From assembly GCA_947034885.2 (NCBI GenBank), contig OZ019759.1, forward strand, positions 11,410,501 through 11,474,500: a stretch of 64,000 bases of DNA, in the 5' to 3' direction. Position numbers and translations under genes: made by a program. Under the pieces are notes generated by a model that ran no database searches, was not told the DNA's origin, and saw only the letters and a list, made by a program, of their open reading frames with translations. This DNA comes from Thuidium tamariscinum (taxonomy: Eukaryota; Streptophyta; Bryopsida; Hypnales; Thuidiaceae). Shown here in pieces: positions 1 through 64,000 of the stretch. Position 1 is the stretch's first letter; each line of letters begins with the position of its first letter.

Positions 1-340
1 CACTTCTGCAGCGTACTGCAAACATGAACAGAGAATTATCACAAAATGTACAGTAAACTTTAAGAATATAGGCTTACAGCAGTGGAAAAATATTTCAAGA
101 CATACTGGTACATGCCATCCTTTTAGCTACGTTGCCCTCGACTATGAAAACAACCTGAGTTACTTGATCACATTAGCTGAAACAATGCAGCACAGACAAT
201 GATTTAAAAAAATGAGGTCTTGGGCTCTTCAAGAAACGGAAGTTAAGGGTGTGCAATTTACAAAATCCTGGAAAATCCTGGAAAGATAATGTGATTTACT
301 CCTGAATGCTCTGCAATTTAATAATGATATCTGAATCTGT

Positions 341-2887
341 TTATGAAGCAAATGACGGAAGTACACATCGCGATGTGCAAACCTTCTGAAAGCACTCCAA
401 GTCGTTCTGCAAAGTAGCCTGCATTTGTCGTTCGAATAAAGGTTAGTTATAGCAGGGTAATAATACAGATGTTGTAAGCAACTCAAATGCAAATCAGCAA
501 CTGGTGAAGTGAAACAGTGTAATCCTGCAACTCGGACGTTGAATGAGTCAACGTCAAGTCCTGTACCAAACTCAAATACTCTAGTCGGCACTGGCGATGC
601 TGACTATGGCAAGCAAGGAACAAAACTAACTTTCCAGTATTAGAGCCGGGAATGGGCTGACAAAATACATTAGAGAGGTAATTCCACTACGGAAGGTCAT
701 TGCATTCGTGACGTTGGTATGTGGCCCAGGCCGGAACCGGGCAATCAATATTACCTTAGAGAGGTTATTACTTTAAAGAGCTTCAACTGTACAAGTAACC
801 AATATTCTGAGACAATAAATCCATGTATAATTGATATATTCAAGGTGACGTGCATACCTGCTGACAGCCTCCGCACCTGACTATATGTTTATCGAATGAT
901 GTTAATAAATACCAGAATCGGATGCTTGAAAAAGCACAGCTATTCATACAACTAGGATATTTCTGGGGCATGCAATTCAAGGAAAGAGTACCTGGACCAA
1001 ACCGCTCAGAGCACCTGATTGCATTACTCTGCCGAGAGCTGCAGGCAACGAATGCGAAATCTGCAACAGCTTTCAAATATTTGAAAATCATGGCACTCTC
1101 GAAATCAAGGCTTCAGGGAAACTAAATTGGAACCCGATTCCATTCCGATTCATACTCTGAAGATGAGCTACAAACAGTCAAAAAGTGTGAATCAACTCAT
1201 CATAATGTGTCTAGATAATCGAGTGATCCAGGTTCGTGTACACGAAGAAAACCACATCAACAGCGAAGAGAATTAATAGAACCATATCTACATAGGTGAA
1301 GCTATTGATGTACTTACAGAAAGCTCCACGGTGGTTCCCCTGGTGTCATTCTCTTTAAAGGTCACTTCTCCGCAGCTTGCAAAGCCCTCCACTGTTGCCC
1401 ACCTCAAAACTCGCACTGGAGGGTTGGACTCCACGTTCTCTACTCTAGCGACCCACATTACCTTGCACCAAATACAACTGCAACATCATCAATATCTTTG
1501 CCCACAAGAACATAATGGTGCCGCACCACATACTCGAATACACATCCTAGGTATCATCGGTGAGGAAAGCCGTTTCGTGTGTATGATGAGATGACACTAC
1601 CCACCTCGAAACCAATGGTGCTGCAAATCCAACGAGAAAGTCGTCTAAGACCAGGTGGCAAGTCCTGGCATGAATCAACTATGCCATCATCATCCAAGAA
1701 GTCAACTCGATCAATCCACCGCATCCTGCAAAATCAACCGATTACTTGCTGAATTGAGGATTCGAATGCATGATAAGTAAGACAGTTCAGTTAATAGCGA
1801 AAAATCTGGACTAGTAGGCTATCACAAAAGTCCTTTCTAATGATTTTACTCCACATAATCATGTTGAATCCTTGCCTGGTCGGGCGATTCCCATGTGAAC
1901 TTTGCTTGCAGCAATACCCCAAGAAAATTAACTCTGTGGTGCATGTCGCACAAGGCTAAGGAACGCAATCGCTCAGCTCATGAGGAGTTCCTGATCACAT
2001 CATAGATTGCCATACCATAGAGGCGCGCTCTTGATGTCGGTCCACAGCTTCCACACAAGATCCGGCGGGGCTAAAACGTCCAGCGTAACTTTATGAATAA
2101 ATTTCAGTGAGTTTGCCGAAGACTCCTGCTCCTTGCCATCATTTGAGACCTCATCTGCGGCTTCCATCATTTACAAAAGTAAGAAGAAAACCCTTAATCT
2201 ACGATAACGGATGGCATAAATGCAGGAGAAAGCTAGTTGCTGCATTGTTAATTAGAAATGTTCCCTGAAGCTCTTGTTTAAGGGGCCGTTGGCGGCAGGG
2301 AGAAACTCAAATGAAGTGCGCTGCACAAGTAATATCGCTGCAGCATGAGGAATCTTTCATACGCAAGAGGAAAACATTGCGAAGCATTGAAACACACCAG
2401 TGCCGTTCTTGGGTGATATTGAAGACACCTTCAATCGTCTCAGGTGCCTTAAAACCGTGTGTGTGTATGGTAAGTGATTCTGGACCTGCTGAAATTCATA
2501 TCTGAAATCCAAGGCACGTTGAGAGGAGCTGACAGTGATGTTCGAACGCCTACCCATATCCTTGAGCGAAAATATTCTACCGGTATCGAAGAAGATGTAA
2601 TTCTGTTGGCAAGCTATCCCAGGATATCTGTGATGAGTCAAATTACTACGCATGGTATAACTGTTCTTACTAAATGCTGCCAACGACGGTGACAACGAGA
2701 GATTTCCTGATGTCATTGAAAAGCGCCCCCCTGAAGAAGTCACCGTGCAGATGCTATGATGACCCGAACGTAATCCAGCCAGAAAATCACATGTTCCTCC
2801 AACATTTTCAAAAAAAACTGAACTGCGCGAGGATGGTTTATTCATCGAAAGACAATGCAACACCGCAGTGTGATGAGCCCCGCACAT
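341..2887 (-). CDS. SRPBCC/START-like (polyketide cyclase/dehydrase family) protein, probably plastid-targeted, six exons
   Basis: Exons on the minus strand: 2887-2398, 2154-2016, 1725-1605, 1461-1318, 1060-992 and 418-341. Every intron is GT-AG, the phases match and the coding sum is 1,041 nt (346 aa plus stop). No in-frame stop interrupts it. Residues 1 to about 160 are Ser/Thr/Arg-rich with few acidic residues, like a plastid transit leader. The mature part follows the plant START-like cyclase/dehydrase pattern: KVTLDVLAPPDLVWKLW (strand and helix), then LSRW, a W-V-A-R-V strand, RWATVEGFASCGEVTF, VELSISHSLP and a final helix LQNDLECF. These proteins are hydrophobic-ligand-binding folds; the ligand is unknown. 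The ATG at 2887 is the first in frame. The exact first-intron acceptor is uncertain (2154, or a few bases upstream). It looks like the only intact host gene here. Confidence 0.8.
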
Positions 2888-4009
2888 CGCAGCCAAAAGA
2901 TTGCCTTCAATCTGCAAATTAGTTAAACGTCCACAAGGTAGCCCCCTTTACTGCCAGAAAAACTGGTGATCGAGGTAGAAAAGAAATGATCAAAACAATT
3001 CAAAACAGCTTGCGACGACATGTACCACTGCGACACTTCCTGCCCACCAACACCGTGACGCAGCAGACAATTTTCCGAAGACACTCCCGACGGCCAGAGA
3101 CAAATGGTCTTAAACAGAAATGAAAGGATAGACCTAAGCTGCGTAACTCGGCACCAAGTCTCTTCCCTGGAACAAGAAATCAGAGGATTTATATCATTTA
3201 GAGCTCAAACCCTAAATGATCAAGATACATTCATGATTTATGGTGTTCAATTGTCATGACTGATAAGAAAACTACATAATGCATTAAACTCACATTATAT
3301 ACTATAGTTCTTTGGGTTGCAAATATTATGGTTTCTAAGTTTAAGTAATTATAAAAAATAATCAACTATATAATTACTACTCCAATTACATAAACTACAT
3401 AGTATAAATTGTTTCATGGCTAGAATCCTCTAAGTAACCAAAAAAACACAGAGGAGAGCTTTTTACAATCAATAATTGAAATTATTGAATTGCAACTACT
3501 ATTTCATTGAGTCATTCGACTTAGTTGGTGATGGTAGATGGTAGCTCACACATCAATGTCAATTCAAAATAAGTGGTTTAAGAATGCAAATTGTATTCAA
3601 CCACAACAAGTCAAGAGATTTCAAAACCAATCTAAAATGAATGTAGATAGTGTACTATCATGCATCATTGAGATCACATATTTGGAATGGACCTATCTGA
3701 TTTCTCAAGGACAACAAATGACATCAATACTATGAGACTTGTATTTAATAATTGATACGTCAATTGAATCAAAAAAATTTATACAAATGAAAAACCATTT
3801 CGAAGCAAATATATACTAAATATTACTTCAAATTTCTATTAGTAAAAATCAACATCCACTAGATTTTGAAGATTGCAAAAATGAAGCATCTAAATGTAGG
3901 CTATAGCATTTAAAGTTCTTTCTTAATCATGGAGAAATCCTCATATTTGTGAAAATGGTTGAATGTAGTCAAATTATTGTGGTTGTAGTCACTTAACCCC
4001 TGAAGCCCT
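2888..4009. other. 5' flank of the START-like gene and AT-rich spacer
   Basis: 2.9-3.2 kb is of mixed composition and lies just upstream of the START-like gene start, so its promoter is presumably here. No clear TATA box or other element stands out. From 3.2 kb the DNA becomes strongly AT-rich and I see no gene. Confidence 0.5.
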
Positions 4010-4370
4010 GAACCCCGTTTTTTGAGATTATAAATTTTTTGGGCAGCTCACTACGGATGGAGTTTTTATTTTTTTTCTTTGAAATTTTGATATAATGTGT
4101 GCCCAAGGAGTAGCTTTAAGGCCTGACAATTTTCATAACTTTTGACTTCACGGTTAAACAGTTATAGCAGGATATGTTGTTTCCTTTACTCGGCGGGCAG
4201 CCTGGGCAGCTGAAAAAACTTCTTCAAAAAAACTTTTTTTTTAAAAGTGAAATTTCAAATTGGTTCTTTAGGTTTATACGGATATGGGAAGCTTTGAATC
4301 AATCCATTCCGATCAATGAGTCAAAAGTTATGAAGATTTTGAGTTTGGGGTTTGTGAAGCAGCGGTGCTA
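4010..4370 (+). repeat. Dispersed AT-rich repeat family A, copy 1
   Basis: This stretch is clearly related to 35190-35550 in the same orientation. Shared landmarks, in order: a start resembling AAGCCCTGAA, ctttgaaattttga, a block with ATGTTGTTTCCTTT, an AACTTCTTCA block, and GAGTCAAAAGTTATGA followed by AGTTTGGGG. It has no coding capacity. It is probably a decayed non-autonomous element or an LTR fragment. Confidence 0.7.
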
Positions 4371-4820
4371 TTCTGTGAGCCTGCGAGCGTGAGCCTGTAA
4401 GCATGGAGCAGGGATTCTGTGAGCCTGGAGCCCAAAACATAGAAAATACAAAGTTGAACTCAATTTTTAAGGAAAAAAACAAATATTCCTACATTTTTGG
4501 TAACATTAATATTTTATTTAAAAATTACTTGATGTATTTGTATAGACCTATGACCGTGGACTTATGACCTAAGATATGTATTATATTTGTTAGAGTTGAG
4601 ATTTCTAAAAATGTACATAGAAAAGTAAGTTTGCATTGTTAAAAATGTAGACTTGGCAAAGTTTAAATAATGAATAATGGTAGAGACAAGGCTATATAGA
4701 AAATTCTACCAAATATCAATATTTTTCCAAAGAAAAATAAATATAACCGAACCTAGATATTTAAGTTGAAACTAAAGTCTTTCATCTACAATTTTCAAGC
4801 ACCCACAGATTCCTAAACTT

Positions 4821-7800
4821 CTAGATACATTGAAGATCATCATTTGGAATATTGATGATACCAGCCTTAATGAGGAGGCACTTCACTTCATTGAAACTGA
4901 AGCTTGGAGAATGAATGAACTTGTCTTCCAAAAGGTCCATTTTGCAGAAGTAGCGAAATAAGTAGTAAAGATGCTTGCAATTTACGTACTAATGGCGCCC
5001 ACCAATTGCTGAGACAGCCATATCCACAAAATCTGGACATGTGCACTCCGAGTACATACCCAATGTGATTCGGTAAACTTTCTGCTTGGGTTTTGTTCTA
5101 GACTGAAGGGATATAATGGCACTTAGTCCAGGAAAGGGGAGCATAGTAACTCCCAAGATTGTTCCTTTCACATTCCCTGCACTTTCGCATTTATTGCGAT
5201 GCTCCGTAGTAGGAGCATTGGCAATACGTCTAATAGGCTTGTTTCTTCAAGTAGTTGGATAGCTATCAACGTGTAAAGGAATGGGCTGATCATAGAGGAC
5301 TGCTTCAAAAACATTGGACATTGTAAACAAGGGTCGAGGTGACATAGGTGGCCGATCCTGGAGTTGAAAGCCAGCTTCTCGCAATAGAAGCGTTTCTTGT
5401 CGAGTCAAGTTAGTACCCGTCGATATAGGCCATACGTCTGGAACTTGAGGCCAATCAATTACCCAATTACGTTTTGAGCCCTCAACACATCGATGAATAT
5501 CATCTGGGCAGAACCAAAAATCTGTCATAATCTCCTTGTTTCCACCATATTGTTTCTTCCTTCCATGGTATGTTGGAGCTGGAGTGCCTTTGGAGCCCTT
5601 TGCAATTTTTGCAATACAACGAATGTTTGATCCTCGCTGTTGGGCTTGACATTTGCAGTTGGACTTGTGGGATAGTCTTGCAATATGCCATTCAAAAATA
5701 TTGCAGTCGCTCTCCAACGCGGTCGTTACATGTGGTAAAGGCTCAGGGGAAGCCAATATATTTGTTTCCTTGAAGGCCTCTGTTGGTGTGCGTGTCGACC
5801 TCTGCATAACTCGAGGTTGAGAGAAATTCACTTTATCTGGCCGATGAAAGTCTCCATCAGAACCAATGGGAAGGTCAAGCTTCCGCTTACTACTACCAAA
5901 AACCTCCTCTCCCTCCAAGTGTGGAACACGAGTGGAAACATTAGCTACTCCAGGAAGGACATTCAAGGCCTCTGCAATCTTTTTTGGATCACCACTGCGT
6001 CTTGCACTTCTTAGCTTGAGTTCCTCCTTTGATGGCCCTGACCTTGATGTAGTACCCTTCAAGAATGCTCGATAGTTTGTCATTTGCATGAAGGCTCGAA
6101 TGCAATCATCACATGTGGCAACAAATAGATCATTACCTCGGTTACCCGATTGCTGCAACCATTTGTTATGTACAGTTTCAGATAAATTGCATGACGACAA
6201 GTCTGCCATTTCTTCTACAGACAACCCCTACAAGGAAAAAATCGTAGTTAGATCCAAACTGTAGTATTTAGACATGTAGAAACAAATTTTTTTTAAGACA
6301 TTGCATAAACTCTAAAGTATTTTATCTTATAACAAGCCATCAAGAGAAGCCTTTGTTCTAAAAAATGGTTTACTGCCTATTTAGTTTAATCTCAAAATCA
6401 ATCTATGAATTATATACTTCTAGAATTATTGATCTCAATAATAGGCATCCATCTTTGCCCTCGGCTCCGAGGGCAACATTACACCATTCATAAAGTGATC
6501 TTCAAATCTATCAAAAGTTACGTTTACTTAAAATTGGTATAGAAAAATTCAAATTAAATGTACAATGCTCTACAAACACAAAAATTAAGGACATGAATAA
6601 AGACTCACCATTTGGGTGGTGCATCTCCATTGGGGATATCGGAAGTGCCAAAAGGCTAGCCACAACTCCAATTCTCGCAATGCATCTTTTGAGGCTGCAC
6701 CAGATGATAACCACCAAGATCGAATGGCCAAGTATCGTGTCTCCATTGTCTTCGACTCCTTGTATTGTTGGCATAAACGAGTATGTTGGTGTTGCATATC
6801 TGGTTTGATAAGCTTCTGTGTATGTCGATGCATTGAAGTACTCCAATACAAGAGGCATGTGTGTTCACGGTTCACCATCTCTGTCTTGGGATCTCCTGAG
6901 CCGTATATGATACGAACAACATTCCAATTTGCTTACGCACTATCAGCCATGAAGCCTTTAAAGTTTGGGCTTTCCACGCCATTGCGTTTCATCACTTCAT
7001 TCAATGACCTCCACATAATACATTGCACTTCCGTGTCTTCAGATTGCATGTCACAGACTACAATAGTCATGACCTTTCTGCACCCAGTGTCATACACGTG
7101 GCAAGCCATGGTTGTCCAATTTTGGACGCGTTTCACATGGTCAAACATGAGCCATGCGTTCTCCAAATCTCCTCTGGGTTGCATGCGCTTCACAAGGTCC
7201 ACACCACTACCGAGCCCTTCTACCAACATCTTAAACAAATATACTTTTTCCTTTCCTTGCCTAGGAAAAACATTGTCGTGAATATACTCAAATTTTAAAT
7301 TTCGTTTTATATTCATAATGCTATCTATGATCCCACCCTTTCTAGTGCTACGAAACGAAGAGATAGTATTTCGGATGTTAGGGGAACTTAAGTGCTGGAA
7401 CCTATCCATCACATCCTCTAGTGACTTCCCTTGCAACATCTCTTTTGGTCCATCCCCGTCATGGATGAGATGGTTTTCTAGAAATTGCTTACTAGTTGCT
7501 AAGGCAATGGACGAGTTAGTGGCACTGGGAGTTCTTGAGACTTCACCAGCTATCAACTCCGTAATAGTGTCTAACGACTCTCTACATGTTCCAGAAGCCA
7601 CAGTATGCATGTGGTTTCCTAAATGGATGCATGCCCTGGACATCACAGTAGTGTCGTTGAAAACATAATATACTCTAGCATCACAGACACTAACAAAATG
7701 AGGTGGAATCTTACAAATCTTGCAAAGTAGAGTGGAATCCTTGGGAGGGCCAGCACCAACATAGAAAGGGACAGAAGTATAACCACACCACTCACTTTCA

Positions 7801-8759
7801 TTGCGTTTTGACATTCTTTTGAGGTAGTCACAGTCAGAGTTGTTACATACCAAGTAGCCAATGCAGGAGGATTTCCTAAACTTGAAGCCATCGTCGTTAT
7901 GAATGTTGGATGTCATAGTTCGACACCAAGCATGACCATCATAACGCTTGTCCATACCATGAAGATTCCTGGCAGCAGATGTTGAAGATGAAGCTCGAAG
8001 AGAAGGCAACTCGAACACCACGTCTCCATCAAAGTCCGAAGGTAGATATTGGACTTTCTAATGTATAATAGAATCGTAGTCTAATGCAGCAATTTTGTTT
8101 CGAGATCCACGAATAGATACCAGCTTGCGAAGGCACCCAATGATACTAGGTGGTAAAGAACTATTTGGACAAATTGGAGGGTGAGAGTGAGTGGATAGAG
8201 CAGGACTAGTAGAAGGTATGCTATATTGATAAGAAGTTGGTTTCAAGTCCACTTGTAGAATCCTATGAAGAAGAGATTCTAGCAAATTTGGTTGGTTAGG
8301 CAACTCTCCTTCAGACTCACTAGATAAATCTATGATAGGAGATACAAATTCTTCTTTCACACGGACAAGTGGAACAAGTGTTCTAGTTTCCACTATGTGC
8401 TCACATTCCTTTGAATCCAGAACATTACGCCGAACAAGCGGCATATCGATAGTGGAATAATCAGATTGGCGAGGAACAACATCACTGGAAGCACCCATCA
8501 AAAGAGATGTCAAGCCATAAGCTCTATAACGCCCTACAGGAAGGTGCCAAGCATGACCATCATCGACTACTAACTTCAGGACGTGAATAGACTCTTTCAG
8601 CACTCCAAAGTCAGACATGACCTCCTCCTCGACATAGATACTAGACTGGACAAAACCGAACCTAACGTGAAGGAGATGTGAAGATATTACAGTAAACCCT
8701 CCTTCTCCAAGCAGAAGGACTAAAGGTATCTCATGGCCATCCGCCCGAATAGAAGCCAT
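4821..8759 (-). pseudogene. MULE-like transposase with N-terminal zinc-binding region and C-terminal SWIM finger (nonsense-inactivated)
   Basis: Two exons, 8759-6609 and 6227-4821, with a GT-AG intron of 381 bp (donor GTGAGT). Phase is preserved, for 1,186 codons. Residues ~300-350 have a GCM/WRKY-like Cys pattern (GYLVCNNSDCDYLKR, then CKICKIPPH). Candidate catalytic aspartates are in VVCDMQSED (~570) and GFMADSA (~606). A helical YLAIRSWWLSSGAAS region follows. Near residue 1,112 a SWIM finger reads C-T-C-P-D-F, with its C-K-H half about 20 residues later. The frame is cut at 8058 (TAG), 6933 (TAA), 5247 (TGA) and 4989 (TAG), with no frameshift. Each stop is one C:G-to-T:A change from Gln, Arg or Trp. 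The 6933 stop falls where I expect Gln (ADSA-Q-ANWN) from related proteins. Terminal repeats were not located. Confidence 0.7.
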
Positions 8760-10355
8760 TGACGATCAAACTAGAAGTCAGTTAAAATCATAGAGACATG
8801 AAGCAAACTAGGTAAACTGAGAACAACAAATCATTGATCGAGTTCAGAAAGTAAAGAATATAAGGGTGTGAAATTGTCTCGGACGTGTGCCTAAGAAGGG
8901 TAGGGAATATCGCCGCTAGGATGTAAGTAGTTGTCAGAAAATAATATTGTCAGTACCTCCATAATTAGGATATTTGAAATGGCCGCCTAGAATTCCCTCA
9001 AGGATTTCATTCATTATGAAAAAGGATTGGTTCCCAAGTATCAGAGAATTATTTGAAAACCAACAACCGTGTCTTAAAGAGAATTGATGTACATTCTATC
9101 AAGTTCTATTTTTTGAATACACACCTACCTCAATCTTCCTTTGAGGAGATCAAAATAGTCTTCATAGTTGGATATTGAAGACAACGCAAGATTATATTCA
9201 ATATATCCAAAACCGAACAATTTCAAATAAAAATTTCACGAGGACTCTATAAATCTATACAATCTTCATTTGAATTTGGTGTCCGTTCATTCTGGTTGTA
9301 GTAGTGGCATAGAGTACATTAGTGACTTCCCTAATGTTTACACTTGTGGTAACGGAAACATAATCAACATGTTATAAATATAGTTATAGTGATACTAAGA
9401 GTCTATTTCCAATAGAGCCAGATTGCAATATGTAGTATTAGTCTCGTGCTAGTAGCAGAGAAGATATGTGAGGCTAGTTCTCCAATCAGAAGGAGGAGGA
9501 AGAAGTTGTATTTTTCTTCACATAAAGAGTTGCAGCAATCCCGAAAGAGAGCACATACAATTCCATCGAGTGAAAATGCCATTGTAGTAGATCGCACTAG
9601 AAATTTGTATGAAGTCACAGATAACCAAGGAAAGGAGTTGATCAAGGAGACTCTACAGACATCGCACTTGCGTGAGAAGGAGATAGCAAGCAGCTGCAGC
9701 CCAAGACCTAGGCTGCACATACTTGTAAGTAAATTCTCTCATTAGACACCATTTGGATTATATTCTTCGAACTTCAATCTTATTTCATTGTACTAGGATT
9801 AGGCCATAAGAAAGTGGACTTCATATTAGGATTCAAGATTTTGATCTATAACCAATTGAATTATGACTTCTGAACATTTGATAGCTCTATTACAGACCTA
9901 TTGATGGTTGCTTGTCATCAATATTCTAGGCTACCTCATTGAGATTCAAAACCATCTGCCTTCGCATAAACACTTTTGTAGAAATGCTTCACTCAAGCTA
10001 TGTGTCCAAGTACTCTATTTTACTAATAACTGAAACCTAGAATATTTATGTCATTTTGATTGAATTAAAGGTATTAAAATAAATTGTAACAAAGTATCAT
10101 CCTTCATTAATCAATAGTATACAAGTTAAAGGGCTTGTGTGTACAAACATGTAATAAACTAATAAAAATTTGAAGATATAATCAAAATCTAAAGGACTCA
10201 AATAAATACTAATTTCTCCTCAAGCCTTTGACTAGAGATTTAAGTATGTGAAGGCATAAGGCAGAAAACCCAATATGAATTCTCTTATATTTAATAACAT
10301 GCCATATAGATTAGTGTTGCTCATTGAAATGCACAAAGTAAACTCAGTGCAGCTG
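8760..10355. other. AT-rich spacer upstream of the MULE-like gene
   Basis: A short open frame at 9446-9745 (plus) encodes a basic 99-residue peptide without a recognisable domain; I do not call it a gene. The rest is AT-rich with no convincing exon. The 5' end of the MULE-like element probably lies here. Confidence 0.4.
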
Positions 10356-10490
10356 ACCGTTGGAGACAAACACCCGTTGCAATAATCGCCGAATCGAAGC
10401 GGATGAACAATTCAGTCGAGGTGGACGGCGACTTCGATCGGAGCGGACGCCGATTTCGGTCCAGGCGGACTGACCGGGTATTTAAATAGA
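10356..10490. repeat. GGACGG-type GC island, left of the RING ORF
   Basis: An abrupt GC-rich patch in AT-rich DNA, with GCGGA and GCGGAC motifs on the plus strand. The island at 14830-15170, on the other side of the RING ORF, carries the complement (GTCCGCC) on the plus strand. The pair therefore looks like subterminal repeats in inverted orientation around one element. Confidence 0.5.
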
Positions 10491-10559
10491 TAAAACATAT
10501 ACAGTAAGGTCTACTTCATTTACAAATTCTTGCTTTCACATGGAAAAAAAAATCCCTTG

Positions 10560-10900
10560 TTGTTGCCATCTTTGACGCCCTCCCTAGGGCTCAAAAATTG
10601 TTATTTTTACATTTAATTTTCTGCACAAGATTGTCTCTATGTTAATAACACATGCGTCAAATTTCAAGGCCAAAAGATTTGCCTAGAAAAAGATATTTGA
10701 AATCTACGTACATGTGTGGTTGTGACAAAAATTCCAATGCTAATAACCTTTGACACCCTCCCAAAGAGGCAAAGATTGAGAAATTAAAATTTGGCCATGA
10801 AATTCTTGGCATGAGATCATCTCTTTGTTGATAATATGTATGCCAAATTTCAAGTTCTAAGGATTTGCTCATAAAAAGCAACTTTAAATCTACCAACGAA
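10560..10900 (+). repeat. Diverged tandem duplication, about 184-bp unit
   Basis: Two adjacent copies share, in order: TTTGACRCCCTCCC, an AAATTTCAAG block, a GATTTGC block and AAATCTAC. The second copy begins near 10745. No coding potential. Confidence 0.6.
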
Positions 10901-11265
10901 AGTAGTTCTTAGAAATTATTTCACAACTATACATGTTTACTGAAAATAATATTTTATTGAAAACACCTCTAGTGTTTACCCATATATGTCCAAGGCCTAT
11001 TTTGAGCTTCAACGAATTTGTTCAAATTGAACAAAAAGCAAACATTTTTATAAGTTGTATATTTCTTTTTCTGCATTATAACCGTGCCAATTGAAACTAG
11101 GCATATTAGAGATCATATACAAAAACAAAACAAATCAAAATCAATTAAGAATTCAAAGATTATAATATTCAATCATATTTTCTTACATCCAATACTATGC
11201 CTCTAATAGCATACATTCCACATAAAAAAGTATTGTGCATAGTGAATACGTACATTGACTAATTG

Positions 11266-11312
11266 ATACATACATAAATAGATAGATAAATGAATAGATA
11301 GATAAATAATTC
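11266..11312 (+). repeat. GATA/TAAA microsatellite
   Basis: Interrupted GATA, TAAA and CATA tetranucleotide repeats, simple-sequence DNA. Confidence 0.7.
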
Positions 11313-11479
11313 CATATATATGTTTATATTAAAAACTGATAACAAGTCAAAGCATATTCCGTGTACGTTTACTTAGTATTGCTCTATCCTTCTAAAATCC
11401 ACATCACCATCTAACCATCCATAGTCTATACAATATGATGGTTCAATCAAAAACTCATATAAGACGTATAGGTCCATGT

Positions 11480-14400
11480 CTACTTCGTTTTACTACTACT
11501 ACCCTCTCCCGAACCAGGAGACGATTCATCTTTAGTGCATCGAGCTACACTTCTTAGACTTTCTCAGCGAACTTGGGCCTCAGGGCTTTCTTGGCCAGCT
11601 AGCTGTGCAGATTTGTTAGTCCGCTCAACTACTTTGAATGCTTCTGCCGTGTCCACTGTATAATCATCATCATCTTCCAACTTTTGTTTCTTCTCTCTTT
11701 TGGGAATCAAATCCACAAACCTCAACTTCAAGGCTGACAAAGTAGACTGCAATCAAAGTAAGACCTCGTCTACCACTTTGTTGGCCACTTCAAATGAGAA
11801 TTCATTCAATGATTTTTCGGTTGTACATCCTTCGAATAGAAGTGTCCTCCATTGCTTTATGATTTTCTCGACCTGCCGATCAAACGCCTCCACCACCTCC
11901 ACCATTGGTTTGCTTGTGTTCTATTCCGCATCTACGTCCTCGGAAGCACGATATTCGGCAGCTTCTTCCAACTTTGACAACAACAAGGCCCGGCCTATCA
12001 AACCGTGGTCGTACGCCGCATATTGTTCCTTGAATTCTTCTGAATCCTCCACGATAACCCATTCTCTACCTTCCATTTTCTCCACGTGCTTCTCTGGAAA
12101 CCGAAAGAACTTTTTACGTTGCACGCTCCAATGCCCCCCCATATTGCGACAAAACAATTCACGACCCTCATCATTGTCAATTGAATGGGCACGTATTTCC
12201 ACCTCGTTCGTTTGGGTCATCCAATTGAAAGCATCCACTGGACCATTAATTTCATCGTACAATGCATGCTTCCGTTCTGTTGGGTTCCATTGTAGAGGTT
12301 TTCCCCAATGCTTATAATTCACAAATTTATATGGCCCTTGGTCGAATGGAAGGGTCCACTTGTTGTATTCCTGGTCGGGGGGCATAACATCCAAGAGTCC
12401 AAACAATTCATAAAACCTAGGATTCAAAGGAGAACGACATTGGGCACAAATCGAGCTAAACATTGATGCTTGAATGATGCACCGCACGTGGAAAGTGTGG
12501 CCACAGTGGCCCAAGGTTATGGCTCCTTCAGGTCCAAAAGTGTATTGGCAAACTGTACAAATACCATCCAACATTTTATGACCTGCATCAAAATTATGCA
12601 TAACACGCTTCTCCTTCTTGTTGATGTGTGTTGAAAGCGTTTGGTAAGGGACCCATCCTTCCTCTACTTCCAAGGCCCAATTGATATTTCCGCCCCCCGC
12701 TTTCTTTGTGTGGTTCAACCGCTCCATCATAGCATCTGTATTTCCCCAACATGTGATTGAAGTACTCTCAATTGGATGGCGATCCACCTCGCTCTCGAAC
12801 TTCTTCAAATGTTTCTCGACGGCATTGCATTCATCGTTAGACTTCAATGCAATCGTACAAAGCTTGTTCATTTCTCGAGCTGCTAATAAGGGTTGGTCTT
12901 GAAGTTTTTGTACCCATTCCAACCAACGAGACTCCGATCCGTTCCTAGGCAAATATTCATCTATGGCCTACACTCATATCATTTGATCCAACTTGGACTG
13001 AAGAAGGGCTTTTTCGGCATTGGACTGGTCCAATTCTTTTTGCAAGTCAAGCCAACTTTTATGGCCAATTGGCAAAGGTTGTTGGACTGGCTCGACATGA
13101 GCTTTGCCCTTGTCCATTGGAAGAGAGAGTTGATGGCTACCTTGAGTCCCTTGACTTGGTTCAATACATTTCAAATATAATTCCATCCTTTGAATCCTTT
13201 CCTCGCGTTTCTCTTTTTCTCATTCAATGTTGAGCTCAGTCATCAATCGTATAATTTCTCTTCCACTGTCTTTTAGCTCCTGCCTCAATTCAACGTGAGT
13301 TTTTTTACAATGAAGCGTGGACGTGAGAATTGGTAACATTTGATCGGTGAAGTGCAGGAAAGCCGTCGCATCGCTCAATAGTGTAGGAGCTAGGGACACT
13401 AATTCATCGGCAAACGCACCAACCCTTGGAGCCAATTCATCTATCCATGTGGCAGTTCTTATCAATGCCAAAGCAGCATTTGGAAAGTCAGCGGGTCGAT
13501 ATACTTTTCTCAGTGGAGTACTGCTTTCCGGCTCGTTCTGCTCAGTCCGTTGCTCAAATGGAAACAAACGTTCTTCAATTGTCTTCCACTTGATACTAAG
13601 GTCAAGCAAGCCTTCCAGATGTGGAATATGTGGCATTGCAACAAGATTCTTGAAGCTAGTCAAGTCTAAACTTGACAAATGTGGATACTTTTTTGTAAAC
13701 TCATCTGTATCCACTGTCACATTCGTCTTTGCAGCATCAGGTTGCTGCACATTCGTTCTTCACAAGTCCTCTCGAATGATTGGAGTACACAATGGGCTCT
13801 CCGATGTTGGCAACTGTGGATTTGGAGCTGCATATCCCAAACTATCTAAAACACCGTTGTCTACATAATGTCCAATTGTGACATTGGCCCTTGCAACCTC
13901 TTCGTCCGTGGGGTCCGTCTTCAGAGAAGACGAGCCACCATTTTTGTTGACGAGGTCTTTCCGGTTGGGAGATTTGTTTTGGTCATTCACATGAACCGCA
14001 GAAACGTTCATAACTTTCGATGTCGGCTCCCTCAAATCCAACTGCGGTTTCGCACATGCGCTTGCTGAGGCCATCGTTGTAGGCGTTGCTAGATTTTGTA
14101 AGATTGGTTGTACCCTCTGCACCGTTTGCGGCTAGGAATTGGAAATATCCTTTTGATTTTGTTGCAGCTGTAGTGGATTCTTCTTTGTTGTTTGGAACGT
14201 GCTCCAATCTACCTTGTGTTTCAATCTGAGTTCTGCATACACCATGGACGCCAAGCTATAGTTGATGTACCCTTTAGACATTGGTTTAGGGCCAAACATG
14301 GCCCCCTACACCTTTGCCGCTTGATGGACAAAGTGCTTGTCAATGCAACTGTGTAGTTTACAGTTGAAATCCGCAGTCTGGCGTGCGTGTGCATCCCGAG

Positions 14401-14620
14401 GCCACAATTTGTTGATGTGGTACATTTTAACGTATTGCTTACATAGTTTGGAGGTCCAATAATCTGCGGTCTCATTTTTCCAACCACTCTCCGCTATGAT
14501 GTTCGGATCATCCAAAATTTCATAGTGTAGTCCATGTGTAGTACCCTTCACTTTATTTCGCTTTTTCTGGTCACCTCCTGAATTCATCCCATGAGTATCT
14601 GCACCGCTGTCTGTAGCCAT
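11480..14620 (-). pseudogene. Long RING-H2 protein ORF of a probable mobile element (nonsense-inactivated)
   Basis: One frame stays open for 1,047 codons, broken only by stops at 14306, 14132, 13760, 13220, 12974, 12968, 11921, 11753 and 11564. There are no frameshifts. Residues 1-100 are basic and carry KKRNKVKG and YVKMYHINKLW, as in the ORF at 26238. The middle is Gln/Ser-rich, then helical and coiled-coil-like (~400-550). A RING-H2 finger lies at about 688-728 with the order C-x2-C, C-G-H-T-F-H-x2-C, C-x2-C, typical of E3 ubiquitin ligases. The tail has a KREKKQKLEDDDD stretch and a Ser/Gly-rich end. No transposase motif is visible. Inverted GC islands (10.4 and 15.0 kb) suggest it was carried inside a transposon. 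The domain order is not one I know. Confidence 0.6.
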
Positions 14621-14829
14621 GATAGAGAATCCGAATTTGCAAGCCCTTGCAAATCAAAATTTTATGAACCGGAGGTTATGAAACGTGTCTTCGTAATACA
14701 ATCGATCAAAGCTTCAGCAAGAAAAAGTAATGGACCCCTTCTCTCCGCCAAGTCGGAGCAACTAGCACCACGCACTGACACGTGGCAATAGACAGCACAT
14801 CCAACTTGGGGCACTTTGTGAGGAGAGAA

Positions 14830-15170
14830 GAAGTGAGGGAAAATGAAGGGGCCGTCTGACCATATACCCGTCCGCCGCCAAACCTAGACAGGTCCAGCAC
14901 CGGAGCGGCGGACGGCCAGTGCGGACTGTCGCCAGACGGGGCGTCCGCCTTGGGTCGTCCAACGACAGGCCTGTCCGGCGGACCTATCGTCCGACTGCCC
15001 CGCCGTCCATCCGCCCATCCGATGGACAGCCGCCCTGCCGACCGCCCAACGTCCGCCTTATCGACTTCGCCGTCTGACCGTCCGACCGCCCAACATCCGC
15101 CCTTCGGCCCTGCCCATCCGCCTTGCCGACCAAGTGGGCGTCCAACAAAGGCGTCCGCCTTGCCGACCGC
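14830..15170. repeat. GTCCGCC-type GC island, right of the RING ORF
   Basis: Very GC-rich, low-complexity DNA made of CCGTCC, GTCCGCC and GACCGCCC words. It lies upstream of the start of the RING ORF, and its orientation is the complement of the island at 10.4 kb. Its long open frames (Pro/Arg-rich or Gly/Arg-rich) come from base composition and are not genes. Confidence 0.6.
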
Positions 15171-15185
15171 TGAAATTTCAAGTCC

Positions 15186-15262
15186 AAACTCAACATTGGA
15201 TTCCACAAGTGAAAAGTCGACATTGGAATCCACAAGTCCAAATTGAACATTGGGTTCTCCAG
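15186..15262 (+). repeat. 27-bp tandem repeat, about three copies
   Basis: Units centred on ACATTGG.TTCCACAAGT start at 15193, 15220 and 15247, directly after the GC island. Confidence 0.75.
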
Positions 15263-15279
15263 AAGTCATATTTAAAGCT

Positions 15280-15490
15280 TGAAACCTTAAAGGACCGTCA
15301 ATATACTTTCACCAAAAGCGCTCCAATTGCCTCCAAAAAACCAAAACTGTCATTTCTAGTACAAGTACCAAAAATTTTGGAAAAAAACTTTTTTTGACAT
15401 ATCTGACCGTAGGATATTGTATTATATAGTATCAAAAGCATGTGGTAAAAATTTCAAACATTTCCACCGGGTGGATTGCAAGATATAAGC
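15280..15490 (+). repeat. Dispersed AT-rich repeat family B, copy 1
   Basis: Related to 16920-17105 in direct orientation. Shared parts: a TTAAAGGACC-like start, CTGTCATTTCT, a poly-A/poly-T stretch, a GGATCTTGTA/GGATATTGTA block, and a TGTGG.AAAAAT block. Non-coding. Confidence 0.65.
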
Positions 15491-16411
15491 ATTCAAATTA
15501 ACTAAAATCATTTTTTTGACCCTGCGAAAAGCAAGGCAGCTGCACTTTCCAAGCTCACATTTCTATGAAAAAATGACCTAAATGGTGGTGCTTCTTTGGA
15601 TTTGTTTTCCTAGACAAGTTGGGCACATGCTTAAAAGTTTTCAAATCATTTGGAATAGTACAATATATAGAAAAAAAATAGTAAGTACGTAGTAGTAGAG
15701 AATGATAAAATGTACTACATTATTTACAGTTGAAATATGGAATTGAAAATTCCCAATCCCAAATTTCCAATGGTCAAAAATTTGAAATGTTGTAATAATG
15801 TATCTACATCCTACGATTTTATTTTTGTCCAAAAATATTGGAAGTTGGGTAAGATAAAGGATTTCAAAGTTTATTTTAGAGTAGGAAATCCAAAACTGCC
15901 CGAAAACAGAAAATCCACATCACTTTTGACTCATTCATCAAAATGGAATGATTCAAAACTTCACGCGTATACAGAACTCTAGAAAATGAATTTGTGGAAT
16001 TCTTGTTTATGAAATAAGTGATTTTCTCTGATTTGCATGAAATGCCCTGTTACGAAAAAAAGTAACATATTAGGCTATAACTTTTGACTTGTATTTTCAA
16101 ATGTCATGAAAATTTGGTACATATGAAAGATCTTCCTCGCCCCCACATTGGCACATTCTATTCAAATTTCAGCCTCAAATCTGAAAATCCCCGCTCGTAA
16201 GTAGTAGGTACCTACCAAAAATTTCTATACATCCCAAAAAAACAGTGCGGGCTTTTAGGGGTAAAAATGGGAAGCGTTGGAAAAAGCATCCAATGTTCAA
16301 TGAATGTGTGAAATTGAGTTTCATTCTGCACATTTAAAGAAAGTAAGTCCTCAACCCTACACCCTATCCAAATAGCATCGACGTCCACTTTTGTAGAGTG
16401 TAGACAAGCCC

Positions 16412-16450
16412 AAACCCTAAACCTTAAACCCTAGAACCTAAACCCTAGCT
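16412..16450 (-). repeat. Interstitial telomere-like repeats (AAACCCTA type)
   Basis: Several AAACCCTA/AACCCTAG units with small variations. This is the complement of the plant telomere repeat TTTAGGG and supports a green-plant origin. It could be a scar of break repair or a promoter-type telo-box cluster. Confidence 0.7.
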
Positions 16451-16919
16451 TCTTCATCATTTTTGCATTATGGTGTCATATAAAATAATAAATAGTGAAA
16501 ATAAATTGATGAATGATTCAAAGATTCAACACATTATTAATTTTAAAAATGTATGCACCCTACTTTAATAGAGAAAACATATACTCTTTACATATTTCTA
16601 AATGCAAACCAATAAGGGGTAAAATCATTTGAAGTACACTCCTTCATATTCACATTCACTTACATTCAAATGAAGGATTCTATAATTTTTCACATTTTCA
16701 AATCTTTTTTCAAGTATAATTGCATCATTTTCAAATTTGACTCATCCTCTAATGCAATCATGAATGTCACCATCTTCCAACTGTAGAATTGTAGAAAGTA
16801 TGGTGATACATTTTTCTAATTTGTTTAGAAATTGTTATATTAGGCCTTTACAAGTTACAACTTGAGAGTTGAGAATGTCTTGTAATAAAACATGGTTATA
16901 AATCTCTCCCTTTATTATT

Positions 16920-17105
16920 AACCCTTAAAGGACCAAGGCCATTTTTTTGTTACAAACCACTCAGAACTGTCATTTCTGCTGCGTTCACTATAAGAAAACC
17001 AAGAAAATACTTTTCTTCGGATCTAACCTTAGGATCTTGTACTTTACTTATATAGGATAATGTGGCAAAAATATCAGATGACTTTGACCGCTATTCGTGG
17101 ATTTT
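16920..17105 (+). repeat. Dispersed AT-rich repeat family B, copy 2
   Basis: Second copy of the family at 15280-15490, starting CCCTTAAAGGACC. The two copies are about 1.6 kb apart, so they may be the ends or LTR-like parts of one small element between them. Confidence 0.6.
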
Positions 17106-17894
17106 TTTGGAACTATGGAGTATGGACCTTGAATTAAAATTTTTGAAGGAATTTGAAGAACTTGGAACTGAGTTGAAAGTCTAAGACAAAAATTTCAAGA
17201 AAAATAGGCTTGATTTTCATTATTCAAAAAATTGTTAAGTACAAGTAAGTCCAAGATTGAAAGAAAAACTAAATCATTAATAGCTCTAACATGGGATTGA
17301 AACACAATAATCTCAATGGTCAGATTGTTCTAGTTTTTTTCAACCCCCCGTCCCTTATTTTCAATATTTTGAGTTCATTGGATCATAAATGTTGTTCTTG
17401 GGCATCAATTGTGAAAAAAATTACATTCCATGGAAGTTAATCAACTTTTTTATCTTCTAAAGAAGTTTGTAAAAACTAAAAACGAGGATCCAATTTGAAA
17501 TTTCAGCCCGCAGGTACTACCACAAATCACATGTTTCCCCAGAAGGGCCAAAAGTGAATGATCCTTTAGGATTTCAACTTTCAATTGGAATTTCATTAAA
17601 TTTTAATATTCCTTTGTCATGGAAGGTGTGTTCCTATGTTTGGAACAATCTGAATCAGCTGAATTTCAACAATTGATATTGACAATTTCCTATATTTAAG
17701 ACTAGTATCATTATAATTTTCTAGAATTACAAATTCTTTCAAAAGAAATTAATTTTTGTCAAAATTGAAAATGTACTACGGTAATATAAATCATTCCTCT
17801 CTATCAACTTGGCTGGTTTCAAAACCTAAACCAGTGTAAACTGCTTACTCAATGAATTTCAAGAATTCAAGTGTCGATGTAGGTCTTTCAAGGT

Positions 17895-18015
17895 TTCAAG
17901 CCCCCCGCCTGTCCGCCTGTCGGTCCATCCGTCGCTGCGTCCGCCCCCGACGAGCGCCGTCCGCATCGTCCGTCCCTCAGTGTGTCCGCTCGCTGTCCAT
18001 GCGATCCAGCGGACT
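17895..18015. repeat. GTCCGCC-type GC island
   Basis: Same word composition as the islands at 14.8, 25.8, 28.3 and 32.7 kb (CCGCCTGTCC, GTCCGC, CCGTCC). No ORF with island-type flanks is next to it, so it is probably a remnant end. Confidence 0.5.
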
Positions 18016-21000
18016 GTGAGCACTCTTAACTCCACCCTCGAGCTAGAAGTTTATCACACGGGTCCTGTGTCTAATTGAGTTTTCTCTCTAATTGGGTATT
18101 AAAAGAGAGCCTTCCAAGCAATGAACTCTTTTAGTCACGTCTTTTAAGTTTTTCTAATCTAATTTTTGTTTAAAATTCAACTAATATTTTCTATCCTATT
18201 CTACTTTGTCAATTGAAATTGTGCTTAGTTCTAATTCCAAACATTTGGTAAAAAGAAACTTAATAGTAAAACCACGATAATGAAAATCAAATGGGAGTGG
18301 TTTACCTCTTCTGCGTAAATCTCCATAGTCTCGTCGTCAAACATCATCATGTGTAAATACTCTCCTACGACCTCGCCATCGAAATCATCCCGGCTCCCCA
18401 TCTAATCCATAGTAATTCTCACGTTGTTGGTTAATTAAATCCACCCTGATTAAAAGGAAACTAAAGGTTATATAGCGCTAATTCAATTGCGTAATTCTTT
18501 TAATTCCTAAGTCCTCGGTAATTAGAAAATACTGCAATTAAATTTAGTCTACCTATTTGGTTAGGTTTTTAGCAAATAGTCTATTCTAAAGAAATCAATG
18601 GAAGTTGGATGGTTAGTTTGTTGTTTTAGCTTTTCTTTTGGTTCTAAATTAATATTCAAAATCCAAATTCATTCAAGTTGAATTTAATTATTTTGAATTG
18701 GAAATTATTGTCAAATCTTTTCAAATCTAATTCATTTTTGAAATTGCGTTAATTCCTTAAAGAAATTAGTTGTCAATTTGTCCTTTTCCTTTTATCTTAT
18801 TAAAATATTTTAATTCAAAACTATCATCAAATCTTTTCAAATCTAATTAATTTTGAATTTGCGTTAATTTGGAAAGAAATTGGTTGTCAATTTGTTTGTT
18901 TCCTTTTTGGCTTATTAGGCTTAATAAAACAAAACCAACAAAATCCAAACCTTCTAAGAATCTAATTAATGACTAACTACCAAAGAATGTAGAACATTCC
19001 CCAAGAATAAAAGCCAATTCAATAGTGAGATTCCAAAACAATTAGTTTTTAATTGTAAAAGGTCAAACACAAAGAATATGGCACCTTATTCAATAGTGAG
19101 ATTCTTATAGGAAATGATTTTTTAATGCTAAATTCCCTCACGTGGTTGTCTCTCCCCTAATCTTCCTTCCCTTAATTCATCTCGTCTCTCTCAATTTTGC
19201 ATTTAGATTGTTGCAAAGTTGGATGAGAGTTTGGCTATGGAGGTTGGAGAGAATAGAAGTTCTTGAGGTGGAATCTTCAAGTTACAAATGTTGGATTTTT
19301 GAAGCAAAATCAAATGGAGGGTGGGATAGTTTAACTCCCTTCCCTTGATTTTTTATTAAAACCCAATTTTTGTAACCTTAATTCGAGAATGAAGTTTACA
19401 AGTCAACTTTTGTGAGAAGAACTCTTACTTGCGTGTGTGTGTTGCTGTTGTTTTAGTTTCTTTTTGTAGTGTTGGCTCTGCTCCGGCCAACCCTGCTTCC
19501 CCGGTCAGCTCGCCCGTCAACTCGCCCAGTTATATCCCGCCACGTGGCGCCGCTCCGATCAGCCTTGGCTCCGCTCTGCTCAGTCCAGTGGTGTCCCGCT
19601 CAGTCCAGCGGTGTCTCGCTAGGCCAAATAGATTTTGATTTTTTAATTTGGTTTTTTCTTTTAATCAGAATTTAATTCTAACTAATCTAATTCCTAATAT
19701 TGGTTCCGATGAACCATCTATTGGTTATGAACAAACAAAAATAAGTGATTTGTAATGAAAATAAAGCAAACCTAACCCGTGGAATGGTGACTTTGGGGAG
19801 TTCTGTCGTAGCACAGGAAAGCACAATTCCTTCTCTAAGGCGTTAGAATGTACTAAATTAGCCTTAAAGTGACTCGTGTATCGTTCCCAAAGGATTTGGT
19901 CGAAAGTTGACGAAAGACCGGAACACGTTAGTGGTTACCACAACAAAACCCAAGCAAAAGACCAATCCGGTCCGGGTCTCAAAGGTTCCTAAGATTGCCT
20001 TAGGCCTGATTACCAGATCAATCCTTTGTATTTCAAGACTTGTACATCTGTTTATACCAATATATGTATCGCCTTCATACTTATCCTTACTAGATATGGG
20101 GCTAAAGACCGGACACTAGGAGTTGGTCCAGTCCCTAGATTAGTAACCAAATGTAAGTTTTACCTCGATAACAAGAGGGATCTGCTTGTTTGGGCGTTTA
20201 GGAAGGAAGCTTACTCCTACCCTTCAAGTTTTAAAGTGTCAGAAATTCCACTTGCAAGGAAAAAGAAACTATTACTACAACCAGACCGGAATACCTCACA
20301 ACTGGACCGGGACTAATCCTGCCCAGCAGGTCACGCAAGCACTCCTGCCTAATCCTAACAAAGACTACAACGACAGATTACCCAATTAGTCTAAGTCTTG
20401 GTAGAACAAGGGCGGTAGCTTATACAAGAGAGCTGAATTTCCTCACTAGTCCTTCTTTCTTCTATACAGACCGAATCACCATTCAGTTGGCATTTGGCCG
20501 GGTACTTCCCAATCTCAAACCCAGACTCTACAAGTGTCTATCCCTATCGAGTACTCCCTAGACCTGTTCCAGAAAACACTGTGAGATCCTGCACAAATTC
20601 CCTATCAAAACCGAATTCACTTTAAGTCCAGAGACCGGATAAACTGAACATCCGGGCACACACTTATCCACACAAGGCTGCAATCCTAACCATCACCATA
20701 AGACTTAGACAAGGTCCCATGCACATAGTCCACTCCAGAGTGAATCAGAAAGGCTTTGACTTGTATTTGCAACACAAAAACTTGTGAAAGTAAGATAACA
20801 TAATGTGCGCCCGGATTCAATTACAAACCGGGTTTAAATACTAAACTACAAGGAAACCTAAAAGCGCAAATGGAATCAACACCAGCCGCCAAGAATGCCA
20901 CGTAACATTCCTCCACAACTTGGGCGGGTTGACTTCCACAAAACTACAAAAATACCAACAAAATAGGATCCCAGATCCTACATATTTGGATCCGGTCTAA

Positions 21001-21060
21001 GTTCAAAAATTCCTAACCTAAATATATCCTGCCTTAGCCGCCTTTTTATCTATCTGGCGT
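18016..21060. other. Non-coding stretch: AT-rich spacer, then CCGG-rich flank of the gag-like ORF
   Basis: 18.0-19.4 kb is AT-rich and includes a tandem pair of about 111-121 bp (near 18700-18870; shared AATCTTTTCAAATCTAATT). 19.48-19.63 kb is locally GC-rich with a doubled CTCAGTCCAG word. 19.8-21.06 kb has many ACCGG/CCGGT words, matching the composition of the gag-like gene that follows and also of 23.2-23.6 kb. I infer that 19.8-23.6 kb is one element. I see no gene. Confidence 0.4.
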
Positions 21061-21070
21061 TAATGCTCCC

Positions 21071-23167
21071 CTATTTTCTTGCTCGTTTGATCGGTGATGC
21101 ACCCTTCCGGGTTGGCTGTTTCTTCGGGGACTGGTACATCTTGACGGGTTTGGATTTCGGCTTGGTCTTACCCCGCGCCTTGGCCCTGGTCAACTTGGTC
21201 TCTGCCAGTGCTTGGTCTGCATCCGAGTACTGGTCCGACTCATCACCGGAGTCGGTCTCCCCCTCCGAGTCCTCATCTTCCTCTTCTGACTCCTCTTCCT
21301 CTTCAACCTGGGCCTTCCGCTTCACCGTGGGTGTCTCCGTGGTCCTCTTCTTGAATCCGGTGATGGGCGGATGGTGCACTGTCTTGCTCTGTGGGGTTTC
21401 CTCTCCCACTCTCTCGGCAATCCGGGCTGGTCCCTTGCTTGGTTACCCGGATCCAGATCCGGTCTTCAATATGGAGCGGACCTGCACCGTTGCCTTTGCT
21501 TCCCCTACGGTCTTCGGTTGTGTGATGACCGTAGGTGATGACTTGCTTGGAGAATCGTCCAGCAAGTTGATGAACTTGGTCTTCTCCCTTGGCGGTGTCG
21601 TTCCCTGGATAATATCCCGCAACACGATCGGCTCAGGTTCCGGCTCCTTGGTCTTCTTGGGTTCAGAAACCCTGGGCTCTTCAACCCGGGTCTGTGGGAC
21701 GGGTTCCTCCGCCACGGCTTCAAACCTGATCTCCTCTTCCTTTGCCGGTTCGGACATGCCGACCTCTACCTCGACTGCCGCTGGTGGTGGTTGCTCCCTC
21801 GGCTGCTCCTCCTCCATCTTCTGCTCTTCCGGTCTTGAGACCGGTAAAGAGCTAGCCTGGACCTCCGTGACCACTGCTCACCACTTCTCCAGCGCTGCCT
21901 CCATCTTCTTGTTGTAGGCCACCAGAGCTGTGAGCATCTGGGGACCTACCATCTTGCCTGCTTCCAACACCTTCTTGTCGAACAGCATGGCCTTGTTGAC
22001 GACCTCGCCCGGATGTGTGATGAACTCTTGGATTTCTCCGAGAGTGTTCTGGGCCTTCGTGGAGAGGCGTCTCTCTTCGTCCAACTCCTCCTGGACGTGA
22101 TGGAGATCCCTCCTCAGGGCTGAGACTTGGTTTGTCAGTCGGAGCACTTCCTCTCTGTCCCGGCTCTCATGTGCCTCCTGAATTAGTTCTCCCAACACCT
22201 CCATGATCTTGGAGGGTGGAATGGAGCCTAGGGCTCGGCTTATGCCCTGCAACAACCCCCTCTCCTCTAGGTGGTGTCTTCTAAAGTCATCCAGGTCTCA
22301 TAGGATCCTTAGCAAGGGATCTTGTTCCCAGACCGAATCTAACCTCTGGGCTTCTCTTACTACCACGGGGGTTTCTAGAGGCGGATTCTCTCTTCCTACC
22401 TCTAGGTCTTCCTTTCCCTCCTGTGTGCCCTCTTGCTGCTCCTCCTGACTCTCCTCCTCGGAGTCCTCCTCATCCTGGTTGTTCTCAGCTTCCGGGTTCG
22501 CAATTTCGTATTCTATCATTGCTGTCCCTACCTCGTAAACTTCCCTCTCTTTCTCCCTCAAGAGGTCTAACGAATGATACAAATGAAACAGGAATGGTGA
22601 AATGGGAGAGGGTTTAGACTTCCCAATTCCCTTCACCATTCGGTCCATCCGGTCCCTCATGACTAACCCCCAATCTATCTTTCGGTCTCCCGACAACGCA
22701 CCAAAAATGGTGTTGGCTACGGTGACCATAATCCTACTAGGCCTATCCGGGTTCAAGATAGCCATCATGAACTGCAGTAGCCTCTTGTGTCTAGCGGACA
22801 CACACTCGGCTACCGTGAAGCCATCCTTCGGGTTGGTGGGCTTGTGGAACTTACCCTGGTGGAATTTATCCGTCCGGGTGCCCGTCGCATCTTCGCCTTG
22901 CTCGAAGGTGTACACCTTGCGCCACATAGCCGCAGTCCACTCCCTTAGCAGCGCCCGGACCGTCCCCTTCCACTCGTTGGTCTGACTGTCTAGCAGCTCC
23001 TCCACCATCGCTTCATCCTTCAGGTTCTAGGGATGAGCCATAAACCCCTCGCAGCCCATCTGCCTGAGGTCTTCCTCCAGCTCCCGCTTATCTTGTGCAT
23101 CAGTTGGTACAACCGGATTGACATTCCAGAAGGCTATAATTATCCCTTCCTACACTTTCCCTGCCAT
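21071..23167 (-). pseudogene. Plant-transposon gag-like protein with coiled coil and acidic/basic tail (nonsense-inactivated)
   Basis: From the ATG at 23167 one frame runs about 699 codons to 21071. It is interrupted at 23150 (TAG), 23027 (TAG), 22298 (TGA), 21878 (TGA) and 21443 (TAA), without frameshift. The N-terminal third contains KIDWGLVMRDRMDRMVKGIG and PSPISPFLFHLYHSLDLL. That pattern recalls the 'putative plant transposon protein' domain found N-terminally in plant retroelement-like proteins. A Glu/Gln-rich stretch, a coiled coil (about 22250-21880) and a Pro/Glu then Lys/Arg-rich tail follow. No protease, reverse transcriptase or integrase is visible nearby. GC content is higher than in the surroundings, as expected for a recent insertion. 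The family call rests on pattern memory only. Confidence 0.5.
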
Positions 23168-23879
23168 CGCTCACTTGACGCCTACACAATCTAGGCGCGG
23201 TCCAACTTGACTGAACCTCCCGCGCTCAAAAACCTCTCAACTAGCTTAGTGCTAATCGCTCAACTATGCGCCAGACCGGATTGACAGCTTTTCTATCCCT
23301 TCTCCCTGTCTGTAGACCGAATACTCTCTCTCCTACCGGAAGACCCTTTCTCGAATTGTGTACAAGAGAGTGGCAGGACCTGGCCCTGCCCTCCTGGTCT
23401 TATACTTTTCCCCCAGCATTAATTACTGACCGTTAGGTTTAAACTAGTTTGGTCACATGGGAGAGATCTCGACGATCTCTAGGCTCGGTAGCCACTTATT
23501 GCCTATCCGGTCTCGGTCGCTTGGTGGGCTGAATCCGGGTTTTCTTACGCTGTTCCTTAGCGTAGTTTTTTGCTTCCGGTCCGCAGTTTTTCGGTTTCCG
23601 GTCTTGGTCCTAATTGTGAGTCAAACTAAGAAAACAACAAAAAAAATGGGGATTGAATAGATCCCTTTTTCCCGTATTTTGCTTAAGAACCTACTTAGGT
23701 GAATTCTAGGTTGCCACAAGTTCCCAAGGTCATTTAAATCCACCGAATCCTTGGCCTTTTGTAGCTTTAAGTGACTCAGAGGTTTTAGCCAAGTGATTCT
23801 ATATTGGCCTAATTTTGGATATAAGTAGTAGCTAGTTTTATCCAAATTTTGGCTTTGTGGGTTCAAAGCTTCGTGGTGA

Positions 23880-24060
23880 GACTAAATTCAATGGTATTTT
23901 AAGAATCTTGTTCGCAAAAGGAGGTACACATGACAGTGTTTAACCAAACTTTCACGTTAAATTCCCAGAATTTCTTAGTATTTCAAGATTTGGCAACCAA
24001 AGGAGGTACACATGATAGTGCTTAAACCGAACTTTGGTGCTTCATGCATGAAATTTCCAC
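23880..24060 (+). repeat. Short tandem duplication, about 81 bp
   Basis: Two copies of AAAGGAGGTACACATGA.AGTG followed by a TTTAA-CCRAACTTT block, at about 23918 and 23999. Confidence 0.6.
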
Positions 24061-25799
24061 AAAATAGTAATCAATAAGATTAGAGTCTTAGCTCTTAAAA
24101 AAGATCAATTGAAGGGGCCCTAAGCCTTCGAAGTTCCAAAAGAAAACATAAACAAAACTTGGCCAAAAATTCTTTGGTCCAAGTTGTGCTCCAACCAAGT
24201 CGGTAGCACGTGTGAAGAACAAAGTGTCGATGCGAGAGAAATAAGGGTATTGGAAACCTCGAGGGCGGCCCTTATATACCCGTGGTCGGGCCCCTCTTGG
24301 TAATTGCCAATGAAAACACTTTGTTACTTCCTACCCTAAACTACCTTAATGTAATTCCAAAATAATAGTTGTTTAATGGTGAAAATTTCTAAAAACATCC
24401 CCATTTGGCTAATGAAATCTTGGCCAAATCAAATCCAAGATCTTAACCCAAAATATTTTGGAATTAACCCTAATTTACATAGATATTTTGCAAATTAACC
24501 AAAAGTCATTTTGAAAATTGTCTTTCTTTAGCCCAAAGATGGCTTTTTACGCAAGAAAGAGATCTTGACCAAATCCAATCTTTGATTTTCCAAGAGATAT
24601 TTCCAAAATCACTTCTAATTAACCGCAATTAACGATTAAAAAGTCAAACTAAGAGCTGACCCTCTCTATCTTTTAGGGAACAACTCAAAACGGAAAACCA
24701 TTTGCACCATCGTCTTCAGAAGACCCCAATTAGCCTAAAGGACCCCTTACCCCTCACTCCTAGGCCGTTTGCGCGCCCAAATTGGAATTACGATAACTCT
24801 AATTAAAACTCAAAACTCTAACTTCTAGGATTTGCGCATTTTGATGAATCTGTCAGGCTAGGGTTGTTAGGAGTGTCCGTGAGAGTAAGGAATGACTCCT
24901 TATTTGCGACAATCAAACATCATTCGCTCTTGATATGCCTGTCAACCCACCGCCAACTTGTAAATTCTATTGAAATTTGATGTCGTTGTCGGTTCTGGTA
25001 GTTGGAAATGTCGGGATGTCTTCAAACTTGATCGAGCGCTTATTAAGCACACAAAAACCTATCTTAATTTTTAGTGAGATTTTACCGCGTCATACGTAAT
25101 TTCTATGAATTTATGAACATTTCTATGTGCGGTTGACTTCCCATGGAGTCAACGTGGAATTTCGGAAAAATCCGAAATAAATTGGGTAGCATCTAGGGCA
25201 TTCCTAGATTCTTAGTGTAAGTTCCACGCGACCTTGCACTATTCTAATTTTAGTAATTTGGAATTACTTTGTCTAATTGGACAATTTAATTTCCGAGGCC
25301 CGGGAATCTTGGACAATTGTTTGATTCTCGTTCGCTCGTGGCATGCTCCTACCCTTGGAACACCTTTTTGTAGTCTTCAATCTCCAATCCTCCATCTTTC
25401 ATCTTGTGAAATTCAAATTCTCCAAGTCATTTGTAGTGCTTTTACATTTAAATCTAATTTGTTCCAAAATTGAATTTAAGCCTTGGTAACTCTTCGAGGC
25501 TCGTAGTAGACTCTTTTAGCTTAGTCAATATGTCATGTGCATCCTTAAAAGGTTGATTTTGCATAAACAGTCACTAGGACTGACCAATTCTCGATTCCTC
25601 AATTTTCTCGGAACTACTAAACCTTCACACAAACTTACTTTGGAGACTTAGAATGATTCAAATTCCTAGGATTAGGAATTTCCCACCTTCTAAGTTGGTT
25701 TTCCACCATTTTGGCATAGACTGGCACCAAAACTCCTTCAACCCTCTTCTTATGTCCTTTTCTTGTATAATTCAGCTAATTTTCGCTATTTAATCGCGA
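24061..25799. other. AT-rich non-coding stretch
   Basis: No gene, long open frame with domain content, or obvious repeat seen. Composition is AT-rich with a few moderately GC-rich patches (24.2-24.3 and 24.7-24.8 kb). Confidence 0.4.
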
Positions 25800-25995
25800 A
25801 AAATGGACCCAGAGTGCTGAGTGCCATCTCGAGGGCTCACACGAACGCCGATTTCTGTCCGCTGGATTCGGGCATCCGCCTCTCTGCCGTCGAATGAGCA
25901 TCTGGCCGTCCGCCACGGTCCGACCGTCGGAGAGCATAAGAAGAAGGGCGGACGACTCATTTGGCCACAACCATTTCCCTTCCAGAGTGGACGAT
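25800..25995. repeat. GGACGG/GTCCGCC GC island, upstream of the 26.2-kb ORF
   Basis: Abrupt GC-rich patch with GTCCGC, CCGTCCGCC and GGGCGGACGA words on both strands. It lies about 240 bp upstream of the ORF start at 26238, comparable to the island upstream of the RING ORF. Confidence 0.5.
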
Positions 25996-26237
25996 CTAGT
26001 GCCCGATTTTAATCTATGGCTCTGCGCGCCCTTTCCGACGTTGTGTGCAAACGGTTGTGCTTCATTAATCATTATTAAAATGCTTAACGAACTTTAGTTG
26101 AAGTAATTATCAAGCTCTGAGGGACTACAACTTCATCTAAACTGCATCGCATTGTAACTTTGAATCATTCCGATTTCTTATTGCTAGAATTAGTGTGAAC
26201 GAAGTCATCAGTTGCTCTCGTTTTAGTCAACACCACC

Positions 26238-27311
26238 ATGCCTCGTGATGAAAACAAGAAAAACAAGGTGAAATCCCAAAGCATAAATTGGGATGATTGG
26301 AATGATCCAATGAGTGTTGGTAAACCCAGATGGGAGAGTGAACCAAAGAAAGTTTGGACCGCCACTACGTACAAGACGTACGTGAAAATGACGCACATTG
26401 CCAAATTGTGGGCATTGGACCGTGCAGCGCAACAAGTTCGCCGTTGAGAAGGGCAAACATCCACGTGTCTCAGTAGGCACTTTGTTCACCGATACGATGA
26501 AGTGACACGTAATGCTGATATACGTGACTCCAAACCAAATGTCATGAATTATACGAACATGGCCATGGTTTGGGCAGAGATTGTACTTCACAAAGATGTT
26601 GATTGGTGCACAATATATGGAAAAGATGTGGTGACTTTCAATCGCAACGAAGCAGTCATTTATATGAACTGGACTAATGCAAGCGATTGCATGCCCGAAT
26701 GGTCCAATCGAGGCCAATTTGGATTTCCTGCAACAGTGATGCCAGATGCAGACGAGCCCGTCCCAAATGATGATGATGATGTTGAAGAGGCTACTGCACC
26801 CGTGGCCGGTGGAGAGAGGCATGAACGTAGAGAAGCTCGAGAGGACATTCAATACGAGCATGAAATGCGTGAGGCAATGCGGAGAAGCATAGAAGATCGT
26901 GGTCCACAATGTGGTTACGATGGGTACTATGGACGTGAATGTGGTACACATGACCCATGAGGTGGACAAAGTGGTTCTCAAATCGTAGGAGGAAGCCCCG
27001 GAACCGCGCACAATGCTCCTTCTACCCAAGAAGGCTCCCAATACCATTCGAGGTCTAGTCGAGGTGGTTCATATGGAAATTATGGGCATCATGGAGGGTC
27101 TTACCATGGCCGTTCAAGTGAAGGAGGCTCCTACTATGGAGATTTAGTTCCTCTTCCAACCTTTGGAGGGCTTCATTACGGGAATTATGGACAAGGAGGA
27201 GCGGGAAGCAGAGCAAGAGATGTGTACAGTGGAGGACCATATATGGGGGTGTATGGATCTAGTTCTGTAGGCCGTAGTTAGAGAGATGATACCGACTCAG
27301 ATTTCGAGTGA
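26238..27311 (+). pseudogene. Basic N-terminal domain / Gly-Tyr-rich tail protein, relative of the RING ORF (nonsense-inactivated)
   Basis: One frame of about 358 codons from the ATG at 26238 to TGA at 27309. In-frame stops are at 26445 (TGA), 26958 (TGA) and 27279 (TAG). Residues 1-110 align by eye with the start of the RING ORF: KKNKVK, YVKMTHIAKLW (YVKMYHINKLW there), then HFVHR (HFVHQ there), then KDVDW (KVDW there). A D/E-rich stretch follows, then a helical ERREAREDIQYEHEMREAMR, then a Gly/Ser/Tyr-rich tail with GGSYGNYG and GGSYYGD. Such tails are low-complexity and often RNA-binding or aggregation-prone. No catalytic motif is visible. The shared N-terminus suggests a DNA- or protein-binding module common to one transposon family. 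Confidence 0.5.
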
Positions 27312-27834
27312 AGTACAACAAAAAGACTACACTCTTGTAGTAGCTAGTCCACACTACGGTGTAATGATTGTAATCCACTGCCATGTACCGTAGGTGGTGG
27401 CAAGCATGGTATTGTAATGTTGGTGAGGGGTACTCACGAACCTATAAGTATTTATGAAAATACAAATTTTTGAAATGTGTTAGTACAATACTGGATCTGT
27501 GGATGGGACCTTTGACCTGTAGTATTAAAATTAACCAATGTGTAGCTATTGTTATTTTTTGAATATGAATATTGCATCGGAATGTTTTCTCCTATTTTCT
27601 AGTACTCCGGTTACAATGCCTCCTCGAACTTCTATTTGAAACATAGTTTTAACAACTTAGAATTGTGAAGTAGAATTTGATAAGCCAAGAAATTGATTGG
27701 ATTTATGCTTATTATGCCTTTGAACCTATTATTATTTTGATGACCCATTTTGAAAATTGTGAAAATTGTCAAGACAATACTTGGTCATTTGGGGGTTAAA
27801 AGAAACAGAAGACTTACATGTTAGTTTATTTAGG

Positions 27835-28285
27835 TTTATGAGAATAAAATAAGAGAGGCCCTAATTCCTCATCCCTAGTCCAAAGAGGTTGAATGAAACT
27901 TTCACGTGTGTTTTTTTCCTATGTGATCTCTAGCATGTCTATTTAGAATTTGTATGAGAATAAAATAAGAGAGGCCCTAATTTCTCATCCGTAGTCGAAA
28001 TTCAATGACATTCCAACTTCTCCAATTTTCTATGACATTCCAACCTCTCCATATTTTTTTTGGCCCCTCTTCATGTGAAATTTTGAATGAATAGGCCATT
28101 TACAAAGTAGACCCAGAAATGGCTAGGTGGCGTATTTTTTGAAATAAAACCAAACTAGACAATTTCAAATTTGGAATGGAAATTTGTCATCGAACACAAA
28201 TGTTCTATGACATTCCAACCTCTCCATATTTTTTTTGGCCCCTCTTCACATGAAATTTCAAATGAATAGGCCTTTTACAAAGAAG
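27835..28285 (+). repeat. Two interleaved short direct repeats
   Basis: AGAATAAAATAAGAGAGGCC occurs at about 27840 and 27957. A second block, beginning TCTATGACATTCCAACCTCT and ending with AATAGGCC, occurs at about 28030 and 28203. The interleaving indicates local duplication at the edge of the following GC island. Confidence 0.7.
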
Positions 28286-28555
28286 ACCGTTGGATTAGGC
28301 GGACGGCACCCGCCCGCTCATGGTCGTCCGTCGCATCGATCGGACGGCGGACTTCGCGTCCGCTCGATTGGGCAAATGCGTTTCCGACGTGCACTGCGTC
28401 GGTGGACGAACTACTGCCGTCCAACGAGGCGGATACATATCTGTCCGCTCGTCCGCGGCTGTCCGATCGATTGGACGGCGGACGGTGCGCCTCGTCGGGG
28501 CTGTCTGCACAGGTTTAGGGCGTCCGCGAGGGTATAAGAGGGGCGGGCGGACCGT
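28286..28555. repeat. GGACGG/GTCCGC GC island upstream of the kinase-like ORF
   Basis: GC-rich low-complexity DNA of GGCGGAC, GTCCGC and GACGGCGGAC words on both strands, ending about 170 bp before the kinase-like ORF start. Its open frames are compositional. Confidence 0.55.
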
Positions 28556-28724
28556 CCACCCCTCAATCTTGTTTTCTCCCTTGCATTTTGCAAGTGCGGA
28601 GTGGAAAGCTTGGTGGCTTAATTTTTTAAGTCTCTATTGGTTCCCCTCCTAGGGAAAGCAGGGGTGACATTCTTGGGACCCCCTTGTTGCTGTTTTTTGA
28701 AGTTTTGACGTGATTTTTATCACG

Positions 28725-30224
28725 ATGGTGCGAACAAAGAAGGCTGGTAAAAGGAAACTAGAAGAGGTGGCAGGTCCATTTCAAGACGAGGCACGTACAA
28801 ACAAGCCCTCTGAAGTATTGAAGAATATGATGATTCAATTGATCGTGGACTTCTACGAATTAGAGAGCACGATGTCCTTGCAAATGAAGTGTATTCGGTA
28901 CAATGAGGAGTGTATTAAAAAATTCAAGGACGACATGTGGCGACGGTTTATGGATGTGGCTTTTGTTCCACAATGGCACAGTGAAATGGATAAGAGTGGC
29001 TTTGACCAGTTCTTGAAAAATAAGGTGCATAACGCGTTGTGGAATGCAAAGGACATCTTAACGAAGTATGGAAAGCATCACCATGAAGGTGATGCCGCAT
29101 TTGAGCAAGTCATTCTAAGAACTGAATTGTTTGTCGACCGGTGTGCTCCATTCACGTCTACTAGGAACAGACGAGGATCTATGGGTTGGTGGAAAACTAA
29201 TGATGGAATGGTTAAATTGACGGAGGGCAAAAAGCATCTATTAGCACTTCCAGACACGGCGGATGTGATTTCTTGTAATGATGTCGCGACCAAAGGCAAG
29301 TACGCAACAATTCGGAGGGTGCAAATTCAGGGATGCCGTGAAATACCTAAGTATTGAGAGTTTGCAGCAAAGCTATCTAATGTACAGCAGACGCTACCTC
29401 ATCTTGCAAAGATGGAACACCAAAATGAGTCCATGGCGGTGCGGATTGGCCATCCCGGAGTGATACGGTTCTCTGCAGTTCATGCAAGGAGGAATGAAAG
29501 GTATGCATATTGGTGGAATGGCGGGACTTTGCGGAAGATGATGCATTTGGATAGAATTTATTCAGACAATATACGTATGCACTTGCAATATAGCTCGCCA
29601 ACGGATGCGGATGTCATTGCTGCAGACCATCTTGCACGATTTCGGAAGAAACGCACGGAGCTTATATGGGCATTGCTGCATATCATGCATGCGGTGCACG
29701 ATGTAGGATATTTGCACAATGATATTTCTGTAGACAACATTATGTTGCACTTTCCCGCGAACGAGTTGCGCGTGTACATTGGAGTATGCGATTGGGGCAT
29801 GACTTCATACGTTACGAAACCACCGAAGTCATTGTACGTGTTCACATCCAAACAAGAGATGGACGCTGCTTTGCAAAACCGTTGGTGGGTGATAAGGAAG
29901 ATTGCATATTTGCATAGAAAAGACGGAGATGTGCAAATAATTCCAAGTTTATCCATTGCAACGAAGGAGTATGCGGTGTCCAAAATAGCTCAAGCAATAA
30001 ACAGGGATTGCATGTCAAAGGAGTACCACAAGTTGAACATGGAAACAGCAAGTATGAGCAAATTTGATCACCAAGCGTTGGCAATTTCATTTCATGCGTA
30101 CTTGGAGCACCCTTGCAAAGACGACCCGGAGAACGCGGGCGGTTTGGCACGCATCATCAATCGTTGGACCAATACTTTCAACTGGCCTATTCCCAATGAA
30201 CACTTTCAACGTTCGTATAAATAG
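28725..30224 (+). pseudogene. Protein-kinase-like ORF within a GC-island-flanked unit (one nonsense codon)
   Basis: Frame of 500 codons from ATG 28725 (MVRTKKAGKRK, a basic start) to TAA... TAG at 30222; the only break is TGA at 29355, where Arg (CGA) would fit. Residues ~20-170 are helical and unfamiliar. Residues ~190-470 follow a protein-kinase fold: KYATIRRVQI (N-lobe strand), HPGVIRF, the catalytic loop HNDISVDNIM at ~331 with Asp and Asn kept and the usual Lys replaced by Ser, and CDWGMTS at ~356 in place of DFG. Kept Asp/Asn/Asp with altered neighbours suggests a divergent kinase. Flanked by GGACGG islands at 28.3 and 32.7 kb, like the RING unit. Its source, host or element, is unknown. 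Confidence 0.6.
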
Positions 30225-30819
30225 ATCGGCATAGTATAGTAGCATATGTAAATATAGAATGATATATAGTCTATGTTATAGAGAGAATGTACACATGCAG
30301 CATATATAGTACGTAGTATATATATGGAGCACTAATGTATGGCAACCCAAATGAAATCTAATATATTTTTTGAATTACTGAAAGCATTTGAAAATTTCAG
30401 CTATTAATGTTTATGATCTTTGATACTTGATAGGCAAACGTATTCATGGGGGGGAATGAGATCAATAGTATTTATTGTTGGTAGATGTTGTTGTGCACGT
30501 AGATACTTGATAAGGTTGTGTAACAATTTGTATGATGTATAAGGTCTAAGTAGTAAGTAAGGTAGAAGTACCTATTAGCACCCTGACTTGCAATCTGAGT
30601 ATGTTAGGGTGAACTTCAAGAGAGTTATATATTTTTCAGAGGTGTACACATGTTTCACAAATGAAATTCAAATGACAAAATTCCTTTTGTGGAGCCCTGA
30701 GAAATTCATGGCAATTTTAATTAAAATCATTACATGGACAAATCATGATTCAAAAATGCCATTAACCCCAAAAAGACCCCTGCCCCAAAAGCACTTCAAA
30801 ATACTAAAAACTTGTCCCG

Positions 30820-30965
30820 AAAGGAATGTCAAAAATCAAAATCTTCATCATTAAATTTTTTTTAAGAAAACCAACTTGTCGATCTTTTTGTTAACTTGTT
30901 CAAGTAATAGGGTACATTGTTCCAAAATTTTATTGTGAATTTTCCCACCAATTAATATTTGCAAC
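30820..30965 (+). repeat. About 140-bp direct repeat, copy 1
   Basis: Shares nearly all positions with 32197-32335: GGAATGTCAAAAATCAAAAT, AAGAAAACCAACTTGT, TTAACTTGTTCAAGTAAT and TACATTGTTCCAAAA, ending near CCCACCAATT. Confidence 0.8.
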
Positions 30966-32196
30966 TAAAAAGATAACTAAAAAATCTCTCGAAATCATTT
31001 GAATTTTCTCATAGTGATATAAAATTCATAGTTTCAAGTAATAAAAATATAAGATTGATGTTTGAAAAAAATAAGATATGCTTATTTTAGCTTAAGGATG
31101 ATATTTGACCAAATGGAATAGAAACTATGAATTTTATCGATATAAAATTTATATTTTTGTTTCAATTGATTTTGTGAAGATTTTTAATTGAAACAAAAAT
31201 AACAAAATTAATTGAAACAAAAATTTGATTGAAACAATAGTTGATTATCAATTGAACCAAAAATTTCAATTGTTCTTGAGAAAAATTCTAATTGTTATCA
31301 TTTTCTTACAAAAATTAAAAATAAATACAGAAAACTAACAGAAAAAATCCAAAATACTTTCAATTTCTTCCAGAGGTACAAGTATAAATGGAGATCACTA
31401 TATAAAATTTTCAATTTGCCTTTAAAAAATTTTGAACCAAAAACTACAATAACAAAGACCTCAAAGTCAAATTTGGCTATTAAAGAAAATTAAATTTTTG
31501 ATTTAATACATTATCAAGAAAAATTCTATTGTAAAATTCTACTTTCTACATATTCTATTTTTCTACAAATTGCTTGATGAAAACTACATATTATTGTAAT
31601 AATTTTAAAGTAAAAAGTTAAGAAAATTATATCAATTATACTATATATTGGAATAGTTTGAAATTTTCACCATTAATGAATGTTAAATGGAAAACTGAAT
31701 ATTGCAATTGCAATTAAAGACTGATCTTAAAACAAAAAAACATGAATGAAAAAGACAATGTATTGTGTTTGATGGATTTCAACACGTGGAACTTGTAATT
31801 GCAATAAATTTTTCAATTTTTGGAATTTTTCAAAATTTTAAGTTGAAATAAAAAGAAAAGTTTTCAAGCTTCATTTTCTTATTTTAAGTCAAATACCAAA
31901 ATGGCTATATTGAAAGTTAGAATCAAAGTTGAACAAGGCACATCCACTTTTTTTATGCCTAAATTTTAGGGGTTAATGTGGAATCAATGTAACCACATAA
32001 AGATGTTGTTTTCAAGATTATTATTATTTTATTATTTTTATCATTATTTTAAAATTATTTTAATACTATTTAATATTCAATATTTTTACTAGTAAAATTT
32101 AAATTTCTTGAATTTAGAAAAAAAATTATTAATTTTTTTAGTATTAGTTTAATAGGATCACTTGCCATCATTGATGACTAGTGACTATTCACGCCA

Positions 32197-32335
32197 AAAG
32201 GAATGTCAAAAATCAAAATCTTCATCATTAATTTTTTTTTAAGAAAACCAACTTGTTGATCTTCTTATTAACTTGTTCAAGTAATCAAGTACATTGTTCC
32301 AAAAATTTATTATGAATTTCCCCACCAATTGCAAG
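32197..32335 (+). repeat. About 140-bp direct repeat, copy 2
   Basis: Direct copy of 30820-30965, about 1.38 kb downstream. The interval holds no coding capacity. Confidence 0.8.
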
Positions 32336-32694
32336 TTCAATGTGCCTAAAACCGCCTACTTTCTCAATTGTACACTATTTGTACATGTTGCTTTTTGTAG
32401 CCTTCAACAATGTACAAAGGGTGTACATTGCAGGGGGTGGGCGTTTTCAAAGCCCTATGCCCTTTCAACTTCAAAAATTCATAACTAATTCCACAAAACT
32501 TCAAAAAATATAAAACAACTTGGGTTAGATGTCAATTCCACTTGTCTTTCAAAGGCAATTTACTGGAAAATATTTTAAGACGTTTTCCCTCCCCAAAATT
32601 GAGTTTCAGCTCTTAAATGATCAATTTATTGACTAGTTACCTTATACAGTGAAAAGTTTTAAATTTTTTTCACACATTCTCATCAGGGTTGATG

Positions 32695-33160
32695 TCGACG
32701 GCGAGTTCTAGTCACGGCGGACGCATGGCGGACGCGGTCCGTCGGAGTGGACAGCGAGATGCAGTCGCGGCGGACAGGATCGCGGTCGTGGCAGATGCCG
32801 CCAGTCGGAGCGGACGACGAGATGCAGTCGCGGTGGACGGGATCGTGGTCGTGGCGGATGCCGCCAGTCGGAGTGGACACTGAGACGCGGTCGGACGGGC
32901 GCAGCAGATGGGACCTCCAACGCCGACGGTCGGGGTGGACGGGTGGTCGGACGGGACCTCCAATGCTAGCGGTCGGGGCGGACAAGCGGTCGGACGGGAC
33001 CTCCGACACCGGCGGTCGGGGCGAACAGGCGGTCGGACGGAACCTCCAACGCCGGCGCTCGGGGCGGACAGGCGATCGGACGAGACCTCCGACGCCGGCG
33101 CTCGGGGCGGACGGCCAACAAACAACAAGGCTGTCCGCCTCAGTTTTTACCGGGCGCAGT
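32695..33160. repeat. GC-rich minisatellites: 63-bp and 43-bp units, GGACGG type
   Basis: A 63-bp unit repeats at 32756, 32819 and 32882 (GAGATGCAGTCGCGG and variants). It is followed by about five 43-bp units (GGTCGGACGGGACCTCC) starting near 32945, 32988, 33031 and 33074. The word composition matches the other GGACGG islands. It is the probable right end of the kinase-bearing unit. Long open frames on both strands here are compositional. Confidence 0.8.
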
Positions 33161-34200
33161 AAATAGAGAAAAATGAAATGTCACAGGACGTCCGCACAGC
33201 CCTGATGAAAATGTATGTCAAATTAGTGATGCAAACGAAATGTAATGCGAATCACAATATTGTCATCATAAGTGCATCCACGTTGGAATGGTGACGAGGT
33301 TGCATGTCCTATTGAACGCTAAAGGGGAAACACTACTAGGTACACAAGACAAGGATATAAAGAGTCCACAAGGGGATCCCAGTTTCTTCGCTGATGCACA
33401 GTCTGCGGTGGAGTCATGATTACGACAGCCTGAGACCGTGGAAGCGTGAAGGGGTTGAGGCTAGTCATCCTATGCTGAATTTGACGTGAGGAAGGTTTTC
33501 GTCAACATCATCCGTCGCGACATCTGTGGACGAGGACACGACGCGATAGTGGCGACTCCTTCCACGACAGAGCGCACGGTTCAAAACGCGCGGCCTGAAC
33601 CACACGCCACCTGCGGGCCTAAACGGGAGGACATCCACAAATTCCGCGCGAGTCGCTGCACCTGCGAGAGTCAACGATCAGCTGGCACTTAGTACCCCTT
33701 CCCAGACGACCCACACATTTCGACGTGCAATAAAAGAACATCCCAGTGGACTCGGAGACAAGAGACTAAAGCCATCCAACAATCCACCATCCCATGCAGA
33801 AGATCCAAAAGGAAGGACGATCGGACGAGGAGGTGCAGAGATAGAGAACAAACTTGAGGAAACCTTTCAATGGACAGGGGATTTCTTCAGAGCTTGCACA
33901 GAGTCCTAGACCGCCTGAGTGGAGGACTCCTGACCACAACGACAACGTCATCAAGAGGTGTACCTCGGTATTTCTTACCGTGGGGCCGAATCCCACATAC
34001 CATGCGCCCAACAGAAGCGGTGCACGTTCGCGATGCCGTGGCCAAGTCATCGTTCTTCAAGGAGGAGCAGGGTTGTTCTGTTAGACATATTTTTGGGTTT
34101 CGGGGTCGTGTAGGACGTCCGACGTCGCGTGTCGTACTAGACAACCTGTCACTACCCCGTCCCGTCCTGTCGCACAAGGGTAAAAAATTTTACTACGAAG
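33161..34200. other. Unassigned stretch of mixed composition
   Basis: Less AT-rich than its neighbours and with several moderate open frames on both strands (for example 33870-34364 plus). None shows a domain I recognise and none is supported by splice structure, so I call no gene. Confidence 0.35.
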
Positions 34201-34550
34201 TAAGAAGTTTTCGCCTACGTTGCAGGCTGTCCACGTTGACGTGGAAAGCGAGGCAGGGCAACTATGGGTGGGGCGACCGCGTCTCTGGTAACGGTGACCG
34301 CGCGTCCGATTTTCAGGGCGACAGCGGGTGCAAAGGCGACCGCAAGTATCGGGATCAGGTGTGACTGCGGGTTAAAAATCCAAGGCGACTACGTCTCTTT
34401 CGCGACCACAGGTGCAAAGAAAGGGCGACTTCGGGTAACGTGTGACCTCAGGTACAAGAAAAGGGCGACTTCTGGTTAGGGGCAACCTCGGGTTTAGGGC
34501 GATCGCGCTCACTGTCTTTGATGGTGACCGCGGGTGTTTTTTACCCCTAA
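34200..34550 (+). repeat. GCGACYGCGGGT-type GC island, left of the hAT gene
   Basis: Degenerate repeats of a GGGCGACTTCGGGTAA-like word (for example GGCGACTACG, GTGACTGCGGGTT, GGTGACCGCGGGTG). The same word in the same orientation fills 39960-40210 on the other side of the hAT gene, and its complement fills 63540-63830. Confidence 0.65.
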
Positions 34551-36361
34551 ATGCTCAAGGCCTTTGGGGGAGTTTCTAGGAATTTGTTCTAAAGTGAAGA
34601 AAAAAATAACTTTATGATGAGCTTTAAGAAAGAAAATTTAAAATGTAACCATTTTAATTCAAACTAGACATGTCAAAGATCATTTAGGAAAATAAAACAT
34701 GACTATATCACTTATGGATTGAAAGTTTATAATGTTTAATTACTATAGTGTTCAAATTTCCAAAGAGATTTGAAGTCATTCAACCCTCTGTTTACAAGTC
34801 TAATCAAAAAAGTTTATGATTTAAAAAAATCGGGATGAAAGGGCTTTACAAGCATAACCCCGGTCAATTTATGGCTTCTCAAAATGTACTCTACAATCTT
34901 TTTTCCTATATAATGTACAATTCCAATAGACTTTAATTTTGTTTGAAGCGTGTACCGAGCTTGCCTTATAGAATGGTTTTAAAATATAACTACCATTTTC
35001 AAAGTTTATTTATAGCATTGTGACCTTATAAAATCCCTTGATTATTACTACAGGTCTACGCTTCCTTGTAGTTTTCATTTTAAATAACAACAATATATTA
35101 TACATTTTCAATTTTTTCTTGTAGGGGTGTGAGGGTGTGCCTCTAAAGGACCTTTGTGTTTGTGGTGCATTTCATTGAATTGACACAATCATTAACTCGT
35201 AAAGCCCTGAATTGCATTTCTAAGCATCTCACTACCTATTGAATTTGATTTTCTTTCCTTTGAAATTTTGACACAACAATTGCCCGCAATTTAGGGGAAA
35301 AGGACCAACAATATCATTCCTTTTGACTACACGATCAAAAAGTTATGACATGATATGTTGTTTCCTTTAAAATTGTGCGTAGCCCGGGCAACAAATAAAA
35401 ACTTCTTCAGAAATTGCGACATTAAGAAATAAAAATTTGAAATATCTTTATTAGATTTTTATCTATGTGTAAACCTTCGAATTATTCCATTTTGATAAAT
35501 GAGTCAAAAGTTATGAGGAATTTTAGTTTGGGGTAGTCAATGGGTACTTATAGAATCTCTACTCTACAAAAAAAGTTTGAAATTCTTTATTTCATTCGAT
35601 TTTTTATATTTTTGAAAAAAAAGGTAAACATTGGATGAAGATTGTTTTTTACAATACTTTAACCAAAGTAATTGGCATTTTTCATTTTTATAAATAATTT
35701 GTTCACAACTTAGTATTTTCAAGCATTTTCTATTTTTTTGTTGGTTTCTAACTTACTGTTTTTTCTCCCATATGTTGAACAATTCCAAATGATTAGAAAT
35801 TTGTAGAATGTAGAGCATACAGACCACTTTGATTCTAATATGAGTTTAAAGAATAACCATCAATTTTGAGTGTTTTTTATACTAATGTCACCTTGTGAAT
35901 GGCAATTGCTGGAAAAAAAAGGGGGTTTGCTACTACAAATGTTAAAATCTTGCAATGTACATGGTGAAGATTTTCTCCACATCTTCTCAAACCATCCCAC
36001 TAGAATATCCCACCATTTCATATGTTACAAAAAAAATTTCAAAAACATTGTACTTATATTACAAAACGCAATTTTGGAGCAATTTGGGTAGAAATATACT
36101 TAGTTAAAAATCTTGTGAGGTTAACCAACTAAACCAAAGGCTAGAAAATAATAAAATAACCCTAAAGTTAATATGTCTCAATATGATGAAAATGCCTAGT
36201 AAGGTGCTACAACACATCAATATGTAAGGTACTAAACTACTAGGCTATAAACTTCCACTAGAAATCTTTTCAAAAAAACATTTTTGGAAGATCTTGTGGG
36301 ACTAATTTACCTTCCAAACAATTGGACTAATATCTAGTTACAAACAAAAATCTGAATCGTT
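34551..36361. other. AT-rich 3' flank of the hAT gene
   Basis: Apart from repeat family A (35190-35550) I see no gene. A 73-codon open frame at 35870 has no domain content. Confidence 0.4.
35190..35550 (+). repeat. Dispersed AT-rich repeat family A, copy 2
   Basis: Direct relative of 4010-4370: AAAGCCCTGAA start, CTTTGAAATTTTGA, GATATGTTGTTTCCTTT, AACTTCTTCA, GAGTCAAAAGTTATGA. Confidence 0.7.
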
Positions 36362-39300
36362 CTACACTTCGTCAGCATCAGGGTCTGTATCTTCGCGCGA
36401 TGCGTAACCAGCATCTATGTCGCTATCGTGGCTTGAGCTGTCATTCTCATCCTCCTCTCTTGCTATTGGTTCTGGTCGTATTTCTCTTTCCACCTCCGAG
36501 GTCAAATTCCGCACAACTATGTCTTGACCACCAGGAATTGCAGTCTGGACTAGTCGTTTAGTGGGACGCGTTGCATCAATAATTCCATCAACTACAGATT
36601 CAGGACCTGCTTGAACCGCTATTGATTGGCTTGATTGCTGGACCGCTTGCGTGGAGCACCCTGCCCCAAGCCTACAAGGTTCCACAACTTGATTTGCACG
36701 CTTCGGATGTTTGAGTGTCCTTTCATCTACTCTTCTAATGCGCCTTTTTTTACTTTTGTTTCTATTGTTGCTGTTGCGTAGTTGTTCTTCTAACGATATT
36801 TCTCTTGGCTTAGACATTGGGGTTGGTTGGTTGGCTTGTAAAGTGGATGCAGGGACTTCTTCATTGATGGTCGATAGTGGACCTCCATCCAAAGGGGCCC
36901 TTGTCGATGAACTAGGAGCCGATCTTCTGACTCTAGCTTGGCTTGTATCTTCACCTCTGGGCGCACGGCCCCATATAGAAGGAGTTGTGACTGACCTTCT
37001 AACTGTAGTCTGCCCTGTATGTCCACCTCGAGTCAAGGAAACATTCCGACTACGGTTTAGGATGGTATTCAATGGCGCATCTGAATCATACTCAGCTGCC
37101 TCCGTTGTTTGTATGGTTGGTGAATTCATTGCTATCGAAATAGGAGTTACTTCTTCTACAACCTCTTCAATGTGATCCACCTCTTCTTCTTCTTCAATTC
37201 CTGCATTGATTGGTGCAATGTTTCCAATATTCATTGCTATGCTTGAAGGAATACATGTTGGTACTGGAGATGTTGGTACTAGAGATGTTTCTTGAACATC
37301 TGAGGCAGGCATTTGATTATCTGCTTGTTCGTTGTTGTCATAAGGTGTTCTTGCCGTAGTTCATGGTGAAACTGTGCCCCAATTTCTGACCCACACATGA
37401 TCAGGGTCCCGCTCTGGAGAACGAAAAATTTCTTCCTCAGCAACACCTTCCGCATCATTGCCACTTGCAAATGTGTTTCCATATCGATATCGTGGTGGAC
37501 TTGGTGGAGGTGGGACCATATCTGCCCATTCATTGTGATCGCGCTAGAGATCTTCTTCTTCTCTTTGGACTAAATTATCTTCGATAAAATCAAAATAACC
37601 CTCGTCCTCCGATCCTAAAGGCAAAGGCTCGTCCCTCTCTTCATTAGTGTCTCCATCTACGAGGACCCTTTCATAAAATTTAGCAACATTGTACCCACAC
37701 TTTTGACGTTCCAAGTGGCAGTTAGCATAAATGTACACCAAATCTTGAGCCTTCTTTGTGGTCAAATGATTTCTCGTTTTACTATGCAAGAATGAATACA
37801 TGCTCTAGTTTCGTTCACATGAAGATGTTGAACAAGTCAACTCTAGAATTCTCTTTGCAATCTTTGGAAGAGTGTCGCCGCCTACATAATTCCACCATTG
37901 ATGAGTATCTAGATTAGTCTCTATGATGTCGAGAACCTCTTCAATCTTGGGGATCAAATGGCCCTATCTTCTCTTCAAATTGGACAAACTCTTGCATTGC
38001 CATCGCCATTGACACTCCTAATGATGGAGCTAGTTTTCGTATGACTCGATTCAAAGCTGCCTTGGTAGCCCCATTGTTTTGAATTTCTTCTACTCCTACC
38101 AAAAATGGATTCAAAAGTGCTCCTGCATAGTGGAGGTCCGTTCGCATTAACTTCCAACGAGCTTCAAATTTCTTCTTGTAACGCGTTGCAACCACAGGGT
38201 TTAAAAGAAATGGAGGATCTCTGAGAGCATACACGTGTTTCTTCAACTCAAACATTATCATCCAAGCTTTTGGCATTGCTGGTTTTTGCCATCAAAGTGT
38301 TGTAGAGCAATGAGTACTGGCTCTATCATAAACACGAAATTCTTGCATCTTGACCAAAACCTTTCAAAATGAATGTTTAGCCGAACATCCATTGCTTTGC
38401 GCCTAATGGTACCTCCATTAGTCCGATTCTGCAAACTGAACTCGAACATCATGTAAGCGTCATCTGCAACCACGGTTTGCAAATCTTGTTTGCAATCGAG
38501 CAGACGGTCTACCATAAGGAAATTGGTGGCAAGCCGTGTCAAAGCAAGCAGCCTAAGCATTTTGTTTGGAGAATGTTTCCGAAACAAAGCCATAGTGAAA
38601 TGGTATTTCCTGATATGCTTCACTATTGTCCTACACTTGCTTACCAAATCCTTCATCGTTTGAGACTTTCCCCAATCTTCCAAAAGCAAATCCAAGATGT
38701 GAGCCGCACACCCTTGTTTGTACATGTGGGGATATTTTAGTAACAAACATGACATAGTTCCAATCATTACTGAAGCATTGTCTGTACACAATTGCACAAT
38801 ATTTGAAGGACTGGCCTTGTCTATGTACTTCAACATTAAAGTTGTCGTGTAGGCAATGTCCTTCTTTGCTCCCGTATTGTCCTCTGATCCCAAAAACACA
38901 TCCCCTGCTGGACAAACAAGCATCATGTTCATCAATGGTCACTTATTAGTATCTGACCAACCATCTAAACAAATAGTTGCTCCATATTGCGCAATAGAGT
39001 TCTTTGTCCGGTCATTGACCATTTTTTGGACGACTTCTTTCTTCACATCAATCATTCTGGTTCGCAACGCGTTGAATGCTGGTGGACGATATAAAATTTC
39101 AACTGCTGCAATTTCCTTCACTGCATTTATAAATGCAGAGTGTCGCGTGACGTTGAATGCAATATTGGCTTCATAAAAAAATGAAGACCACGTCACATCC
39201 AACTTTTGTCTCAAGCCTATTTGTAATGCTTCATCCATACTTCTTTGACGAGAAACCACAGGGCGGCTTCCTGTTCTATCAACCGTACTTGGAGTAGAAT

Positions 39301-39724
39301 CCACTGAATCTGAGGTAGGGTTTGTCAGGCTGGTTGAACCCGCTGGATTTGAAGAACCACCCACCTCACCACCCTCTACCTCTTGACTGAGGGATTCTGC
39401 CGCACCAATGGCCTGATTGCCCGCAAATGGTGTTTCAAACAACTCTTCAAAGCTCATGGCTTTTGGAACCACTCCGTCGCAAGTCCTAAACTTTTCACGT
39501 GCACTTCTAGGGATTTTTTGACAACGGTCTGCTGTTGCCAAGCCACCATATCCAAAGTGACTAAATGCCCTTTTCCGCACAAAGACTTTGCTCCACCCGC
39601 AAAACACGCATTTCCTATGATAGGGTGGATTATCATTTGGAACGCACGATACAAGCCAAGGGTCCCAATCTTTTGTAGCCCTACGCGTATCGTTCCGACC
39701 TTGACCACCACCTAGGACAACCAT
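36362..39724 (-). pseudogene. hAT-superfamily transposase (BED-like finger, DUF659-like core, C-terminal dimerisation region), decayed
   Basis: ATG at 39724. The N-terminus has a BED-type Cys2-His region (RKCVFCGWSKVFVRKRAFSH). Next come GATICLDGWSDTNK and PLMNMMLVCPAGDVFL, then VQLCTDNASVM, YKQGCAAHILDLLLEDWGK and KHSPNKMLRLLALTRLATNF, in the order expected for DUF659-type hAT transposases. HQWWNYVGGDTLPKIAKRIL, STSSCERN and HSKTRNHL form the dimerisation region. A long acidic/Ser-rich tail follows. Lesions: in-frame stops at 38939 (TGA), 37805 (TAG), 37544 (TAG) and 37361 (TGA); a one-base loss near the T5 run at 38283-38287; and a compensating shift near 37950. Every stop fits one C:G-to-T:A change. 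hAT proteins move DNA by cut-and-paste; this copy cannot make a full protein. Confidence 0.85.
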
Positions 39725-39959
39725 GGTGTGAATCCACAATGAGTTTCACCCCCAAAAAATCGATCCAAGAATCCAGTAACGAGAAAAAAGTTATGACAAT
39801 GCTACCTACTACGAGAGGGTTTTTAAACCCCCTCAAAGCAAGGTTCTTGCCCTCCAATGAACCAAAACAACCGCAAGAACCTTCTTTCAAAGGTTCAAGG
39901 CTAGAGTCTAATCACTGAAGCAAGGTAATCCCTTAGTGTTTTAGCTGCAATTTTATACT

Positions 39960-40212
39960 CTGTGCACCTGCTGTCGCCACAAGGGCGACTGCGGGTAAAA
40001 GACAACTGTGGGTAAAGGGCGACTGTGCCTGACTTCGGGTGGACAGTGCAACCGCGGGTGCAGGGCGACCACGGGTAATGGGGGCGACGGCGACTACAAG
40101 GACGACCACACGTACGAGGGCCACTGCGCGTGGAAGGGCGACCGCGGGACAGGGAGCTTCAGGGCTTTCATTCTCGTGGGGTGCGACTGCGGCTCTACTG
40201 TACAGGAGGCGA
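39960..40212 (+). repeat. GCGACYGCGGGT-type GC island, right of the hAT gene
   Basis: Repeats of GGGCGACTGCGGGTAAA-like words in the same orientation as 34200-34550. It starts about 240 bp upstream of the hAT start. Together the islands may mark the element ends, although same-strand orientation is not the usual subterminal arrangement. Confidence 0.6.
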
Positions 40213-40554
40213 CTTCGCCTTCCAAAATCTAAACAGGCCAACATGGAAAATGCCCAAGTCCAGAATCTGGTGTTTGCAAATTTATTTTTTGGAGAAATCA
40301 GTTTGCAAAATTTTGAAATTCCACAAAACGCTTTTCTAATTATCCAAAATTTATACAAGAGGTTTTCTAAAGGGTGGTTGATGAGACATTTTCACTACGT
40401 TGCCTAAGTAATTAGTAAAAATATTTGTGGTCAAGTATGTAGAAAACAAGCTTAATTAGACCTTTTATTTGTTTAAAATTTTTGCCAAAGTAGAAAGATT
40501 GAAAGAAAAGACCTCTACATAGAAACATTAGTGTACAAGGCTTAAGCCAAATTT

Positions 40555-41270
40555 TCAAATTATAGTCATTTCACTTTAGTACATGTGAACAACTTACAAC
40601 ATCAACTTCAAACTATAAAGAAAGGTTTGGTAAATATAAGCAACGTTCCTATAAAGATAAGTCCTCTTCAATGAGAAGACATCGCAGAGGATGATGGAAC
40701 TTGCTCATCCCACAAAAACATTGTTAGGTTCGAACATAGATCTATCAGCCTCTATGACTTTTGGAATATTTTAGGTAACATATTAATTCACCGGACTTAA
40801 TCAAATTATATTTTGGTCAAATGTAATTGAATATTTAAATTCAACACACTTTTGAATTTCATTTCAAAAAATTATTTGAAACTTTTCATGTGTGTTTAAT
40901 TTTGTGTGGATTTCATGATTATAATTAAGAAGCTTCTGTATAGGTAAGATATTCAAAATAGGATCATTTCACTTTAACACTTGTCAACAACTTGCAACAT
41001 CACCATCCATTTATCCCATAGCATTTGATAATTATAAGCAAAGCTCTTATAAAGAAGAATCCTCTTCAATGACAAAAGACATTGCAAAGGGTGAGGTAAC
41101 TTGCTCCTCCCTCAAAAAATTCATGTGGTAGGAACATAGCTCCCTCACCCTCTAGAACTTTTGAGATATTTCATGGAACATATAAATTCACCGGACTTGG
41201 GGAAACATTTAGGTGAAATCTAATTCAATATTTAAATTCAATGCATTTTTGAAATTTACTAAAACAAATT
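40555..41270 (+). repeat. Diverged tandem duplication, about 400-410 bp unit
   Basis: Copies near 40560-40860 and 40970-41265 share TCATTTCACTTTA, CAACTT.CAACATCA, CCTCTTCAATGA, TTCACCGGACTT and AATATTTAAATTCAA in order. It lies directly left of the 20.5-kb element. Confidence 0.7.
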
Positions 41271-41578
41271 GAAGAATCCATTAAAATAAAGTTGAACTCA
41301 AATTCAATTTCATCCATCTTTAGAAATGCTTATTGCAAAACTTTCGGTATACTTGTCCACATGTCGCTAAATGAAATTGATGTGATGATTACTTCCTTCA
41401 AATTTAGAAGTGTGTACTATAGTGGCATGTGCCCCCAAATAATAGGAAGTAAAATTACTAGCACTTATGCATTCAAGAAGAAATTTGACCCAACATATAG
41501 AAGTGAAACCTTGGATTAAAGAAACATTACTATTTTGTAGTACAACTTGCAATGAACTTTTTTTGAGGTTCATATATG

Positions 41579-41605
41579 TATGCCATATTTAACTACTTTC
41601 GGACT
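41579..41605 (+). repeat. Left terminal inverted repeat (27 bp)
   Basis: Starts TATGCCATATTTAACTACTT and is identical to the complement of 62073-62099 over 27 bases. Just inside, GGACT and AGTCC (41601-41617) can form a small hairpin. Confidence 0.85.
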
Positions 41606-41631
41606 ATCGAAAGTCCAGAAGTAATTTATGG

Positions 41632-42410
41632 AAAAATCTCCGGATGCATATAATTACGGTTGGCAATTTATCCAAAGATTTCAAACCAGAGAGTTCTAAT
41701 GTCACTGATGTTCATCTGGAAATCTCCCGATGTACTAATGTAATGTACATGCGAACCCATCCACCTAATTACTAATGTAATGTTCATCTGGAAATCCCCC
41801 GATGTACTAATATAATGTCCATGTGAACCCCCCTTAATTACTAATGTAATGTTCATCTGGAAATCTCCCGATGTACTAATGTTATGATGTAGTGTTCATC
41901 TGAAAATCTCCCAATGTACTAATGTTATGATGTAGTGTTCATCTGGAAATCTCCCAATGAACTAATGTAATGTTCATCCCGAAAACCCCCTATGTACTAA
42001 TGTAATGTTCATCTGGAAATCCCCCGATGTATTGATCTTTTGTTTCAGTCTGGAAAGCCTCCGATGTACTAATGCAATATTCATCTGGACCGCCCCACTC
42101 TTAAGATGTACTCATGTAATGTTCATCTGCAAACCCCCCAATGTAGTATGTATTAATTTTATGCTTATCTGGAAATCCCCCGATGTAGTAAAGTAATGTT
42201 CATCTGAAAATTCCCCTCTGTACTAATGTAATGTTCATTTGGAAATCTCCTGATGTACTACTGTAATGATCATTCAGCTAGAAATCCCTGATGTTAAGAT
42301 GTCATTATAAATACGATATTTTCATATCCACTGATTTCCTATGCAGTTTTACATATTACTCAAACATGAAAATTTAAATGTCAGTAAGGCTCATCTGGAA
42401 CTCCCCTGAT
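41632..42410 (+). repeat. Left subterminal array of degenerate palindromes
   Basis: About 16 copies of CATCTGGAAATCTCCCGATG-like units, many followed by TACTAATGTAATGTT and spaced about 35-75 bp. The left arm has drifted (CTGGAAAT) while CCCGATGTA is kept. This resembles subterminal transposase-binding arrays of large plant DNA transposons. Confidence 0.75.
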
Positions 42411-42828
42411 GAAGTGCTCACATCCAAAAGCAAGCAGTGACATTCAAATGGACAACGGGTTCTCATATGATGCCATAGACAGTGCAACTTCTATTTATTT
42501 TGCACTCTGTAAGCACTTATTGCTTACATAGGATCATACACAGTTATTAACAATGCCTTATTCCATCTTTGAAGTATTGTAGGGTGTACATTACTAGACA
42601 GTTTATAGGAAGCAGAAGCTTACAGTAGATTATATTATAATAATACAATCACATAAGTTTCGGCGGTTGCCAGTAAGGGATGGAACAAACATCATATACT
42701 ACTGTTAATTTCATCTACAATTGTCACAATCAGCAACAACTACCTCTAATTAAAAAGAACAGATAGTCATACGGGACCATGTGCAATGAAAATGCACAAT
42801 GGCAATTCAATGTCATATAGACAATGCC

Positions 42829-42846
42829 ATCCGGAGATCTCCCGAT
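42829..42846. repeat. Palindrome copy 3' of the transposase-like gene
   Basis: ATCCGGAGATCTCCCGAT, one mismatch from the perfect palindrome, about 30 bp past the stop codon. Confidence 0.8.
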
Positions 42847-44470
42847 GACCAGTATAAGCCTACCATGGTAAGCATTTAGGGGTCCACCTCATTTGCCCTA
42901 TTCAGATTTGCCAAGGCAGCCTCCCTACTCTTCTTAGGAATAGTTCGAGATTTGGGGTCTACTACCTTAGACCAATTTGCATATACTACGCAATTTACAT
43001 CAACCCAAGTGGGGGCTGTATTTTCAACAACCCATTTACCACTCCAGCAATTCCGGTACCTCAATTCCAATGTCCTTTCGGAATTATCCGGTCTCCAGTA
43101 CTGCAGCAAGAACTTGCCATTATTCTCATCTTCGGGCACTCTACATACGTCAGACAACGCTCTTCCTTGCCAAACAGCACAGACGGAGGGGTCTTCGGGT
43201 CTAAGAAGAACCCATGAGCCTGGACGTATGTCCACCCAAGGATTGAAACTTTCCTGTGGAGCTTCATTTGCAGGGCCACAATAAGGTTCTGGTTGATCTA
43301 CCTCTGGAATCACATCCATGGGATTCACGGTCGACCTTGCTCGAGATACATCATCTCGCAACACCCTCCAATCATGTTCTGGCCAAAAGCCTTCAACTAG
43401 AGCTGGAAGGCAATCCGGTAGCGGATCGTTCAGCTCACGTACCACACGATTCCAGTAATCCACATATGGACCAAACGCGGTTGCAAATCCCTCACATTTT
43501 GACATTCCATTTTGCCAGTACTGAATGTACTTTTGGAGTCCGACCAGCATAAAACCCTTGTTCAGTGTAGCCTTTCGTGCAACTTCAAGAGCCTTCTCTC
43601 GATTTCTTGTCTCCTTAGGAACTTCGCTGCCCCACATAGGCTTGAATGGCACCGGCTTTGGACAACCCCGAGGGAGCATTGGACGACCATGCCGGTCTTT
43701 CTTCCACAAGCACTGAGAAGGTTTATCAGACGGTAGCCACTGTGAATCCACTACTGATTTTTTATACTTCATAAAGGGGATTCCATCACCATCCACATAG
43801 AATTTAAAAAGATGCATCTCTCCCAATCCGATAATTCTAGCTGCGCCACTACACAAGTAACCTCTAATAAAGCATTTAAAATCTGCCACCTCGAAACAAT
43901 CTGGCCAAGGACGAGATCGTAAAGTTCGAGTCCCCCGGCCAACATGACAGAGCATAATGAGCATAAGTGCCATCACCATGACCATGAGCTACCATACCGG
44001 TCACGCTCAACGGAAGCTGACCTAAACCTTGAGTGGCCTTTGTTGTCACCCGCATCCTCGGAAGAGCCGTTTTAGATGTATCCATCTTATCATGAATAAC
44101 GCATAACATCTCCTGAGGGTTCCGTTTCGATTCTTCACACCAAGACCCATATAAGCGACGACAAGACGCTTGATGATTAAGATGCTCAGTTCGCTGCTTC
44201 GTGAACTCCACAAACTCGGGACTTCCTTTCGGTGATTTCAAAAGGAACGCCAGTAATTGATCACAAGTAGTACACTTCGCAAATGAACTGCCAACAGGTT
44301 TAACCGCGACATTGTTGAAGTGCTTCTTTTTTATTCTACTAATGGTTGACTGGCTCACTTGAGGAAGACCATAATCCGAATTTAACTGCAATGGAATTTC
44401 AGCACATTTCAAAATCAAAAGCAACAACAGAAGATAATGGCTAAGAATGATTGTCCTCCAAAACAATTTT

Positions 44471-44516
44471 ATCAGGAGTTCTCCCGATGTAATAACATAT
44501 CCGGAGATCTCCCGAT
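44471..44516. repeat. Two palindrome copies inside the transposase-gene intron
   Basis: 44471-44488 and 44499-44516, in the 183-bp intron at 44386-44568. The second is ATCCGGAGATCTCCCGAT. Confidence 0.85.
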
Positions 44517-45466
44517 GGCATAATGCAACTCACAGACTCAGTAGACAAATTTTGAGTGATTCAACTACCTCATTGGCATCAGCTTGAACTCGTTTCCAAT
44601 TATTTCCAACAAGCAGAAATTTCAAAGTGTCCATTCTTCCATTTCCAATGCCCCGCATTTGGTGTGGCATTTGATCAGCGGTTTCATCTATGATTGCTTT
44701 TATCGTTCCTGTCACTTGGACGGTTCGAATCCTGGGACGCTTAATCCTTTTGTTCCCGTGCAATCCCGAGACCACACCATCATTGTACTTCTCTATATAA
44801 CTATGGTAGGTCGACTTCGAAATTCCGTGAATAATGTACCACGCCGTAGTACATACTTCAGCTCCCTCCAATGTAACATATTTACGCTTCCGATTCCCGT
44901 CCCCACTATGCAGTTGCCCGCCCACGGCGATCCCATATTCCCGACGGTCTTCAAATGACTTTAGGTAAAATGTCTTCCTCACCTTCAACGTACTCTCATG
45001 ATGAAACATTTGGCAACATCGGTTTGTGCAACATTTTTGTGAACTAACCTTCCGTATTTCATCTTCCCCAGTTTTTCGAACATATTGTGAATCCTGCTGG
45101 TCAAGCTTGGGTCGCCGAACGATATAGCGATAGGGGGACTTCTTGCGACCACCTAGATAAGCTAAGGGGTCCTGAACTTTGGGATGGGCCCGAAAGTGGT
45201 CAACAGTCTCCATCAACGATCGTCCACATGGGAACCAAGAATGTAATAAGGGCCACCGAGCATGACTCATTATGGTATCCTTGTCACCAACGAAAACGTC
45301 CAGTACAGTAACACCCACAAAGCCCTCACCGACTATTCCATCTTGGAAATGATCATCCGCCCTAAAGCAGATTATTCGACCTGACGTTAGTAACATGCCA
45401 TCCGAATCTCTGTGATGCACCTCAAGACCCACCCAGTCGTCTAGACGAATGTAGTGATCATGATCC

Positions 45467-45484
45467 ATCGGGGGATCTCCCGAT
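45467..45484. repeat. Palindrome copy inside the transposase-like coding exon
   Basis: ATCGGGGGATCTCCCGAT, read on the minus strand as part of SSGDPPMD. One mismatch from the consensus. Confidence 0.85.
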
Positions 45485-46229
45485 GACCTCATTACAGCAT
45501 CAACTCTCCATAACACTGTCCGATCAAGAACATCAGCTAAAGTTCTAAAACCCCTTTGGCAAGGGTCAACTCAAAGTTCCTGAGCTTCTAGATTGATCGT
45601 CCGAGGCCGTAGCAGAACAAATACCCAAGGCTCCATGGGGATTTGAACTCCAAGCCACTCGCCTTGAGGACGAGCATCCACAATACATCCTTCTCCAACT
45701 TCACCATATCCCGGCAAAAGCAACTTCACAACATCACCGTTCTTGACTGGTGAGGATGTAGCACTGGACTCCTGAGACTCATTCTCCTCAGCGGTTCCAC
45801 TTGAGTAAGAGAGTAGAGCATCATCCACGGATTTATAGGATAAGTCCATTTCCTGCGAATCACTGTCGTTGAAAGCCATACTGGAAGGTTTCTTGAATGA
45901 CTATTGGATCTGAAAACATCGTCAAGGCACAAAGAAGTCAGACGGTCTGGGATGTATATTATTGCCATTGCCCTTCCATACACAATCTTCACATTTTGAA
46001 ATGTCAAACAATTGCATATAACAGAATTCACTGCACATACAATTGGCCAAATTGAATCCTACTTCCTTTCACTTTTGGAGTTCACGAGCTCATTCCTTTC
46101 GTAGCACAGAATGTTGCATACATTCTTGAGATATCTATAAAATTAGCCTAGAGCTAGTAGTCTTCGGATATGTCGAGTGCCCTTGATCTACGAATGCACG
46201 GACGTTCATAGAGTACTCTTCAGAAATCA

Positions 46230-46865
46230 ATTATCCGGAGATCTCCCGATGGAACCACTCAGCGGTATAATCGTCAAGGAATCGGACAAGCTCTTCATGA
46301 AAACATACTAAGAGCATTCAATATGTCGTTAGAGCTTCGAATACATTTAGTGCATTTGGATCAGACATAATCATTCGGAGATCTCCTGATGGAGCCATTC
46401 GGAGGTGTTACCACCCAACCATTGGAAGATATCCCCATGCGTTCAGTGCGAGAGCATGTGATCCAACTATCCGGAGATCTCCCGATAAAACCACTACTAG
46501 AGATTGAAACTCACCACCTAGAAGATCTCTAGAAAGAAACATTACGAGAGTTTAAGGCTCATCTATTGGGAGATCTCCGGATGGAAATACAGCTAGAATT
46601 TAGGGCTACAGATCTCCAGATTAAAATATAGCTTGAGTTTAGGGCTCATTTGTCGGGAGATCTCCGGATGAAAATATAGCTAGAGTTCAGGGCTCATCTA
46701 TCGGGAGATCTCCGGATGGGAATACAGCTTGGGTTCAGGGCTCATCTATCGGGAGATATCCGGATGAAAATATAGGTAGAGTTCAGGGCTCATCTATCGG
46801 GAGATATCCGGATGAAAATTTAGCTAGAGTTCAGGGCTCATCTATCGGGAGATCTCCGGATAGGA
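46230..46865. repeat. Internal palindrome cluster with 48-bp tandem array
   Basis: Isolated copies near 46233, 46376 and 46460, then about seven copies from 46570 to 46862. The last five share a 48-bp unit (GAGTTCAGGGCTCATCTATC plus palindrome plus GAAAATATA). Most here end CTCCGGAT instead of CTCCCGAT. The cluster lies upstream of the transposase-like gene start (45879). Confidence 0.8.
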
Positions 46866-48564
46866 CAAATACGTTCGCACGTGCTACCGTACTATATTGC
46901 ATCTCCGTATAATGTACGCACTCGTATATTATTTTGATCTTCGTATGGGAGTGAGGTCCTCAATACTTCGTATTATGGATTCTTATACGGTATGTACTAG
47001 TAAGCCAAAGGTAGACGACCAACCATCATAAGGACAACCATACTAGATCATCTTCTACAGTAACCAAAAAGAGCTTTCAATTCCTAGGTATTGATCTCCA
47101 AATACATGTCGGCAATTGACAATGCATTTGAAAGTTATCTGAAGTTGTGTTCTATGTGCAATATGCCGTGATGAAATCCAGCTAGATGCTCATGGTCTGT
47201 AACACTGCTCAATAAGCAGCTAATGGTTATGCATTCATCAAGGGATATGAATCCACTGTTCAACATAAGCTTGGATACAAGAAACCACTGAAGCATTGCA
47301 TTGCCGTCCTCATATCCTACTAGTTCCTATTGTTTGTGACATGCAGAAACTCCAAGTACACTACCGAAGCCTCAAGATTATGAAACCCGAAGCAATGGAA
47401 GTTGAAAAAATCATACCTTGTAATAGTGAATTGACAAGACAGCTTGTGACCGCACGTCCAAGTGCTTGACACACTGCAATGCACGAGCTCCAAACTCCTC
47501 AGCCTCAGCAAGCATGTTCACGACTTCACATGTGCAAAAGAGAAATTCCTAGCTAGCTTGGGGGCTTCACACTAGTTCGTTAGGATTCAATATCCGTGCT
47601 TCCCGCCTCGAATTTCTATATGAGATGCGAATCTTGCACGTTTGAAATTGTTGACTGCCCTCCTCAAGTGAAGACTGCATTGACCAAGGGGAGGATCTCA
47701 CCGGATGCGGTCTCCTAAAGCAAATGTTGACCACTTTCTCGGAGTTTGCGCAACACTGCCTTCGAGGAGCATCTCCGAATGTGAACCCCTCACTATAATT
47801 GCTTACTGGATTCTTCATGTTCACATTAATCCAATCTATTGCAAAGTCACAGAGTTAAATTTGCGTGTTTACAATTATTGTAACTGTTGACTTCACTCTC
47901 GAGATTACCGCAACTTGAAGACCCTACAGAAGATGCACGTGGCCTTCTCTTTTGAATCTTTGGTAGATTCTTTGAATCTGTAGCATTGAAGTAGGGGACT
48001 TGCGGCATTCTGTCTATCAAATATACTCGTCACAATGACAATGAACACTTCCATGTCTTTTATCTTCATTAATATTAACCACTATTTATGTTGTGTTTCA
48101 TTATCTTATAGGCTCATCTATACCAATTATGTGAAAGTCAAATACATTTTGGTTTGAAGCAATTTCCCATTGTACAGAATGACTACATGTTATTCAGTGA
48201 ATTTCTTTATCAACACTACTGAATTCACCATCTACATTTTATTATAGAGAAAACAAATGCAATGGATACATGACATTACAATAAAATAATGATTAAATGG
48301 AAATTAATTTAGAATCTTGGATCCACCATATAAAGGTGTAGATTCTCTACGAAACGAAGATCTCCCTTGCTCAAACTTCGTTTCAATAAGAGGATGCCTG
48401 AGGATGTATGCCCCAGTGTTTACAAAAAGAGTTTGAAAATTAGGGTTCCAATCATTGGAAATTAAATTCAACCTAAACAATTACAAGTTACATGGTTACA
48501 TCTTACAATTTGACCATTGACTACGCTTTCATTTGAGGTCCATCATTTGTAGGATCATTCTAGG

Positions 48565-48725
48565 AGGTTCCACGGTTTTAGGGATCAGGGTATAGCATCC
48601 ACGGTCTTAGGGTATGGCACCCACGGTCTTAGGGTATGGCATCCACGGTCTTAGGGGATAGCATCCACAGTCTTAGGGAAGACACTCTATGGCCTTACGG
48701 TTTAGGGTTCAAGGTTTAGGGTCTA
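48565..48725 (+). repeat. 22-bp tandem repeat next to TTTAGGG-like words
   Basis: About five units of GGCATCCACGGTCTTAGGGT, followed by GGTTTAGGGTTCAAGGTTTA, which resembles degenerate plant telomere repeat. Confidence 0.75.
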
Positions 48726-49639
48726 CTCTTTCAAATTATTGGTTCTACAGGTTGCGATTGACAATGAAATGGTCATTGGTATAACGGTTTAGAGGATTAG
48801 GGTCTACATTCTCATATTCTTGAATGGCGTAAAGGTTGTAGATTGTACTATCTAAGGTTTTATATCAAGGATTTATAAATTAGGATTCCTAATTTTCGAT
48901 ATGAGATTCAGTGAATTCTAAGTGTTTTATTTCGAGGGTCATGAGACTATGATATTTCAAATTAGGATGCCTAAATATTGAATGATTATGTTGAGGGTTT
49001 GGGTTACAATATTGATTTTATTCTTGTTAAAGTTCAAGTATATTATTCAGGGTAGTACTAGGGCCTTCTTCGGATTCAAGTTTTTCTTAAATTCATGATT
49101 GGATGAGGGATTTTTGATGAGAATCATAAAATTAGTGTCTGAATTTATTAATAAGATTATGAGCTTGCTTTTGTGGGATTATTTTTTAAATAAAGGCCTA
49201 ACTTCAGATTCTAAACCTGGCTACCATTAGTTTTACTTGCCAATTATAATGAAAATGTGTATTGTTAATATTCAATAGACTTACTATCCTTCCAATTCCT
49301 ATTTACCGAATAAATAATTTTGATTTCGAAAAAAAAAAATGATTCTAAAAAAGTTAACTTTCTAACTTCGTTGAATTATATTAGTTACAATCATGTTATT
49401 TGCTATAAAATATAAGATTAATATTCATAATTCTTCTCATTCATCCTTTATCCGTAGGCCAATATAAATTAATTAAAAGCTTCCTTCAAACAAGTAAATA
49501 ATTCTGTCCATTATCTTATGTCATTGAAAATAACAAATCTTTACTTGTTCATATAATTCTTGACAAATAATGTAATTATAGAATTCTTATTCTATATGCA
49601 AACCTCACATGATGAATTTATAAATTGCTATGTTGGAAA

Positions 49640-50575
49640 TGTATAAGTTGCAATGTTATAGAACAATCATGTTCCATGACAAATTTCAACTTTCAAGTTG
49701 AAATTGTCTATTTTTTATTTGTTTTCTCAAAAAAGGGCACCCTGCCATTCTTTGCACCCATTGCCAAATGCAAGCTATGAATCGGAAATCAACGTGAATA
49801 AGGGACAAAAAAAATATGTGTAAGTTGAAATGTTATAGAACAATCATGTTCTATGACAAATTTCAACTTTCAAGTTGAAATTGTCTATTTTTTATTTGTT
49901 TTCTCAAAAAAGGGCACCCTGCCATTCTTTGCACCCATTGCCAAATGCAAGCTATGAATCGGAAATCAACGTGAATAAGGGACAAAAAAAATATGTGTAA
50001 GTTGCAATGTTATAGAACAATCATGTTCCATGACAAATTTCAACTTTCAAGTTGAAATTGTCTATTTTTTATTTGTTTTCTCAAAAAAGGGCACCCTGCC
50101 ATTCTTTGCACCCATTGCCAAATGCAAGCTAAGAATCGGAAATCAACGTGAATAAGGGACAAAAAAAATATGTGTAAGTTGCAATGTTATAGAACAATCA
50201 TGTTCTATGATAAATTTCAACTTTCAAGTTGAAATTGTCTATTTTTTATTTGTTTTCTCAAAAAAGGGCACCCTGCCATTCTTTGCACCCATTGCCAAAT
50301 GCCACATAGGATTGGAAATCAACATGACTAGGAGACAAAAAAAATATATGTAAGTTGCAATGTTATAGAACAATCATGTTTTATGACAAATTTCAACTTT
50401 CAAGTTGGAATTGTCTATTTTTTATTTGGATTCTCAAGAAAGGGCACCCTGCCATTCTTTTCACATGCATTGCGAAATGCCACGTAAAATTGAAAATCAA
50501 CGTGAATAGGGGCCAAGAAAAATATGTGGAGGTTGCAATGTCATAGAACAATCATGTTCTATGACAATTTGGGTG
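49640..50575 (+). repeat. 177-bp tandem (satellite-like) array, about 5.3 copies
   Basis: Unit starts (TAAGTTGCAATGTTATAG) fall at 49644, 49821, 49998, 50175, 50351 and about 50529. The first four copies are nearly identical; the last two are more diverged. Each full unit contains a near-perfect hairpin, TTCAACTT-TC-AAGTTGAA. The array lies in the middle of the 20.5-kb element. Confidence 0.9.
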
Positions 50576-52030
50576 TGAATTCTAAATTAGAGTTGAATCC
50601 ATTGCAATGGCTTAATAATATATAAGTTTTTGCGGAACTTGAATACACTTCCATGCCTAGTTTAGGGTCCTTGTACATACCATCAATTGAATTTAAGAAA
50701 ATTAAAACAAATTTATGTTGAATGATTTTGTAATGATTATTTTAATGTATTGGTATAGAACATGCACATTTTAGTCCTGCACGATGGACTCTATGAATAG
50801 CACAATAATTTTCATGCAATTATTTGATTTGAGACATTTGGCCTTACCCTTGTTTTATATGACTTTGTAAAGATTTGGAGGTAATCATGTTGAATTGTCT
50901 ATAATGATTGTGATGTAATTGTTGAATGATGAAGAAGGTTAATGTCACCTTCAGTGTGTCAAAGACAATGGTGCCAAAATAATTGAATTGTGTCAATTGA
51001 AGTAATTAAATTTATGCACTTTGGTATATAAAATTTTTGTTGCTTTACTACGATAGAAACTTTGTATTTCAATTTTAAATTGGACATGAAATCCTTTTAC
51101 GATTAAATAAGAATAGGGTGCTCTAAAAATTTTTGAGACATTTTTAACACTAATTTTACTATTTTAGGGGATTCATTAAAAAAATAAGGAGCAAAAACTA
51201 GAATATATAACACCTATGAATAAAAGTCTTTTTTGGTAAAAGAAAATTGGGTGTGAATTCCAAATTAGAGAGAATTTCACACCAACAACAGAAAGTGTTT
51301 AAAAAGAAATAAGGTGCACAAAATAAAAGGACTTGTAACACCTACAAACCAAACTGTTTAGCCTAAAATATAGGGTGTTGTAAAATAAGGACAACATTTC
51401 AATCATCACTTCGCTTTTTGATCCTTTAAATCAAATTACATTTCTAAAAGAGATTATTTTCATATTGATTTTCCTAGCACTTGCATCTTGCTCGAATTGT
51501 CGATTTGTCGATATGCATAACTTTAATTGAATGTCGTAAATAATCCAAGTAATTTCTAATTCAAAATACTAGCAAGTGTACCTTCAATGTATAATTATGA
51601 AGAGCATTATACAAGTGGTATGTTAAGTTATATAATTGGTAGTGAATACTGAATTATTTATTTTTCAAAATTTTTTAATTGTATAGTTTAAACTTATAGC
51701 TCTATAGTATGGACCCAAGCATTGTAGCAAACATTAGTGGTCACTCATATTTTTGTAATAAAAAACTTGGCACTTTTTTACAAACCCCAACAAACTAAGG
51801 ATTTGTAAACACTTCAAGCTAAAATATATGCATTTTTTAATCATGATGATTTTCTTAGTTTTATGATCAAAACATGCACTTTTTTTTTTTGTAAGCTTTT
51901 GGATGCCACATAATCTATGACATGTCATTTTCCAAAACCCTAAACTTCCAATTCTTAAACCCATACAATTGTGAAATGATGCCCTAATCACCATCATGAC
52001 CCACCACAGGACTTATCATCATGGCGTAGC

Positions 52031-53332
52031 CTGTAATGAATGTTGCACCCCCTTGTGGAAGCGACATTCACTCTGGCGTCATTAGTGTGCCGCTCCACGT
52101 GTATGGGCGGCTCTCGTTGCGCCTTCCTCCCGATGCCGCTGCCTGCCTGCCATTTCCGTTTCTCCGGCTCGCTGCTCACTTCTCTGATCTTGTCGCTCCT
52201 CTCTCCCGAGTCGTCGCTGCCTTGTATCCGATTGTTTGTCTTTAAATGCGCTTGGGGAATTGGTCCATGTGCATTGATGTGCACACAGACTTGACTTCGA
52301 ACTTGATACTCTTGCGCTGGAGCCGCTGCTACGTTGAGTCCGAATTACGGTGCGCACTTCGAGTACGCTCGTAGAGCCCTGCTGTGTCGTCGACGCTTGG
52401 ACGTGGTGCTGGCGCTTGGCGCTTCATCACGTCGCTGGAGTATCCCAAAGTGAGGTCGGGAGAGGTGGGAAGCTGTCGTGGGAGGCTACTGCACGAAGCG
52501 CTTCTTCCCCACGGACACCTCGCAGGTAAGGCATGCTTCATGTTCTGTAGTGAGCTAGTTCGACATTTCATATGCTTTTCTTCAATGTTTTCACGGTCGC
52601 TTATCTAGTGTTGGAAAAGTAAGCATGTAGTCTCTTGACCACTTGTGAATTCAAAGCACAACGTGAGTAGGAGAGTAATGTAGATCAGGGTGGTTCATAC
52701 ATCCTTTGGCATTGCATAGTCATTCCAAGTTGTTACTGTAACTTTCAATTGCTCGTTAGAAAAAATCTCCGCTTCAATCTGCCTTGTATCCGATTTTTCG
52801 TAGGCTATCCACCTGAAGTCAGTGTGCGGCTGTCAGTGTGCATCGCATCGGAACTTTTTGTTCACACTTGCAGCTAGCAAGCGCACCCTCACTTCATTTT
52901 CTAAGGTTAGTTTGTAGCTATTGTGGACTGCTCGCTCCGTAAGTACACCACTTCAACAAATGCTGCTTCATTTGTGTCTTTGGGGTGAATTTTGGTACAT
53001 GTTTAAGATCAGATTGAAGATAGTACTACAGATGCTATAGCTGCCAGTGATGTGGGTTTAGAAACCCGTCGAGGTAGTCCTTGTGCTCAAACATTTGAAT
53101 TGTGAGTCGGTGAACAATAGAATTATGATGGTTTCAATTGTTGTAAGTTGATGTTTTTCTGAAATTAAAGTTTTATTAGAGTTAATTTTGTATCTTGACG
53201 CCCTCAGACAGCCACTTTCACAACTTCTGTGTCCATACTCTGTGATTCACGCTGATATGCCCTGGCTTCTTCTTGTTGCCCATCGCACAGAAGTTCACTT
53301 GAAGACTACAGACTTGCTCGAATTTGCACACA
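52031..53332 (+). promoter_or_regulatory. Probable promoter/5' leader of the large fusion gene
   Basis: A GC-richer patch (52.04-52.56 kb) follows long AT-rich DNA and leads into the fusion gene. A good donor, CGCAG|GTAAGG, is at about 52527, and an acceptor-like CCCTCAG is near 53210. A spliced 5' leader ending just before the ATG at 53333 is plausible. This is inference from composition and splice motifs only. Confidence 0.35.
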
Positions 53333-53929
53333 ATGGAAGTGGAGTCTACACAGCCGGCGGAAGAGCTTCCGATGTGGAACAATCTGTAAGTACCCACTCA
53401 CTGAGAAGTTAGTGTTGCACAGATCCATTTGCATCTCACTGAATGTTGAAATTCATTGGCAATTCAGGTGTATGTAATGACAGTGAGACAGTGTATTAAG
53501 ATGTATGATTGTAGAAGGGGCAGCAGGTCTAGATGTGCGCATAGCAAGATCATTCAGTGTTTAGGCGTTACATAGTACTAAAAAGCCATAGTAGTACACA
53601 TCCAGGGATTTCCGTATAGTTACTGTAGCCTAAACCGAGAACCGTAATTCCTGTAACTGAAGTATTGAAGACTTTTCAATGAATCCTGTATTAGCACGTA
53701 TCTGGAGAAATCAGTATGGTGTCCTATAACTGCGCATCTGGGGAAATCCAGAGGATACCCTATAACCGCGCATCGGGAGTTTTTGACAAAAGAACCCTAT
53801 AACCGCGGAAACGTAGAGCGCAATGTGTCACCAATTATAACTAATTCCTGATCGCTAGAAGAAACCCCTATTACCACGGAACGGGAGCACCCCCGATGAT
53901 CCTTAGTCATGAAAATCAAGGCTGCAAAA

Positions 53930-54682
53930 TCATCTGGAGATCTCCCGATAAGTACGAGAAAAGAACTTCGATAACGAAACCAATGACGAATGTAAACGAA
54001 AAAAAAAGCCATCCAGAGATCTCCCGATAGTAAGAAACTAAATGACGGTAGTATTAGTTCCCTAATGCCATGAAGCCTAAAGGAAGCCTAAATTCATAGT
54101 ATGGCTCTTGACCTATCCGGAGATCTCCCGATGTTGCCTAATCCGAAATTCTTATATCAACGGGAGGTCTCCCGATAAATATGAGTTTTATCCCGAGTTG
54201 TAAAGACAAATGAAGATGTAGAAAATAGGAATCGTTTAGGGGGAGAGCCTACGGTGGAAAGACTTGAAGATACAATGAGTGTTGATGGATAATAAGATAT
54301 CCGCACGTGGACAGAAGTTCATGGATAGTTCAATGTCAAAGCTATCGGGAGATCTCCCGATAGTTGCTTTAAGGATTAGAAGGGTCCTGGAGTGCCTATA
54401 ACTAGAATATCAGTTTCTTGGAGTAAGGTAGGGCATCCATCGGGAGATCTCCCGATAGTTGCTTTAGGCATTACAATGGTCTTCAACTGCTATAACTACA
54501 AAGTGGGTCTAGAAATATGGCCTTGAGGCCATCGGGAGATCTCCCGATGGTTGGCAGTAGTACAACTGCAAACCATTTTGAATCTAGTCACACTTGTCGA
54601 TGTATGTGAGAAGACCACTCATATTGAATGCTGCTCAGTATTCCAATGGCTTAAAGTAGTGACATCGGGAGATCTCCCGATG
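53930..54682. repeat. Cluster of eight palindromes in the first intron of the fusion gene
   Basis: Copies near 53934, 54013, 54117 and 54160, and perfect 18-bp copies at 54344-54361, 54439-54456, 54531-54548 and 54664-54681. All lie in the 1,352-bp intron 53386-54737. Confidence 0.9.
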
Positions 54683-56134
54683 ACTGAGGTTCGTAGGTAC
54701 TTCAGCATCTAACAACTTTTGTTCTGCTTAATTGCAGGGATGTTTTGTACTCTGAAATACCACCGGACATGAGCTCTAAAAGGCTTGCAGCCTTTGTTGA
54801 CGAATGGGTTCCTACTTATAGATACAAGGGGGCTCATCACCTGGTGGGCGTTTTCCGGTGCCGCAACAAAGTTACTACGTGGGGCATTGAGTGGAAGGTG
54901 GATAGTGATAAGTGAGTGACTATCGTACCTACACTAATGTACATGGACCAGAAGTCCGCATCGTCCGGGCTGGACGTGTTGGAGATACAGGGTCTAAATG
55001 ATTCCACAGCTCTTGTGGTAATTCAGGAGAAAATTGCCAAGTCCAACGATGACTTAACATTCGGTTTAATTTTGGACTATAGGTTGATGAGGAAAGAGTT
55101 GTGCGTAACCGTTTTCCAGCGTGGGTACTTGTATTCGGCATCTGGCTTTTGTCAGTGGACTCCTGAAGAAATGAAGACGCAGTGGAACATCATGGACCAG
55201 GACTGCCAAGAGGCAAACGTGACGAACACTGCCCTTGTAGTAGCAGCTCCAATAGCATCACCGGCAAAGAAGGGAACAAAACGGAAAGCACTAGTCGGAG
55301 CACCAGGGGATGATGCCACAGATGATAGTAATGCAAAGGCCAAGATCCTGAAGACTATCACAATTGAAAGATGCGTGGCCTTCACAGATGCAGAAGTAAA
55401 GAAGCTGAGCAAAGGGCAGATGTTGGCAATGCAACAGCTTTACAAGAGGGTCTTTGGGGTGATGTATAAGTGGGGGAAGAGACCTCTAGTGGACGCAGGC
55501 GGTAAAGCAATTCGTGTGCACTACAAGCACTTGCATAAGGCTCCACCAGGGAAGATTGTGTACAGAGGTATTGAGAAGGCTAGGTTGGAGGGGATCCTAA
55601 ACCAAGTCCGAATCGAGGCAGACTACGACTCTGAATTGAGACACATCATAGTCCTTCCCCTAAAACTTGGTCCGTATGGTGGTGATGGTTCCAATGCAAG
55701 GGCTGCTTTCTGGGATTCCGCTCCGAATAAGAGAGATCTAACGAGTACAACGAATTACTACATCATTGGTGGACAACACACAGTCGAAGCGCATAAGAGA
55801 CTCTTGGAGGTAGGCGAGATCCCGGAGTGTGATAGAGCGCAGGCATCAACCTTTGAAATCATTCCTATTTGGGCACCAGTGAGTACTATGACGCATAGTA
55901 GTGACGACCTTGTCTACCTCTCTCGATCACTGAACCAGAACATTGCTGGTCAACAACGCGAGCAATGTTTCACCCAGCAACTCCTGAATGCACGAGTGAA
56001 ATGGAGGGATATGAATAGCCCACAACCAGCGTATGGTGGGAGAATTCACTCGCCTGAGTATGCGGTAAGGAGTACACCACTCTTCTCTTGGAATTGATTC
56101 TCACTTTTTCATTAGTTTTGGAAGGGGGCTTGGC

Positions 56135-56152
56135 ATCGGGAGATCTCCCGAT
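56135..56152. repeat. Perfect palindrome in the second intron of the fusion gene
   Basis: ATCGGGAGATCTCCCGAT inside the 156-bp intron 56065-56220. Confidence 0.95.
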
Positions 56153-57603
56153 AGTTGCTTCTCGTAGGATAGAGTTTTGTCCTTGGAATTTCAACTGATT
56201 ATGATGTGGCCCTGGCGCAGAGGTTCCATCCTGTAATGAGTGCAATCTTCACAGGAGTTAAGCACAATGACGCGGCAGATTTGAGAATTCCGCTTCTCTT
56301 CCTTGAAGACAATGACGATGTCAAACGATGGATAAAGATCGAAGAGAACTACATGAATCAGCACCTTCCGGACATTGCCGGAGATTATGGAGGTCCAAAA
56401 ACAAAGCGGAAACCACTGTTTCAAAATGACTTCATGCCTCTCTACGGCCTTCGCCTTGAGGATGTGAACTACCTGGCGACCTTGGTGGAGAACAAGGAGG
56501 TGTCGATGAAGAGCTCTAAGGCAAAGGCGTTGGAGAACCACCAGAAGCTCCCTACCCTCGTTCAAGTAGCAGCTCTGGAGAAGCAAGTTCGACTTATGAA
56601 GAACGAGCTCATGTGCCAGTACAAATCGCACCCGCTTCTGAGCAAGAGGCCTGAGTACATCCCATACACTGCCGATCAGTGGGATGCATTTGCGGTGGAG
56701 AAGAAAATTAGCCGTCGTGATCTGGAGCTTTGGGTTCACAAGTCAAATGACTTTGAGGAAGGACAGGAGTGGTTTAAGGGGCGAGGGCAAGCTCTGAACA
56801 AGACATGGGACCCCGAGGACTGTCCCCGTTTTCTGAGAAACCTATGGGAAGCACACATGAGTACCGAGGAAGGGGTGCAAGTCAACCAGGTCTTGGCATC
56901 AAGTTTTGATGATTCATATATGTGCATGTCCATGGACGAGACCAACTGGAACATTAGTGGCGTCCTCGCTAACCCAGTTGTGAAGAATTGGCGTGGAGAG
57001 AAGAAAAAACACCTATACATCTGGTTTCTTTTCGAAGCTACGGCGACTGGATCAAGGGCAAAGAAGCTGGAGGATCATAAACTCAGAAGACTTTTTGAAG
57101 CATTGGAGTTCTGTGATTCAAATCAGCAAACATTGTTGGCACGGTCTCCAACTGTTCTTTTCACAGATGTCGATGGCTTCCACGAGGTACTTGTTCATTT
57201 GGACGCCCGTAGGCGAGAGAAGAAGAAGGTTTGGGATTATCACGTAATCCACTACTTCAGCAAACGAGTTGATGGCTTCCCGAGGCCCGCTACTGGGACA
57301 AGATTCAATGTCTTCGTAGTGTACTTATTTGGGTACAATGAGGGCCAAAGTCGAAGGGATTGCTTTTCTTGCTTCTTCCCTGGAATCAAGCCTCCCATGA
57401 AGCCATTTTACGTCTCAGACGACATGGAGGACGTGTACACGTATTGGAAGCGCCCTTGTCTACCATGGTTGAAGATCATGACTCCTCTTGCACTTCTTCG
57501 ACATCATATACACGACAATATGGTGATTGTAAATGTCAATGGTGGGCCGGAGATTACATTCCTCGGACTGGTAAGATTCTAATTTTGAACCCTCTACTCA
57601 TCT

Positions 57604-57621
57604 ATCGGGAGATCTCCGGAT
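57604..57621. repeat. Palindrome in the third intron of the fusion gene
   Basis: ATCGGGAGATCTCCGGAT inside the 140-bp intron 57571-57710. Confidence 0.95.
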
Positions 57622-57965
57622 GCTTGTATCCTCAAAGGGTAGGTACTCAGAAGCACTCTAACTTGTAATTCTTGATGTCAATTCAAATCACCCGAGCGAA
57701 GGTCTTAGAGGTAGTTCAATCAGAGGATACTGATGGAACATGAGTTGTGGGGAAGCAAATTTGGGATGAAGTCCAGAAGTCGCTTGCCGAAGATGCAGGG
57801 CCTGATTCTCATGAGCGTGAACCTTCTATCAATCAGCTTTCGGAGGACGATGCAGATTCGCATGAGACTACAAAACCTTCCAATGTGGAGTACTCTGAAC
57901 ACAGCGAGGGGACTCAAAGACCAAAAGAGATATTGAAGGTCTGTCTTCCTTTCCCTTACGCATCT

Positions 57966-57983
57966 ATCGGGAGATCTCCGGAT
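57966..57983. repeat. Palindrome in the fourth intron of the fusion gene
   Basis: ATCGGGAGATCTCCGGAT inside the 114-bp intron 57939-58052. Confidence 0.95.
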
Positions 57984-58454
57984 GTTAACTCTTTGTTACT
58001 CATGTTTTCTTATGTGGTTGGTTGACTGTCTCTATCCTTGTTCAAACCGCAGGAGAAGTCTCCAGAACCACCGCGTCGTCCAAAGAAGTTGAAGAATCCT
58101 AAGCGACCTAATCCTGTGAGCGCCCCCCCCAAAAGCGAAGCGAATCACGAAGAAAAAAAGTGTGAATTCATTGATGGCGAATGCCTCAACGTTTGGAGGG
58201 GATGGTTCTCCATCAAATAGTTTGGATGAACAGACTACGCCCGTCGTAGCGGAGAACACTGGAGTCGCGAACGCTACGACGATTTTGGTTTCTTGTTCCA
58301 AAGGAGGAGCTCCTGTAGGGGTCCTTGCAGGCGAAGCTTCAGAAGATAACCAGTCAGAGAAGGGAGTTCCATGTACTCAAGCCACCGAACGGATTGAACC
58401 GCAATCTCTAGATGTAGGGGCGGGCGATGTACCTATGGACTGCAGTGGTGCTGC

Positions 58455-58574
58455 ATCGGAAGATCTCCCAATGAACGATGTAGAAGTCGTCGTCACTAGC
58501 GCTGTATCGGGAGATCTCCCGATGAATGATGTACAGATCGGCCTTACAAGCTCTACAGCGGGAGATCTCCCGAT
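58455..58574 (+). repeat. Three coding palindromes at exact 51-bp spacing (17-residue protein repeat)
   Basis: 58455-58472, 58506-58523 and 58557-58574, all in exon 5. They encode SEDLPMNDV, SGDLPMNDV and AGDLPMAQ. The middle one is a perfect palindrome. The 51-bp period keeps the frame. Confidence 0.95.
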
Positions 58575-59837
58575 GGCCCAGGACACGGAACTCATCTCCG
58601 TTCCTACTATGGCTAATGAGGTTCGGAATGATGCAATGCTTGATCTCGACCCCCTCAGTCCGGAAGTATTGGAGGCCGTGACTATTGTGGAGGAAGAAGA
58701 GGATGTCTCAATCACTAACCCAGGAGTCCCAGTGGTGCTTTCAGAGAATTTGCTCCCGACGGTCGGGAGGGGGGTAACCGCGGTAGTCATGGGAAGTGAG
58801 GAGGTGTGTAAATTAAGGGAGACATTTCGCAAGCTGTGTCTTCTTCAAAGTATGAGTTTAGGTCCTGGTGCCAGCGATAAAAAATCTCGATACATTGAGG
58901 CTTATCGACTAGCAATTCGTTTTACTTACCAAAGCCTTTTTGACATTGTCCTTGCACAGGATGATGTACCTGCCCATGAGGCTGAAGGTTCGAATGCTGC
59001 ACGTTTGCCTCAGGTAGGCGGTGTTGTCCAAGGAGCAGTGGCCCAAGAGGTTACCGATACAGGTGCTTCAATTGACATCAATGTGTTTTAGGGATGGGTT
59101 GTCTCCCTCTGTAGCAATTCTTTTGGGTGTCACTAACTATGTCATGATTCTGTTTTCTTGCAGATGTGAGAGGGGATGGGTCGACAGAAGGTACAACGTC
59201 TAAAGAGGTACCCCCACGACGGTATACAGTGATCCTAGACATGAACGGAGTTCTTGTACACAGGGCTTTTTACAAGAAAAAACACGTCGTAAAAAAAAGA
59301 CCTGGTGTCACAGTTTTCCTTGAATGGTTGTACTCCAAGGCAGATGTAGCCTTCTGGAGCAGTGTTTCGAATCGTACTATGAAGGGTTTGTTAAGAACCG
59401 TGCTAGCGGATACTTCTTTTGGGGAGGATAAAGTCCATGCCCTCACACAGGTTGATTGCTCGGAATCCTCGTATAGGAGCAAAGAGAAACCTGATAAACC
59501 GACCTTTTTGAAGGAACTGAACATCTATACGCTTGCTGTAGGTTTGTCGTCCGCGGAGAACGTACTTCTTATCGATGACTCTCCCTCAAAAAACCTTCTT
59601 AATGATTCTAACAACGCCATCTTCCCACAGACTTGGAAAGGTGACTCAGAGGACAATTTCTTGACTGGGCATCTACTTCCTTGGCTTGATCGTTTATTCC
59701 AATCAAACGAAGCTGTGGTACATTTTGTGAAGAACAATCTCTTGGATGGCTGTCAGAGTCCTTTAGATGCGTTGTCCAGGGAGGGACATGAGATTCTGAA
59801 GGCAGTGGTTGGACTCTAGTTTCTTCCGAGGGTGGCT

Positions 59838-60140
59838 TCATCTGGAGATCTCCGGATACCCGATTTTGCTTATTGATGGGATGTACTAGTGTACAATTGT
59901 AGATGAACAATAATTTCTGCAACTTCAACTTAGCAGAACTTTGTAACCTTACTTTCACTACATGTCCCCTGTTGGAACTTGTATATAGATAGGTGGATGA
60001 GGACATTGCAGTTGTATTTTGAAGGTTGTCATAAAAAAGAAAATTTACACATGCGTATTACTGTGTTCTTCATTTCAAGTGGGACATCCAAGTTTTCTTA
60101 TTCCTCTGTTATGATTCATCTGGAAATCTCCCGCTATTAT
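59838..60140. repeat. Two diverged palindromes after the fusion gene
   Basis: ATCTGGAGATCTCCGGAT at about 59840, just past the stop at 59819, and CATCTGGAAATCTCCCGC at about 60117. Confidence 0.75.
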
Positions 60141-60406
60141 TTGCTTGCTTGTGCATTATTCTTACCACGAGAGGAATATGGTCAGAATATGGTCAGAATA
60201 TTACTGACTACGTTGGACTGTTGATAGTGATTAATGATGCCTTTGTAGACATACACTAATTTATGACTTCAATTGTTCATAGACAGTTGCACTTAGTAAG
60301 TAATTTGTGTATTTTACCACCAGTGATATCCGCTCTCCTTGGTACAATTTAATGTCCTACAAATGAATTCCAAGTCTACTGTCTTGAACAGGAACCTCAG
60401 TGTGAA

Positions 60407-61048
60407 ATGTGTCTACATATGACTTCCTCCGTGTACATCTTATGTACTCCATTGTCTTCTACACTTATACGCCACCCATATTCATCGGGAGTTCTCCCGA
60501 TGACTGGAGGTCCTCCTTTGTATGTAGAATTGACTACTGTAGTGAATGGGTCTTGGCAGAAGGCGTTGCTCGTTGTTTTGATTGGTGCGTTGTGCGTTGA
60601 AGGCGGTGTCGCGGATCTCCCTCACGATATCAACATACTGGATGGTTTTAACGAGTTTTTTCAATACCTTGTTGACAATTCTCACTGTGGCCTGTGGTCA
60701 TGCATGCGTGCTTCGACTTTGTTGGAGCTTGTTCGACGTCTTTTACGACAAAATATTATAGACCGGTTCCTTTTCATATCCAGTGCTGAAACTCCTGACA
60801 AGAACGATCCCTATCCGAATCGTGTAGCAATGTTGGAGCATGTTCTAGGTAGTCCTTGATTGCGTAGGGTTCTTTGGAATCAAACTATTGCATTGCTTGA
60901 GGTAGATCCTCTGAACTGGCAACGTCCACGCGTTATAGGACCGTGGATACGTGTGGGAGATGATGTAGATCTTATCAAATTGCAACGTCCCTACTACATA
61001 GGACCAGAATTGAATATAAGGGGAGAAAGATACCATGAAGTGCACTAG
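60407..61048 (+). pseudogene. Second, degenerate FCP1/NIF-like ORF (catalytic Asp pair lost, one nonsense codon)
   Basis: One frame from about 60407 to the TAG at 61046, interrupted by TGA at 60857. The real start may be the ATG at 60500, which lies inside a palindrome copy (60484-60501; SSGVLPMT in this frame). The pattern follows the FCP1-like domain of the preceding gene. LLVVLIGALCVEGG is in the place of VILDMNGVLVH, so both nucleophile-loop Asp residues are missing. NEFFQYLVDNSHCGLWS matches FLEWLYSKADVAFWS. TIALLEVDPLNWQRPRV is in the place of NVLLIDDSPSKN. A possible pseudophosphatase or decayed paralogue; the similarity is by eye and distant. An exon upstream may be missing. Confidence 0.4.
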
Positions 61049-61199
61049 TGGTTATAATGAAGGCACATGTTTGTAATTTTTGGTATGAAAATTAGTAAAA
61101 TATGGTGACCCTTTCTTCTCCACCCGACTGTAACTAATTCCTATGTACCAAATGTTTGTCATTCACTTGTCATTCACTACATTCTCTTGTAATGTTATG

Positions 61200-62050
61200 A
61201 GAATTGCATCCGGAGATCTCTCGACCAATCCAGTGAAGCCTGAAGTAAAGCTTTCTTATTTATGTTAAAGTAATCCCTAGTTCATTGCCTCGGGGCAACT
61301 CAAAAAAGTCCAAATGTCTGTTCTTCCCTTTCATCGGAAAATCTCCTGATGATTCATATTCCTTTCTGTATATAAGTAAATGTAGTCCTCTTGTAGGCTA
61401 TCCAATTGGGACAAGAGAATTGTTTAGACTTATATCAATTGGATTTGGGTTCAGTCCTGGCTTTCTTGCAACATGGGGGAACCTCCATTATGTGTTGTTC
61501 CCTTACATCGAGAAATCTCCCGATGATTTTCTCAAGTATTACATGACTGTACCTTGATGAAGCTCAATGTACTTCAATTAAGTTAAGTTAAGTTCAGTTA
61601 AGTTCAATGTACTTCTCCAATTCCCTAAACTCCAAGAACCTCTATTATGTGCTATTTCCATGTTCATTTGGAAATCTTCGGATGATTCATCTCAAGTACT
61701 ATATATAAATTAATGAAGTTTGATGTACTTCTCCAAGTCCCTAAACTCCAAGAACCTCCATTATGTGCTATTCCCTTGGATCGGAAAATCTCCAGATGAT
61801 TCATCTCAAGTACTATGTATAAATTAATGAAGTTCAATGGAGTTTTCCAATTCCCTAAACCCTAAGAACCTCCATACTGTGCTATACCCTTACATCGAGA
61901 AATCTCCCGATGATTCATCTCAAGTACTCTATATAATTTGATGAAGTTGGGTGTACTCCAACTCCCCAAGTCCCCAAAATCCTACTTATATTGCAAAATA
62001 TAGAATCTAAAACCCTATTTAATATGAAAAATCTCCCGATAGTACCATGA
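61200..62050. repeat. Right subterminal array of degenerate palindromes
   Basis: About seven copies (near 61208, 61334, 61507, 61667, 61779, 61892 and 62029), for example CATCGAGAAATCTCCCGATG followed by ATTCATCTCAAGTACT. The middle three sit in a unit of about 114 bp that also has CCCTAAACTCCAAGAACCTC. Flanking sequence differs from the left array although the core is shared. Confidence 0.75.
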
Positions 62051-62072
62051 CAAAGTCCAGATTTAACACCAA

Positions 62073-62099
62073 AGTCCGAAAGTAGTTAAATATGGCATA
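62073..62099 (-). repeat. Right terminal inverted repeat (27 bp)
   Basis: Complement of 41579-41605 without mismatch. It begins, read inward on the minus strand, TATGCCATATTTAACTACTT. Confidence 0.85.
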
Positions 62100-63535
62100 T
62101 GTTTTGAAGATGCAAAGTTCTGGTATTTCTACTTAATACTAAGTCTATACTATGGAATGTCTATCTTGCAATGATTACCCTTAGAAATAATCTTCAATAC
62201 AAGAAAAATGATCCATAATATCAAAATTAGATTAAAATGCTCAAGAAGTCAATAATAGTCCAATAAAAATTTGAAAAGAAACATAAACAATAAAAAATAG
62301 ACATTTCTTGATTTGTAGAGTTTCTGCATATTTAGATACTTCTCTGAGGCTTAATTGTTCTTTCTCAAGCATTTGAGAGTAACTCCTTTTTTTTATAGGA
62401 TAGACATCTCATGAATTGTTCCAAGTGGTCTATGGCTAGGTAGTCTACAAAGCCTAAATCTTAGAAAACTACTTTTTGGATATTATTGAACACACTCTTC
62501 AATTTAACCTTCACGAATTTAATTACTGGTTTATAATAATTTGTAAAGAAGCAAGGCAAAGTTAAGAGTGGAAGAACATTCAAAATGGTTCTTTAAATTA
62601 TAATAAGATTAGAATACATTGTTGCACATTGTTGGACAATAATACAAGATAACTTTATCTTTGAGGATGAATTTGAGAATCTTTCAATCTTTGATTTGCA
62701 ACGTCATTAACAAAAAAATAATGCTTAGTCATTTTAAGAAAAATCAATAGAAGTTGAATTACAGTTATATGTAAATTTAAACTAAGGTAATGAATTTAAT
62801 AAGTTTACATTGGAAAGACAAATGTGAATGGCCATTTCAAAGGTCATCATTGTATGTGTATTTTTTAGTTACTATTAAATTTAATTATAAACACAAAGTT
62901 GGAATAATACTTACTAGTCTACCTAGTAATTATTTTCATATAGTGTATTTTTTGCAACAATTTTGTTGGTTAGATCTTTTTCCCAAAAAATTATATGGTG
63001 TACAATTCTTAACATCATTATTTATCTATATTAAATGAACCAAAACTTCACATGCACACAAATTGCACATCAAATACTAATGGAGATTTATACCATTGCA
63101 TTTTTAGGCATCCAATTACATTATTGAGCATTGAACTTTGACATACTTTAGGTCATTAGTTCACTATTGTAGTTAAATTAAGGATTTCTCTTTTATTGAT
63201 TGTGAGATTTTTAATCTCATTTCCACATCCCAATTTCCGGAGATTCTTCCTTTTATTGATCATGACTTTGTGAGATTTTCTTTCGCATTCCCACACAGAA
63301 TTGTTGGAAGATTAGGCCTTTATTGATTGTGAGACTTCCCTTTTTCATTCTTACAATCCATTTTTCTTGATGCCTTTTATTGATAGTGTGATTTTACTTT
63401 TTTCTCTTTCATCACACTTTCTTCAAATAAATATTATTTGGTTCATGTGATCTTTTTTTTAATTTGAAATACCCATTTTTTAATCATGAAGCCGTTTTCA
63501 GTTCATGCCGATTTCAATTTAATTCCTACAGCCTT
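62100..63535. other. AT-rich spacer right of the element
   Basis: No palindrome and no gene seen. 63.18-63.42 kb has a loosely repeated word TTTATTGATNGTGAGATTT (about four times, roughly 65 bp apart). Confidence 0.5.
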
Positions 63536-63539
63536 TTTC

Positions 63540-63835
63540 TAGAGTGGGAAATTCAAACTTTCCCACTTAGGGACCCGCGGTCACCCCAAGCGCGGTCACT
63601 TTCCCGTGAGCGGGAAATTGGAACTCCAAGAGAAGGACCCGCGGTCGCCCCAAGCGCGATCGCCCTCCCGTGAGCGGGAAATTGGAACTCCAAGAGAAGG
63701 ACCCGCGGTCGCCCCAAGCGCGGTCGCCCTCCCATGAGCGGGAAATTGGAACTCCAAGAGAAGGACCCGCGGTCACCCTAAGCGCGGTCGCCCTCTCCGT
63801 GAGTGGAAAATTCAAGTCCAGAGGACGGGCGACTG
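63540..63835 (-). repeat. 64-bp GC-rich minisatellite, GGGGCGACCGCGGGTCC type
   Basis: Units with CGGGAAATTGGAACTCCAAG at 63611, 63675 and 63739, plus a diverged unit at each end. It also contains CCCGCGGTCGCCCC, the complement of the word in the islands beside the hAT gene, so all three may belong to one element family. Long frames on both strands are compositional. Confidence 0.85.
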
Positions 63836-64000
63836 CACATGGAGGGCACCGATCGTGGTGGGCGGCAGTTCTGGTACCCGAGGTCACACCTGATCTATGG
63901 TCGCCCCTTTGCAGGTTTTCAATTTTTTTTTAAGCGCAGTTGCTATACACGCGGTCGTCCTACAGGACCAGCTAGCTTGAGTAAGGTGGACAATTATTAA

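Follow-up and report, generated by a model that had tools for sequence, protein, structure and literature searches.

Within a 64,000-nucleotide stretch of the Thuidium tamariscinum genome (the window), two inverted termini lie 20.5 kb apart and enclose a transposase-like gene, an unfamiliar ParB-like and FCP1-like gene and numerous short palindromes. This raises the question of what kind of element the termini bound, and of what a mobile element might gain from such a gene and such palindromes.

Ends and genomic copies of the element

Positions 41579-41605 and 62073-62099 form a perfect inverted match of 27 bases, for which about 3e-7 pairs are expected by chance within 64 kb. The first-pass annotation had taken all 27 bases as the terminal inverted repeat (TIR). 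The perfect match stands, but the genomic copies set the real TIR at 26 bp: since copies elsewhere in the genome show the terminus at 41580, the outermost base of the match is coincidental. The true ends are ATGCC... from 41580 and ...GGCAT up to 62098, giving an element of 20,519 bp (41580-62098; Table 1). A TA target duplication, with the element starting at TGCC, was ruled out because the copies start at 41580 or one base before it and have varied flanks.

Table 1. Features of the element and their positions in the window.
Feature	Position	Strand	Basis or remark
Left target-site duplication, 4 bp, ATGT	41576..41579	.	genomic letters and comparison with other copies
Left TIR, 26 bp	41580..41605	+	window self-match and genomic copies
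Left subterminal tandem array, units with degenerate palindrome (ATCTGGAAATCTCCCGAT type)	41708..42273	+	repeat and palindrome scans
DUF7869 (transposase-like) gene	42879..45900	-	at least one inferred intron, holding two palindromes
Palindrome cluster upstream of DUF7869 gene, partly a 48-bp tandem array	46233..46861	.	repeat and palindrome scans
Central AT-rich stretch without palindromes	46900..53850	.	177-bp tandem array at 49639-50567
Palindrome cluster upstream of ParB-like exon	53880..54681	.	palindrome scan
ParB-like exon, YYIIGGQHTVEA motif	54736..56064	+	motif; homolog P0001
Perfect palindrome in intron 1	56135..56152	.	palindrome scan
Exon 2, 450 aa	56221..57570	+	no methyltransferase profile match; last part vaguely like beta-class DNA methyltransferase motif I
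Palindrome in intron 2	57604..57621	.	palindrome scan
Exon 3 (approximate)	57756..57940	+	reading frames
Palindrome in intron 3	57966..57983	.	palindrome scan and copy comparison
Exon 4 (limits approximate), fast-evolving linker	58120..59088	+	reading frames and copy comparison
FCP1/NIF-domain exon	59148..59816	+	PF03031, E 1e-16, above cut-off
Right subterminal repeats, degenerate palindromes	61297..61948	+	114-bp tandem units from about 61600
Right TIR, 26 bp	62073..62098	-	window self-match and genomic copies
Right target-site duplication, 4 bp, ATGT	62099..62102	.	genomic letters and comparison with other copies

A search of the same 363-Mb genome with the terminus, as the annotation had proposed, gave 123 matches, and none for the reversed control. 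Pairing drew on the 100 of these 123 termini that were listed. Fifty of them were paired by position, yielding 15 large insertions (an inverted duplicate on C9 counted once), 14 of them besides the window copy, and nine miniature derivatives of 241-249 bp. Matching 4-bp target-site duplications (TSDs) flank 13 of the 15 large pairs and eight of the nine miniatures among these paired termini, that is 21/24 pairs against 4/552 mismatched pairings; the other two large pairs rest on position only. A full-length collinear copy lies at C11:1634906-1656196. Aligning the copies thus fixed the ends and the duplications, and the claim of a large TIR DNA element was borne out by other copies that end in both termini. 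The segment 41580-62098 belongs, almost beyond doubt, to a multicopy family of giant TIR DNA transposons.

The window copy itself is decayed. Its 46.9-53.9 kb stretch was considered as a nested insertion and rejected as such, because the C11:1634906 copy carries the same stretch at about 97% identity; the stretch therefore predates this pair of copies. Scanning the window for Rfam families and tRNAs gave no matches.

Transposase-like and accessory genes

As annotated, the element contains the transposase-like gene as well as the ParB-like and FCP1-like exons. Judging by its sequence, the minus-strand DUF7869 gene very probably encodes the transposase, most likely one of the Sola kind. In an alignment of 15 of the 18 DUF7869 homologs, acidic residues are invariant or nearly so in the HDKMD, LDN..DNKN and GHTHEDID blocks. 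In the window copy the gene is interrupted by one in-frame stop, and 424 bp are deleted at 43892, taking out the latter two blocks; this copy can no longer encode a complete transposase and would depend on one supplied in trans to move. According to the accessible part of PMC10741241, Sola elements have 4-bp target duplications, TIRs of 11-1124 bp and a DDD-type transposase, and the moss Physcomitrella is among their hosts. Our element is a TIR DNA transposon most like these and a putative member of the group: its TSD is 4 bp (in 21 of the 24 pairs; AAGC in the second family described below), its TIR length falls within the Sola range, and the acidic residues of the three DUF7869 blocks are set beside those of Sola by description.

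Exon order and reading frames suggest that the ParB-like and FCP1-like exons are joined in one spliced protein. The end of the ParB-like exon, which in the window has one in-frame TGA at 54913, is backed by the homolog P0001, whose open frame continues where the window's intron begins; the homolog search scored the 7994 candidates with most words in common. The sequence YIIGGxHTVxA is common to the family of the window element (family 1), to family 2 and to P0001, and it holds a GGxH-type box that we take to be a ParB motif. Neither the window exon nor P0001 matched a ParB family at E ≤10 in Pfam or NCBIfam, no ParB sequence match to the window exon was found in PDB, the family 2 region had no ParB match in Pfam (E ≤10) or PDB, and the fold prediction of the exon (pLDDT 37) was too low to use. 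The annotated label "ParB-like" is thus backed by the motif and by a published precedent, but not by a profile or fold match.

For exon 2, P0020 and the family 2 counterpart no methyltransferase family was matched in Pfam at E ≤10, nor for the window exon 2 in NCBIfam at the same threshold, and no DPPY-like motif was seen in exon 2 by eye. Glycine-rich stretches in exon 2 or its counterpart (NMVIVNVNGGPEITFLGL, INIWGGGNITEIAL and VNVLSVFGGAKLTCAAM) presumably resemble methyltransferase motif I. They would suit a reading that we consider improbable, in which the protein is a ParB-methyltransferase, or descends from one, whose targets for methylation are the palindromes of its own element; such self-modification has been proposed for algal transposons. 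The missing profile matches and DPPY-like motif speak against it, and the activity looks lost. A precedent for this reading is the 21.5-kb Sola1-1_Ec32 of Ectocarpus, which encodes a ParB-like protein and a methyltransferase (PMC12477816, accessible part).

The FCP1-like domain may likewise not be an active enzyme. The HAD signature is DxDx(T/V); read by eye, motif I of the window is LDMNGV, without the second Asp, and motif I of family 2 is LEVQGT and LGVTGL. Missing the second Asp here and more eroded in family 2, the motif makes a phosphatase role doubtful, and neither of the two enzyme-like domains looks intact. Of the two FCP1-like frames of family 2, the first had no NIF match in Pfam and only a tblastn-type hit (4e-11), and the second matched PF03031 at 4e-7; in a third group the match reached 7e-18. 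Among the candidates scored (89 of 95 for ParB, 150 of 470 for FCP1), 16 of 39 weak ParB hits are followed on their own strand, 3.07-3.36 kb downstream, by an FCP1 hit; this count used a by-eye selection of 20 from the 150 FCP1 hits.

Selection on the accessory gene was estimated from eight copies, namely the window and, after duplicates had been set aside, the seven copies whose ParB exon is longest. Between subfamilies, dN/dS was 0.165-0.190 for the ParB exon, 0.092-0.122 for exon 2 and 0.32-0.38 for FCP1; for DUF7869 it was 0.18-0.195 (three copies). Purifying selection thus acts on the two genes in comparisons between subfamilies. Values within subfamilies were higher, about 0.2-0.6 for the three accessory exons and 0.76 for FCP1 between copies C3 and C7b, as for decaying copies. 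In family 2 dN/dS was 0.61 for the ParB core pair, 0.32 for exon 2 and 0.29 for FCP1.

A prokaryotic or phage origin was also considered and set aside, as no relatives were found among phages, plasmids or viral contigs. This covered tblastn of P0001 against phages and plasmids and of P0020 against phages, and scans of viral contigs for relatives of the ParB-like, exon 2 and DUF7869 proteins and for the TIR.

Family-specific palindromes

The palindrome ATCSGGAGATCTCCSGAT, which contains GATC, occurs at 216 sites genome-wide (control 0), and all 50 of the sites listed among these 216 fall inside TIR-bounded family members; the annotation had asked whether palindromes also occur in DNA without these termini. 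Within the window, 45 of the 46 near-matches to ATCGGGAGATCTCCCGAT (≤4 mismatches) lie between the termini, where the annotation had placed the palindromes; 20 shuffled versions of the element averaged 0.05. Internal palindromes are nearer to perfect than subterminal ones. Three of them (58455, 58506 and 58557) lie in coding repeats of exon 4 and encode (E/G)DLPM. In copy C7b (C7:9415335) one coding palindrome is missing, and the intron 3 palindrome has lost ten bases.

Could the palindromes have spread by tandem duplication and drift, without function, and could the genes be of host origin, picked up by the element in passing? Several palindromes do lie within tandem arrays. We compared palindromes outside coding sequence and arrays with nearby non-coding DNA, using ranges set beforehand and taking bases as independent. 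Between the window and C3, 122/126 palindrome bases (seven sites) were identical, against 1502/1854 nearby bases (Fisher p 4e-7); for C7b the counts were 163/180 (ten sites) and 2130/2549 (p 0.011). Palindromes are thus better conserved than their neighbourhood between subfamilies, clearly for C3 and weakly for C7b. The weak C7b result leaves the passive reading some room, but the C3 result, the purifying selection on the ParB exon and exon 2, and a second family that combines the same genes with a different palindrome make it very unlikely.

This second family, of about 13.1 kb, carries DUF7869, ParB-like, exon-2-like and FCP1-like genes in the order of family 1. Its TIR is related to that of family 1, and its TSD is AAGC (one copy read at both ends). 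Its palindrome shares only the outer ATCGG...CCGAT with that of family 1 and has 130 sites genome-wide (control 0). Among the 50 of these listed, 41 lie ≤11 kb from the family's ParB hits, against a random mean of 0.13. The 50 listed family 1 sites all lie away from these second-family ParB hits (C5 checked by eye). The annotation had held that finding the genes in DNA lacking these termini would tell against it; this does happen in a way, with the same genes between termini that are related but different, and with another palindrome. The description of the ParB/FCP1 gene as cargo has to be given up, since the gene is a conserved part of two divergent families and not passive.

All nine miniatures read carry one palindrome each, with 0-3 mismatches; in the one measured, it lies some 50 bp inside one end. 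The nine look like one lineage, so that the shared palindrome does not represent nine independent retentions. Retention so close to an end, together with degenerate palindrome arrays in both subterminal regions, would be expected of a transposition cofactor that, bound to the palindromes, helps to assemble or bridge the distant ends, while binding upstream of genes would be autoregulation; TnpA of En/Spm, which acts at subterminal repeats, is the model. We regard this as possible but rather unlikely: many sites are distant from either terminus, within introns or upstream of the two genes, the better palindromes are internal, and the miniatures have their site near one end only.

A candidate self-recognition system

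The ParB-like protein probably binds the palindromes. ParB-parS systems consist of a ParB protein and dispersed palindromic sites, and the likeness here is a GGxH-type motif with multiple nearby palindromes of similar length. The moss gene differs in being eukaryotic and spliced, in having no ParB profile match and no ParA named alongside, and in sites that are scattered over the whole element. That the palindromes act like parS, partitioning or anchoring an excised circle or the integrated element, would fit this layout, but is highly improbable: Pfam named no ParA among the ten element frames scanned, and an insertion that is fixed and flanked by TSDs does not have to be partitioned.

We see an even chance that the accessory protein, by binding the palindromes of its own family, licenses the element for expression or transposition, in the manner of VANC on VANDAL elements; that licensing or anti-silencing is its main function is plausible but uncertain. 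The ParB-like part, with or without exon 2, would recognise the palindromes of its own family, dispersed upstream of both genes, in introns and in the subterminal arrays. The protein might then coat the element and mark it as self, and an element so coated might stay expressible and mobile against host silencing. The FCP1-like domain could serve as a binding module, not an active phosphatase, that contacts the tail of RNA polymerase II or other phospho-peptides. More tentatively, the ParB-like/exon 2/FCP1-like proteins may co-diverge with the palindromes, each coating and licensing its own family only, with an ancestral methyltransferase and phosphatase now serving as binding scaffolds.

VANDALs are Mutator-like, and to our knowledge VANC is neither ParB- nor FCP1-like. 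The likeness lies in a further gene together with dense, family-specific short motifs in the element's own non-coding DNA, which we found here for the first 50 sites of each family, and in targets that differ among related families. For VANDAL21 of Arabidopsis, binding and demethylation have been demonstrated (PMC5735166, PMC10398659, accessible parts), and the VANC21 motif YAGTATTAY (PMC5735166) is not palindromic; for the moss protein, binding is a prediction.

The first-pass annotation had called the gene set unfamiliar, and this holds in part of its content: ParB-methyltransferase genes in algal transposons are already published, and the FCP1 partner and the co-diverging palindromes appear new. 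Proteins similar to those of Sola1-1_Ec32 are cited for green and red algae (PMC12477816, accessible part). Both elements are TIR DNA transposons of about 21 kb with an accessory gene opposite the transposase strand and a ParB-like region, recognised by annotation in Ectocarpus and by motif in the moss. They differ in that Sola1-1_Ec32 has a recognisable DNA methyltransferase, whereas the moss gene is without a methyltransferase match and ends in FCP1/NIF, and in that the accessible part of PMC12477816, compared by description, does not mention family-specific palindromes. The accessible part of PMC6431247 does not mention Sola, ParB, KDZ or phosphatase.

The idea from algal transposons that an element binds its own DNA now has a candidate site, which is family-restricted among the sites listed, conserved, kept in 241-bp derivatives and exchanged in a sister family. 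ParB-like accessory genes now extend to a land plant, where the FCP1-like domain that accompanies them hints at a connection with RNA polymerase II. Two proteins and a DNA probe for each would be enough to test self/non-self recognition by a transposon and, if the specificity holds, natural pairs of a protein and an 18-19-bp site could be used for targeted chromatin work.

As a separate observation, the palindrome pattern matched four viral contigs, once each.

Genomic copies and their ends

The first-pass annotation had bounded the element by an inverted match of 27 bases; this match is exact in the window sequence and far above chance, and comparison with copies elsewhere in the genome placed the element's termini at 41580 and 62098. 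Its terminal inverted repeat (TIR) is 26 bp long, ATGCCATATTTAACTACTTTCGGACT, and ATGT is duplicated just outside both ends. We searched the genome (363,211,507 bases, 19 contigs), in which the window occupies C11:11410501-11474500, for members of this family (family 1) and found 123 TIR matches with at most three mismatches, against none for the reversed control. Pairing drew on 100 listed matches of the 123, with 50 listed ends left unpaired. It yielded at least 15 large insertions of 8.0 to 130.8 kb, an inverted duplicate on C9 being counted once, and at least nine miniatures of 241-249 bp. The same four bases stood at both ends in 13 of the 15 large insertions and 8 of the 9 miniatures; matching 4-bp duplications were found in 21 of 24 paired insertions versus 4 of 552 mismatched pairings. 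A full match was missing from C2:271998, from C11:6523931, where three of four bases agree, and from one miniature. The copy at C11:1634906-1656196 is collinear with the window element at 97-98% identity. Long intervals on C5 (130.8 kb, flanked by matching GCTA) and C7 (86 kb, TCAT) probably reflect later insertions inside members.

C11 (17.5 Mb, 4.8% of the genome) carries 5 of the 15 TIR-paired large insertions (p = 5e-4), a share that includes the window element and is 4 of 14 without it; this contig may represent a sex chromosome, or else some other small chromosome rich in repeats. C9:22760034-22784145 and 22807091-22831202 hold a single insertion in two inverted copies that share their flanks and the target-site duplication (TSD, AATT); either a segment was duplicated in inverted orientation or the pair is an artefact of assembly. 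Outside the element's left end lie DUF659 coding remnants (37944-39745), which we take to be hAT-like, and outside its right end a G+C-rich 64-bp tandem repeat (63571-63812). A protein-kinase-like frame at 28701-30221 (Pkinase E 2e-5, below cut-off) adjoins an unknown 218-aa frame.

The transposase-like and accessory genes

Coding features of the window element and of a second-family copy
Feature	Location	Strand
DUF7869 gene, spliced	45900-42879	minus
Accessory gene: ParB-like region, 450-aa unknown region, linker, FCP1/NIF domain	about 54736-59816	plus
Family-2 copy, DUF7869-like frames	C1:35747413-35760453	minus
Family-2 copy, ParB-like, exon-2-like and FCP1-like frames	C1:35747413-35760453	plus

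The DUF7869 product matched its Pfam domain weakly (E 7e-5, below cut-off) and has 18 protein relatives (E 3e-130 to 2e-9); the three with an organism name are all moss proteins (Physcomitrium patens, Ceratodon purpureus), pointing to a moss as the probable host. Among 15 of the 18 relatives aligned, acidic residues are invariant or nearly so in the blocks HDKMD, LDN..DNKN and GHTHEDID, a pattern that would be expected of a DDD/E transposase. The window copy is without 424 bp holding the second and third blocks, which the C11 copy retains, and has an in-frame stop not present in the C11 copy, itself carrying other stops. No paper on DUF7869 was found in the portions of the open-licence literature consulted.

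The accessory exons would together encode one protein. In a database of 5.8 billion proteins, the sole homolog found for the ParB-like exon was P0001 (51% identity; 7994 candidates sharing most words were scored) and for exon 2 was P0020 (53%). The open frames of both continue past the points at which the accessory introns begin, in support of the exon limits. Profile searches with the ParB-like exons of the window and of a second family (family 2) gave no match to the ParB profile, and fold prediction for the ParB-like exon gave no usable model. Exon 2 matched no methyltransferase profile and showed no DPPY-like motif by eye; its glycine-rich end and the analogy with an Ectocarpus element suggest that it may have descended from a methyltransferase. 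FCP1 domains bind to the tail of polymerase II and remove phosphate groups from it. Motif I reads LDMNGV in the window element and is more degraded in family 2, which favours a role of the FCP1-like domain as a binder.

We compared subfamily A (the window, C11a, C7a, C9, C5 and C11b copies) with subfamily B (C3 and C7b). Between them the ParB exon had a Nei-Gojobori dN/dS of 0.165-0.190, exon 2 of 0.092-0.122 and FCP1 of 0.32-0.38, while the linker gave 0.60-0.77 (a 38-codon C7a fragment, 0.40-0.42); dN/dS for DUF7869, in three copies, was 0.18-0.195. Values inside subfamilies were mostly higher, about 0.2-0.6 (0.76 for FCP1 of C3 versus C7b), which fits copies decaying once inserted. At least one in-frame stop was present in the parts read of each of eight non-duplicate copies.

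Palindromes in two families

Near-matches to the family-1 palindrome number 46 in the window, 45 of them within the element. They sit in both subterminal arrays, upstream of the DUF7869 and accessory genes, in the inferred DUF7869 intron and, for the ParB-like gene, in all but one of its four inferred introns, with three coding sites in the exon 4 repeats. The strict form occurs at 216 genomic sites (control 0); all 50 sites listed fall within TIR-bounded members, one in a miniature, and nine of nine miniature sequences contain one palindrome with 0-3 mismatches. Conservation was assessed at 11 sites outside coding regions and arrays, with surrounding non-coding DNA as comparison. Between the window and C3, 122 of 126 palindrome bases (7 alignable sites) were conserved versus 1502 of 1854 surrounding bases (p = 4e-7, bases taken as independent); for C7b the values were 163 of 180 (10 sites) and 2130 of 2549 (p = 0.011, on the same assumption). 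Counter to conservation, the C7b copy has lost ten bases from the site at 57966 and lacks the coding site at 58557. The exact sequence ATCSGGAGATCTCCSGAT occurs once in each of four IMG/VR viral contigs (L001-L004).

Weak ParB hits (29-35% identity) pointed to the 13,041-bp family-2 copy on C1. Its exon-2-like frame is collinear with family-1 exon 2 at 23-26% identity. Its second FCP1-like frame matched NIF in Pfam (4e-7), and the first, with no NIF match in Pfam, is supported by a 31% hit (4e-11). The TIR core is ATATTTAACTAATTATGGACAA, versus ATATTTAACTACTTTCGGACT in family 1, and the TSD is AAGC; the two ends differ in their outermost five bases, and the exact terminus is supported by this copy plus a single additional right end. 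We found 125 genomic matches to the core (control 0), and 23 pairs among the 100 listed span 13.0-13.6 kb. The family-1 palindrome was absent from 17 kb scanned at this copy. Near-copies of a second palindrome, ATCGGCTGSCAGCCGAT, number 22 inside the copy and one outside within 22.5 kb, with none in the window. Its strict form has 130 genomic sites (control 0); of the 50 listed, 41 have a family-2 ParB hit no more than 11 kb away, versus 0.13 at random. The outer ATCGG...CCGAT is common to both palindromes.

The N-terminal stretch of P0007, a 742-aa JGI protein, contains GCQPIH, the peptide given by one frame of the second palindrome, a hint that some other organism or record has a palindrome of this family. 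A third, abundant group comprises open frames of about 266 aa with a NIF/FCP1 domain, many on C11 and mostly 32-39% identical to the window FCP1. At one locus, C9:672600-678000, the NIF/FCP1 match was 7e-18, the preceding frame contains the methyltransferase motif-I-like VNVLSVFGGAKLTCAAM, and both palindromes were absent from the 5.4 kb read.

A possible role for the accessory protein

A private, conserved palindrome that is kept in miniatures and switched along with the encoded protein suggests that the protein recognises the DNA of the element encoding it. Its ParB-like part would be the natural candidate binder. With sites placed ahead of the genes, within introns and at the element's ends, such a protein could license the whole element in the manner of VANC21, which, according to excerpts of PMC5735166, acts via dense YAGTATTAY motifs in VANDAL21. 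A transposition cofactor would fit as well, and the same palindrome placement is compatible with it. In the portions of the open-licence literature consulted, neither an FCP1 partner nor co-diverging palindromes were seen to be reported. In the 21.5-kb Ectocarpus Sola1-1, a gene combining ParB-like and methyltransferase parts lies opposite the transposase, whereas exon 2 of the window element differs in matching no such profile; excerpts of the same source cite similar genes for green and red algae (PMC12477816). Sola elements, as excerpts of PMC10741241 describe them, have 4-bp duplications and DDD transposases and are present in Physcomitrella.
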